A DNA stretch of 64,000 bases from Paraphysoderma sedebokerense (taxonomy: Eukaryota; Blastocladiomycota; Physodermatomycetes; Physodermatales; Physodermataceae), in NCBI GenBank assembly GCA_025602915.1, contig JAHLJZ010000060.1, positions 86,620 to 150,619 on the forward strand. The letters are read 5' to 3'. Every line of letters starts with the position of its first letter. The first letter of the stretch is position 1. The notes below the pieces were generated by a model. That model ran no database searches and was not told the origin of the DNA. It saw only the letters and a program-made list of their open reading frames with translations. Made by a program: the position numbers and the translations under genes. Positions 1 through 64,000 of this stretch are shown here, in pieces.

Positions 1-3000
1 CATTCGCAAAATAGTGCGTTTCGGCCAACCAATCCTAATCAAACACCGCCTGGGACGTACCGACCTCCTCCGGCTCCGGGTGCTCCTCTTCCATTCTTCC
101 CTTACGTCACCGCACATTCGTCACTTAATTCGCAATCATCGCCTCAAATGTCTGCTCACGGTCAAATTCTAGCTTATCCCTCATTCAATCAACCAGTTGT
201 ACCCCATCCAGTGACAAAACTCTACGAACAACTCGTGTCAGGCTGTCAACGCTCATCCTCCGCTTCGTCGTCCAATCCTGTTCTTTGTTGGAACCCTTTC
301 TGCGCTTCAAACCCTCATTCAGTTAAGAGATCTACAGACGAAATATCAAAATTAGTGACCTTACTTTCCGGATGCGGGTTTGTCGGGGATCTATATTGCG
401 AGAGTGTGAAATCACAGATTCTGTCACAGACTAGTCTCGAAGGAGATCGAACAAACTCGGTACCACAGTTTCAGGGTCAATTTGTTCCCATGTCGTTTGC
501 AACAACTCCTGATATTTCCGCACCAAACCCCGTTCCCAGTTTCTTGCACCTTGATCCCTCCAGTCTAACGGCGTGTTTAATGACATATCAAGATCGCGCG
601 GATTTGTGGGTCAATAGAGAACCCATAAATGACTCTATCGCAGATGGTCTTGCGAGGGAGTTGGTGTGGGGAAGGATATACTCGAATGCGTCAATGATGG
701 AAGTCGGTGAGTACTTCTTAATCTGCGTTTGCTGTTGGTGACTTTGCCAGATTAGAAGTCGAACTTTTGAACTAAACTCTTGATATCTGTCTTGGCATTA
801 TAGTTCGACTGAAACAGTGTACACCGGACGATTATATTCTCGAATTATTTGACTTAATGGCCTCTCAACGAACTGGCCAGACTTCGCCTAGTTCCCAACC
901 TACCTTTTTACCGAATCACATAGCTGGGGTCGTGTACTATATTTTTTCAAGGCTGGATTTACTTGGGAAGACATTCATGGTTCCAAACCCGTCGTCCATC
1001 TTCTCACATTCCGGTGGCCATGCAACTCAGGTGGTTAATGTTGAGAAAGTGAAACTGATCAATGACTGGGTCATTGAAAAGGTTCAGTATCGTTACTACT
1101 TCTCGTAGCATCACAAGCTTTATTTCTAACGGTTCCTAATAACATACAGTGCCCTCTCATAGTGAAAGACGCAATGTTGCTTGGAATATTTCATTCATTG
1201 GAGTATCTTTATTTGGGAGTAGACGTTGTTAGGGAGAATACCATCCGTGGTTTATTCACTATGTTGCTGGTAAAATCTGATAACCAATTTGCAGCAAGAT
1301 TGGTTTGCTTTATTTGTCTAACGGCGTTGATCTATATGTAGAATCCACTCTTATCCGATCCTAGACAAACAACGACTTCATATATTATCTCGCAGATTTG
1401 TGATTTAATTGTTTCATTGACCTCAGACATGAAGGAGTATTTAAATAGACTAATCGTCGCACCGCGGTGGAGGAATCGGGATACGGTGGAACCAAAATCA
1501 ACCGGCTCGATATCTGCATTTACAAGACAACAACAAGAATCTGATTCGGAATCACTCAAAAAAGACTTTGCCCATTTCGTTAATCTTATTCAATCATTCA
1601 TCTTGAATCGATTAATCAGGGGTTACAACAATGAGACCGATTCCGAAGATGATGAAGACGAAGAAGCTGATAGATTCAAGGGCCGACCGAATAAAGATGA
1701 GGCCGTCATGAATGCTACCAGAGTTCTGGGCATATTCTGTATCCTTTTTTTCATGCTGAAACTTATACTCCTGTTCTTTATACGATCATTCAGTAATGGA
1801 TTCTTTAACTCAAGTTACGTAACCAGACAAACTCAACGAAGTATACAACTACCTTCCCTATACAGAGTTTCAAAACGCAACTTTGAGCTCTTGTTTAGAC
1901 ATCAAAAAAGACTTCCCAAAATATAGAACTCAAGAATTCTCGTACTGCCAATACCCCTTCATCATCACAACTGAAGTCAAAGCTGATATTCTGAAAATCG
2001 AATGTATGGTGACAATGAGACATGAATTACAAGATGCCTTTTTTAGAAGTATGTTTATCGGAGTGAATAGTCCGTATTGTGTTCTAAAAGTGAGAAGGGA
2101 GTGGGTTGTACGTGACGCGATGGCGCAGGTGATGATTTTATCTTTTTTGGTCTTGCGTTTTCTGTGTCTTGTATGGTCTATTCACAATATGTATTTTACT
2201 GGTTAGTTGGAACAAATGTCGAGCCAAGATCTGAAAAAGCAGCTAAAGGTTGCGTTCATTGGTGAAGCAGGTGTAGATGAGGGAGGTGTTCAAAAAGAAT
2301 TTTTTCAGATTGTCGTGAGAGATATGTTTGATGAGAAATATGGTGATTATTTCAGAATTGATCCTTATAATGAGTCTGTTAGGATTCTAACTCGATCCTG
2401 GTGGTAGGAATGTTCACTTACAATCCACAAGCAAGAACGCATTGGTTCACACCGAATTCGGTTCACGACGAACTTTCACTGAACGAATATAAACTCGTGG
2501 GCAGATTAATTGGTCTAGCTATTTACAACTCTGTTCTCATGGATGTGAAATTTCCGATTGTGCTGTACAAAAAGTTGTTGCTGAATATGAACGGTTCGAA
2601 CGGAAAGCAGCCTTTATCCAAGAGTCAAAAGAGGGCAGAAGAAAAAAAGTTTGGGCTGATAGAATTAAGTGAAGTGGATCCGGTAACGTTTTATTTCCTT
2701 AGTTTTTGATGACCGACAGCAATTTATTTATTGAATTTGACGTGTGCATAGGACTTAGCAAGAGGTCTTCAAACGCTGCTTGATTATCCGGGAGATGTTC
2801 AAGAATTGTACGATCGAACATTTGAAGTCGAGTACGACTGTCTAGGTGCTCGACTGACGGCAGAATTGAAACCTGGCGGAAGCAAAATTTCTCTAACGAA
2901 TGAAAACAGAAAAGGTTAATAGGCCAAATTTCTCATGTGCTCATCGATGGCAGCTAATCTCAAAAATACTTTAGAATTTGTGCAACTCTATTGCGATTTT

Positions 3001-3728
3001 ATCTTAAACACATCAATCAAAGAACAATTTCAATCATTCAAAGATGGATTTGACTTGGTGACTGGTGGTAGTGTCATTCACGTAACTATTTGATCTAATT
3101 TGTCGCCTGGATGTTTAAGCCTTATCTAAGCTTAAATTAATGTGTATCAATTGGGTCAATCGTCTTGTTCCAGTTGTTTCGACCAGAGGAACTCGAGATT
3201 CTTGTATGTGGTAGTTCCAGTCTGAACTTCGAAGATTTGGAAGATGTCACACAGTACGACGGCGGGTACACTGAAAACACACCAGTGATAAAGTGAGAAA
3301 TCTCTGAATACTTACCTCTTTTGCGCCTGGGCGACTATCTGACAACCACCTGCTTTATAAAATGACTTAGATCTTTCTGGAAAATTGTGCACTCATTTTC
3401 AGTGGAAGAAAAGAAGCGATTACTCGCATTCGCCACAGGTAGCGATCGCAGTCCGATTGGCGGATTATCAAGACTACAATTTGTTATTGCCAAAAATGGT
3501 GATGACAGCGATAGGTTTGTTAAAATTATTTATATGCGCTTTTGTGGCAGATCGTCTGATTCTCTCTTCGAACTGACAAATATTTACAATCCCGGTCCCG
3601 GATCAAGGTTACCAACATCGCATACTTGTTTTAATGTACTATTACTACCTGAATACAAATCGGAAGATAAACTGAGGGAAAGATTGCTGACTGCGATTCA
3701 AAATGCAGAGGGTTTTGGATTATTGTAA
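1..3728 (+). CDS. UBE3A/HUL4-like HECT E3 ubiquitin ligase (5' truncated)
   Basis: HECT-type E3 that accepts ubiquitin from an E2 on a catalytic cysteine and passes it to substrates. The reading frame is open from base 1, so the start lies outside the window. Exons read as 1-706, 804-1081, 1150-1269, 1342-1738, 1827-2128, 2207-2342, 2408-2682, 2752-2914, 2975-3081, 3174-3292, 3371-3514 and 3608-3728. The first exon carries a Cys-rich AZUL-like zinc finger (about 200-330; LYEQLVSGC, then FCASNP), the signature of UBE3A. The second half is a complete HECT domain: [14 protein letters not shown] joins across the 2343-2407 intron, and the catalytic Cys lies in LPTSHTCFN near the C-terminus. An acidic stretch (about 1633-1670) separates the two. 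The family is clear. Whether it is the strict UBE3A or HUL4 orthologue is less certain. Confidence 0.9.
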
Positions 3729-4308
3729 ATTCGTCTGTTGTTTCTCTTCTTTACGTGTCTCTACAGTCTATGATCGGGGAACGTTTTTTGTTCATACTTT
3801 GGAAGCGTGTATATTAGTAATGCAAATACATACAAACATAATATTGTAGATAACACGAGATGTTATTTGTTTTTGGTATCGATAAATTCTCGCCAAGGCG
3901 TGGCTTCTCTCGTAATAATTACCCGAAATGGCCACAATTTGCCCCCACCAGACACAATATGACGGTCGCAATTAAGCACAACTTCACTGCCAAATATACC
4001 ACACACTTGGCGTCGGTGACTCGATACTACACAATAGTAATTAGTGACATACTGGTTTCAAAATTTAGGATTTAGAGGATGTATGATATCGTTCTCACTG
4101 TTGACAAGCAGCAATCTGCCAAACGCGCTCTTGGCATGACAAAAGGGCGCAGAACTTGCCGTTAGTGACGATGGTTATCGTCTGGACGATATCGCCCGAA
4201 TCTCACTCTCATTTTTTTGACTGTGATAGAAATCTGAAGATATATCTATTTGATAACTAGGCTAAGATTTTGTTTGATAAAAAAAGCCGGCAAATCGATG
4301 GCATGCAC
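3729..4308. other. Intergenic, no gene recognised
   Basis: This stretch lies between the HECT ligase stop and the promoter of the secreted-protein gene. A 71-codon open frame at 3860-4075 has no family signature, splice context or signal peptide, and I do not call it. Confidence 0.5.
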
Positions 4309-4320
4309 CGAATATATAAA
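4309..4320 (+). promoter_or_regulatory. TATA box of secreted-protein gene
   Basis: CGAATATATAAA lies about 78 bp upstream of the ATG at 4398. The same 12-mer sits upstream of the paralogue on the minus strand (49649-49660, about 97 bp from its ATG), which supports a conserved core promoter. Confidence 0.6.
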
Positions 4321-4397
4321 TAGCACTCTCTCTCGAACTGTTGGCAGTTAACCGCAGTTCTCAAAACAACAAATATCAGATTCTAATTTTTTATCCG

Positions 4398-5161
4398 ATG
4401 AATACTATACTTTACGTCACCCTTTTCGCTCTTGTTGTTCTATCATCTTGTGTGGATGCACTCCCGAGTGATGCGACATCCAAACCAGCAGTATCAAACC
4501 ATAACGAAAAAACCGTCATCCTTGTCAAAGTTCCTCAATCTACTCAACTCTCTAACGAATACAAATCCCTTCAAGTATTTCTTCGTGGTGGAGTCCCTCA
4601 AAATGGTGCTGAAATTCCGATCCTCAGTTATGATAATATGATGAACCCTTTTACCGCGCAAGCCAAAAGAAATAGTAATGTCTTATCATGGTACAAAGAT
4701 TCTGGTGTCATGGAATATGTTACTAAAGATGCGAATGTATGGCCTGATTTTGTTCGAAAATCTTTTGGATCAAATCCCGAATGTAAGTTAATGCCCCATA
4801 CGATTCATGCTCAAAATGCTTGAAAGTTTAAGAATTGAAGATAACTGTTTTGTTCTCCCTTTAGATTATCGTCACGGTTTTGGTCTTTATAGTGTGGCAC
4901 CAGGTTTGTTTCAATTTGTGTTCGTTAACTGGAATTTGATAATAACCGTGTTCAATATCATTTTTAGGCCCCGATTACTGGGTTTTCGATGCTCATATTG
5001 ACTGTGCAAAGTATTCATCCTTCGAATATAAAGCCGTCAAGTTTGGTACCTACTATTCAAAAAACGGTGTAACCCATACTGATATCTGGGAAGATGGACC
5101 TAATCATATTGCTAAATGTGGTGCAATCAATATTGTTGATTTCCAAGAAAAACAGCAATGA
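4398..5161 (+). CDS. Small secreted protein, paralogue 1 (unknown family)
   Basis: Three exons: 4398-4782, 4865-4903 and 4968-5161. The ATG at 4398 opens a classical signal peptide (MNTILYVTLFALVVLSSCVDA), so I chose it over upstream non-ATG codons. The mature part is about 185 residues with no recognised domain. It aligns over its whole length with the gene at 48882-49552: both have TVILVKV/TMILVKV, then STQLS, an IPILSY motif, WxxxxGxMEYV, DYWxFDAxIDC and NHxAxCGxIxIVDFQ. Two conserved cysteines (IDC and CG) could form a disulfide. An intron after NPE is absent from the paralogue, while the intron after VAPG is shared. AATAAA signals follow the stop. The function is unknown; an extracellular role is inferred from the signal peptide alone. 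Confidence 0.8.
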
Positions 5162-6128
5162 ATCTTTGTAGAAATGTCAATGCAAAAGAGAACTGTTGAA
5201 TTGATGTAATTTTTTGCGCTGCCTATTTGTTAAGTCTAGTACGGTTATTCTTGCTAATGTAATAAAATTTAACTTCGTATATTAATAAAACAAATGGAAC
5301 TCTGGTCTTTATCTGGATGTTGGAATCTATGTGCACAGAGGTATAACATCTTGATCTAGTTCATGCAGTCGAAATGTTGATATTCTAGCTGGAGAAAACT
5401 ACAGACTTTACCCAAAGTCGTAGTTGGAACAATGTAGCGCAGGTTATCCTCTTTGTATTGATACCGACAGTTGATCTTTCCAAACAACATAATGAAATGC
5501 TGGTTAGGCAACTGCTTTTGATCATTTTTTACCAACATTATGTGGACATATTCTTTCTCGGAATTATCTAGTTTGTTGCCAATCCGTTATGCGGGGCAAT
5601 TTTTCTGATTATCGTGCACCATCTATGACAAGGTGAACGTACTACTTTGTTGGCCAATAAACCATCATCATTTATCTGACCTTGTTGCATGTCATGATTG
5701 TTACGGCTTTGGCGATTTCTGCTTCCGTCTATTTTTATCCGACTTGTTGGAACAATTGATGCAGAAATTTTTCCCCACAAAACAGCATCTAATCACTCCT
5801 GCAAAAGCCCTCGCTTGTTTTTGCTTTGCGTTTGTATTGTGGTATTTTGACTTTTGACTTCGCCCATGATCAGTCTAAAATAGTCATGATTCGCGGGATA
5901 TTTTAGGTGTCGGGTTCAATTCGAAAACTGATTTCCATTGTCATATATAATATCCAACATGTTTCATCCAGATAAGAATATAAGAGCGGTTTAAATTATA
6001 TTTAAAAGTCGGTAAAACCTGTGGAGGGACTGTGTACCTTTTCGGATCTGGCCCCTACATAAGAGACGGATGGCCACTCATGTATTTAACATTCTTTACT
6101 TCTCGTTAACACACCTACCGGCTACAAG
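5162..6128. other. Intergenic, no gene recognised
   Basis: About 1 kb between the secreted-protein gene and the first GH16 copy. Polyadenylation-type AATAAA motifs occur just after 5161. Short open frames on both strands overlap one another and match nothing I know. Confidence 0.5.
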
Positions 6129-7388
6129 ATGAAATTGATTATTGCTGCTTTCTTGACCATCCAATTTGTCGCTTTTACCGCAGGAGTACCAAATAAGGCG
6201 ACCGCTTCACCTGCCGTTCCAGAAAATTGTTTAGTTCAATCAGCAAGTGATCAATTCGACTCACTTGATATGGCAAAATGGTCTTTAGCAAACGAACTGG
6301 ACGGAGGAGGCAATTGGTGCGTTCCAAGTTTTCGCGTATTGAAGTAACTCAACTGTACTGTGCTCATTATTGTGAAATCACAGGGAATTTCAGTGGTACT
6401 CTGACAGCAGTAACAACACATTTGTTAAAGACGGAAAGACGGGAAATTGCATATTCTACCAACCTTGACTGCTGATCACTTGGGTGAAGCAGCGGTGGTG
6501 GGAAATACTCCGGAAGGAAGATATGTTTTAACTATTCCGGCTGGAAAATGCACCGGGCGGTATGTATATGGTACTTTAAAACATGGCATTTTGCGCATAT
6601 CTCTGATGACCACCTTTTAGCCCTGAATTCTATGGCTGTGAACGCACGCGACAAGAGGAGGATACATCATCAATCCCATCATGAGTGGGAAATTGATGTC
6701 CCGATTCACTCTTAAACCAGGCGTTCGTGTCGAGGTAAAAGCCAAGATTCCCCAGGGTGACTGGATTTGGCCCGCGATTTGGTTGCTACCAAGATATAAA
6801 GTTTATGGTGAATGGCCTCTCAGTGGTGAAATTGATATCATGGAGTCTAGAGGAAACATGAATGCTCCCAATGGGGCCAATACCGTCGGTAGTACACTTC
6901 ACTGGGGACTCAGCTACAAAGAAAATCGATACCCGATGACGCATGCAACGATTCAGAAGCCTCAAGGCACTTTCGCCGACGACTTCCATACATACACCGT
7001 CGACTGGACATCCAAAGGTATCACTATGTATACCGATGGTCAAGTGGTATTTACTATCGATTTTAGCAAAATCGGGGGCTTTTGGAAATATGGTGAATTC
7101 AAAACTGGTACCAACCCTTGGGGTGACTCTTTATCTGCACCATTTGATAGAGAGTTCTTCTTGATTATGAATGTAGCAGTAGGAGGTACTGGTGCCTACT
7201 TCAGAGACGATATGCCAGGGAAGCCATGGAAAAATTATGATAACAATGCCATGGGCAACTTCTGGGCTGCCAAGAATCAATGGTTACCAACTTGGCCATC
7301 TGGTGGGTCCATTAATAAGAGAGCCATGATAGTAGATCATATGAAGACCGTAAAAATAGATGATAACGGAACACCTATCTGCCAATAG
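6129..7388 (+). pseudogene. GH16 glucan-active enzyme, copy 1, frameshifted
   Basis: Glycoside hydrolase family 16 protein of the secreted beta-1,3-glucanase/glucan-binding type. Exons by comparison with the intact copy at 21745: 6129-6316, 6384-6559 and 6621-7388. Exon 1 encodes a signal peptide (MKLIIAAFLTIQFVAF) and exon 3 the catalytic motif GEIDIMES (E-I-D-x-x-E). Two lesions break the frame. An 8-bp tandem duplication AAAGACGG (6427-6434 and 6435-6442) sends exon 2 to an early stop. One base is also missing around 6650-6662, relative to the intact copy, between YGCERT and GYIINPIMSGK. The second lesion is shared with copy 3. From 6443 to 7336 this copy is identical to copy 3, while exon 1 and the 3' flank differ. 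Downstream of 6681 an open frame of 235 codons remains. Confidence 0.75.
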
Positions 7389-7558
7389 ATATTTTCAAAA
7401 TTCAAGTTAGACCATTAGAGTTGTATCATTAGTAAATTTGTCCTTTATGGTGGAAAAATAAAGTAGCAAAACTTTGAATCAGTTTACAATTATTTCATCG
7501 AAAAAGTTCTCGAGAATCTGAAATTTCATTATTTTCTATGGACTAGAAATAATACCCA

Positions 7559-7573
7559 ATTGCCATGGTAACC
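7559..7573 (+). promoter_or_regulatory. RFX X-box-like site upstream of fibrillarin
   Basis: ATTGCCATGGTAACC matches the RFX X-box layout (GTNRCC, 0-3 nt, RGYAAC) with one change in the left half. It lies about 140 bp upstream of the fibrillarin ATG in the 325-bp gap 7389-7713, which holds no other gene signal that I see. A regulatory role is inferred from the motif only. Confidence 0.4.
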
Positions 7574-7713
7574 AATCTGGCTTCAGTCACGCGTTGGATT
7601 TAAACAAATGCGGTTTCAGATATTTTTTTGTCGACAGACAATTTCCTTAAACCACTTTGAACTCCGTTTCAATTTTCATTTTTTCACTTTCACACCCTTA
7701 ACGTACAATCACA

Positions 7714-9236
7714 ATGGCAAGAGGCAGCTTTGGAGGCGGTAGAGGAGGAAGAGGTTCATCTAGAGGTGGTAGCCGAGGTGGATTTGGCGGTGGTAGAGGA
7801 GGAGGAGCTCGTGGTGGTGGTCGAGGTATGTGTCGATCTGGAGTGCACAACTTCTTTCGTTTCTTAGAGATTTGAGTTCTGTAGTTGTCCTACTGCTTAC
7901 AGGCCCAAAGCAGCATCCTGTTCTGGTTCATCATCCTCTTGAGATGGTGAATTCTTTTAAACGGATCGTTCGCTGGTTGCCTTGGTCAGTGAAAAATGGT
8001 CAATTCAGAGCGATGATGAAAATCTTGTAGAAAGATGTTATGGATCGACATGAATCCGAATCTAACGAGACAAATTGTCACTCATTTTTTTGCTTGTCGT
8101 TTTGATTGTGGTGTTTTATTCGACCTTGACTCTTCTTCTGCCATTCCTTCATTGCTGTTCACTTTACCTGCTGACTTCTAATAGGAGGTGGTAGAGGTGG
8201 ATTCAAACGTGGAGGAGCTCCTGGTGGTCGAGGAGGAGGAAGAGGCAGTAGCAGAGGTGGAGCAAGAGGAGGAAGAGGTGGTGCCAGAGGTGGAGCCAAA
8301 GTCATCATCGAACCTCATCGTCACGAAGGTGTCTTCGTTGCCCGTGGTAAAGAAGATTTACTCGTCACCAAGTCCCTCGTCCCCGGTGAAGCTGTTTACG
8401 GAGAAAAACGAGTTGCCGTCGAAGGTCCTGATGGTAACAAAGTCGAATACAGAGTCTGGAATCCTTTCCGCTCCAAGTTGGCCGCTGGTATCCTCGGTGG
8501 TGTCGATAAAATCCATATTGCACCTGGTTCAAAAGTCTTGTACTTGGGTGCCTCAGCAGGTACAACCGTCAGTCATGTCGCTGATATTGTTGGTCCGGTG
8601 AGTTGATCGCCTTCTTCTTGATTTTGCTCCGTTTTTGTTGTAAATCTTTGGTACTAATTATGAAATCTTTCGACGTTCGCAGGAGGGTCTGGTGTATGCT
8701 GTAGAGTTCTCTCACCGATCTGGTCGTGACTTGATGAACGTTGCGAAGAAACGAACAAACATTATTCCTATCATTGAAGACGCCCGTCATCCCCATAAAT
8801 ACAGATTGCTCGTTGGTATGGTTGATGTCGTATTCGCGGATGTTGCTCAACCGTAAGTCATCTATTATCTGTTAAATGAACGAGTTCCGAGTTCGTCATT
8901 CTGACTTAATTGCTTCTTCCTCGTCACTAGTGATCAAGCTCGTATCATTGCCCTTAACGCCCATCATTTCTTGAAAAACGGTGGACATATTGTAATCTCT
9001 ATCAAAGTATGTGGATTCGAGTATTAGTCGCTGTGAAGCTGATTCTGACCCAATCTGTTTAGGCAAACTGTATTGACTCCACAGTAGATGCTGCCACAGT
9101 TTTCGCTAACGAAGTCAGGAAACTGCAACAAGAGAAGATCAAGCCCCAGGAACAACTTACCCTTGAACCTTATGAACGTGACCACGCTTTGGTTGTTGGT
9201 GTTTACCGACCCCCTCCCAAGAATAAGAACAAGTAA
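7714..9236 (+). CDS. NOP1: Fibrillarin, box C/D snoRNA 2'-O-methyltransferase
   Basis: Methyltransferase of box C/D snoRNPs that 2'-O-methylates pre-rRNA in the nucleolus. Exons are 7714-7825, 8185-8597, 8683-8852, 8931-9006 and 9063-9236, giving 314 residues, the normal fibrillarin length. The N-terminus is a glycine/arginine-rich (GAR) domain of RGG-type repeats (residues 1 to about 75) interrupted by a 359-nt first intron. The SAM-binding core follows: [15 protein letters not shown], then [36 protein letters not shown] and HIVISIKANCID. All key methyltransferase motifs are intact. The gene is convergent with the glycosyltransferase at 9545. Confidence 0.97.
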
Positions 9237-9544
9237 ATCCATTGGTTTTAGGTTTAGGTTTCTAATTTGTAGTTGATTTTGGTCTCTTGTATTTATATTG
9301 ATCAGTAAGTCGAAAATGTATTTTTTTCTAGTAGCGTTAGGCCCGTGTTTTCTGCAATATTTTATTTCCATAGTCTCCTGTAATTTGTCGAATAGATGAA
9401 CACTTTTAATACATTATCTTGCGATATCACGAAAGGTTGTGCACAAAGCTTGATCTCTAATTTGGCAATTTCCATAAATCGTACAAAACACAGATTATAT
9501 ATCATGTACAGTATATACATCAATTTCACACCCATATCTTGAAA
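9237..9544. other. Convergent 3' intergenic region
   Basis: Gap of about 300 bp between two converging genes. It contains AT-rich 3' UTR-like sequence on both strands and no coding signal. Confidence 0.5.
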
Positions 9545-10537
9545 TCAATTAATATAGCCTTGCATGTCTCCTGGTGTGACATCATCCACCGATATCGTAT
9601 CTTTATCTAAAGCATTCACGACCACCTTCCACACAGCCCTAGCGAAATTAGTTTTCCGCTCTAAAATGCCTTTGATTGTGATGTTCGTATATCCCTCCAA
9701 ATTGAGCTTTGCCACGGCAGAATTATACAGATGCATTGCCCAGCTATTGTTCCAATCAAACTCACTGGCACCTTCATTAAAAAGGTATTCTAAATCTTTT
9801 GTTCTCCAGCTCAAAGGAAAGAAAGATTTTCTATGCAAGATCAACGTGTCCTTTTGATATTTTGATAGCAGGCTCGTAAATAGAGTAACGGAATGAGTCG
9901 TCCATCTTCCGTCAAAGACCTTTTGCATACTTTCGTACCAATCACCAATTAATTTTGCTTTTGGTGCAGCCATTAACAGTCCAACACCGATATCAGAGTT
10001 GGCTTGTTCTCCGACAATGCATTCGAATCCGGATTGACGTAGTTTTGTAAAGTTTTTTAAAGGTATTGCGTCTAGATCAAAGTAAATTCCGCCGTAGTCG
10101 TACAGAACTTTAGCTCGAATAAAATCTGAAACGTGAGCTTTATGTACAACTTTATGACCATTGATAACGGCGAATTTATCCACTGGTTTTTGAACAACGA
10201 CATTTGGTTTCCGTTGTATTTTTGTGGCCCATTTTCCAACAATGGGCGAGTCGGCGTGAATGTAGATTTGACTTGGCTTCAGATAAAAATCGGCAGATTC
10301 AATAGATAACCATTGTAAGAAGGTGACGTTAGTATTTCCGAGTATTATGAAATGAGCGATATTAGGGATTTCGGTTGGAATCTCTCCAACAGTTGCGATC
10401 GATGGTGATGTGATAGAGCGTACTGAAGTAGATTCAAAGGAGCTTGAAAAGTGAACGACGAGGAAAACAGTGATAAGGACAAATGAAACATAAGGAGCAG
10501 TAGAAGCTATTCTATTCTTCGTTTTTTGATTTGCCAT
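9545..10537 (-). CDS. DXD-motif glycosyltransferase, type II membrane protein
   Basis: Single-exon gene of 330 residues. A hydrophobic segment at about residues 15-31 (YVSFVLITVFLVVHF) after a short basic tail fits a type II Golgi signal anchor. IPNIAHFIILG near residue 57 and DFIRAKVLYDYGGIYFDLDA around 138-157 match the glycosyltransferase sugar-binding DXD family (Pfam Gly_transf_sug; OCH1-like and related). DLD at 154-156 would bind the nucleotide-sugar metal ion. The likely role is addition of a sugar to glycoproteins or glycolipids in the Golgi. Donor and acceptor cannot be read from the sequence. It lacks introns, unlike nearly all neighbours. Confidence 0.85.
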   Translation of the reverse strand: MANQKTKNRIASTAPYVSFVLITVFLVVHFSSSFESTSVRSITSPSIATVGEIPTEIPNIAHFIILGNTNVTFLQWLSIESADFYLKPSQIYIHADSPIVGKWATKIQRKPNVVVQKPVDKFAVINGHKVVHKAHVSDFIRAKVLYDYGGIYFDLDAIPLKNFTKLRQSGFECIVGEQANSDIGVGLLMAAPKAKLIGDWYESMQKVFDGRWTTHSVTLFTSLLSKYQKDTLILHRKSFFPLSWRTKDLEYLFNEGASEFDWNNSWAMHLYNSAVAKLNLEGYTNITIKGILERKTNFARAVWKVVVNALDKDTISVDDVTPGDMQGYIN

Positions 10538-11590
10538 TTCTATACTATATATAGTCTGGTGTTTGTTTGTTCGAGCGTCGATCTATCGCCAACTATATCA
10601 ACAGTATATTTCTGAATCGATATCGGATTTTCTCTGTTATCCAGCTATTCTTTAACGGTTCCCGAAAGATGGTATAGCTATTGAAAGTCGGATTGCAAAA
10701 GTTTTGGAACTTATGGCGATGGTATTTGCAAACTACTTGTTGCGGAAGTGTCGTCTGAGAATAGTTGATCTATGCATATAAACTTTGATCACACCGTCGA
10801 TTCGCCACTGTCATGGCAATTCAAAAATGATTTTCAATCGACTATAAACGTTTTGTGCCCGACTGCCCGCAGTAAAAGAAATGGTAAAATATATTCATAA
10901 TTAATTCATTTTGACGGTATCTATAAGATGAATTTGGAGCAAGACCGAAATGCCCTTTTTCTGTTCTTCATCCATCCAGCATTGTCAATGCCCTGCTTGC
11001 TTTAAATGTGCATCAGGGTGCTTTGAGTCAAGAGTTGTGCTACTTGCAACACTAATCTGTCTTCAATTCATTTTGGATATCACTATTTTTAGATATGGCT
11101 ATTAACAAGTATCTGCATTCATCAAGTATTTCGACTTTTGATATTTTCTCAACCCAAGTGATCACGATTAGAATCGCAGTCACGCGAGCAAAAGATTGTC
11201 ATCGCTTGCGAGATTCCTTCATCGGTAATTAGACGAATTCATCATTACATCCAAATCACATTTTATGTTCAAAAGTAAGGACGAATATAGCAGAGAAAAC
11301 AATAGACTCCATCGTGGAAAGTCGACCGAGACGACTTGGTTGCCTAAGTGAGAGATGATTTTAGAGAATAACATGATCGGAACTTGATAAAGTTGTTATC
11401 CTCAGATATAAAATCATTCTATACCGGTTCAGCGTGATAGTACATACTAAATTTTTATCATCACATGTATTCTAAGATGTGCAAACCCTAGCGATTGAGC
11501 GACCTTGGTTGGCCTCGACCGGAACGTAAATTGAACAGTGGGCCTCACTCTAATTATCATCATCGTCGTAATTAAATTTCCATTTCAGAA
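10538..11590. other. Intergenic, divergent promoters
   Basis: About 1 kb between the divergently transcribed glycosyltransferase and CRT10-like genes. ATATATAGTC-like AT-rich sequence sits just upstream of the glycosyltransferase start. I see no further gene. Confidence 0.5.
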
Positions 11591-14308
11591 ATGATACCAG
11601 AGTATGCAGCTCTATCTGTGACTCCCATATACGAGTCTCATCAGATCCCTGTCGATCTCATCCACAGTATTCAGCCATGGAGAATGTAACCGTTCATTCC
11701 CTCAGTTTCTATTGTCTGCGGTTTCTTCTGTGCAATATTAACGCATAACACATTGAAAATCAATCCTTCAACCAACACAGGAATCTAGTTGCATCGAATG
11801 CAGAGTTCCTTTTCCTTGCAGTTATTCGAGACGTTCTCTGCTTTCGCCTCTCGGGTAACTCGAGTCTTAACCGGCCGACTAAATCCTACCAAGTGTTGAA
11901 AGGATGGCAAGTGCAAGAAGGCGAAGGTTATGTTCCAAACCATCTGGTATGTTGAATATATTGTACTCAATATTCCTTTTAAAAGTGAATGGAAATGAGG
12001 CAAAAATTTAGCAAAGATATTAAATGGGCTGTGTTTCTTGTCTAGCAACCGCCAATCAATTATATGAAAATCGGCAACCTTGGTTTTGAAGAAGTTTTAG
12101 TCGCAGTCTGCGGTATGTATGAAACATGAACTTTGAGTTACGGACTTATAGCTAACGACTTCGTTTTGGGTTCGGGAAATGACTGCGCCGATGCAGACGA
12201 TGGAGAGGTGATAGTGTGGTTTACCAATGACTTGAATCGAACTCCTTTACGATTTAGGTATACCTTTTCTTGTATGAGAATTCGAACATTCAATTTACAT
12301 TTGACTCTGCTTTATTCAAATAGCAACGAAGTATCGACTTGGGGTGCGACTACTCACGGACCGTCTTATCTTCTCGCTGTGTCGGCCAATTCTCATCAAA
12401 TCACCGTCTGGGACCTACGATCAGATCTAAGACATGCCGAATCAAGTTTATCAACGATTGAAGTTTCTGACGGTGACAATATGACGACTGATCCTTTGGG
12501 TAATGGAATGCACAAACGGATACTGCAAGGACATCAGCACAATATCCCTTGTATTGACATCTCGGATTGCGGAAAGTGGTTAGTTTCAACATCGGTATGT
12601 CAGAATCTTTTCGTCCTTTGGAAACAATACCGCCTCTTTCTGCAGAATTTTCCTCTTTTAATCCGGTTAGAAGGAACTCCCGTTGACCTCATTGTGTTAC
12701 TGTTATCCACTATAGATCGACTCAACGGTGCGAATATGGTACCTTCCAACAGGTCGCACTATGTATAATATCATACCATCGCAACAATGGGGTTGGCATG
12801 TTAATTTCTTCTCCTTGGCATCCTTTAAACATGTCTCAATGGAGTTTGTGAAGTACAAGAATCCTTTCGCAATTAGCAATAAAGATGGGGGATTAGAATA
12901 CAAAGGGTCAGGTGGTTTAGATAATCTGTGGCGGTGGTTTCTGGATCAAAGCAGCGATACAGTTGAGAACGGGATACAATTAGGTGAGCAAGAATTGAGG
13001 AGCAGATTTAGGTCCTTCTTGCGAGATTTCTTTCACGTAGAAGGAGACGAGCCTGATACGGAAGAGGAAGGCAATCAAGAAGAATACGAGGCTGTCAGTG
13101 CCGGGAATGACGAATCTTCACAGTCGTCTCATGAAGATATACATTCATATCGAGAAGATGAAATGGAACTGACGACTGAAGAATCAGGTCTTGAGTTGCC
13201 GTCACTTGCTCCATCCTCGGCAAACAGGAACTCTGATTTTGACAACGAAGTAGGCAGCAGGACTGAAGTAACAGCAGAAAATGAAAGCTTACCTAGACTC
13301 GAAGGGGCCCCAAATTCTTTCAGTGCTGCTGTCGCCCGCACTCATTCTCCACCACCAGTCCCTCCCCAATCGACCTCACACAACCCTAGTTCAACCAGCA
13401 CTCCTGAAACAGTGTATGTTGTTGAACAGTACGACCTTGATGACGGCGATGGCTTGGACGATTTATCGAACGAGTTTTACGACGCCGATTCAGATTTCGA
13501 CAGTGGCTCCACTAACGGGTTACTCCAACAATCATCAGTTCCAGAAACAATATCAACACCGATTGACGACGCTTCATCCGTCCAAGACAACCAACATATT
13601 TCTTCATTTGATAGCGTCATTGCACCTTCTCAACTACAATCACGACCAACCTCACTTCCGCCTCCTGTCGTAGCGGCAACGAAAACTGACGCGTTTCTAT
13701 GTATGCCGAACTCTGAGAATCTCGAAGTAACCTCTCGTATTCGGGATATTGTAAATCGCGCGGACAATCGGGTCGAGTTACAGCATTTTAATCGTTTATG
13801 CATGATGTGTAAGTTGGAAGATTTTGGAGCCATGTTAATTGGAAGTCAGAAAGGAAAAGTGGCGGTGGTCAGAGTCATTCGGTGAGTTTTAAGTAGCACT
13901 GTCTGCGGTTATTAAAAATTCTGTTAACGGAAAACTGTTTGGGATAATAGTATATGCTCATCGGACGCTAAGAAACCGGATCGATATATTCTACATACAG
14001 AGTCATACCTCGGTCCTTCTACTGATAATCCGCCATCTTTTTCATCTTCTTCAACTACGTCTCGTGCTCCTAGTCTCCCTAGATATCCGTTAGCTGGTAT
14101 CACAGCCACCAAGTTTCCCGCCCATGTCGCACCAAGTCAGAAGCTGAAGGTCAATCTCCAGATCGCGAAAGAGAAGCAACCGCTGTTGTCGGGATCGGAG
14201 GAGACCTTTTACCGAGTACATCTGGTTTATATGGACGGGACGGTAATGTGTTATGAAATTAGAAGGAATCTCGGTGGTGGGTTAGATATTGATGATGTGG
14301 TCTTGTAG
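11591..14308 (+). CDS. CRT10-like WD-repeat protein
   Basis: Seven exons: 11591-11685, 11781-11946, 12046-12112, 12197-12257, 12324-12594, 12716-13881 and 13951-14308, encoding about 727 residues. The N-terminal half has WD-type blades: NLGFEEVLVAVCDDGEVIVW, YLLAVSANSHQITVWDLR, then HNIPCIDISDCGKWLVSTS followed by STVRIWYLPTG. A long acidic, Ser-rich low-complexity region follows (about 13030-13620). The C-terminus returns to beta-propeller-like sequence (FGAMLIGSQKGKVAVVRVIR; YRVHLVYMDGTVMCYEI). This order, with a large loop inside the propeller, fits the fungal CRT10 family; S. cerevisiae CRT10 influences ribonucleotide reductase gene expression. The family call is tentative, but that the locus is a real WD protein is firm. 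Confidence 0.6.
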
Positions 14309-14682
14309 TTCGGGAGAGGTGACACGCGGAGCAAAGGATTGCAAATTTCGTTTTCAATGGTGTCTATTGTACAACAAAGTTGCTATACATATCAAATTGC
14401 TGATTGTAATATAATCTGTACAGTATTTTCGATACATTTATATAGATAATTTTACTCCCTGGCAACTTTACGCATTTGAAAGAGTCATTCCTCCGTTTGT
14501 ATAATGCGAGGCTGATCGCATGCCATAATAGTCTACAGGCTAGCACATACTTCCACAAGCAGCGGAGGACTGCAATCCAAGAATATGAAATATCGAGGTT
14601 CCTTACTAGGCACCCTTCGACATAGCAGTGTGAGTTTTCACAGGTTCGTGACTTGAATTAGGATCCTAGTCCACGGGTCAAT
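14309..14682. other. 3' region of CRT10-like gene, nothing else seen
   Basis: AT-rich trailer and intergenic DNA. No gene signal on either strand. Confidence 0.5.
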
Positions 14683-14698
14683 GGTTGCCATGGCAACC
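14683..14698. promoter_or_regulatory. Perfect RFX X-box palindrome
   Basis: GGTTGCCATGGCAACC is a perfect 16-bp palindrome containing the consensus RFX site GTTGCC-AT-GGCAAC. A TATA-like CATATAAA follows at 14703-14710. Together they look like a promoter reading rightward into the spliced transcript that may encode the microprotein at 15056. Confidence 0.6.
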
Positions 14699-15055
14699 CC
14701 GCCATATAAATTCCACTGACTGCTTTCTTTTTTTTTAGGATATCTCATACACTTTCGATCTATTTTTCTTCGATTGTGGTTGCTATTCTTGCTATTTCTG
14801 CTATTTCTTTCTTAATTCTTATCCTCGATGATTACAACATACCCGCGCTACTGAGGTTGACATTCTTAATGCGGACTTTTTCTTATACACCAAGATCTAT
14901 GAGAGGATTTTTTCTTGCTATTCTTTTTTTTATGTTCTTGCAATGTTAATTCTATAGCGTCTCTTCTATTATGGTATGTGCTCTTTCTCTCATTTAATTT
15001 TTTGAATTCTGAGTTCTTATGATGTTGGTAATTTGCGTCTGTATTCGCCCTCAGC

Positions 15056-15420
15056 ATGGCACCTCCTGCCTATTTGGTGCCTCTTGAAAAAGAAAAAGTG
15101 CTGAACGGTGTTGAAGATAACTTTCACTGAAGATTCACTTGTATAAATCTTTGGACGATTTGGGCTGGGTTTAGAGTTAACGCCACTCTTTTGGTATTTC
15201 TACAGGGTTCGTCGCAGTGCTTCTTTTGCCGTCTGTTATGTTTGTAGTAATTGACAAGGTAAGCTATCACTTTTATATTTCTTGTGGTTTACGGCTCGAT
15301 GATGAAATCCATTTTCATGGTTTGCCTGATTCCGGCTATGATGAATTAATAATTATCACCAAGATCGTTGAGAGCCTTTTGTTTTTAAATCAGTTGAGTG
15401 TTTCTGGATTCCAATCCTAA
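15056..15420 (+). CDS. Possible single-pass membrane microprotein
   Basis: A candidate small gene in otherwise gene-free DNA. The proposed exons are 15056-15107, 15206-15258 and 15394-15420, giving 43 residues: an N-terminal MAPPAYLVPLEKEKVLNG, a hydrophobic helix FVAVLLLPSVMFVVIDK and a tail LSVSGFQS. All junctions use GT-AG and keep phase. A leader intron (14974-15054, donor GTATGT, acceptor CTCAG) precedes the ATG by one base. The second intron is a multiple of three with no stop, so its retention would give an 88-residue form. Upstream lie a TATA-like box and an X-box. No family is recognised. Calling so short a coding region from splice signals alone is risky. Confidence 0.35.
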
Positions 15421-16101
15421 CAACATTGTTAAAGTTTGCTTCTTTCTTTCTATTCGTTTGCCAGTGGCAATTTGACAATTCCTGGTGTTCATTTTCTGTC
15501 GTTCGCACAGCGATTTTTCGTTAGTGTTCTGCTGCTCTGATTGTCCTCTACTACTTGGCGAGAAGAGTTTTTGTCTTTGGTGCATCAGAATGCGGACTGT
15601 CGTTCTGTTTAGTTCATGTCAAATAAAGTGGAACATATCTTTTAAACTGAAACTTGCACTTCAACATGCTCGTCTGCTCTGTCGTGACCTACTTTCTGCG
15701 AATGATTTGTATCTATCCATCTGCTGCGACTCTTGAAGGCCATTATCATAGTCCATGACTGACCCACATCAAGTTGACCGCCAACGTTCCTGGAACGTCA
15801 TTTTGAGGCAACCAGTTTGGCATTTCTGAATATATTGCATCAAACTCCATTCATTACAGTTCGACACGTTGCACATGATAAATGAAGAAACCCCTTCGCG
15901 CGAATGCGTACACTTTTCAGTCAAGACTATTCAACTGCATAGAAAATCAAGTACCCCAAAATGCTTTCACTGCCCAATGACATTTGTATTCCTGTCAATT
16001 ATAAAATTAACGGCACCGATTAAGTTCTGTATTCAGTTGCATGGAGGTTAATCAATACATCTAAATACCATGGTCGGAGTTGGCAAACGCACCCAATGTT
16101 C
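15421..16101. other. Intergenic, no gene recognised
   Basis: About 680 bp of mixed-composition sequence without a supportable coding or RNA feature. Confidence 0.5.
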
Positions 16102-16308
16102 TTAACTCTCCAAATCTTTTAATTCCTGCTCGAGCTCCTGTTGCAATTCTTCTTCAGTCTCTGGTTCCTTTGATTGTTGCTCTTCTGCCACGTCTTGTTC
16201 TTCTTCCTCCATTTGATCAATGGTCGAAGTAAAAGTTTCGCCTTCTTCTTGGTCTCTGAGTGTTTCCTCTTGTTGGGATTTGGGTTTCTGCTGTTGTTTG
16301 GTGCTCAT
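16102..16308 (-). CDS. Small acidic Gln/Glu-rich protein
   Basis: Single exon, 68 residues from the first in-frame ATG at 16308 (MSTKQQQKPKSQQEE). The frame extends a few codons upstream without an ATG. Composition is dominated by Glu and Gln, and the end (EEELQQELEQELKDLES) is predicted to be a charged helix or coiled coil. A TATA-like TATATA lies about 60 bp upstream on the minus strand. It is divergent from the USP gene, sharing a CRE site. Function unknown. Being short and low in complexity, it could be spurious, but the promoter context and clean ends favour a gene. Confidence 0.5.
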   Translation of the reverse strand: MSTKQQQKPKSQQEETLRDQEEGETFTSTIDQMEEEEQDVAEEQQSKEPETEEELQQELEQELKDLES

Positions 16309-16403
16309 GATTTCTTGATTCAACGTTGATTTGGGGCAATCATTCGAAAACAGGATTGGAGATTACAGTATATATGCTTTCGGCAGTACTACTTACACGA
16401 ATA

Positions 16404-16411
16404 TGACGTCA
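16404..16411. promoter_or_regulatory. CRE palindrome in divergent promoter
   Basis: TGACGTCA, the ATF/CREB bZIP site, followed 8 bp later by a second GACGTCA-like half (GACGTCAG). It lies between the divergent starts at 16308 and 16671. A regulatory function is inferred from the motif. Confidence 0.45.
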
Positions 16412-16670
16412 CACAGGACGTCAGTAATGTGATGAAAGCACGATTACGAGAAGATGTAGTTGCACTCTGATGAATTCATTGAAGTTATACCATCTTTATG
16501 CTATTGTGAACGCTACCTTAGAGAATTAAGAATTGTACATTTTGAATCAGATCTAATCCGGCGGAGGCAATTCTACTCGGCCTTGCTCCATAAAATTTTT
16601 TTCGAGCTGCGTGTCCGTGTTCGCGGAGTTCTTAGGACTGGCGTAGTTTCGGCGTAATCAGCATCTGACG

Positions 16671-19510
16671 ATGGCAAAAGGCAAGAAGAATCGAAAAAAG
16701 GTGCAGAGGTCGACCAAGAAAAATGTTGAATTAAAAAGAAATGTTGATGATTCTGGTTCGACTCTCGAAAGTACGTTGATGACTGCACGATTCATCTCTT
16801 CGTGCGTTCGAATTTAGTAATTTGCTTTTGCATATATAGACGGCGTTGAACTAAGTATTGATGACGAGAATTCAGTCAAGAGTCTAACAGAGACAGAAGA
16901 AAATGGGGCTCCACCGAGGAAACGACAAAAATGTAGCCATTTGAAATGCGTAAAGGTGGCCAAAATCAAGAAAAACCTCAAAATCTTTGCGAAGATTGAA
17001 CCAGTTAGTCAATACTTATATTGCAGCATTAACAAAAATTGGTGATGATTTATATCAGACTGATATTCTAGGCTGTTCCTTCGCTATCTGAAAACGATGA
17101 AACGATTGCTGACAATATCGAACAACCTACGAATTCGTCCATTTTCGTCTCGAGCTCCACCACCCTTATTTGCCTCACTTGCTGCAAAAAATTCACAAGT
17201 TCAGAAGTAGAGTTTCATTGCTTGGAATCTAAAACTCATAAACTATTTTATGATCCGGTTCAACGTACATTTTTCTGTTTCGAATGTAAAACCAACGTGG
17301 AGCCGAATGAAAAGCATGTGGTTTTGAAGGAATGTTTGGCTTTGATAGATGGCACAGGCACAGAAACAATTATACCCGATACTCCGAAAGTCCATTCCTC
17401 AAAAGGTAAGGTTTCTGCCTCGATTTTTTCGTTATTCAGAAAGACAGGTAATTAAGTAGGATTCTTTCTTTCGCCAAGCTGAGCGAAAGAAGTCCAAAAG
17501 AGGCAAAGGCGTCGATAAAAAGGATGATAGAGCTCCGTTCAGTGGATTATCTAATCTCGGCAATACATGCTTCTTCAATTCTGTACTACAGGTAGATATG
17601 TCCTTGATTCCAGCGTTCCTTTCATATGGTGTTTAACCCCCTTCCAGGTTTTAGCACACTCTTTATCTCTTGAGTCACTCATTAAGAAACATCATTCGTC
17701 AAGCGAACCATCACCTCATCGATACGGTCCACTCACATCTGCCTTTTGGAATACACTTTATAACCTCAATTCTTCAGAAAAGAAAACCGTCGTCCCGCGC
17801 ACCCTTTTCGATACGCTTGGCAAGAAGTACAAACAATACAAAGGTTATCGACAGCAAGATTCACATGAATTCCTGCGACACTTATTTGATGGTATTCAAT
17901 CCGAGTCTTCGAAAAGCGGCCACCAGTCTCAGTGTCGACCCGGAAAAACCTTTATTGACGAACTGTTCCGAGGAGTATTAGCTTCGCTCGTCATCTGCGA
18001 TACATGCAAGCATGTTTCAATTCGCTATGAGGACTTCCTTGATCTTTCTCTCCCTATTCCTTCTTCAAAACCTCTAGATGGCATTATTAGGAAGAGCTCG
18101 GCAAAAGCTCAAGGGACGTCGGGATCAAAAGAAACAGCCGATGACATTGCGAGATCTATCGTGACAGAGTTGGTTGATCATGTTGTCAACAGTATACAGA
18201 ATTTGGATCTGACAGCTGATAGAGGCGCTATGGATCCATCGCTTCCAGTGAGCGAAGGACATAGTCGGCTATTGAACATATTAATCGGACCGTCTCATTT
18301 TGATCCATCCGAAAAAAATCAGAAACGCCATCGGCAGGCGGCAAAGATTGATTTGATAAACTGTTTAGAGCAGTTTGCAGAGGTTGAGATTCTAAATGGT
18401 GACAATAAGTTTGCATGCGAGAATTGCTGGAAATTGCGAAATCCAAGTTCCGTCGTGGAACATTCGGATTCGAACCATGATGGAGAGAACGGGAATGATA
18501 TGACAAGTCATGACATGGACGTAGACGTCACACTGGTAAATGAGCCAATGTCGGATGTAATTGTTCAGGAATTCAGTTTTGAGGACGATGCCTCAGAGGA
18601 GAATGGAGATATAACGATGACGGTCTATAGCGATGATGAGTACGAACCCACAAATCTTGCCTCCCTGTTCGATGAGGTTTCAGATACCTCCGAAAACTTT
18701 GATAGCGGGACCGACGATATTTCTACTCTAAGCGCTTCTAACGCGCAGGATATCAGCGGTAGAGGTGAAAAGACAACTTCGGCGCCGACGAAATCAAAAT
18801 TTCCACTGCGGAAAGCCTTCAAACGATTTGTTGTCGCGGAGCCTCCGAAGGTTCTTGTTTGTCATATAAAACGGTTTCAACAAGTCATATCTAGGAGGGG
18901 CAACATCAGTATGGAAAAAATAGACGATCAAGTTGATTTTCCCATTGAATGGGAGTGGAAATTTGGGGAATTCAATTTGCACAATGAACAGAATAATGTT
19001 GAAGATCATTCCGCATTTTGTGTTCCACTAGGACTACTGAAAGAATTGGAGCGTTTGCAGACTGCTGTCGAAACCAACGATCGATATAATAATTTAACGC
19101 TCGTGGCCCGTCAATCCGAAACTACATCTCTTACTTGCCCAAATTCGCTATCTGGCGATTGCAAGGCTGCCGAGAAATCTGTGTCTAAATGCGATAAAGA
19201 TGCTGGAAGCGGGCAACGAACATTTGAAGACGAATCTAACCCTAAACTGTCTTTCGCATACAAATATCGATTGTATGGTCTCGTCGAACATATGGGAACG
19301 CTGAATGGTGGCCATTACGTTTGTTACTTTCGGTCTCACATATCACCTGATCCTCAACCGGAGATACAGGAAACGGAATCACTCTCAGGTGAAAAACTTG
19401 AAGAACAGGAAGTATGGATATATGCGTCTGATTCAAGAGTACGGTATTCATCCCTGGATGAGGTCAAAAGAGCGCAGGCATACTTATTGTTTTATGAGAT
19501 GATATTATAG
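16671..19510 (+). CDS. USP16/USP45-type ubiquitin-specific protease
   Basis: Cysteine protease that removes ubiquitin from proteins; the metazoan relative USP16 acts on histone H2A. Exons are 16671-16770, 16840-17003, 17072-17405, 17479-17591 and 17648-19510, about 857 residues. A basic N-terminus is followed by a zinc-finger UBP domain (CSHLKCVK through LICLTCCKKF, HCLESKTHK and FFCFECKTNV). The USP core begins GLSNLGNTCFFNSVLQ (catalytic Cys) and ends with GLVEHMGTLNGGHYVCYF (catalytic His) and WIYASDSRV (catalytic Asp). QQDSHEFLRHLFDGIQ is the expected USP box. A roughly 150-residue acidic insertion (about 18460-18780) splits the catalytic domain, as in USP16/45. Intact by every motif checked. 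Confidence 0.93.
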
Positions 19511-19965
19511 AGTAGGAGGAAGTCGCAGGTTGACATGGCAATTTTTGTACCAACGATGACAAGGATGGTAGAAACAATTGCCTTTTGATTTGCACTATGT
19601 TACTTCTAGTCTCTCGGTTGAAACCTTTAATACCATGATGTAACTAATCCATGATAGGAAACATCTTCCTTGAGTGCTTTGGATCAAGACCGAATGGCTT
19701 TCAAGTTTCAAGCACACTAATTTGAAATAATCCAAACTATGCTAGCCTTTAATGAAGGCTATAGGAAGAAAGTCCAAAAATACAACGTAAATCCATGCAA
19801 CTCAACTCAGAATAGATGATTGATTTGTGTCCATGCTGATCTAATTTTGAACATCTTTCAAATATATTACGTGATGGCGTTGCTAGGGTTACCGATTGTC
19901 GAGACAAAACGGAATTTCTAGACGCAAATTAATTTAATTTCCGTACTCAAAATAGATTTTAAGCC
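19511..19965. other. Intergenic, promoter of CCC1/VIT1 gene
   Basis: About 450 bp with no gene. It includes GTTGCT followed by AGGGTTACC near 19879, which is one X-box half only and is not called as an RFX site. Confidence 0.45.
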
Positions 19966-21056
19966 ATGGTATCCTCGACAAATGCAGAAAATGAACCTCT
20001 TTTGCCGAGCTCACATCCTCCTCTACATTCTCGCCTTGCCAGGACCCTATCCCAATTTAGCGCCAATCGCACACCTCATGTCGAACAACATTTCGAGGCC
20101 GCCGATGTCGTGCGGGATGTCATAATCGGAATGTCGGACGGTCTGACAGTTCCGTTTGCTTTGACTGCTGGGTTATCAGCTCTACAAAGCTCTCGACTGG
20201 TTGTAGCGGCTGGATTAGCTGAAATCATTGCTGGCTCAATCTCCATGGCTTTAGGAGGGTATGGATCGGATAACGTCAAAACAGCTTACAAATATGCTCT
20301 GTAATTGATCAGAACTTACAGGTGGTTGGCAGGACGGAGCGAAATTAATCATTTCGATGCAGAGAAGCAACGAGAATTCGCCGAAGGTTTGTTAACTGTT
20401 TTGGAGTCTTCAGATTTGATAGATGTACCAACCCTATAATCATTGAATTCTAGTCCGGGAATGCCCAGAGGAAGAGGTCCAAGAGATAGTCGACATCTTT
20501 AGTCCGTACGGATTAGACAAAGAATCTTGTGAGTGGTTTTATCGATGATGCCTGCATCTTAAAGGATTGCAATTTCGCAACTCGAAATGTTAATTATATG
20601 GCAATTGTCCTGCTACAAATAGTACAGCCGCTAATTGAAAAACTGACTCAAGATGAAGAGAAATTTGTGGATTTTATGATGCGATTTGAGCGTGAGTTAT
20701 TACATCTGTTGTGGCACTCACGTAAGGATAGCTGGTTAAAGTAATTCCAATTTTCTTTAGTCAATCTGTCCAGGCCGTCACCGAACCGTTCTATTATTTC
20801 TGCCTTGACAATTGGATTTTCGTATCTGTTTGGAGGGATGATTCCACTTATTCCATATTTCTTCATTGAGAAAACTCATGAAGCTCTTCCGATATCATGT
20901 TTAGTTGCAATCATTTGTCTTTTTGTATTCGGATTTGTGAAAGGACGGATTTTGGGCACTCAAAGTCCTTTCCTGGGGGCTATTGAGACAGCAGTGATTG
21001 GTGCTTTGGCTGCGGCCGCCGCTTTTGGAATTGCAAAACTGGTGCCGCAGGACTAA
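19966..21056 (+). CDS. CCC1: CCC1/VIT1-family vacuolar iron/manganese transporter
   Basis: Moves cytosolic Fe2+ or Mn2+ into the vacuole in exchange for protons. Exons are 19966-20258, 20322-20386, 20454-20528, 20623-20691 and 20761-21056, giving 265 residues. After a short cytosolic N-terminus, VVRDVIIGMSDGLTVPFALTAGLSA is the hallmark first helix with the conserved Asp and Met. AAGLAEIIAGSISMALGGWLA is helix 2, followed by the hydrophilic metal-binding loop rich in Glu (EKQREFAE, ECPEEEVQEIV, DEEKFVDFMMRFE). Three C-terminal helices complete the five-helix fold. All expected parts are present. Confidence 0.93.
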
Positions 21057-21744
21057 AGTCACTAAGTGTAAATAAAGTACGATCAAGTTTTGTGTTACAG
21101 TGATTCCCTCATTGTTTCTGATTATTTCATCCTATAAGCACCCTTATTTTCACGATTGTAGCTAAATTAAGGGCGGCCGCCCTGTCATCTAGCATCGGAA
21201 TGCCCATTCCATCTGTTTGATAACACTCGTTTCTAATAAAAGAACAAAGTATAATTTAGCCGCCAGGCCTGATCTTTGTGATTTTTGAATTTTTTCCGGC
21301 TTGAGAAACATAAGATTAACCCACTATCTCGTTGCGCCTATATTACTTACAGCACGTACTACAAACGATAAGCTCCCGGAAGCTCAACGCACATTGATGA
21401 TAATATGACAAATGGAAAAAGTTAGAAATTGATTCACTTCAGCAAATGACTGATGAAAGTGCGCGTGAGGTTGAAAGTTATTCAATGGTACGAAGTTGCT
21501 GATTTGCGTCGCGCAATGATCCCCAGCTTAATTTGGACGTTGCGGTCATTCCCATTTTTGTATTCTGCGGTTTTGGGCTGATATCCAGACAAACATTTCG
21601 TTTGAATAAACGGACTATTTCAACTTAATGGAAATGCATCATAGAGAGCAACGGCTCATCAGTGAGTGTGAGATTTATTATGCTGGATCTAATATAAACA
21701 GTGCCCAGATACCTCCTATAAATCATCAATTTGAAATCGCTACA
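21057..21744. other. Intergenic, promoter of GH16 copy 2
   Basis: Contains a TATA-like CCTATAAAT at 21714-21722, close to the GH16 start. An in-frame ATG at 21628 precedes the chosen start but would place the signal peptide internally. Nothing else seen. Confidence 0.5.
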
Positions 21745-23206
21745 ATGCCTTCAAAATCATTACTGTTTCTTGCACTCTTGCTCAATCACGTATTTGCCGT
21801 TCCGACATCTGTTACGAGCTCTCTAGAAGCTTACACGCCCGCAACTTCAGTTCCCTCTGTATCAAGTGAGACTAATGCCGCCAATACTCCCCTCCCGGTG
21901 AATCCGCCAATGGCTGATGTAACAGCACCCAACATTGGGGCCACACCTGCAGTGAATTCAACAAGCCCGAATAATGGAACCGCCCCTTATGTTCCCCCAA
22001 ACGAAAATGGCACACAATATACCAACGGCACTGTACCCACAGTTTCTGATAATTGCCTAATCGAAGCGGCTACGGACAATTTTGACTCACTTGATAAATG
22101 GAGTCAAGCCAATGAATTGGACGGTGGCGGCAATTGGTATGTTCCCTTACTCTCCCGCCGCGAAAAAGTTTGAGCTCTTTCACTAATCACGTTCATATCT
22201 GTTGATTATAGGGAGTTTCAATGGTATTCCGACAGTACAAATAATACATATATTAAAGATGGGAAACTTTATATCGTACCAACACTCACAACTGAGAAAT
22301 TGGGCGAAGAAGCCGTTACTGGTAATACTCCAGATGGAAAATTCGTATTGACAATTCCAGCGGATAAATGCACTGGAAGGTACGTTAACAATAATAATAA
22401 CGAAGGTTTTTCAGAAAACTAAAATTCGTGATTTTAGGGCCATGTTTTTCGGCTGTGAACGAACTGCTGCGAAAGGAGCCAACATCATTAATCCAATTAT
22501 GAGTGGTAAATTGATGTCGAAATTCACCATTAAACCAGGCTCTCGTGTGGAAGTCAAGGCAAAACTTCCTCAAGGTGATTGGATTTGGCCCGCTATTTGG
22601 TTCTTACCGAAAAATCGAGTTTACGGAGAATGGCCACTCAGCGGTGAAATCGATCTAATGGAATCCCGAGGAAATCTTAATGTTCCCAATGGCGCAAATA
22701 GCGTAGGAAGTACTCTACACTGGGGGCTAAGTTTCGAAGAAAACCGCTATCCTAAAACTCACGCAACTATCAACAAGACAAGTGGAACATACGCCGATGA
22801 TTTCCATCTTTACACTTTAGACTGGACTACTAAAGGTATCACTATGTATACGGACGGTCAAGTCGTATTTAATATCGATTTTACAAAGATTGGCGGATTC
22901 TGGAAATTCGGTGAATTCACAAACGGTACCAATCCTTGGGGTGACTCATTAGCTGCTCCCTTTGATCAAGAATTCTATATGATTTTGAATGTCGCGGTCG
23001 GCGGAACTGCAAACTACTTCCCTGACGATATGGCTGGAAAGCCATGGAAAAATAAGGACTCGGATGCTATGGTCAAATTTTGGAACGCAAAGGATAAATG
23101 GTTACCAACTTGGCCAACCGGCGAGAACCTCCAAAACAGAGCCATGGTCGTAGATTATGTAAAAACTACAGCATTGGATGAAAATGGAGCTCCTAAATGT
23201 AACTAA
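21745..23206 (+). CDS. GH16 glucan-active secreted enzyme, copy 2 (intact)
   Basis: Secreted glycoside hydrolase family 16 protein, likely acting on or binding beta-1,3-glucans. Exons are 21745-22136, 22212-22379 and 22438-23206, giving 442 residues. The ATG at 21745 opens a signal peptide (MPSKSLLFLALLLNHVFA). A Ser/Thr/Pro/Asn-rich linker with several N-x-S/T sites (to about 22050) follows and is absent from copies 1 and 3. The catalytic domain starts at NCLIEAATDNFDSLDKWS and includes GDWIWPAIWFLP and GEIDLMESRGN, the E-I-D-x-x-E motif with nucleophile and acid/base glutamates. The reading frame runs unbroken through the exon-3 site where copies 1 and 3 lack one base. It is therefore the reference for judging those copies. 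Confidence 0.9.
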
Positions 23207-23998
23207 ATGACTCGGAGGTTTTGGTGCATTGAATTCACCGAGAGACGGAAGATCCTGGTAAACTGCTAGAATCACATTGGCATTACTCCTGACAAGATGC
23301 CTATGTAAAATATTTTTGTATATTAAATACTCATTTGCTAAGTATAAGTTCACTCGTTTATTTTGAAGAACGTTGTTAATAAATTTGACATCCAAGAGTT
23401 GACAAATTTCCAAGCGCTAGTATTTCGTATAAAGACTATGCACTATTTCTCCAACGATTGTTTGAATTTCTCCACACTAAGTTTTCAAAGTATAATTGCA
23501 AATGACTATTACAATCGTGGTTCTATTTGGCCGAGGTTGTCGCCATTTTTTTCAGTTCGCTTTGGCGATTACAAACTGGCCCGAGAATGTTTCGACACTA
23601 TGCATTTTCAGAAAGGGCAAAGACACTTACTTTTTACCATCTCGCCATTGCTTGTTTTCGAAACCTATTTATATTGAAATTCTTCGACTTCGACTTCGCC
23701 TACATCGTGATTTTATTCTGATTCGTGGCAAGTAAGAAGTCTTGTGTTTAATGCGGGGGATTGCTTTGTATTATGTTAAGTATCCACAACAAACAAAATT
23801 TGGTAATTTAAGCCTTCTTGTGATCGACGTTCATCATGATGATATAGCATAGTTTCACTTTAATTTCTCGGCGTTATAAATCGCTTTTGAATGTTAGCGC
23901 CTGGGCTTCTCCGATGTCATCAGAATGAACACTATATAAGTGTCGAATCCCCACCGCTCAAAGTTCAGTAGTCAACATTATATACATCTTCAAGAAAT
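23207..23998. other. Intergenic, promoter of GH16 copy 3
   Basis: About 790 bp. A TATA box (ACTATATAAG) at about 23931-23940 lies roughly 60 bp before the ATG of GH16 copy 3. No further gene seen. Confidence 0.5.
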
Positions 23999-25241
23999 AT
24001 GCAGTTGTCAATTGCGGCTTTCTTGACCATCCAATTTGTTGCGTTTGCAGCGGCCGTGCCAAAACTTGCAGGTGCCCCGCCTACTGTACCTGACAACTGT
24101 TTAGTACAATCCGCTAGTGATCAGTTCGACTCTTTTGATACCCAGAAGTGGTCTTTGGCCAACGAATTAGATGGAGGTGGCAATTGGTGGGTTCTTAGTA
24201 AATACTATCAGAAACTGAATAAGTGACTAATATTTCTTGGATAACAGGGAGTTTCAGTGGTACTCTGACAGCAGTAACAACACATTTGTGAAAGACGGGA
24301 AATTGCATATTCTACCAACCTTGACTGCTGATCACTTGGGTGAAGCAGCGGTGGTGGGAAATACTCCGGAAGGAAGATATGTTTTAACTATTCCGGCTGG
24401 AAAATGCACCGGGCGGTATGTATATGGTACTTTAAAACATGGCATTTTGCGCATATCTCTGATGACCACCTTTTAGCCCTGAATTCTATGGCTGTGAACG
24501 CACGCGACAAGAGGAGGATACATCATCAATCCCATCATGAGTGGGAAATTGATGTCCCGATTCACTCTTAAACCAGGCGTTCGTGTCGAGGTAAAAGCCA
24601 AGATTCCCCAGGGTGACTGGATTTGGCCCGCGATTTGGTTGCTACCAAGATATAAAGTTTATGGTGAATGGCCTCTCAGTGGTGAAATTGATATCATGGA
24701 GTCTAGAGGAAACATGAATGCTCCCAATGGGGCCAATACCGTCGGTAGTACACTTCACTGGGGACTCAGCTACAAAGAAAATCGATACCCGATGACGCAT
24801 GCAACGATTCAGAAGCCTCAAGGCACTTTCGCCGACGACTTCCATACATACACCGTCGACTGGACATCCAAAGGTATCACTATGTATACCGATGGTCAAG
24901 TGGTATTTACTATCGATTTTAGCAAAATCGGGGGCTTTTGGAAATATGGTGAATTCAAAACTGGTACCAACCCTTGGGGTGACTCTTTATCTGCACCATT
25001 TGATAGAGAGTTCTTCTTGATTATGAATGTAGCAGTAGGAGGTACTGGTGCCTACTTCAGAGACGATATGCCAGGGAAGCCATGGAAAAATTATGATAAC
25101 AATGCCATGGGCAACTTCTGGGCTGCCAAGAATCAATGGTTACCAACTTGGCCATCTGGTGGGTCCATTAATAAGAGAGCCATGATAGTAGACCATGTGA
25201 AGACAGTAAAAATAGATGATAACGGGATGCCTATTTGTTAA
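23999..25241 (+). pseudogene. GH16 glucan-active enzyme, copy 3, single-base frameshift
   Basis: Same family and exon layout as the copies at 6129 and 21745: 23999-24186, 24248-24415 and 24477-25241. A signal peptide opens exon 1 (MQLSIAAFLTIQFVAFAAA). Exon 2 is intact, lacking the 8-bp duplication of copy 1. In exon 3 the frame from RPEFYGCERTRQE runs into TGA at 24538-24540 because one base is missing relative to copy 2. The downstream frame (ATG at 24537, overlapping that stop as ATGA) stays open for 234 codons and carries GEIDIMES. An in-frame rescue is possible if splicing used an AG at 24510-24511 instead of 24475-24476, at the cost of about 11 conserved residues. I therefore call it a probable pseudogene but flag alternatives. 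Confidence 0.65.
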
Positions 25242-25552
25242 TATATGATATCATACAATATATAGTACCTCTAGAATTGTCTATCATTTAAAATAAATTG
25301 TTACATTTCGTCAATATCAGCAGTATCATTACATTCATCAAACTGATTCCATGTAATGCAGAAATAATTCTGCAGCGAGGGAATAGACCTTTTTCTTTTT
25401 CTTTGGCCGTTTATTTGGGATCACGACGAATTGGTCAAGTCCGGAACCCGGGCCCACTTCACGTCTTGTCGAAGTGTAGGTCTTTTTCGTGAAAATTCGC
25501 TGCCTGATTCGAAATAATTTCATTTTTAGGCTGATACAATATTTCCAGACAT

Positions 25553-26595
25553 TCAGTAGGGTTTCCACGGCGGCGGCGTATCATGTTTTCCCTTTTTATC
25601 TGAAAACGAGTTCGTTGAACTCATACTCCCTTGGTCTGCAATATTGAGCAATCCTGATACAGAAGGGAGAACAACAGTGCTTTCATCATGGTCGAGATTT
25701 GTCGAGGAGCAACATTGGGTATCGAACGTATTGCTTGTTGTGAGGATATGATCTTGTACCGAAAATTAAAAATTCATTACTTTGCATTCAAAATGTAGAT
25801 AGATTGATATCAACTTACCGAAAGATGACGACTCGAGTGAACTTGCATATATTTGTGACATGATCTGCATATCCTTATTTTGTCGAAGTCGCTTATAATA
25901 TCTAGGCGGTATATTAATTAAACCACCGGGAGGTGGGTTGAGGTAGCCATTCTTAACATCTGAGGCAAAGTAGTATGCCACCAAATGAAATTTACGTCTC
26001 TCTTTGGTTTCAAATGATATGACTTTCTTATTGAGGGGCTCCGGGGGGGCTGAATTCGATGACGTTGAATGTTGACTTACTGAATTGTCTGTCGCTTCGA
26101 TATAACCGACAAAATCACCGATGTTTTTTGAATTTGACCACTCTAAAAAGACAAGGATGTAAATATTTCAATTTTTTCTCTATAAAACAGAACATTGATA
26201 TTAAAACACTAACTCCTATCGTCTGTCCATCTAATTATCCCTGCCTCGTCCTGGTCCCAAACGTAGACCGAACCTATACTCAATTTCAGCGTGAGCAAGT
26301 GATGATATGGCACCATTGATACATCCAACGCAACTACCTGAGCGAATACGTTTCTTTTCCTGCGTGCCGGGTCTCTGTTTTACCCGTGGATAGAAACCAG
26401 TTCGAGCAGCTTTAGAGGAATGAGATAAAGTGGGTACATTCGCAGATGGGGAAGCATATATTTACGTTATTCGAAGAATCTCAAAAAATTAATACTATCT
26501 AGTAAGATCTCAAGCGCTTTATATATCATCTTACCTTCCACTATTATCAATGCCTCCTTTGTGTTATTGACGGACCCAAAATATGTTTCTTTCAT
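25553..26595 (-). CDS. WOPR (Gti1/Pac2) transcription regulator A
   Basis: WOPR-domain DNA-binding protein, the fungal family of Wor1, Ryp1 and Gti1/Pac2. Exons (minus) are 26595-26535, 26409-26338, 26273-26214, 26142-25819 and 25752-25553, giving 238 residues. The order is METYFG-like start (MKETYFGSVNN), EAARTGFYPRV, IRSGSVYVWDQDEAG, RWTDDRKWSNSKNIGDFVGY, then the second half KKVISFETKERRKFHLVAYYFASDV. The C-terminus carries LPSVSGLLNIADQG (about 25629-25672), a motif shared with three paralogues here. Exons of 61, 72 and 60 nt match those of regulators B (64/72/60), C and D. It is convergent with GH16 copy 3. Confidence 0.85.
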
Positions 26596-27764
26596 TTATA
26601 TCGGGAAGTACAACGAAAGAGACTCTCCTATTGTTTGCGTGTTGAGAATGCACTCTGACTGTTTAATAAAGACTCAATGCGGAAGGACAACTGATATTAA
26701 AAAGTCAATTACCATCAGTTTCAGAAGGGAGACTCTATTTTTCTTTGTTCAGGTGTCTTTAAGTTTAGAATGATAGCCGAGTATCTGGTAACAGGGGCAT
26801 TTAATCGTTGTTAGTCGACCCGTTCGTCGTGAGAGTTCAACACCGGCTATCAAAGAGTAGGAATACAAGCCAATATACTGTTCGCTTCCGGAAAGCTGCA
26901 AATTCTTTGGATAGAGTTGAGAAGAAATCTGGATCTCTGTTCTGAATTGATGTAAGCACCAGAATTTTTACAAAGCGCAACTAGAAGTTCCCGTCACCAG
27001 TTGATTGGTCAAAAGGGCGCCGCTTTCAGCTCGGCAATCAGCGTGGACTGCAATTAGCTGTCGACAACGTTCGCCTATTCTGTCGCTTGATTCAAAACTG
27101 ACTTTGAAAGAAGCAACAATTCAGTGTTGCTTCTTGGTGCGCAATTGCTGTACCCGTAAGAAAACTGCGGGCATTGCCAGAAGAATCCATCATGAATTCA
27201 AATCAACGGTTGTTGATGAGTCTGCAACGCGCGGTGCCGCATTCCTTTGCATCATCGTGATACCTATTCGAATACCTGGTAATGGATTCTTCCTTTATAC
27301 TTCAGCAAATGATGAAACGTGAATATGATGTGCATATTGTGGAGTTTCGGAGTTGTAGGAGTTGCCGGATGAAGTAATTTAGCCAGATGAGGTAATTTCG
27401 AGAAATGATTCAAAATATTCATTCCATATTTTTAAACGCAGAGCGTAGGATTTTACGCATACTCAAAATATTAGTAGATACTCTTAAATAATTTCGCTAT
27501 CATCCATGATCCTTCATGAAAACCAGAAGCCTCTTCTTCAGTTCTCTTATTGCCGACATATTTTCTCAACTCTAATGTTCTATGATAATATGAGATAGAC
27601 AATTGTAGATAGCTTTATAATTCCTGTATATGGATACACGATCATCTTTATAATCTAAGCTTTCGGTCGACATTCCCCAGCTGAACATCCTCCTCGTAGC
27701 TTCGCCAGTTGTGTTTAAATAGGGCCACAATGAAGTATTCCTTGGTGTAGTTTCATTTATAAAA
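26596..27764. other. Intergenic between WOPR A and B
   Basis: About 1.17 kb. No coding family or repeat recognised. The open frame at 27005-27322 lacks support. Confidence 0.45.
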
Positions 27765-28822
27765 TTATCTGCGATGATACCAAAACGAATCAGGTGATTG
27801 GGATGGAGACGATAAATGGACTTTGGGATTTCCTTTATCTGCCACATCAAAAAGAGTCGAGACAGATGGAAGACCTGGTGAAATTTCTTCACGAAGGTCA
27901 TTTGATGGGCGGCGCATATGAGATTCCGTCAAATTTAAATTAAACTGATTTGTGCCAAAGCTCTTGATAGAATTTAAATCAGCGCCTAAGTTAACGGTGT
28001 GTTATAATTTAAAATATGAGCAGTATCGTTTCTATAGAATATCTGACAAACCGTTTGAAGCACTATCGAAGGTTTTAGAATAAATATGCGTCATAGCTTG
28101 AACATCTCTATTTTGTCGTAGTCGACGATAATATCCCGTTTCAACTTGCACCAGTGAAGGGTTTGGCGGCATCAAGACACCGTTATCCAAATCCGTTATG
28201 CTATAGTAAGCTGCCAAATGATATCTCCGGCCATCTGATGTCTCAAAAGACATTACTTTTTTGTGTAGAGGTTCTCGTGTATTGTATGATGGTGGTTGCA
28301 TCCTACTGTTGTCTACCATTTCAACGTAGCCAACAAAGTCCCCCATAGTCCGGGAACTGGACCACTCTAAACATGCGTCAGTAAAAGAGTCCATTAGTAA
28401 GGCTACCGATCATATTCGACTGGGGAATAAATTAAATAACTTACTGCGGTTATCTGTCCACCTTCTAATTCCAGACTCTTCTTCATCCCATACGTATACA
28501 GATCCTTTTTGATTGTATAGTTTTAGTGCCTTTGCGTTCGCGAAACTTAAACGACGCATATAACATGCACTCACCTGACCGGATAAAATCTTTTTCTTTG
28601 CTACCAGGCCGTTGTTTTATTCTCGGAAGTAAACCCGTACGAGCAGCTTTTGTTTAGGAATGTTGCGGCAAGAATGTTAGCATTTATAAAGAGAAATAAT
28701 TTTGTCCACAAGTTCGTCGACCCGTAAACCGAGAATTTAGAAAGTAGTATATAAATACCTTCAATTACAAGCAAAGCATCTCTCATATTATTGACTGACC
28801 CAAAATGTGTTTCCTGCATCAC
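27765..28822 (-). CDS. WOPR (Gti1/Pac2) transcription regulator B
   Basis: Second of three tandem minus-strand WOPR genes. Exons are 28822-28759, 28646-28575, 28504-28445, 28366-28052 and 27985-27765, giving 243 residues. A second ATG at 28819 aligns better with paralogue starts (MQETHFGSVNN) and may be the true one. WOPR signatures are AARTGLLPRIKQRPG, IRSGSVYVWDEEESG, RWTDNR, WSSSRTMGDFVGYVE and KKVMSFETSDGRRYHLAAYY. The last exon ends with LPSVSTLFDVADKG and a YHRR terminus, paralleling FIRR in regulator D. If the last intron (donor GTTTGT) is retained, the frame stops at 28032. Expected nuclear DNA binding is known for the family, not shown here. Confidence 0.83.
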
Positions 28823-30172
28823 TAGAAATACAGATTTCTATTGTTTTGTCTCTTCAGGTTTTTTTTTTGTTTTTCGTTGGTTGTTTCGTTTTCACAATTT
28901 TAATATTTTAATTCGAGGCTCAATTTCATTGACCGAAGAGCGGGGCAACCAAACATGAATTATAATATGGTTCTGTTCTTAGTGGTCGATTCTAAAATTT
29001 GTGAATTCTATGTGAGACCAAAACGTAAACCAGTATACTTATTTAATTTCTGTTTTGATACAAGTCTGATCGTCGGCGCCTCAACTAAACGTCAAATCTT
29101 TTGCTAGACATTAGTAATGTCGGTACCGAAGATTATGGATCAATGGTCAATCAATCACAGAAATAAATTCGCATTTAGTTCGATTATTCGCCTTCATTGC
29201 CCAATCCTGCGCCATCCGACGGTTTAATTCAGTTTGGAGAAATAAGTAAAACTAACTAACAGACCTACTGTACACAGAGATATATTGCTGTCGATAAGCG
29301 ATTTCTGGATTTTGGGTGATACTAGCAGTATATGAAAATTGCTTTGATAATGTTTGGATACAGAAATCGCTACTTGTGTTAACGGAAAATGCATCAGGCG
29401 AGAAACGGAGATGCAACTACTGATGCAGCAGTTTGTTGCTCGTTTCTCCCACATTGATCAATTAATTACATCGACTTGCTTCAATTTCAGATCAATTTTA
29501 ATTCCATTGTTCCCACATTCCGCAACGAAAGGCAGGAACAAAGGAAACAAACGCGTGCTCATGATTTCGATGTGAAATAAATTCTGACACGGGCTGTTAA
29601 GGCGGGACTGGTGACACAACGAAAAGCTTGTTGAGAGTCAAACTCTCCGGAAAAATTACTTTCGAAATGGAACGAAATTAACCATAGCTGCAGCCCGCAT
29701 TTGCCGCATTCTTTTTGCCTAAGTGATGCCGTCATGTGCGATTTGTATTATTTTTAAACGCAAACCACTTAATTGACCGATGCGTTCTAAGTTTAGTTTC
29801 ATTGCCGTCTGAAAATGTTCAGGACAGAAGTTTCAGTGCTGTGTCTATTATTAGATGCTAAACAGTCTTTGTAAGTTGTGTAACTTCGTAGGTCGTGAAA
29901 CATTCCAACATCTGTGTTTCATGTAATGGAAAGAAATGATGTCGAGCAGCATGGATAGGATTGAAACAGATAAAATTCTATTAATCAATAAGATTTCATT
30001 CTAACTTGAAATCAGAAATATGATACAGTTATGATTGAATACAACTACTGCATTTCTCATAATAAGATAACTTGAGTGTTCACATAATAAAATCTAAATG
30101 CATACTCTACTTATGTACAAACGTTGAAGTGATACTTTTTCGATATCTGTTGGTGTTTCGTCCTAAACGAGT
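28823..30172. other. Intergenic between WOPR B and C
   Basis: About 1.35 kb of AT-rich DNA with homopolymer T runs near 28860. No gene or ordered repeat identified. Confidence 0.45.
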
Positions 30173-31294
30173 TTATACAAAGGACGGAAAACTATATGGA
30201 CTAGAAGATCTGGAACGGGACCGTTGCAAACTATAAACGTTCGACGATCTATAGCTGCCTTTATCAGCTATTTCGAACAAGGTTGAAATTGATGGGAGTA
30301 CGTATTTGGGTGAACTGACAGGACTTCCTAACAAAAATGAAGTGTCGGAATGTGATGAATTGGAACGCTTTCGGTAATCAGAATTTGCAGGTAACGATTC
30401 AGGTGATAAGGGAACTATTTACGAGAAGGTGTTAGAAATGATGATTCTTTGATAGATTGACAGAAAAAAAGACTAGACTATTTACCATTTTCTTCTACGA
30501 CAGTTTTGTTCCAGAAATCTGCAGGAATATTAACTACATCCGAGTTTTTCTTTGAATAATAGTTCTGAGGCGGTGAAACTTTTTTTAACAGATTTCCTCG
30601 ATTATATTCGACCTCCCACGTCCGTAAATCTTTTATATTTTTATCTGCAACATCCTTAGGGGTGTAATAGGCAACCAGATGAAATTTTCGATTATCTTTG
30701 GTGACAAACGATATCACTTTTTTATGCAGTCTATCCCACACGGCTTTGTGGACATTCTCGGGCGATATCTCGACGTAAACTGTAAAATCACCAACCGCCT
30801 TGGAAGATGACCACTCTACAGATAAATACAAAGTTAATACTCTGCCGTTGAAGCGTTATCTCTTACTGCTGCCAGTTGAACAACTGACTAGCAGAGTACA
30901 GAAATGGGAGTGAAACTTACTCTTGCCGTCGGTCCAACGTAAAATACCAGCCTCTATTTCATCCCAGACAAATATGACACCTGTTGAAAAGAAAATAAAT
31001 TGAATATAAGTATATTGATGTAATAATTAATGTAAGCGGAATAGTGCATGGTTAAGTACCTGAACGCAGAATGGCGTGGACGCTGGCATTGACTCTTCCT
31101 TGAACTCTTGGCAATATGTTTAATCTGGCGGCTGTTAATTCAGTGATAAAAGAGATAAATGTCGTCGATAAGTAATTTGTCAAAGTAATGAGACAAGGCA
31201 GCATCTAACAGGGCGGAGACTTTCGCTACATACCTTCTACCAGTATCAATGCTTCTTCAATTGACTCAATGTTTCCAAACCAAGTTTCTCTCAT
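30173..31294 (-). CDS. WOPR (Gti1/Pac2) transcription regulator C
   Basis: Third tandem minus-strand WOPR gene. Exons are 31294-31234, 31131-31060, 30980-30921, 30815-30486 and 30414-30173, giving 254 residues. It begins MRETWFGNIESIEEALILVE, continues AARLNILPRVQGRV, ILRSGVIFVWDEIEAG, RWTDGK, WSSSKAVGDFTVYVE and KKVISFVTKDNRKFHLVAYYTPKDV, and ends with LPSISTLFEIADKG and an Arg/Ser-rich tail. It is the most divergent in its central loop (30500-30640), where a Lys/Asn-rich insertion replaces the PPGGL-type segment of A. Exons 1-3 are exactly 61, 72 and 60 nt as in A and D. The extra frame stop right after the last donor shows the final intron must be removed to reach the conserved tail. Confidence 0.84.
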
Positions 31295-33283
31295 TTTGTC
31301 TTGAATATATTTCGGTTCTTAAGGTTGAAATTTCGAAAGGTAGGTTGCTAATTGGAATGTATCTGAAGGTGTTGGAGACGGGAAGCGGGAGAGGTTTTAA
31401 ATGTAGCGATGTTCGATAAATGATTGCTATTGATGATGATGATGATAGTGGAACCTCAGACCGAATAGCGACAATAAATTAATTCCACACAAGCTGTAAT
31501 GACTTTCAACACTATAACACTCTAAAGCTGAATGTTGAGCGACCTTCGTACTCTATTTATTTCACCGCAATTTTTTTCCATGTCTTACTTAAAATCGATT
31601 ATCCTGTCGGAAGCACAAGATCCGCTTTTTAGACAACAATCAAAATCAAGCCCATTCACGCGTGAAGCAAGGGTTAATTTTTGCGTTCGGTTGAATTAGC
31701 TCCGGCATCAGGGAATACAGATATTTACAATCGTAACAATGAATTTAAGCTTAGACAATAATGCGGCCGCAATTCATAGAAACGTCGATTTATTATTGCT
31801 CCGGTGTGTGAATGATGTGTAACAATGTTTGGGCACATCGTGGAGTGGGCTTCAAGCTACTTTGGTTATTCTAAATGGAGTCTCTTGTGGTACAGAGAAT
31901 TAAAGACAAGAACCATCCTACTTGGCGATTGTCAGTTTTTAATGACCCGCTATTGTGTAACATCATGATGGAATGCATTTCCGTAACTATAATAAAATAG
32001 CCCATCAGCAACAATCAGGACGGACAACAGTATGGCACATTCTGGTAAGTTTGTGTGTCTGATTAGTTTCAACTTAAAATCTACCGGGGTCAAAAGAAGG
32101 TTCATCCGTTCGGCGAAATGAGATTTTCCATAGTGTGGGTGCAGTGCTTATCACATTACATCAACCGGGGAAGTAATTTCTAACTTGGCATACTGTAGTG
32201 TGCTCTTCGTCGCTGCTGGCATAGCTGAAGCACTAAAAATAGAAAAAGAAATTCAAAATAGATTTCAGGAACATGGCTGTTCCTTGGCACACGCATACAA
32301 GCTCTCCACTATAATTAGCACAAGAGCTTTAAAACCGACAAATACGCTTAGAGTAGTCCTAGAATGTCATTAATTTTTATTTCTATTTTGATTTTTAAAA
32401 GCCGAAACTTGTGGCTGTTGATTTAAGTGACAAATTGTAATGGACGCCCCTATCGCTGGCAATAGACTTATTTTAACCTATGTTCTTCATCATTAAAGCC
32501 ACTATTCAAGTCATATGATGGTTCCTGTCAATTAAGATTTCAGAGAAAGTATATTAAAATCGTCCTTTGAGCCAAAATGCATCAAGCTCGAATGATCATG
32601 AGGCGAAGCGGTTTTCTCAGAGTCAATTACGATTCCAGGAACAGTTCCTTAAAACTGTCTTTTCCAGCCAAATTGGATCAAGCTTAGATGATCATGAGAC
32701 GAAGCGGTCTTTTCAGTGCTAGAAAGACTTTTTTAGGCCATATGCAAATGGCGTAGCTAATGTAGCAGTATCGAGCGGTTCTCAGGAAACATTGTGGAAG
32801 ATGAAGTAGTTGCCAGAATAGTAATGGATTAAAATTATTCTACATTGCCCTCACATATGTCGCCATTAAGTTGAGTGAGAATTGGATTTACGAAATCGAG
32901 TGCGGAGTGCAATCAGTCAGTACTAATTATAAAAATGCGATCCAAGCTGATTCCTGATCAACAGGATTTCTGAAAAAATATATTGATAACACTATACTAT
33001 GTCATATTGATAATGGGATTATTATAATATCAAGTGCAGTAATTACAAAGTAAAAATCAAACAATATGTTATCAAATGAAGTAACAGCGACAGAGACTTT
33101 GCCCCGATTAATATGATGAATTTTAAATAACTGACGAATGGAAGTAAAGAAGGTATCAAAGCGACTAAATAGATACTTTAAAATGTCGGAAAGACTTGAC
33201 AGTGTTCCTCGTTATTGCTAGTGGAAACTTGGCGGTAACAAACAATGAGAACATATCATATGTCACACTTGTTATACGAATGT
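31295..33283. other. Intergenic with a possible small spliced gene and a direct repeat
   Basis: About 2 kb. ATGGCACATTCTG followed by GTAAGT at 32032-32050 looks like a short first exon. A later frame at 32207-32373 (VLFVAAGIAEALKIEKEIQNR) is protein-like, but I could not join the two in phase without an implausible 26-nt intron, so no CDS is called. Two diverged copies of a repeat of about 65 bp lie at 32556-32715. Confidence 0.4.
32556..32715. repeat. Two-copy imperfect direct repeat
   Basis: Units at about 32556-32620 and 32651-32715, 95 bp apart start to start. Both contain AGCCAAA, then ATCAAGCT, GATGATCATGAG-type and CGAAGCGG segments and end TTTTCTCAG or TCTTTTCAG. Mismatches are scattered, so the duplication is not recent. 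Confidence 0.65.
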
Positions 33284-34306
33284 TCAGTTCTCTTCGGTAA
33301 TGTCGGAGACTTTTTCGGTTTGCTCGACTTTGCGGTTGCGTAAGTTTGAGCCGCAGTTCTCATCCACGCCATTGACAGTGTTTCCGTTGAATGAGTTCAT
33401 TAACTCCTCTTCATCAGATCCAACGGGCGCATAGTGAATGGTGCCCTCTTCGTTATGGGGTTCTGGTTTTGATTGTTTGATTGTGGTACTTGCTCCATTG
33501 ACAGGTGAGGAGTCCAATTCATCGTCGTCACTGTCATCCATTTCCCAGACGATGGCATTTCCTTCATCGTCTACAACTTCGAATTTTTCGACTTGAGTTG
33601 TCTTCTTTTTGAGTCCTTGGATTTTGAATCCAAGCTTACTTGTTACCATATCAGCATAGACTTCAGGTTCAGAGAGGAAATTGTCGACAGTTGATTCGAC
33701 GAGGAGGAAGAGTCTGGTTGAGAGCGCAGATGCCTTGGAGTATCGGGAGAGCACAAGAGAAGCAGCTGTTAAAGCGGCGGTGGTGAGAAGTGACAAAAAG
33801 AGGAAAAGCGCTGTGGATGGAATGGAATCAGACAAAAAAGATGCGAGTTAGTTCAACTCGGATTGACGAGTTTGTATTAATGAGAAGGAAATAAGACAAT
33901 GATATGTTCTCTCGACAAGAATAATACTCTCATACTACCCCAGTATCATTATCACAAGTCGAATTTCCCGAAGAGGCAAAAGTGACCGAAATCAGGCGTA
34001 CTTACAGCTTCCCAAGATCCAAAAGACGCTAAAAGTGACTGCAGCGATTAAGCCGACGACAACCGAGATGACTGTGCTGCAGACGGATGCAATGACGAAT
34101 ACGGCGAGGGGGACGGATGAGAGGACGAGGAAGCGACGAAAGAACGGTTTGAATGGTTGAAGAAATTGATATTGGGAGGCCAATGATGCAAAGAGGGAGG
34201 TTGAGTGGTTCAGATATGATTTGTAGAGGGAGGAGACGGAGGACGAGAGGATGGAGAGGGCAGGGCCGATGGAAGGGTTTGTCGTGAATGCGATGAGAGA
34301 ATTCAT
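33284..34306 (-). CDS. Promethin/LDAF1-like membrane hairpin protein
   Basis: Two exons (34306-34006 and 33810-33284), 275 residues. Residues about 45-140 form a run of hydrophobic segments: FRRFLVLSSVPLAVFVIA, VISVVVGLIAAVTFSVFWIL, then LFLFLSLLTTAALTAASLVL after the splice. This arrangement, with Pro-bearing first helix and Gly-rich second, resembles the promethin family (animal LDAF1, yeast Ldo proteins), which assembles lipid droplets with seipin at the ER. The C-terminal half is acidic and hydrophilic (WEMDDSDDDELDSS; GSDEEELMNSF). I infer the family from topology and partial resemblance only. A generic membrane protein is possible. Confidence 0.5.
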
Positions 34307-35192
34307 TTTTCTTCAATCTTTATATCTTTTTGTATCTTTTTTGTATTAATATTTCCGAGGTCGGAGTTGGAAATTCGGGCCGGCCGAAATTGAAAATTTG
34401 TCGTAACGGGTGAACGGACTTGTCGTAACGGTGAACGAGAAATCGTGCCTGTGAACGGAACCAAGCGCCAAAGGGAATTTGGATAGCAATATGATTGAAA
34501 TTAAAAGTCGCAAAGATTTTATATATGAAACGACAATGCAGAGTTTGGCTGGTTTATATGCCGGGCCCTGAAAAAATAGCACACACATCTTTGTCATCCA
34601 GAGACCTTGTATCATCCACCTTGGAAGCCTCCTTGTGCGACTGTCAATTGCCTTGGAAAGTGGAACCGAAATCCGCCCAGTACAATGGCTTAGGATGCGA
34701 TGCCAGCTAATAGACAGTGCTGTGTGATGTTGATTATGTGCGAAGATGGCAAGAGAGGATCAATATTGCATATATAATGATTTTTACTGTCATTTGCCCT
34801 GTATCTCATGCATTCCGGGACTGAAGAACAGCGTAAGATAAGGCCAAGCTACCGAGTAGATCAAAGTTTGGCATCATGAGATCCATATAATTATGAATAT
34901 AACTTGAATAAAGAAATTAAATATAATGAAAGAAGAATGATGATATAATTTTTCCCCATTGTCACTAAATTTAGCCCTCTGCCGAAAACCACGCTTGCAC
35001 TGTGCTTTTGTCCTAGCGGACCCGAACCACCGAGAAATGCCCAAGGTGTAGCAGAAAAAAAAAATTACATGGAATGAAAGCGACAGATCAATGAGTTATT
35101 CAATTGGTAAAGAAGAAAGCCGCTCATTGCACACCCAAATGTCGACATAATTCAGCCTTTCAACACCAGAAAAGCGATTTGGACTCTTCAAA
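34307..35192. other. Intergenic, divergent promoters
   Basis: About 890 bp between the promethin-like gene and ATG13. It holds a two-unit tandem repeat at 34397-34440 and no other gene. Confidence 0.5.
34397..34440. repeat. Short tandem repeat upstream of promethin-like gene
   Basis: Two 22-nt units, each with TTGTCGTAACGG followed by TGAACG, 91 bp or more upstream of the ATG at 34306 on the minus strand. A third partial TGAACGGA lies near 34454. It could be a paired regulatory site. Confidence 0.5.
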
Positions 35193-37957
35193 ATGATACC
35201 GTTCGATGCCATCCCATTTGCTGCGTCACAGCCTCAATCTATTGCCAAGTCACAATCGCTCAGCCAGAAAAGAGTGTTGGGTTCCAAAGATGCTAAAACG
35301 AATTCTCTCATTTCACAGTTTTACAGCAAGGTAGCGCAAGTTGTGGTGCAAAGTAGATTAACCAATATTGATGAACGCATTGTCGGTGGCCAAATTGGTT
35401 TGGCAATTGAAAAGGTGAAAACAGCAAATGTGAAGGTCAATAAATGGGTAAATACTCTTTTCCTCTGATAATGCGCACTTTTTGAATGCAGATTTCAAAG
35501 TATAGAATAGTTGAGTCTCAACCGTTCTTCGGGTATGGTCCAAATGTGAACTGTGATGTCGGAAATTAGAAATACACTGAATGGATACATCGAAGAAGAA
35601 AAAGTGAAAGTCAAGAAATATCATGAATGTCATCAAGTTAAAACGGAAATTGTTGTTGCGGAATAATATCATTTCTGGATACTTTCTGACATTGAATTCC
35701 TTCATCTTCAAATCGTTAATTCTTTCTACCTTCAACTTCACTCACTCTTTCTATTTCCATTTTCCTGCTTTGTTATTGTCTAGTTCGCCATCGACACACC
35801 AGATCTCGAATTCTTAAAAGAAGAGACCAAATTCTGGCGTTCATTCTTCACTTCCTCATCCTCCGCAATCTCGTCCCTTTCCTCGTCGTCTTATTCATCT
35901 TCCCCGGTCGGTTCTTCCACGCAACCTTCCAATACTTCCTCCCAGTCTACTCATTTAACTTCACCAGAGCCACCGATGATGGTGATTGAAATATTCCTGG
36001 ATTTATCTAATGTACCGTTGAACCATGTCTTGCTGCTGAAATATCAAGACGATTTCAGTTCTATGGAAGATAATGACCAAGGGGGAATCAAAATTGATTT
36101 GGTTCGTGAAGGTTTGCGGAACGGCGTTAAATCAAAAGAACGAATTTCCAGTATTTTGTTGGAACGATGGGTTGTGAACCTCACGTATGTCTCTGTTCTT
36201 CATTCTCCCTATTCCAAGATTTCATAAAGTAATCAAAGCAACATACATCTTAACCTCTTTTTATGGCATATCTGCTATGGTATCCTCTTTATCGAATTCC
36301 ATGATTGCTACGACAGAGACACCAATCATACACCTTCGCCAGTTCCTGATATACCCACAACATACAAAAAGTCAATTAGTTTCTTTCGCGCCTTGTTTTC
36401 TTATTTACGACTCATCCCTTCTTATGGGCTGGTCAGAGACATACGGAGTGGATCAACGGAGTTGATGAATGCAAAAGTAGGGTATCGATTGAGTACGGAG
36501 ATTGGAATTGAACGGAGGGGTGAATGTAGTTTTGGTAAATAGACTTCTTTTTTCAAAAATCGCGGATTTAATGTTACTTATATTTTATTTTTTTTTCATT
36601 AACCATTATTATGTTTGGAATGAAGATGATATTCTCTTCTCAGCGCCGAAATTTAATCACCACCAGAGCCAAGTAAATGATACTCTGGCGCGATACCAAT
36701 TCGCTAAAATTCCAACGTTAAATGGGAACTTGAATGTCTCGGTAGAATATCGCAGCCAAGCGGCGTATCGTTTGTATCCAGCGGAAACTGTTTTAAGTGA
36801 AGAATTTGTGAATTCTAGTATTCCATCCCCGTACAAGAATATTTCAATTCAACCGTTCGAATCAAATATGGCGACGAATATTCTATCTAAAAGTCCCGCA
36901 GACTCCTTGGACCGAACTCACCCATCTGTTCCACTTTCACCTCCTATTCCGATTGCACACTCTCATGCGGCTTCGTCATCTCACAAACTATATTCAGAGC
37001 ACTCACATCCAACGATATACGGTTCTTCACCTCCCACCTCCGCACTTCCTTCTTATACTCTACCCACTTCATCTTTTTCTCGAACAACTCCTGTGACAGG
37101 GCATCCATTTAAATCACAAAGCACTGGTAGACAGCTCTATAATCAAACGGATTCTAAAACATTTGTTACCTCAGACAACGATAAAGCTGATATTCATGAC
37201 TTCTTACAAACGCTAGAGAGTTCTTTTGATTCGAACTCTGGTAGTCAAATATGGAATAAAGCCGGAGATAGAAGCAGTAAAAATAGCGAGCGAAGGAAAG
37301 ATCAAGTACGGAATAGAGATAAGGTTTGATATCATGTTTTTTTTGTTTTTCATCATTTTCTGTCGTGGTATGTTTATATATCCTACTAACGCTATTCCAT
37401 CAATCTTTTTCTTTCCAACGAATCAGCTACTATCAAATTACAAACAATACCAAAATAAGATCACTCTATTATCTGAATCCATCCTATCTCTCTCTTCCGT
37501 CATCCCGTCATCATTGCATTTTCCCTCATCCACTCCAACTAATACAGATCACACGCGGGCGTCCCCATCCACTTCGTCGCAGCCGCAATCTTCATTTATA
37601 ACCTCCCAATCTAATACGACTCCATTTTTACCGACGTCATTCAAACCTCATAATGACGGTTTTTCAAGAAATTCGATACCCGGGACTGCGGATACTCAAA
37701 TCCAACGTAACCAACAATCCAACTTGAATACAACGTCCCGCCCTAGTTCGAACGAGAGTTCATGTTCATTAAATTCAAATGAAGTCGATGCGGATTTGTT
37801 GAGTAGTGTAGACGCTGAAACGAATACAGGTAACAACACCGAAAGTAGCAATAGAAATCGACATAGAGATACCGTAGAGGGTTCTGGGAAGAGTGGAAAT
37901 GAAACGGAAAGTGAAAGTGAGAATGAAATGTTGTTTGGAATGAGTGGAATTGTATAA
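35193..37957 (+). CDS. ATG13: Autophagy protein ATG13
   Basis: Regulatory subunit of the ATG1 kinase complex that starts autophagosome formation. Exons are 35193-35447, 35784-36184, 36317-36534, 36626-37323 and 37427-37957, about 700 residues. The N-terminal HORMA domain shows SQFYSKVAQVVVQSRL, KVNKWFAIDTPDLEFLKEETKFW, PPMMVIEIFLDLSNVPLN, RISSILLERWVVNL, TTYKKSISFFRALFSYLRLIPS and AKVGYRLSTEIGIE, the expected ATG13 order. The rest is Ser/Pro-rich and disordered, ending MLFGMSGIV, similar to the conserved extreme C-terminal motif of fungal ATG13. Acceptor choice for exon 3 (after CGACAG at 36316) is the least certain junction. The family identification is secure. Confidence 0.9.
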
Positions 37958-40824
37958 AAGATTGGATGATTGATAATACAATTTATCCTTTTCATGGTTG
38001 GGTACATATTTCCGAGCCTTCATGGAATATAAATGTTTATTGCATTCAACTATGACGACGTCAACTGTTACACTCACAACAGTACTTTGAAGTGTACAAG
38101 ATCATGTCATAAGCATGTTTGTTCTGTAGTATAGATAATTTCATGTTGACGTAAGAATAGAATTGGAAAAGGAGTTTTCTACCTTCGTAGTTGCGTAATC
38201 ACTCCGTGACATCCGACTTACCACTCACTTTCCACCAGGCAAACTATCAGATACCACTTGTTACATGGTCTCATGCACAAGCGTAAGTGCATGAGTATCT
38301 ATATCATGTATTCAGACGCTCCAGAATTTGTAAAGAAAGCGCTGGTCTTGGTCAACGGACATGACAAAATGTCGACCGTCACAACCAAAATTGAGTAGAT
38401 GAATAATGACATAGCTGTATCATGACTGTCGCAACGAGAATTTCAACAGTCGCAATAGTCTTCCATGCCTGTAGATAACCAGTGATGAAGTAACGGCTAT
38501 ACACATCGACGCAAGGCTGTAACAGCAGCTCGACATGAGTGAATGAACGACTTATGGAAGCAACCTATTTTGAGAGATCTTGTGACGCAATATGATATCC
38601 GTCATCATTGACACTATACGTCGAAAAGTATACAAAGACAGTTTAGTATGATTGAGATAATAAAAAAATGTAAATGTCTTGTTCTGCTGTCGTATCAGTG
38701 TCGTATCCATAATTCGGAATTGGGCCCGTCATCCTCATCATTTCTGGTGCCGATTTTCTGGGTTGATTTAGCCGAGAGTAAATGACGAGTGGTGAGATCG
38801 TCGTCACGATTTAGACATCGGACTCGGACCGTGAAGTCTCATAATACCGAGTATTTTCTAACTGAAGAATGAATGTTGCTTGCCGTCAAGAAGGAATATA
38901 AAATACCAACATATTGAAAAGGCTTTTTTGGCAGACAATTCAAAATTTCTCGACTCGTTAGAATTTTACCCGAGAAGCCAAAGTGTAGAGACTATTTCCT
39001 CAGTTGCTTCCATTCGGTGGCATACCAATGCAACCTCCAAGTTCGCAAAAGAAGATATGAATTCTGACATCAATGAAGCTTTGCATTTGTTTTTTGGATT
39101 TGTTCGATTCGGATAGTGTGACGTAATCCATTATATCAAACAGAAAGCTGCGCGTGAATTAATCCGATAACAAGTTAACAACGACACCGGTGAGATAATT
39201 CTAAAGAACCACCCATCCTGCGTTAGCGAGAAAGTAGTTATATATTGGTATAGAATTCACTATAAAGAGGAAGCGAAATGAAGTTTAATAAGTAGCAAGT
39301 GGTGTTATTAATTGGAGAGGAGACTGATCAGACGCTACCATTTGTCAAACATTCAAACGAAAATTCAAGCATGCATTTCGATAATATCATTGAGCCGTCA
39401 ATTAATTGAATGTATTCTGGATCATCTTCTACCTTTTCTTGACATATTAAAAATCGTTGCAAACAGTAGATGATGCATTCATTTCTTGATTTCTCGGCTC
39501 GAGATGCGAGTAGTCGCTTGGGCTAGTTCGAATAACAAAGTGATACTCCTGCAAACAAAAAGCCAATATTCATACTGTAAAATAAATACGAAAAGCGATG
39601 CAAATAGCTTTCGTTGAAGAAGTTGGTTTCAATATTTGTTTGAGAGCCGTTGTGTCTAGTCCTCTATACGGCGTCTATAATTTCTAAGAAGGTCATTAAT
39701 ACAGTGAAAAAAAATCAAGAGAGTGACAATAATAATCCATACCCTTGAATGATCATCTCCATTACATGTTTCATAATGATAGGTAATTAACAAAGATAGC
39801 TGTCTAATTCCGTTTTCCGAATATTTATACAACAACGGGCTGTCAAATCAAGTGTTTCGCATTTTCTGCGGACAGTTCAAGGTTCCTTCCTGGTTCACAT
39901 ACGCTTTGCAGTTGCTTTGCATCATTAATTGGGGACAACAAAATAATGATGTGATTATTAATTTGCTACTACGTTTCTTTCAATTCCGAATTCGATTCGT
40001 ATTAAGCTTACTGGTAATAATTTGATCATAATTACACTCCTTGCGTTGGTTCATTTTTATATTCCTCTGTATCATTCGACGTTCAAAAATATGGATAGGA
40101 TCTAGGATAAAAACACCGGCGTTGAAAATTTAGCTGATGAATTGATAAGGCAGTGTATTTATATATCAACATTCACACACTCTGTGTGAGTCTTCATACA
40201 ATCTCTGCAGTCTGCAGTAAGACCATTCTTTGAACTCATCATTACTCACCAGTTTCTTTTCTCAAGCATGATGACATTGGCGTGGCAATGATTACAAATT
40301 CCGTCGCACAAGCTTCAGAGTTTATCGTTATTTGCCCATCTTCGTCCTCTGGGGAAGTGACGACCGGGAGGCAACTAACCCCTGCTTGCCGGGTGGAGCT
40401 TCCGAAGGGGTCACGGACCACGGTCAATTTGCGCCAGCAGTCAAACAATAGAGTGTCTCACGCACAAATTAGCGGACTGAATCGAGATTCGATGACGAGC
40501 TAAACCAGAAAAACATTCATTACATCCGAAATGGGAATTTCGCTATATAATGTCATACACAGGATATGAAACACTTTGCAATACATAGTGACAATTGAAA
40601 GATGCGTCATAGTCTTGGCACTGACTGCGTTAGAGAACTTTGTTATATCAATATTGATTGTGTACCCAAAAGTGACTAGAATGTGGTTGTCAAAAACGCA
40701 GTTGTTGGTACAATTGCAATTTATCTTCCTTTGTCGATTTAACGAAATATCATGAATACGCATCTGATTTTAATTAATAACAGCCCCCAGAAACCGCATT
40801 CATCATATGCTCTGATGAGGTGCG
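37958..40824. other. Long intergenic region with one GC-rich unexplained block
   Basis: About 2.9 kb without a recognised gene. Most is AT-rich with many stops. The exception is 40242-40448, a GC-richer block open on both strands and bounded on the minus strand by a strong donor (CTG then GTGAGT at about 40244-40249). It may be an exon of an unrecognised minus-strand gene. Confidence 0.4.
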
Positions 40825-41164
40825 TTATAAGCTCACTGCGACTTGATGCTTCACAATAGGAAGTTTTTCTATTTGGCGTGATTCATCGCATTGCAGCACT
40901 TTCATGTGTTCTGGGGCCCAAATGTTGATAAATTTAGACGATATGGCTAGGTCATTAAAATTAATGGGTATATATGCCATGAAATATGCCTTTATAAAAA
41001 CATAAAATACTGCGAGACACTCGGTTACGCAAATCAAACGCATTTGGGGCGAACAAAACCTCACGTACATCAAAATAGGACCCTTGTAATTCATCAAATT
41101 CGTCCGCTGTGATACCTGGCCAATTCGTCAACTCTGGACCATAAGAATTCAAGAAAAATCCCAT
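40825..41164 (-). CDS. Small two-exon protein of unknown function
   Basis: Exons 41164-41029 and 40946-40825 join in phase across an 82-nt GT-AG intron to give 85 residues, starting MGFFLNSYGPELTNW and ending LPIVKHQVAVSL. It contains ITADEFDELQGSYFDVREVL and NIWAPEHMKVLQCDES, both well-mixed globular-looking sequence. I recognise no family and see no signal peptide. The start lies 217 bp from the divergent start of WOPR regulator D, so the two could share a promoter. Prediction rests on one intron and reading-frame coherence. Confidence 0.4.
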
Positions 41165-41380
41165 CTTTTCTATACGAATCCCTTAAATCCTTGGTTGCTT
41201 TCATCTCAAACCCTCGATTGGGTGCTTCCTCAAACCGTAATAACTTTGGAAGCCCGTATTAAAGCCTCGCATCCCCTCCACAACATCATCATTTCTCATT
41301 TGGGAGATATTGCACATAACATATAAAACAGCTGTTAAATGCCAAGCGAACACTTTAGATTTGAGAGATTCACATTTGAA

Positions 41381-42390
41381 ATGAAGGAAACATTCTTCGG
41401 CTCAGTCAATTCAATGAGGGAGGCGCTCTTACTGATAGAAGGTACGGACTACGGATGACCATTTGCCATCAGCTGGCACGCTTTATATTAACATTTTTTG
41501 ACTTTACGATTCCATCCGCATACAAAAATTAATACAACAGCCGCTCGTTTGGATATACTGCCTCGTACGAAGCGGAGATTAAGCGAAAGTGATAGACTCA
41601 GAATAAAATCAGGTATGTGACCACTCGGCTCAGGTGGTGGCGTCTTGGATGCAAAAGTGCATTTTTAACAATTGACGCTCTTCAGGCTCAATCTTTGTCT
41701 GGGACGAAGGAGAAACTGGTATTATTCGATGGACAGATGGATTGAGTATGTAGATTTATTGACGTCACTTTCCGCGAAATAGATCCGCATCTAACTAACT
41801 CTCCGTTCACACCAGAATGGTCATCCTCGAAGGATATCGGCGATTTCGTTGCTTACGTTCAGAAACCAGATATTCCGGGTAGTGATTCTCCCCCAGTTTC
41901 GGAACGACTGCACAAAAAAGTCATATCTGTGTTGACCGCAGATGGCAAGAAATTTCATATGGCGGCTTATTACACCCCGCGAGACACAGCCCAGGGAAAA
42001 CTGTCTCTTCCTCCGCAAAACCTTGTAGCCATCCCTCCAAATTACTATACGAGAATACGGCAAAACAAAACATTGAATCAGCTCACACAGACTTATATGG
42101 AAATCGATGACGTCGATTCCGTGCAGCAAAATAGGGTTGCCGTGCGCAAATCCATTGACAGCAGTCGAGAAGGGTCCATGATAAGTAACCCAGAACGAAA
42201 CTCGGACACTCTGCCAACTCCCATAAGTGTCACAGATTGCTTCTACGGTCACGACATGCCAGCAAAAATGTCATCTAAACCGTCGCTACCACCAATATCG
42301 ACCTTATTTCAGATTGCCGACGGTGTCCGACGACCTTCCGGTTACGATGCCACTAGACAACCTCCTTCTCAATCATTCATAAGACGGTGA
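41381..42390 (+). CDS. WOPR (Gti1/Pac2) transcription regulator D
   Basis: Plus-strand member of the WOPR group. Exons are 41381-41441 (61 nt), 41541-41612 (72), 41686-41745 (60) and 41816-42390, giving 255 residues. Motifs run MKETFFGSVNSMREALLLIE, AARLDILPRTKRRLSE, IKSGSIFVWDEGETG, RWTDGLKWSSSKDIGDFVAYV and KKVISVLTADGKKFHMAAYY. The last intron of A-C is missing here, so the tail is in one exon and directly confirms the LPPISTLFQIADG motif (about 42284-42328) inferred by splicing in the others. A TATA-like CATATAAAA lies about 60 bp upstream of the start. Family assignment is firm; target genes unknown. Confidence 0.9.
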
Positions 42391-44798
42391 GATGCGGTTG
42401 CTCTAAAGTGGTTGTTCTGTATATTAATAGCGTGTCATGTAATTATACACATCTCATATTTAAATCTGAAGACATCTCAAGCATGAAATTTTAGTTAGTG
42501 CTCTTCAAAACCGTGATTCATGCATATTTATTTGTGTTTGTAGAATTCTTTCAGATATATATTCTTAGGTTGACAATTGAAATGAACACATCTAGAAAGT
42601 CCCCCAACCTCTGTATCTACTTTTTTGTACGAAGGAACCTATCCCTAGAGAAATGCTAGCATTTCCCTCATCCATCATATTGTCTCCTGTGAGCATCAGA
42701 AATGGTCAAATTAAAATCCAGGACACAGCCCTTAGAACTGAATTGCATGGAACAAGAACGTCCATATTACAAGGATAGTCAAATGCCTTACGCACTGAGA
42801 ACTAGTTGAATCATAATGACAGAAGAAACATTAGACTGGAATGACTAATGATTATTACATCTTAATTACGATCTAAATATTAAAAGATGACGTTACCGGT
42901 CATCGAATAAATGATCACGTTAGGTCACAGTTAATTAACTCTAATGATCAAGTTTACTTCTCCCGATCTTGATGAGTTCGAAGCGAAGTATTCCTGAATT
43001 CAGATATAATCTCAGATATTGAATGGATGACGAGATAGAGTTCTTTCGTATTATCTTCGTCGTTTCAAGTAGGTGCGTCCAATTGCGCCCAAAGAGGGTT
43101 CTACTGAAACTATATTAGTGTTTCATTCGAATACTGCGATTAGGATTAAATTTTTACTTTAACCCCTCTGTCTACGTTTACATTGACTTCATTTACCTAA
43201 TGGAACTTCATGTCTTGGCGTACTGCAGGGTTATAGCCATAGGTGGAGTAGTGAATTAACCCGTCTCGCAATCCGCCTGGTGGGGTCTCACGGTTTAATT
43301 AATCATTGGGAAATGTGCTTAAATACTGAATTACTAATCACAAACAATAAGTCAACAGTCATTCATGCCGTTCTCAATCATTCTCAATCTCCGTATTCCG
43401 CAATGGATACTTCTTCACGGATCATGCAGATCCAGCACCTAAGTTTCTAGAAACATAATCCCATGGAAAGTCAGGTAGCTTAAGTGAGCTTGATTCGTCG
43501 TTGACACATATAATTGATAATTCAATACTAACCACTGAACTTACCATGGGAATCAGGAAGGAATCAGGATTCATGCCAGCTTTTGAATATAAAGAGTGAA
43601 CTGTTTAATCAGTACTCGCGAGTGCCCCCATAAAGCTCACCGTTCAATCTGTCGCTCACCGATTTTGCACTCACACACTGAAATTTATCGGATGTTTTCT
43701 GTTCATCATGCTAAACAGATTCGGAAAAGTGTAAGGTTTGTTTGGTTTGAGTTTGCGGCAGCAATTGGGATTATCTCTATCGGAGCATGTCGATCTCATC
43801 ATTGGATTGTCCCAACCACCACATAGTCGTGGTATGTGACGACAGGTCATCAGTCCCAATCATACAATATCGACTGCTTGGGAAATATTGATCTAATTGG
43901 TTATCTTTTGCTCCGTCGGAAGAAACTTATTTGTCGGATGTTTTAAAAATGTATAGGACGCCGAATCAACGACATTTTCTCTTGAGCACAAGCAAACATC
44001 TTCTCATCCATTTAACAATGTACCTGGTGACTCGGTGAGTAGTACTAAATAATGTCTCGACACTGCTTCTTGTAGATTGGCATGTGAAATATCCGCTTTA
44101 TTGATTATTGGTATTCTTCCCGAAGTCGGTGCTCCTCGGCAATTGCCAATTCCAACGACTTTCATGTCACCTTCAGTGGCGACTGTTTGCATAATTGTAC
44201 AAGTTTTTCTGTATTATTATTCATTATCCATATGCAATTTACGACGAATGAGTTAGTATGAGGTAAACATGTCCAACTCAATCACGGATCGAACTTCTAC
44301 GCCAAACAATGCTTTTTTGCTCACGCCCGATTGCGGTCGAGGATATCCTCCTTACGTTGCCACATTTTCCTGAGGCAACTGATGTGTTATTTGTCATAGA
44401 TTCTCTCGGAAACGTGGTATTTCTTGCGCTATAGTGCAGGCACGGCAGCAGTGTATTTTTATCAGTGATAATAAATTAGTAGTACGATATTTTCAGATCC
44501 ATGGATGAGGCCCTTCTTCTTGAGCCCTCGCTTCAGTCTGCTTCAGTTCTTTTCTAGATCGCACAAAAGTATTATCATTGAGTTTTGATCGAGTTTTTAG
44601 TTCTCACTATCTCTAATATTATGACGACATCCTCAAATCGCCGCATTGTTGGGGGCAGATTCTTATTGTCCAGGAACAATATCTTTTGGCACTCCTTTTT
44701 TTTGGCCGCGTTTTAATTTTTTCGATCGTCCAAAATTCATTCCCACGACCGACCGGCCAGAACATCAGCGGGGGTTTGTAGTTTGTAGCATTAGAGCG
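42391..44798. other. Long intergenic region, no gene recognised
   Basis: About 2.4 kb between WOPR D and the histidine kinase. Short open frames near 43596 and 44004 have no family signature. The frame of the kinase extends upstream to 44646 without an ATG, so a 5' exon cannot be excluded. Confidence 0.45.
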
Positions 44799-47700
44799 AT
44801 GATATTGGATATCAGCGAGAGAACTGTCTGGCTGATACGCTACACTTTTCTCGTCGTATTCTTCGCAAAATGCATATGGTTTCTCACTTTTATCTACTCG
44901 AAAAGTCCGAAAAGCAAACGACGCTCGCTTCATTTTATACTTTGCATATCCCTTCTCGTCGTCACAGCTTGTTACAATGTTTTTCTGATAATCCAAGAAG
45001 TGAGCTGGCTGCTGGAATTTGGACTGGCGCTCATACCGGCAGCTACTGTTCAAGTTTTACTGGCAGGCGCAGAGGTTTTCATTGGCGAGTTCTGCTTATG
45101 TTGGAATTTTCGGGCGAGAATTGCAGTTCGTCGTATTATATGGACAATCATGATAACTAGAACAATCATACAGACTGTTTTCATCATACTATACCTTGTC
45201 ACGCTCGGAACGGGGGATTTTTCAAGGTACCAAAAGGAGATGGAAGTGCTTTCTCTGACTCTCGGAGTTTTATTAACGACGAACGGTGTCATCATGTCGG
45301 TAACATTTTTCTTTCGATATCGAGCAAAAATTAAATATGCTATCGCAAAACGGAAACTCTTAAAGCTCTTGTTCAGACAATGTTTTCCGTACGGTCTTTT
45401 GGCAACACTCCTTCTTATTCCCGTTTCCATTTCATTCTTCGTCACCCGTCTCATCATGGTCAATGCGTACACCTTCGACACATTGGTCTATTACCTAGTC
45501 CGACAATTTTTGCGATTCCTTTGGACGTTTTCAATCTGTTACGCCATGTATCTCGTAAACTTGGGGAGTCAGCATATCAACCCAATGTCGTATGATGGGG
45601 ACAACAAACTGGATGATGCCGTGGAGATTGTTTCTGCATTCAGACATGATAGAGAGCAACGATCTATTGTGGAGATGTTCCTACGTCAAGTTTTTCATCG
45701 TTTTGGTGGCGGTGTGCAAGGTTATATTTTGAATTATACGAATGAAGGCGAACAGAGGATCTCCCCAGTCTGTAAATTCACGCTAACAGAGAAAGGGGAG
45801 ATTGTAAACATCACATTTATCAGTAACGATACATTCCTCAGCCCAACTGATCTTGCTTTGCCACTCGTCCATTCAGCTATCGCTCGCAAGGAAACTTTTT
45901 TGATGAGTTTTGATGATTGTTTAGAGGATGAGGAGATTCGATCAAAGTGTGATGTCTCGAGGTTTAGAACAGGCGGCGGTTCTGTAGTTTGCGTTCCTAT
46001 TATGGATCAAGAAATCTTGTCTTCCGTCGTATATTTCGAAAGGTATATTATGATTTTTTTCAAAGTTTGTGACTTTGTTGATTTTACCACATACCCATGA
46101 TCAGCACCAAAGATGTCCTGATCGACACAATATCGCCAGTTGATCTTTACATTCTAGAGCTGTTGTCACAGCAGTTGAATATCTCCTTAGACAACTCTCG
46201 GTATGAAGATTTTTATACTTTTTGAATCCAGTTTCGGGTTACGCTAATGTCCGGTCAATTTTTAGATTATTTGCCGACTTGACGACTATGAATCGTTCGC
46301 TGGATCGCAAAGTCGAAGAGAGAACCCGCGAGTTGAAACAGCAGAAAGTGGAGTTGGAAGAGGCCAAATGTAAGGCTGAAGCATCGGCGCAATCGAAACT
46401 CATTTTTTTGGCAAATATGAGTCATGAAGGTACTTTTCTTTAAACCTAAACCGTATTTTGCTGTCAGGCTCTCACAAAATTCTTCCTCGTAGTTCGAACG
46501 CCTGCAAGTCAAATTCTGTCATCAGCGGAGGTAAATCGTTTAATGTAGTCGACCACGATATATCCTTGTCTCACTCTTATTTGTTAGGTTCTCTCAAAGA
46601 CATCCTTGACTGGAGAGCAGTCAGAATATCTTAATATTATTCAATCGTCGGGAAAACTTTTACTACATATTTTGGTAGGCTTTTATTATAAGATTTTCAT
46701 CAAATGTTACAGTTCACTCATGCTTGAATTGAATAGAACGATATACTGGATATTTCAAAGCTGAATTCGCAGAAGCTCAAGCTTGAGTTCGCCGAATTTA
46801 ACATGCATCAGGCGATCAAATCTACTATCGGCGCTTTTTCTGTCAGCAAACCAGTGTCTGTTGCTTATTTCATTGACGAATCACTACCGCAGATAGCTGT
46901 CGGCGATGGTATGTGTGATTCGGGTCGACCTATCACTCTTGATGTATAACCAATTATTCTACAAATAGTGACCCGCATACAGCAGATATTCACAAATCTT
47001 GTGAGCAATGCTGTAAAATTCACCGATGTCGGTTATGTACTTCTCAGTACTCATGCCGTCTTAGTTGAGTCGGCGCAAGATCAAAATATATTCGACATCA
47101 CGTTCTCCGTTTCTGGTAATGACTGATTCGATCATAGTATAATCAAATTCGCTAGAATACTGACTTTACTCTTTGTAGATTCAGGGACTGGTATCTCTCC
47201 AGAAAATGTAAACTTGATCTTTGACCGATTTGAGCAGGAGAACACTTCAATCAGCCGAACTCGCGGAGGCACTGGCCTTGGTCTTGCCATAGCAAGCGGT
47301 AAGTCGACATTCGTGTGCCGTTGTTCCTTCCCTGTCCTCGAATCTCACTTTTATTCTTAACGATGTAATATCAGATCTATGTCGCCTGATGGGATCGAAA
47401 CTGCGAGTAGAAACGAGTCTTGGATCTGGATCGAAATTTTACTTTACTCTGCGGCTTCCTTGCCCTAAGAATCCAACAATATCGCCGAGGATACGCCATA
47501 TTTCTCGTTTAAATAAGAGTGTATTGCTTCTCAGTAATTCGACTGTTTGTGTCCGTGACACGAACAAGACAATTATCCGCCTTCAACTCCAGCATTTCGG
47601 CTTAAATATCACTCGCAAATTCTGGCCGTTCGAGAACGATACCACCAGGAAACTACGCCTTGATGCCATCGTTTTCGATGCATGCAGCATACCCAACGAA

Positions 47701-48435
47701 CAGATAAAGGACGCTATTTGGCGGGTTCAATCGTTCGGATACCCTTTCCTGGTTATCTATTCTCAGGACCAGTCACGTTATTTTACGAATGCGTCCTACC
47801 CAACGCTGCAGCATCCGTACAAACAACGTTGTCTGAAATATTTCTTGCATCAAATTCTTGATGGCGGAAAAGACATAATAATGAGCGATAATGAACGTAT
47901 TGCACCTCCTCCTTCGTTGCCGGAAATCCCACAGAATCTGTCCATATTGCTTGCTGAAGATAATATGTGAGTTGCATTTCGCTTTAGAGTTTTGAACAGC
48001 TATGTATTGACAGTCTTTGTAGTGTGAATCAAAAGGTGTTGTCAGCGATGTTTAAAAAAATGGGGTACAAGATTGATATAGCAGAAAATGGTCAGATCGC
48101 GCTCGACCTCGTGAAGTCCTCGACATACGATATTGTTTTCATGGACGTCAGGTTTGTATATATTTCAATTCGTTAAAAGTGGCATTTAATGTGTCACATT
48201 AACGCATAATGATTGTCTTTATAGAATGCCCCAGATGGATGGCCTCGAGGCTACTAAACGCATTCGACAATTTTACAATGAACTTTCCTCAAAACCACCC
48301 GTAATTATAGGATTAAGTGCAGATGCACTAACTGAAAATGTAGAAGCTGGTATTTCGGCTGGAATGAATGCGTATTTGACTAAACCTGTTTCCATGGGTC
48401 AGTTGACAAAAGTAATTAAACAATACTTTACCTAA
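44799..48435 (+). CDS. Membrane hybrid histidine kinase
   Basis: Two-component phosphorelay sensor, 999 residues. Exons are 44799-46042, 46105-46200, 46266-46429, 46493-46530, 46588-46674, 46737-46908, 46969-47115, 47179-47298, 47375-47966, 48023-48151 and 48225-48435. About seven hydrophobic segments occupy residues 5-250 (LIRYTFLVVFFAKCIWFL onward). A GAF-like region leads to a coiled coil (LDRKVEERTRELKQQKVEL), then the HisKA box NMSHEVRTP with the phospho-accepting His. The ATPase domain has NLVSNAVKFT (N box), DSGTGIS (G1), FDRFEQ (F) and GGTGLGLAIA (G2). A degenerate receiver-like stretch (LDAIVFDACSIP) precedes a canonical receiver with SILLAEDNIVNQK, FMDVRMPQMDG (phospho-Asp) and YLTKPV (Lys). 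Signal sensed: unknown. Confidence 0.9.
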
Positions 48436-48881
48436 TTTGTACCATAATTTAAGAAAAAGAATTTCCCTTAGGAATTAGTTGTAAATAGTAAACACTCTTA
48501 TTAGGTTCTCTAGTAACTGTACAGTGACTGTAGTAGGTTAATAAAATTAATACAATTTGTTGCCTTGTTAGTAAGCAAGTTGAACATACAGCACTTACTT
48601 AGGTAGTCGGAAGAGAAAGATGTAGGTAATATAGCTCTGCAAGAATTCAGTTTTCTATTACCCAAGTTACCCATTGATTTTGACAATATTAATGTCATAT
48701 AATAAGATGCAGCCTGTCTTTCGTGTTCGTCCAGAGCTCACTTTATTTAAGTTGAGTACCGAAAATTGAAATAAGTCAAACACAAAAGATTTTTATTAAG
48801 ACGACGAACTTTCATTATTAACGAGTCATTATGGATATACGTGCATGTTATAAGTACAAAAAAATCTATGTAGCCGACCTT
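48436..48881. other. Convergent intergenic region
   Basis: About 450 bp of AT-rich 3' sequence between the converging histidine kinase and secreted-protein genes. Nothing else seen. Confidence 0.5.
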
Positions 48882-49552
48882 CTAATCTTGAAAATCTACA
48901 ATTGTTATTTTTCCGCATTGAGCGACATGGTTCTGACCACCTTCCCAAACTGCTGCATGCCATGGACCATTTCTACAATAATAAGTATGATCTTGGACAG
49001 CTTTGAATTCAAAAGTTGGATATTTGTTACAATCAATTTCGGCATCAAATAGCCAGTAATCGAATCCTAATCAATGCGAGGTATAGGTTAATATGAGGAT
49101 CATTTAAAATATTAATAAAAGGTAAGAGAGCACGAACCTGGTGCAACACTAATCAAACCCCACCCATGCTTATGATAATCAGGGTCAGATCCGTACAATT
49201 TTCGAACTTCGTCATTCCAGATATTCGAATCTTTAGAAACATATTCCATGATACCATTATTATTCTTCCAATCTAACGGTTTCTTCTGTTCTTTTACGAG
49301 TTTGGTGATCGGATTTAAAGTATTCGGATAAGATAAGATAGGAATCGATTCGGCCGACTTTGTTGTCCCTGCTCTGAGATAGACTTGGAGGAATTTATAA
49401 TTTGATGATAATTGAGTTGAATTGCTGACTTTGACTAGAATCATTGTTCTTTCGTTTTCGCTTCGTTTGGGTAAAGAGTGAGGATGGGCCGCCACAAACG
49501 AGACGAGACCGAGTGCGCAAATGGCTAGACTTAAAGTGTATCGAATATTCAT
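48882..49552 (-). CDS. Small secreted protein, paralogue 2 (unknown family)
   Basis: Exons 49552-49138 and 49066-48882, 199 residues. Signal peptide MNIRYTLSLAICALGLVSFVAA is followed by a dibasic KR-type site (LPKRSENE). It matches the gene at 4398 throughout: MILVKVSNSTQLSSNYKFLQVYLR, IPILSY, DWKNNNGIMEYVSKD, HGWGLISVAPG, DYWLFDAEIDC and QNHVAQCGKITIVDFQ. The first intron of paralogue 1 is absent and the second is kept at the same codon. The shared TATA 12-mer suggests similar expression. No domain is recognised and function is unknown. Confidence 0.82.
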
Positions 49553-50186
49553 TTTGTTGAATTTTAATTGATGGTTTAGGTATGATTGAATGTTCAGAGA
49601 ATTATTAAGATGTTGATTACTGTGAATTCTAGGAGGAGGTTTGATGCCTTTATATATTCGCAGCGATATCGTACATATCTTTTCACTTGCATTCTTTCTT
49701 ACTCACACACTACTCATTACATGGTTAATACACACGTTTCGATTACCTTTGAATCTCAATTCATCTACCTACGGTCATAACGGTGTCATGTCTTGTTCTA
49801 AACTTATCGATTTCAGCCGAAAACCCCGTATCTAGATATCTGTATTGTTTCTGCCGCACGACTATTTTTTTTGTGAACATTAGTCAAGATGGTAAATTAT
49901 TCGTGGTGGACTCTACGCCAAATTTTAGACGCGGCGCGTAGAAAATCGATAAAGTTGGATCTGGCTAAATTTAACAGGGAAAATTTTCTGTTAAAAATGT
50001 CATTCGAATTGGCGCTCAGCCAGGACATTTGATCATCCATATGGTGTTGCTTCGATGACATATATTTACAAATCAGTGTACATTAACGAATACATTCTTT
50101 GCCAATGATGTATAGTGCATTCTTCATCTGGGAACTCATCTAACAGGATTTCACTCGTTGAATTAATCTGAGTGTATAAATTTTAA
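49553..50186. other. Intergenic, promoter of secreted paralogue 2
   Basis: About 630 bp between the divergent-end secreted gene and the 3' end of the lipase. It carries the TATA element listed separately. Two overlapping 64-codon frames at 49586-49835 are unsupported. Confidence 0.5.
49649..49660 (-). promoter_or_regulatory. TATA box of secreted paralogue 2
   Basis: Minus-strand CGAATATATAAA, identical to the 12-mer upstream of paralogue 1 at 4309-4320. Confidence 0.6.
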
Positions 50187-53100
50187 TTAATGTATACTCT
50201 TCGTCCTCTTCTCTGTCCTCAAATCGATCCCAAACACGGCGTCTCCATCGACGTCACTTTGAATTTCAATCATCTCACCATCTCCCATTTCGTTCCTACC
50301 ACGAGTGTTGCCTTTGCTGGGTGAAACACCGGGAGTAGATGTGCCAGAATTTGCGTAAGAAGGGTATGGTGAGTTTGGATAAGATATTGAAGTAGGATGA
50401 ACTGAAGACGAATGGTGAGTCGAGGATGGATTCGCGGCAGAAGAAGCAATGGCACGAGCATGAGGAAGACGTTTGCGAGATTTCTTCGATCTCGATTTTT
50501 CGGTTAATCTTGACTTCTGTTTCAGATAATCTAATTAAAAGAAGAGTATGAACAAATTATTAAGTATTTGCATTAAATGAAAAAAAGAATTAATAAACAA
50601 ACTTTTGTCCAACGCCAATTCAATCATACACCTATTTTTTATGATGCTAATCATTGGCCAAGTTGATCTCTCTCCTTTCAGCAACCAATAGTCTATATCA
50701 GATGGAGTAGGATTATTGAATGCGTTCTTGTAATCCTGTTTATGTTTTGTGTGCATGAGATGAATCAAAATGCAATGATCAGCCTCTAGTCGTGTAAGAT
50801 GTGATGGTCGCCAAAGAAAAAAGAAAATAGAAGTCATATAGGTTAAAACGATACAATACCTCCCAATCCAAGTCAGGAACAATTGTCACATCGCCAGTCA
50901 ATTTATCTTGAACCGCCCATTTGGCTAGGAAGGAGGGAATAATACCAAGCGATGCTGCCTATTCCACGCTTGAATGTTAATCCAAAACCCAATGAAAGTT
51001 TGAAAGAAAGGTCCATCGCAAATAAAACCAACCTGACAAGCTCTAACTCGGACCTCCATCATCACCACACTCAAAAGTTTATTCCAGAATATATTTTTCT
51101 CATCTCGAAACCCTTTTACTACGAATGGAGCAGCTGTCGCTCCGGCTTGAGAAACAATAAAATGATTGACATTGAACAGTTCAGCGAGACGGGTGTGCGG
51201 TGATTCTCTGCTCGATCGCAAGGATTAAGGAAATTAGAAATGAGTAAATAAGATTAAAAACTATACGAACTGTAAATGTTCATAACAAACCCTTCACTAA
51301 TGCTTGGATCACCCCATTTGATATCTGATCCGTTGGGATGCCATTTCTTAACAACGCCATTTGTATCTTTAGCTAAAAGATCCACTTTAGAATACAACGG
51401 ATACGTGGCTGTCGTTGATGCACATGCGGCAGACCAAATCAGCTATATTGGAAGGTCAATACAAGAGCGAAAAAGACAAGCGACATTGAAGCTGATAAAA
51501 ACGAGAGAGAAGACGGACCACATTCGGGGCTGTCAAATAGTTAAGCAGCCTTGGTACTTCATTCGTTCGTGAACTTGATACTGTGATATTTAAAATTCTT
51601 CGAGTTTTTTGAAACGCTTCTTCAAAGGTAATGTCGCCAACGTTGGACCGAACGCAATCTTCAAGAACTTTGACGTCTAAGAGATATCCTGTTGCCGAGA
51701 AACGGTTCAGTTTTTGAAATGTTGAATTAACAGTAAGGGAATGGAGACGACAAGGTTCAACACACCATATTTCAATAATCTCGTAATCTTTCTTCTGAAA
51801 TTTCCTTTTTTCCCAACCTTAACAAAAGCCTGCAAATTGATTCCACCTGTTTCAAAGATTTCCTACAAGAATTATAGCTTATGAACATGTGCCTAGCCAG
51901 TGTGTTGAAAGAGATTGGAGCCAAACAAACCTTCAATTCAGTATCACTATGGATACAGACTAAGGCAGCGATTAAAGCGCCAACCGCAGAACCCGAGATG
52001 ATACGCGGTAATAAACCCTGTTCAAAAAGTGCTTTCACAACCCCAAGATGATATAGACCTGTTTTTTGTAATACAATTGGTGTGGAGATAACAAAGAGTT
52101 AGCCGGAGATATTAACAGTAGTATCGAAGGAAGTAAAAACGGCCGAATGAGAAAGACAAAGACACAAATGAAATGCCGAAGTTAACAAAAACGAAAATAA
52201 GTAACGAACCAAACGTAGCACCCCCCTGCAAAACCAACGCACTACATCCAAAACTTTTGTATGTTTCATGAAAAAAATCAAGTTTCATTTGAGGTGTAAG
52301 TTGTGGGAAATTGGTGTTGAGAATGTGATCCAGTATAGTGACGACCTCGGTGTGGTATGATTCTATCAGGTTTTTCGTGCTGTAAAAGGCAGAATTAGCA
52401 ACGTCAGATGTTCGACTTAGTAGTTATTATTGAGCGAAATGAAAAAAAAAACACAAAATTGCAGAAGCCCATGAGAAAGGATACTTACCCTGCATAACTG
52501 ACAGAGAACAGTCTCGGATCATTCAAACCACCCAAATTCCTAAGGAGACCTACGCAGTTTCCATCATTATTACTACCGTATAATCTAAAACAACGAAATG
52601 GTAGGTGACTGATAACATACCGCTTCTCAACATATAAATTAAACTCAAAACATCTCCGCTTTCCCTTGTGTTTCTCAGCTTGGTCAAGCGAAATAGAATA
52701 AGTTTGTAATCGTAATCCGATGAAGCCGGATTTGCTCGCCACGCATCATTGGATAGTTTTCTGAATATGAAAGAAGCGGAAAGAATTAGGAAGATTTGGG
52801 TAGGGTGATTCGAATCGAGAATATGGAAAGCAATTTTGGAGGGCCCATGAAAGAGACTATAGAAAGACGCATACGAATCCAATTCTCCGGCCACACTTTT
52901 CCACTCATCATAAGTTTTCGAATTCGCTAGTCGTTTTCGGATTTCTTCGATTGCAGTGTGTCTGTCACTCCAAATTTGAATGGGATTGAAGGTACTCAAT
53001 ACTGCGCTTCCTGTTGAGATGGCCGCTGAGGCAACTGTGGACGCTATTTTAAACGGTATCTGAATTGGTGCAGTGATGATGGATGAGAATGAAGGTAAAC

Positions 53101-53189
53101 CGAAAGGAATCGGAATGAGGGAAAGTGACGATGCTGTTGGCCGGTGTGTTGGCTGTTTCGATTGCGAAATCGGGAAATAGAAGGATCAT
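50187..53189 (-). CDS. Patatin-domain triacylglycerol lipase/acyltransferase, Tgl3/4/5 family
   Basis: DUF3336 plus patatin protein of the yeast Tgl3/4/5 and plant SDP1 family, which act on lipid droplets. Exons from the 3' end are 50187-50530, 50603-50735, 50860-50958, 51033-51207, 51291-51442, 51519-51688, 51766-51862, 51931-52058, 52210-52379, 52489-52549 and 52621-52760, plus an exon ending at 52875. The 5' end is unresolved: the only nearby ATG (53189) needs an extra intron to reach the conserved frame. Conserved blocks include TYDEWKSVAGELDS, RNLGGLNDPRLFSVSYAGTKNLI, ALVLQGGATFGLYHLGVVKAL and LFNVNHFIVSQ. The nucleophile elbow reads SGSAVGAL, with Ala where GxSxG has the catalytic Ser, and the usual DG of the dyad reads GDPS. 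The C-terminus is basic then Ser/Pro-rich. Confidence 0.85.
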
Positions 53190-54650
53190 GAATGAAGTGT
53201 TATGATAAGCAAAGAAACCGAATATAAATTAAAGTGTTAGCTATGATTTCGATTATATCAGGCGATAATAACTGCTATCGATTCATTTAAAAGTAAAGGC
53301 ATATCATATCCAAGAAATGATAGCATCAATGTAATGCCGAATGCATTTCACTTGCTAACAGTCTGGTTGTGGGGAATGGTGAAGAGAAGAGTACATCCAC
53401 ACAAATTGTATGATGTCGCAGATTCCGCAACATATCCTTTATCTCCACATTATCTGAACTGCTATCTGTTTGTATGCAGGAGCTACTTCAAAGATATTCG
53501 TCCGAACGGCCAAGTTGTCTTTACGATGCGAGTTCTCCTACACTTGTTCGGCACAAAGCATTCGAGGCCCCTTATAAAGACTGTGGATAGAATAGAGCAC
53601 TTACCGAGACACCTGAAGTGCAATTTGCTGTCTCCATGAATGATGTGATGGTTTGCGGCCAGTGACAATGATTATACGAAAGCGCAATCGTGGACAAAAC
53701 GGTGGATGCAACAAGTTTTAGCAGGTCATGAGGTGGCCAATTGCAGATTATTCAAATATATATGAATAGGGCGGAATGATGAAATGATATATATTTTCTT
53801 GTGTAGTTTTGTGTGCTCTATTCGGATTTCACTTTTCAGGGTGGACTGTGAGCGGATTATTGTGATCATTTAAACAAAGGACAATGTCCACATGAAATTA
53901 TGTTTATTTTGGCAAATTTGATTAGGAATAGCATATTCTGTATTCTGGTAAGTTGTTATTTAAAATGTGGAATATGGAGATGAAATGCTTTCGATTATAT
54001 ATGATACCAGGGCTGGACAGATATGAATCCACATTACGGAACAATAATAAGGGTGAATCAGAATTATCAGGAATGTGCATTCCGCATGATATGAGATTTG
54101 ATCCGAATGCAAATGAGCTGTTTCATACGACTTACTCATTCGACATATTATCATCGACGTTTATATCTCTTGAAACGAGGAATGACATCACAGTTCATGT
54201 CGAAAAGAAGTTATCGTCCGATGCAAGGAATATGAAAAGTCCGGCGCAACCTTTCTGTGCGACTTTAATCTTGTGCCGATTGCCACGGTTTTGTGTGACC
54301 GTTAAATATGGAAATTACAACATTTTTCTTAATTTGTATCCAGTCTTCGTTGATGATACAGTCGATGAGGAAAATGCATATATGGCCTGTCTCCGATTCT
54401 CCCCAGATTTCTTTTGAATTTCCATTCCTCTCCCCCACTTCGTCGCACAAAGTTAACGTCACTCGCAATCACAGCCGAGATAAAACGATAATTTTTGCCG
54501 TAGGATATATAAACTCGCCATCTTTTGTCCTCGTCTTTCCATCTTCTGACGAGTGTGCAATCCGATACTTCTGCTTTGCGCGTCAAGTCGACATAAAACG
54601 TACATTGCCTCATCGATCAAATATAAACGCCAGCGCTCACAAAAATCACT
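53190..54650. other. Intergenic, divergent promoters
   Basis: About 1.45 kb. A single 154-codon frame at 53953-54417 has no known domain and sits in AT-rich DNA. It is not called. Confidence 0.4.
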
Positions 54651-56175
54651 ATGCCAAGTGCGACAATGTACGCAGCCGAAATGTCTCCGCTCGAGAGCTT
54701 CTACGGTCTTGTGCTCAATGTGAACGATGCAATGTTGGTCATCGAGGCCGCAAGAACTGGCAGAACTCACCGCATCGATGGACCACATTCGGTTCCTTGG
54801 AATCAGATACGAAGTGGAAGTGTGTTTGTCTATGCTCAGGAAATGGTATGTATTATCCTATTAATTTAGTAACAGTTTGTAGTCCTCGTACTAATTCTAA
54901 TTACGTTCAATTAAATGTCAGTCTCCTCCTCCCCCCACTCCGATACTCCAACAGTCTGAATCGATATTAAACTTGCCTACGGGAGTATTCCATGAACTCA
55001 AAATCACAGTGTCGACACTGGCCTCACCTTCACTATCCTCGGCTCATTTCTGTCCAGGCAGCACCCATATCGCAGCACCCATGTCGTGTTATCTGTTTAC
55101 TCTCCATTCCTTCCTTCATCAAGATGCTCTCCCTCAGTCACCTGCGAATGTTGGCATTCTTCAGGGAATGAGTGCCCCGCACTTACGACAGCCCATTGAT
55201 TGGGCTAAAAAACTGGGAATTAAAGTGCAAATTCGTCTGTGGCCAAAATACATGGAGTACGTGAAGGATACCCTGGGATCAGAAGGTGGAAACATGGTAA
55301 GTGAAAGAGAGAGAGCGTGGAATCGTGAATGGAATAGGGACGTTCAAAATCAAATGCCCCACGAGAGAAGACAAAGTTTGGCTACTAGTGGTAGTTGGGG
55401 TAGTGCCGAAAATGGTGCCATTGCAAATTACAATTCGAATTCATCCTTGCAAGGTTTTCACGATATTAGACATAACAGAACAACAAGCAATCCACATTTA
55501 TATTCGCAACTGCTATCGCAACAACAGCAACTACAAGCAACATATCCGAACTCGACACCGAATGCACCAACTCATTCTCCAGTGTCCCCTTCTCCTTCTG
55601 CTACCATTGCTCCTCCTTTTACTGCGCGATCTCCGGCCTCTACCTTGCCATCCCCAGCTTTGTCTTCGCCACCATCTTTCTCGCCGCGTCCCGATTTCCA
55701 TTCATCGTATTCGACTGCAAACCCCCGTCTTGCTCCAATTCTTTCTACACCGACGTCGAGATCCTATTCATACCCTCCCTCAACGCATGCTCTGACTGCG
55801 ATGACACCACCCATTTCTCCAATCGTGCGACGGGCACCCCATTCTCCCGATAACGACAAGCGAACATCGCCTCGTCCCATATCACCACGATATCATCCGT
55901 ACACTTTATCCTCTAGTCTTTCTTTACCCATCCTGCCGTCACCTGCGCGTCATGAAAGAAGTATCGACCAAACGTCATGGGCTGGGCCTTGCATTATCGA
56001 TGGAAATGTTGGAAATGGACACACTTCGGCTAGTCCTGAATCGATTGATGAGACGGCTTGGTTGGAAAAAAGCAAACACCCTATCGAATCGCCTACAAGT
56101 CTTGAGCGAGACTTTGAAGATGAGTGTAAAATCAGTTTGTTGGATACCGAAGCAAAACGGTTTCTGTGCAGTTGA
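54651..56175 (+). CDS. Protein with N-terminal half of a WOPR domain and Pro/Ser-rich tail
   Basis: Two exons, 54651-54845 and 54922-56175, 482 residues. Residues about 17-65 (FYGLVLNVNDAMLVIEAARTG, then IRSGSVFVYAQE) match the first half of the WOPR domain in regulators A-D, but on one exon with no introns. The second half (RWTDG, WSxSxxxGDF and the FHLVAYY block) is not found; exon 2 starts with a proline run instead. A middle block, HLRQPIDWAKKLGIKVQIRLWPKYMEYVKDTLG, looks globular and is unrecognised. Residues about 190-340 are Pro/Ser-rich. It may be a diverged WOPR protein, or an intron choice may hide the rest. Function is not assigned. Confidence 0.6.
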
Positions 56176-56609
56176 GTTGTACTTGTCGCAGGTGTTAACT
56201 ATTGACCACACATTTTTGCTTGCTGCTAAATGAATCGATCAATTCAGTTTACATAATTTATTGCTCGTCGCTTTGCTAGTAAAATTGCATTATAATAGCT
56301 GTAGTATATGCTACAATGAGCGCAAATAGAATAGTTTGGGTTTTCTGACGGATATCCTAAGAATGGAACTACAACTGCTTGTAAAATACAACCAATGTAT
56401 CCTCTCGTATTACCTTCACATTCTTCATTGTCTAAACCTTTTAAATTCACTCCTTTTCCATAATATAATTCCTTGACAATTCTAAATAATCTCCGAATGA
56501 TGAGCAAAAGGACGCGCAATGGACAATGAGCGAGCCGTCGGGTTGGCCTGATTCCCTCTTTCTTTGCAGAAGGGAATTCAAATCGCACCACAACGAAAGG
56601 ATATAGAGA
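56176..56609. other. Intergenic, promoter of DNAAF1
   Basis: About 430 bp. I looked specifically for an RFX X-box, expected for a ciliary gene, and did not find a convincing one. Confidence 0.45.
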
Positions 56610-59299
56610 ATGTTGGCATCTACGAACACAAAACCAGTTGCATTCCCGTTCTCTCGCGACAAGAGACAGCAAGATGACAAGGGATACACCCTCATGACGT
56701 TGCCGTATCTCAAGCAGCTCTGCAAAGAGCAAAAGGGCTACGCTACTCCGGAATTGAACGATCGGCTGTATCTACATTACAAAGGTATATCTCCTTCTCC
56801 ATGTGTATGCTTGTCAATAGGTGAATAGGTAGCTGTGAGGAAAACACTGCGATGACTCGACTAGTCGTCGATGTGGTGTTTTGGTCGCGAGTAAAAATGT
56901 AACATCCTCGTCACAAGCGATGACGAATTCGTGTTTAACAAACATGTGCTCTCAACTTACTGACTCTTGACTGGTTTATATGCTTTATTACTGTCTGGGA
57001 ATCAATTACGGATAATTCGATATCCTCAGGCTTTGCTAGAATTGAGAATCTGGAAAGTTACACTGGGTTGAAAAGTTTATGGTTGGAGGGAAATGGAATC
57101 ACAGAGATCGAAGGCTTAGGTAAGATTCATCATGTTAAAATTGACTTGGTTCATCCATATCATGATGGGTGCTTGGAATAGGACTATATTTGTTTGTTTG
57201 GCTTTCGAAATCGACGCGATTGGGAGTGACGGAACCTGGTCGAAAACCGCAATTTCACAATCTACTTATGTGAGATTTATGCTAACAAACAATGTCATTT
57301 GTCTTGGACACGGTTGTAATCATTGTGTTGACAAAGATGAATTGAAAGAGTTGCGATGTTTGTAAGTGATTTGTGTTTCTACTTTTGTGACATTTCGCCT
57401 TCCCAGAACTGTTGAATTTCTCACATCCCTCTGTCTTTACCATCGTTCATTTCATGCTCATAGATATTTGCAGGAAAACTGTATCTCGAAAATCAAAAAT
57501 GTGACGCCATTGGTCAACCTCGACACTCTCAATCTGTCAAACAACATGATCAAATGTCTCGACCCTTGTCTGGCCACACTTCCACAGTTAAAGTCTTTAT
57601 TGCTGACAAAGAATCAATTGAAAGGGAAAGATGATTTGGAAGTTTTGAAAAATTGTGCAGAGATCACGTATGTCGCAATCTCCACTTACTTTCCATCTAG
57701 CTGTTACATGGGACAATTCATTAATTTTCTTTCTGTCGCCTAAGTGTTCTTGATTTATCCCATAATAAACTGGAAGATCCTGAAATATACGACATATTTG
57801 CAGATATGCCAAACTTGGTAAGATCTCTGGTTAATTAGACATATTAATATACCCTCAGTCTTAATGATTTGTGCTGGGCGTCCATAAATGCACTAATGCG
57901 GGCAACCTTTTTTTTATCTTTTTTCTGGTTTCTTGTCTGATGCCGCATTCTCATCCCAGGCGGTCCTTAATTTGATGGGTAACCCAATAGTCCCCAAAAC
58001 GAAACAGTACAGACGCACCTTGATTCATCGATGTAAAAAATTGACATACTTGGATGATCGGCCAGTATTTGATAGTGAGCGAAGAGCTGTGGAGGCTTGG
58101 TTTGTATCTTACATCACCGTAACTGTCTATACAGAAGAAAACACATTGTTTGCGAGATTAATGTGTAATGTGTGATTTAATAGGGCCGAAGGTGGTATGG
58201 AAGCTGAGCGGGAAGAGCGATCGCGACAAAGAGAAGAAGAACGAGAGGAACATCGTCGTAATTTTGAAGGTATTTCTCATGTTCATATTTTTCTTCAAAC
58301 GCCGTGGTTCCGATTCTTAATTATATCGTTTTGGAAACATCAGCCCTTCGACAGTTACAGGCTGAAAATCAGCAACGTCGACGGGAAACATACGGCTCCG
58401 ATGTGGACGACGAACCAACGTATCCACCGAATATTCAACGTTTTCACGATGAAATGGTTTCTCGAGTTGATGATACTGATCCTACGGAGACAGTTGAAAA
58501 TGGGAGAACAGAACGTTTGAAAATTGAATCAGATAGCAACATCTCTGTTGCTGCGGAAGACTACGGGCGTAAAACCTTGGATCAGGGACAAAATGAGTGC
58601 TCGAATGTTGGGCAAACGGACGAAAAATTAACGAGTCCAAACGAGATGACTGTACCGATTCGAAATTACGTTTCTTTGACTACCACCGGTCGACTGTTGA
58701 CCACACGTTCAGAATCACCGAAGGGGGTTGCGAACAGGCAACCCAAAATTCAAGAAATCGTGGAAACAGAACAAACTGATGGCCCAAATTTTGAAGAAAA
58801 TGATGAATTGGATGTTAGTGATGAGGAATGCGACCTTTCGGACGCGACCGCCTTGACACTTGACGACAAATTGAAATTAAATCTTACGGAGGGGCATCAG
58901 GGACAATCAGAGGAGGAAGGCGGCTCTGAGAAAGAAGAAGTCAGAAATAAGGATTTATTGATGGCCATTAGATCGTCAACTAGATTTGAAAAGCATGATA
59001 TGACCGAAACAACTGCTGGTCATACCGAGTACGATATCGTTGATCAGCCGCTGACCGGGAAACCTGCAAATGACGAGGAAGAATTTGGTAAACGGAAAGT
59101 CTTGATCGAGGAAATTAACGAGGAAGTTAAAGATGCCAGTCCGCAACTTAATAAGGATAGGCACGACTTGAAACCAGAACAGGATGAGAGTGTACAAGAA
59201 ATCAAGTTTATCGAGATCTTGCATCCTGATGATGATACTGGCGGGGAGGAAAGAAATGAGTCGGAAGGGAATGGTAAAGTAGCATGGGTTAAGAAGTAG
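56610..59299 (+). CDS. DNAAF1: Dynein axonemal assembly factor 1 (LRRC50/ODA7)
   Basis: Cytoplasmic factor needed to pre-assemble dynein arms of motile cilia. Exons are 56610-56784, 57030-57119, 57337-57361, 57464-57667, 57745-57817, 57960-58099, 58184-58269 and 58344-59299, giving 582 residues. [31 protein letters not shown] matches the conserved DNAAF1 N-terminus. Leucine-rich repeats follow: [53 protein letters not shown] and [14 protein letters not shown], capped by [37 protein letters not shown], diagnostic of the family. [12 protein letters not shown] leads to a charged coiled coil and an acidic tail. The 25-nt third exon is the least certain. The gene implies a flagellated life stage. 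Confidence 0.92.
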
Positions 59300-59686
59300 C
59301 ATTGGAGTAAATTGATACTGGAGTGATCTCGACGCATCTGGTCTATCTTGAACTTAAATCTCTTATAACAACTGCGTTTTCTGTATTTAGTTCACTGTTT
59401 GGCATCTCGTCTTGTTTATGTGTGAATAGTTCTATTTGGTGTAGTTGCACCCCCGTTTGTACATGATTTTTCATATTCCTCAACTTTATTAAATCGGAAA
59501 AACTAAAATGATTTGAGAATTATGCAAATCAATCATGCACTGTGTTACTTTACATTCTGCAAACTGACTCATGACGATTTTCTTGCCATACTCATGTCCT
59601 CAAAATCACTTCTTCATCGTAATCTTACACAATCATAATACTACATCCCCATATCTGATGCTTTCTCCGTAAATGGAACCTAAACT
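59300..59686. other. Convergent intergenic region
   Basis: About 390 bp, AT-rich, with a TTTATTAAAT-type 3' sequence. No gene. Confidence 0.5.
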
Positions 59687-61987
59687 TTATTGCCCTGTTG
59701 GTTTAAAGTCTCCACTCTTGCCAATATCAGTACCACCAAATGATACAGAGTCACCTAAATTCCCTGAAGGTAGTACAGTGCCCTCTGGTGATGTGGAGGT
59801 GGGTGACGAGGGAGCGGAGGAAGAGGTAGAAGTTGAATTGAATGAAGGAGATGTCGAAACAGATTTATATACGCTCAGAGCTTGAGTGATCATACTGGCT
59901 GGATCGGAAATAGATGCAGGGATAACGATTGTGTTGGTTTGCTTTGAGATGTTGGACTATCGCAAGTTTCGGATGTGAGTTTTCGGATAAAAAAATGAGA
60001 ATGATGAAAGACAAATCAGATTATGAAACAAAGAGTTAGACTTACCCAACTATCGACCCATTTCTCAGCTACGTTTAACGCTACAGCTTCTGCTCCTCCT
60101 TTACCGGTGTTATTGGCACCATTTGAAATAGCTGTTGCGATTTCTCGGATGGAGGTCGCCGTCGCCGTCGCTTTCAAAAGGATGGCTATATTTGAAGTTG
60201 TGGAGATAAAAGTTGATAATCACGAATCAAAATAGGTTTGGTAGCATCAGAAGTCAATAGTTGGAACAACAAGTTCTGTATTTACAAGAGGACGAACCTT
60301 CGGCTTCTCCCTTGGCCTTGTTGATTCTTTCTTGTTTCTCAGCCTCACTGTTTAATACTACACTTTGCTTTTTACCTTCTGCAATGTTGATTTCTGCCTG
60401 TCTTGTTCCTTCGGATTGTAGGATAGCAGCACGTTTTGATCGTTCAGCCGAAACTTGGGAATGCATTGATTGGATAACAGTCTTGGGCAAGTGAATGTCT
60501 CGAACCTAGTAATTAACGTTAGCAAATGCGTGCATATCATTTGTGACATAGTCGCCAAGAAGTTGATTTTCGAGAATCTGAAAGCTGAAAAGACGACATA
60601 ATCAATACCATAGCATACCTCATAACGCATACATTTTATGCCCCACGAGTCACTGGCTGAATTAATAGCCTCAACGATATGTTTATTTAGCTCGGAACGT
60701 TCAGCAAGCGTTCGATCTAACGTTAATTGTCCAATTTCGGACCTCATTGTCGTTTGTGCTAGTTGCGTGATAGCGTAGTCGGAGTCTTCGACACCATAGG
60801 ATGCCTAGATTGACGCTATGGTCAATACACAATAATGGGGTTTAAAGAGTGAATGTTAGGCGACAATGCGAACCTTGTATGGATCGACCACTCGATAATA
60901 TAGAACCCCGTCCTGATGTTCAAGACACCATTTAGTCAGACTTTGACAGTACATTTTCTAGACTAATAAAAGTCCCATACCAACTCTAACGAAACATTAT
61001 CAGCAGTAATAGCTGTTTGAGATGGAACTTCAACGGCGACTTCCCTGTAGAGTTGAATAGTTAATATGACCGTATACTACACTAGTATATATATCGGTGG
61101 AACAAAAAGCGCATACTTCAATGAATGCACATATGCTATTTTTTCAACAAAAGGAACTAAAATTGCAAGACCTGTAACAAAAGTATAACACTTGGTCAAT
61201 ATAACCTTTCGCCTAAAGTGATCTAATTCGACAGGCGTACCCGGGTCGAGGATTCTACTAAATTTGCCAAATCTTTCCACAATCCATGATTCTTGTTGCG
61301 GTACGAATTTGATTACTAATATTAGGACAGCCATATAACAAGAATCCGTCAGTAACTGATATGGTCCGGAACTGGTTTGCGCGGTTTTCTTTCAACATAG
61401 CCTATCAAATCTTGAAGAAGCCGCCAACTTTTAATAACAGTATAGAGTTCTCATAACCATGTCTTGCTCGGTCAGATGTTTTGATTTGATTCAGGATAAG
61501 ATAATACTAACTTGTGTTCGTTGGTAAACGTCGTTTGTAGCGGTAATATCCAGCGGGTGGTTTCTGTTGAGATTGAGGATGGTAGAAACGAGAATGTGCG
61601 ACTAGAACTGATATTTGCGGTTGATTCTAAATTTACATATTTAATAATATTAGAAATTAGCTGTTAGCGTCATTAGAACACAAATATACCACAGTATTAG
61701 GTTACGTTGACAGCGGTGTTCCATGTCAGTATTAGTATAGACCACTGGAATCGGATAATCTGAATATCACTGGCATTCTTCGGGCTATTTCATCACTCGC
61801 CGTGATATTGTCTTAAATGATACTACATAAAAATGCAACTTACAGGTAATCTCGTCGTCAACGGAAACCCTGAAATGGAGAACGGAGGCAAAGTCCTAGT
61901 AAGAGGCCTGGACGTCGTCCTTGATAAGCCAACTTGATAGAGCCCACGACATGTAGAGAACATATTTCTTGTACCAATCGGACGCAT
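59687..61987 (-). CDS. STOML2: Stomatin-like protein 2, mitochondrial
   Basis: Prohibitin-family scaffold of the inner mitochondrial membrane that binds cardiolipin and stabilises respiratory and protease complexes. Exons (minus) are 61987-61844, 61626-61512, 61315-61241, 61171-61117, 61044-60981, 60912-60874, 60804-60619, 60505-60298, 60185-60046 and 59956-59687, giving 431 residues. The ATG at 61987 begins an Arg/Ser-rich presequence (MRPIGTRNMFSTCRGL), as expected for mitochondrial import. The SPFH core reads VPQQESWIVERFGKFSRILDPGLAILVPFVEKI, EVAVEVPSQTAITADNVSLELDGVLYYRVVDPYKASYGVED and ITQLAQTTMRSEIGQLTLD. The coiled coil (AAILQSEGTRQAEINIAEGKKQ) and C-terminal NTIVIPASISDPASMITQAL complete the family order. 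The tail is Ser-rich. Confidence 0.94.
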
Positions 61988-62410
61988 CAGTGGATATGAA
62001 TATGAATTTAAGTTTGTGCAGTGGAGTTTTACCGACACGGAAAGGAATTGAGGGGGAAAGATTGAATCTGATCTGTCATCAGTCGGAAATCTCTGACGAA
62101 AGAATTCATTGAATACTTCATATTTTAATTATTCCCGCATAGCATTCTATTCATGTTCTCGGTATTAAATCCAAGCAGGTATAGTTAAAATTACACAGAC
62201 TTGTTCAATTCGCTTTCAAGGTAAAAAATGATGAAATACAATGTAATATGCAAATTAAGCTGAAATGTTGACTTCGATCTAGGGTTAAATAAATATCGTG
62301 GAAAGATCAATTTAATGGTGTAAGTGCGGGGCCGATTCGATCTTGGCACACATTATTTGAAGTCTATGAAGTATCTACACCAATACTAGAGTTCACCCTT
62401 GTCCAAAGAT
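61988..62410. other. Intergenic, STOML2 promoter and KAE1 3' end
   Basis: About 420 bp of AT-rich sequence between two minus-strand genes. No other feature seen. Confidence 0.5.
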
Positions 62411-63647
62411 TCAATCATTTCGCCAGGTAACATAAACTTCGTCCGTTCGGTACCTGGATGAAATCCATTGTTAACATTTACAATTGCCTTACAAATGATA
62501 ATACAGCATCATACCTCTGGGTAACATTCGTCTGTTCTAACGGAGTCGTCACACCAGTCTTGAACATTAATAACCCAGCATGCGCAATCATAATTCCATT
62601 ATCAATGCAGAACCTTTCGTCCGTAGCAAACACATTTCCGCCCCGTTCTTTAGCCATTATACCCATCATTTGCTGCAGACGTTCATTGCATCCAACTCCA
62701 CCTACAATTAGGACTTCGGATGATCCTACATGCGCCATGGCCCGTTCAGTTATTTCCACAAGCATTGAAAAAAGAGTTTCTTGTAGGGAGAAGCAGAGGT
62801 CAGCCGGTGTACATGGATCTGGAGATGAGGGCGACAGGAGGGTAGATGCGACGGGTTCAATGTACGAGAGGATTCCGGAGAAAGATACGTCCATTCCTTT
62901 GACAGTGTACGGAAGAGGAATATATTTCTTGCCCCTAGTCAATTCAATGAAGGTTAGAAAAGGTAACGTTGCATCGGGACATAAATTATACATACTTTTT
63001 GGCCTCCTGCTCGATATTGTATCCTGGACTAGGATCATTCGGGAGATTAAGAATACGGGCAAATCGATCAAGACAATTTCCAACCGCAATGTCAATTGTT
63101 TCACCGAAAATACGATATCTGATGAGCAGATGTAACGCAATCAAGAAAGGATACAAGTTAAAAGGTAATCATTTGGGCCGATCTACTCGTTAAAAACCAA
63201 CCTATTTTCCGAGTATGCAATGACCTGAGTATTCCCTCCACTGACGTACAGTATCACCGGATTGTTTGCTCCTGTAATTTGTCTTCCCATCTCTATATGG
63301 CCGATGCAATGATTCACACCAACCAAAGGTTTATCCCATAGTAGGGCAATAGTTCTGGCAACCACAGCAACACTGACTAACGGTGCGCCCATACCGGGGC
63401 CCTTTGTAAAACATACGACGTCTATATCTCTGCTTGTCACGCCAGCCTCCTTCAGAGACTGCTTTGTCATCTGAAGTATCCACGATTGATGATGAATGGC
63501 GGTATCTCGCGGAAGGAATCCCAGACCAGGAGGAGTAATGTAGGTGTGCCGAATATTAGCGAGGACAGACACACTTCCGTCGGGCGAATGTTTTATGATG
63601 CCAATACCAAGTTTGTTTGCAGAACCTTCAAATCCAATCGATATCAT
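62411..63647 (-). CDS. KAE1: KAE1/OSGEP, tRNA t6A threonylcarbamoyltransferase (KEOPS subunit)
   Basis: Transfers threonylcarbamoyl from TC-AMP to A37 of ANN-decoding tRNAs as the catalytic subunit of KEOPS. Exons are 63647-63202, 63118-62996, 62934-62515 and 62453-62411, giving 343 residues, close to the usual 335-350. Hallmarks are [17 protein letters not shown], THxT-like [29 protein letters not shown], the metal-binding [13 protein letters not shown] with two His, [51 protein letters not shown] and [10 protein letters not shown], ending [15 protein letters not shown]. All active-site motifs are intact. No mitochondrial presequence is seen, fitting the cytosolic KAE1 rather than QRI7. Confidence 0.97.
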
Positions 63648-63710
63648 TTTCGCAATATTGATAATACATATATATTCTCACTTGATTTTCAATTTCAAGT
63701 AATGTTGAAA

Positions 63711-63732
63711 TTTGCTAGGTAACGGTCACGTG
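63711..63732. promoter_or_regulatory. X-box-like site and E-box upstream of KAE1
   Basis: TTTGCTAGGTAAC (63711-63723) fits the RFX layout with one change in the left half, and CACGTG (63727-63732) is a palindromic E-box. Both sit 64-85 bp upstream of the KAE1 ATG. Confidence 0.4.
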
Positions 63733-63790
63733 ACAGCCAATCAAGATTTTCTTCCATCGCTATATGGAATTTCCACCAAAGGATACACGA

Positions 63791-64000
63791 TTAAATACAT
63801 ACAAAGATAATGTCGATATTGTTGTCATCGCTCATAAAAACTTCTATTTCCTGCATTCGTCCTTCTTTGCCGTCATGCTCGATTGCGGCTTGTCGATTTA
63901 ATTCGTCCACAGCGACAGCACAAAGTGCGCTCTCTTCAATTCTGTTTAAGCGACCGTGTATCCAGTATTGACTGAATTTTCGCTTTTTAATTATATAGCC
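63791..64000 (-). CDS. C-terminal part of an unidentified gene (runs off window)
   Basis: The minus-strand frame is open from the window edge to a stop at 63791, 69 codons. It reads like real protein: KKRKFSQYWIHGRLNRIEES, ALCAVAVDELNRQAAIEHDG, then MQEIEVFMSDDNNIDIIF. A GTATGT donor falls just after IDIIF (63798 down), so the frame may instead splice to an exon in the 140-bp gap before KAE1. I do not recognise the family. Confidence 0.5.
   Translation of the reverse strand, partial: GYIIKKRKFSQYWIHGRLNRIEESALCAVAVDELNRQAAIEHDGKEGRMQEIEVFMSDDNNIDIIFVCI

What the first reader, a model, noticed from the sequence alone, without database searches (positions are those of the whole stretch)
25553..42390. 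Local family of four short WOPR regulators with frozen exon sizes and a shared C-terminal motif
Regulators A, B, C (tandem, minus) and D (plus) each encode a full WOPR domain in about 238-255 residues, much shorter than typical Wor1/Gti1/Pac2 proteins as I know them. Seen directly: exons 1-3 are 61 (64 in B), 72 and 60 nt in all four, with identical phases, and each ends in a motif of the form LP-[SP]-[IV]-S-[TG]-L-[LF]-x-[IV]-A-D. In D the motif lies in the same exon as the domain, which validates the spliced tails of A-C. Most fungi keep one or two WOPR genes controlling morphology or virulence switches, so a 17-kb array suggests lineage-specific expansion. I infer that the tail motif is a partner-binding site.
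Basis: partly seen in the sequence, partly recalled or inferred. Interest (0 to 1): 0.78.

Follow-up and report, generated by a model that had tools for sequence, protein, structure and literature searches.

The report
Four compact fungal WOPR gene regulators
A fungal chromosome stretch carries four old, related copies of a small gene regulator of a known family, each ending in a short conserved helix that looks like a docking site for a gene-silencing complex and deserves a binding test.

Summary
Four spliced genes (A, B, C minus; D plus) encode complete Gti1/Pac2 (WOPR) proteins of 238-255 aa. Exons 1-3 are 61/72/60 nt in all four (B's first exon is 61, not 64), with phase-1 introns, and each protein ends in LP[SP][IV]S[TG]L[LF]x[IV]AD.

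The array is not unusual in kind: Rhizopus and Coprinus were already reported to hold more than two WOPR genes. It is old: synonymous sites are saturated or nearly so, introns do not align, and A-C are 42-49% identical to D.

The tail is the interesting part. It is about as constrained as the DNA-binding domain while its flanks drift. A low-confidence model puts a 9-residue helix exactly on it. A similar 12-mer lies in a 485-aa WOPR protein on an apparently fungal contig mis-binned in a bacterial MAG. Its core fits, in all four copies, the published consensus of helices that dock in the Sin3 PAH2 domain (phi-x-x-L-phi-x-phi-A). I propose that the tail recruits a corepressor, most likely Sin3/Rpd3; that step is inference, and the consensus is loose.

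The parts
25553..26595 (-). Gene A, 238 aa; exons 26535-26595 (61), 26338-26409 (72), 26214-26273 (60), 25819-26142 (324), 25553-25752 (200)
   Evidence: Pfam Gti1_Pac2 E 6.9e-28
27765..28819 (-). Gene B, 242 aa; exons 28759-28819 (61), 28575-28646 (72), 28445-28504 (60), 28052-28366 (315), 27765-27985 (221)
   Evidence: Pfam Gti1_Pac2 E 4.5e-30
30173..31294 (-). Gene C, 254 aa; exons 31234-31294 (61), 31060-31131 (72), 30921-30980 (60), 30486-30815 (330), 30173-30414 (242); insertion after WOPRb
   Evidence: Pfam Gti1_Pac2 E 6.2e-26
41381..42390 (+). Gene D, 255 aa; exons 41381-41441 (61), 41541-41612 (72), 41686-41745 (60), 41816-42390 (575); lacks the last intron of A-C
   Evidence: Pfam Gti1_Pac2 E 2.8e-26
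25634..25669 (-). Tail motif of A, LPSVSGLLNIAD
27837..27872 (-). Tail motif of B, LPSVSTLFDVAD
30263..30298 (-). Tail motif of C, LPSISTLFEIAD
42286..42321 (+). Tail motif of D, LPPISTLFQIAD; predicted helix at D residues 225-233 (pLDDT blocks 62 and 57)
54651..56175 (+). Gene E: N-terminal half of WOPRa fused to a Ser/Pro/Gln-rich tail (482 aa if the exons are 54651-54845 and 54922-56175, one of 14 in-frame joins listed); no introns where A-D have introns 1 and 2; no RWTDG segment, no detectable WOPRb, no tail motif
   Evidence: Pfam 27.3 bits, cut-off 23.6; hhalign 96.9%, E 1.7e-10; residues 66-190: no match

Best explanation
A-D are compact WOPR (Gti1/Pac2-family) transcription factors, probably of the Pac2 branch, made by old local duplications and all kept under purifying selection. 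Shown here: gene structure, family membership, constraint on the tail. Inferred: the WOPR domain binds promoter DNA as in Wor1, and the otherwise disordered tail presents a 9-residue amphipathic helix, [IV]-S-x-L-[LF]-x-[IV]-A-D, that docks in a corepressor, most likely a PAH domain of Sin3, bringing Rpd3-type histone deacetylase to target genes. The four copies would share this output and differ in DNA-domain details, upstream control and phosphorylation: only B keeps basic residues at both -2 and -3 of the conserved threonine (R-R-W-T; A, C and D have I/L-R-W-T).
For: WOPR fold: Pfam E 4.5e-30 to 6.2e-26; PDB Wor1 4qtj E 5.9e-22 and YHR177W 4m8b E 4.1e-17, with R-W-T-D and the following W-S conserved. 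Tail constraint: pN 0.07-0.27 in the motif, 0.17-0.37 in WOPRa, 0.48-0.69 in the spacer, 0.54-0.73 after the motif; pS 0.72-0.98 in the motif. Helix: amphipathic moment 0.46-0.51 at 100 degrees against 0.23-0.28 at 160, best angle 110 in all four; AlphaFold2 of D's exon 4 puts a helix at model residues 160-168, i.e. D 225-233, exactly the motif core. Sin3: the core fits phi-x-x-L-phi-x-phi-A, the published consensus of SIN3A-PAH2 binders Mad1, HBP1, Pf1 and TGIF1 (PMC8657803, passages), in 4 of 4; 461 of 200,000 joint column shuffles of the 12-mer do so. Motif beyond this window: L001 12-mer IPSISHLVHATD scores 26.0; 9 of 20,000 shuffles of its tail reach that, and MAFFT aligned it to the four tails without being told to. 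Biology: Pac2 of S. [quoted passage not shown] the class I HDAC Rpd3 is needed for normal Ryp1 binding in Histoplasma, and that paper says Rpd3/Rpd31 regulate Wor1 activity in Candida (PMC13132440, passages).
Against: No direct test of any partner. The consensus is loose: 610 of 20,000 shuffles of A-D contain a match, and with Ala allowed in first place C and D also match it inside the folded WOPRa helix (residues 15-22). L001 does not fit the consensus (T where A is wanted), and its margin over chance is narrow (26.0 against 24.0 for the best unrelated 12-mer). The model is poor (mean pLDDT 55.2, pTM 0.26); the helix blocks at 62 and 57 are no better than the last block of the tail at 65, and the model also draws a long helix where pLDDT is near 50 or below. 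The published corepressor contact of a WOPR protein that I saw is Tup1-Ssn6-Tcc1, not Sin3, and that paper's model has Wor1 inhibiting Tup1 repression rather than recruiting it (PMC5786334, passages). Ectopic PAC2 promotes filamentation in Histoplasma, and Entinostat-induced filamentation there does not need PAC2. The core WOPR site TTAAAGTTT is not enriched upstream of A-E, so self-regulation is unsupported. Pac2-branch placement rests on few sequences and on recall.
Confidence: 0.4

Rival explanations
1. The tail helix docks in the Tup1 WD40 or Ssn6/Cyc8 TPR corepressor, not Sin3.
For: Tup1, Ssn6 and Tcc1 were found in all cross-linked Candida Wor1 purifications (PMC5786334, passages). In yeast, short repressor domains with hydrophobic patterns were mapped for binding to Sin3, Cyc8 and/or Tup1 (PMC10163088, passages).
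Against: The motif lacks the leading Phe of the Groucho-type Eh1 motif (recalled, no call). Wor1-Tup1 contact was not seen without cross-linking, and the passages I saw do not map it to a C-terminal motif (12 of 44 places shown).
Confidence: 0.2
2. The tail helix is a transactivation or homodimer contact rather than a corepressor contact; the proteins activate developmental genes.
For: WOPR proteins can promote a programme: ectopic PAC2 drives filamentation in Histoplasma (PMC12505909, passages). The TGIF1 SID is also reported to mediate homodimerization (PMC8657803, section heading and start of passage).
Against: The invariant Ala-Asp end and the exact PAH2-binder spacing are not explained by a generic activation helix (inference); the core is not strongly acidic.
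Confidence: 0.2
3. Ordinary old tandem WOPR family; the tail motif is kept only because it packs on the WOPR domain or aids folding, without an outside partner.
For: The family is known to vary in copy number. All four tails are short and could fold back.
Against: The spacer between domain and motif is unconstrained in sequence and variable in length, and AlphaFold2 shows the motif as a separate helix, though at low confidence and without WOPRa in the model.
Confidence: 0.15
4. The array is a recent, lineage-specific burst.
For: A-D cluster together (92/97) against L001, Wor1 and YHR177W, lie within 17 kb and share intron positions. Nearby GH16 genes do show a recent duplication (92.7% DNA identity).
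Against: Synonymous sites are saturated in every WOPRa pair (pS 0.78-0.87), though four of six WOPRb pairs still give a finite dS (1.26-2.28); introns at equal positions show no match longer than 12 nt; the repeat finder lists no direct repeat of 25 nt or more in 24000-43500, and blastn finds only two WOPRb coding matches of about 74% among the four genes.
Confidence: 0.05

Closest known systems
Pac2 branch of the Gti1/Pac2 (WOPR) family: S. pombe Pac2, Fusarium Pac2/Fgp2, Histoplasma Pac2
   Same: WOPRa plus WOPRb, R-W-T-D core; L001, which I take (by recall) for a Pac2-type ascomycete protein, carries a similar tail motif
   Different: 238-255 aa against 421-422 aa in Fusarium Fgp2 and Metarhizium Pac2; WOPRa-WOPRb linker 13-20 aa by my own boundaries against 25-100 aa published; three or four introns, where Fusarium FGP2 and the L001 gene are intronless; four copies
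Wor1/Ryp1/Sge1/Gti1 branch of the WOPR family
   Same: Domain architecture, conserved threonine in R-W-T-D
   Different: Wor1 and YHR177W split from A-D plus L001 at 99/99 in an unrooted 7-sequence tree; only B keeps a basic pair before the threonine
Sin3-interaction domains (Mad1, HBP1, Pf1, TGIF1)
   Same: Short amphipathic helix in a disordered tail; phi-x-x-L-phi-x-phi-A spacing
   Different: Attached to a WOPR domain; binding untested; the hydrophobic pair that follows in Mad1 (recalled) is absent

Membership tests
Gti1/Pac2 (WOPR) family | WOPRa and WOPRb halves recognised by Pfam PF09729 or by solved WOPR domains | tested here: met
   92-105 bits against cut-off 23.6 for 4 of 4, best stretch in the WOPRa half; Wor1 and YHR177W structures matched over both halves by the A-D profile
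Gti1/Pac2 (WOPR) family | Sequence-specific DNA binding | not testable with these tools
   Needs EMSA or ChIP; the TTAAAGTTT core is not enriched upstream of A-E
Pac2 branch | Phylogenetic placement with Pac2 rather than Wor1/Gti1 proteins | tested here: inconclusive
   Wor1 plus YHR177W split off at 99/99; only 7 sequences, unrooted, and L001's Pac2 identity is recalled
Pac2 branch | Shared C-terminal motif (proposed here, not an established criterion) | tested here: inconclusive
   One outside protein (L001), 9 of 20,000 shuffles reach its score; no second protein available
Sin3-interaction domain (PAH2 type) | phi-x-x-L-phi-x-phi-A consensus | tested here: met
   4 of 4 tails; L001 and E do not match
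Sin3-interaction domain (PAH2 type) | Amphipathic helix | tested here: inconclusive
   Helical moment and predicted helix agree, at low model confidence
Sin3-interaction domain (PAH2 type) | Binding to a Sin3 PAH domain | not testable with these tools
Groucho/Tup1 Eh1 motif | F-x-[IV]-x-x-[IL]-[LM] (recalled) | tested here: not met
   Pro stands where Phe is required in 4 of 4 tails (sequences)
Gti1/Pac2 (WOPR) family, gene E | Complete WOPRa and WOPRb | tested here: not met
   Only WOPRa positions 3-55 match; residues 66-190 of E have no match

The most novel reading that the evidence does not exclude
Pac2-type WOPR regulators across fungi share a short C-terminal Sin3-docking helix that has been overlooked because the C-termini are regarded as variable; it would make them HDAC-recruiting repressors, and in this fungus four compact copies form a set of paralogous repressors reduced to DNA domain plus docking helix, with gene E as a truncated fifth.
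Probability: 0.25. Interest if true: 0.65.

Novelty: new member of a known kind. Interest (0 to 1): 0.42.

Why it matters
WOPR proteins govern morphological and sexual switches in many fungi, but what their C-terminal halves contact is largely open; two of the papers I sampled describe those halves as unconserved or notably diverse (PMC6243373; PMC11855946). A 12-residue motif shared by four diverged paralogs, and probably by one outside WOPR protein, gives a small, concrete peptide to test, and the Sin3 reading predicts a partner, a pocket and point mutations.

Tried and rejected
Looked for relatives in viral contigs by profile, by L001 protein and by a degenerate R-W-T-D-G pattern: 0 of 18 candidate stretches, 0 of 73, and 0 matches. 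Genome contigs: 27 stretches, 1 true relative (L001). Plasmids by tblastn: no match. The genome holding L001 has one WOPR gene. PDB search with the tail profile: one row at E 0.71, 4nur, which I take to be unrelated. Self-regulation by WOPR sites upstream: 0 exact sites and 1, 0, 1, 0, 0 one-mismatch sites for A-E against 0.6-1.1 expected. Hidden WOPR second half in gene E: hhalign of residues 66-190 gave 0.3%. The idea that identical exon sizes are remarkable in themselves was dropped. Literature: WOPR plus early-diverging fungi, 0 papers; tandem or expansion terms, 878 papers, of which none of the 15 listed holds WOPR; Mucorales/Rhizopus terms, 2 papers, 1 relevant; a review of fungal transcription factors has no mention of Gti1, Pac2 or WOPR (PMC5415576, term search only). 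No fold search was run because the model is of low confidence.
Full report
What is there. The window (64 kb, 40.4% GC) holds eukaryotic, intron-bearing genes; no whole genome is held for it. I rebuilt four gene models from the sequence. A, B and C lie in tandem on the minus strand (26595..25553, 28819..27765, 31294..30173), D on the plus strand (41381..42390). Exons 1-3 are 61, 72 and 60 nt in all four, every internal junction has phase 1, and all 15 introns are GT-AG of 64-125 nt. The proteins are 238, 242, 254 and 255 aa and each matches Pfam Gti1_Pac2 at 92-105 bits against a cut-off of 23.6. A profile of the four finds the two WOPR crystal structures, Wor1 (4qtj, E 5.9e-22) and YHR177W (4m8b, E 4.1e-17), over both domain halves.

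How old the copies are. A, B and C are 44, 42 and 49% identical to D. In WOPRa, pS is 0.78-0.87 in all six pairs (saturated) while pN is 0.17-0.37; in WOPRb four of six pairs still give a finite dS of 1.26-2.28. Introns at equal positions share no match longer than 12 nt. The repeat finder lists no direct repeat of 25 nt or more in 24000-43500 at its settings; blastn adds two coding matches of about 74% between WOPRb exons (B with D, C with D) and one unrelated 95-nt tandem pair at 32527-32716 (78%) upstream of C. So these are old duplicates under purifying selection, not a recent burst. In a small unrooted tree (7 sequences, 77 columns) A-D split from the rest at 92/97, below the tool's star, with the branching inside A-D unresolved; Wor1 with YHR177W split off at 99/99. 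With the fragment E added, the A-E split has only 54/90.

The tail. The C-terminal motif LP[SP][IV]S[TG]L[LF]x[IV]AD is present in 4 of 4. In the codon alignment its pN is 0.07-0.27 over 12 codons, like the DNA-binding domain, while the spacer before it has 0.48-0.69 and the residues after it 0.54-0.73; pS in the motif is 0.72-0.98. The flanks are gappy, so misalignment may raise their values. The pattern also supports the spliced tails of A-C, because the peptide is kept while its silent sites have changed. The core is amphipathic with a helical period (moment 0.46-0.51 at 100 degrees, best angle 110 in all four). AlphaFold2 on D's exon 4, with 8 rows, gave a poor model overall (mean pLDDT 55.2, pTM 0.26) but placed a helix at model residues 160-168, which are D 225-233, ISTLFQIAD. 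The pLDDT there (blocks 62 and 57) is above the spacer but not above the last ten residues (65), so this is weak support.

A relative elsewhere. The one scan of bacterial and archaeal genome contigs gave a single true relative among 27 stretches, L001, part of NYXK01000182.1 in a MAG labelled Deltaproteobacteria. It encodes an intronless 485-aa WOPR protein, so I judge the contig to be fungal and mis-binned; its Pac2-type, ascomycete identity is my recall. Its tail holds IPSISHLVHATD. Scored against the four tails this 12-mer gets 26.0; 9 of 20,000 shuffles of its tail reach that, and among 98,054 six-frame 12-mers it ranks fifth after the four tails themselves, with the next unrelated one at 24.0. 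MAFFT aligned it to the four tails without being told to. I read this as probable common descent, not proof.

A candidate mechanism. A study of TGIF1 gives the consensus of SIN3A PAH2 binders (Mad1, HBP1, Pf1, TGIF1) as phi-x-x-L-phi-x-phi-A (PMC8657803, passages), and a yeast study lists related variants and notes that such segments are disordered until bound (PMC10163088, passages). All four tails match at the same columns; L001 and E do not. Only 461 of 200,000 joint column shuffles of the 12-mer match in one register, but several consensus variants exist, 610 of 20,000 shuffled A-D proteins contain some match, and with Ala allowed in first place C and D also match inside WOPRa. I therefore hold Sin3 docking as the leading but unproven reading. 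It fits S. pombe Pac2 as a negative regulator (PMC2762075, passages) and the dependence of Ryp1 binding on Rpd3 (PMC13132440, passages). Against it, the WOPR corepressor contact I found in print is Tup1-Ssn6-Tcc1, where Wor1 is proposed to inhibit Tup1 (PMC5786334, passages), and ectopic PAC2 promotes filamentation in Histoplasma (PMC12505909, passages). A search on WOPR, Sin3, Wor1, Ryp1 and Pac2 found 29 papers; in each of the 20 listed the word Sin3 occurs 0 times.

Known versus new. Multi-copy WOPR sets are known: Rhizopus oryzae and Coprinus cinereus hold more than two (PMC2762075), and Gti1/Pac2 is named among the most dynamic families of early fungal evolution (PMC10406608, section 9). 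Most fungi keep two. The small size is real against the lengths I saw (330 to 626 aa), though S. pombe Pac2 is, by recall, about as short. The WOPRa-WOPRb linkers are 13-20 aa, counted by my own boundaries, below the published 25-100 aa (PMC4567300, passages). The conserved tail is the element I did not find described: one paper says the C-terminal part shows no conservation (PMC6243373, passages), another notes notable diversity (PMC11855946, passages); but Fusarium Pac2 C-termini are reported conserved within the genus (PMC3364952, passages) and Aspergillus C-terminal regions above 50% (PMC4567300). A search for a conserved C-terminal motif in WOPR proteins listed 9 papers, of which I sampled some by passages only.

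A phosphorylation detail. The conserved KRWTD-type site proposed for protein kinase A keeps two basic residues only in B (R-R-W-T); A, C and D have I-R or L-R. This predicts different kinase control among the copies; untested.

Gene E. At 54651-56175 (+) a fifth WOPR-related gene matches only the first half of WOPRa (tblastn and profile; Pfam 27.3 bits; hhalign 96.9%, E 1.7e-10). It lacks the RWTDG segment, any detectable WOPRb and the tail motif, runs on into a Ser/Pro/Gln-rich tail, and has no introns where A-D have introns 1 and 2. Its exon join is one of 14 in-frame joins listed. It may be a retrocopy-like fragment or a diverged regulator unable to bind DNA in the usual way.

Verdict.

Noticed in passing
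   Followed up: partly
6141-7390, 22195-23166 and 24011-25246 (+): Three GH16-like glycosidase copies; the first and third are 92.7% identical over 1251 nt (recent duplication), the middle one 72-73% to either. Only the first was checked against Pfam.
   Followed up: no
4320-4820 (+) and 49115-49702 (-): Two related short proteins whose N-termini look by eye like signal peptides, about 45 kb apart on opposite strands; 59 nt at 81%. No Pfam match for the first; the second was not scanned.
   Followed up: no
32527-32716: A tandem pair of about 95 nt at 78% identity in the long non-coding stretch upstream of gene C, not listed by the repeat finder.
   Followed up: no
L001 (NYXK01000182.1): A contig in a public Deltaproteobacteria MAG is apparently fungal: it carries an intronless WOPR gene and looks like contamination.
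   Followed up: partly
30486-30815 (-): Gene C has an insertion of about 26 aa after WOPRb and lacks the YYxRxRQN segment shared by A, B and D.
   Followed up: no
26214-26273 (A), 28445-28504 (B), 30921-30980 (C), 41686-41745 (D): In exon 3 only gene B keeps basic residues at both -2 and -3 of the conserved WOPR threonine (R-R-W-T); A, C and D have one.
   Followed up: no
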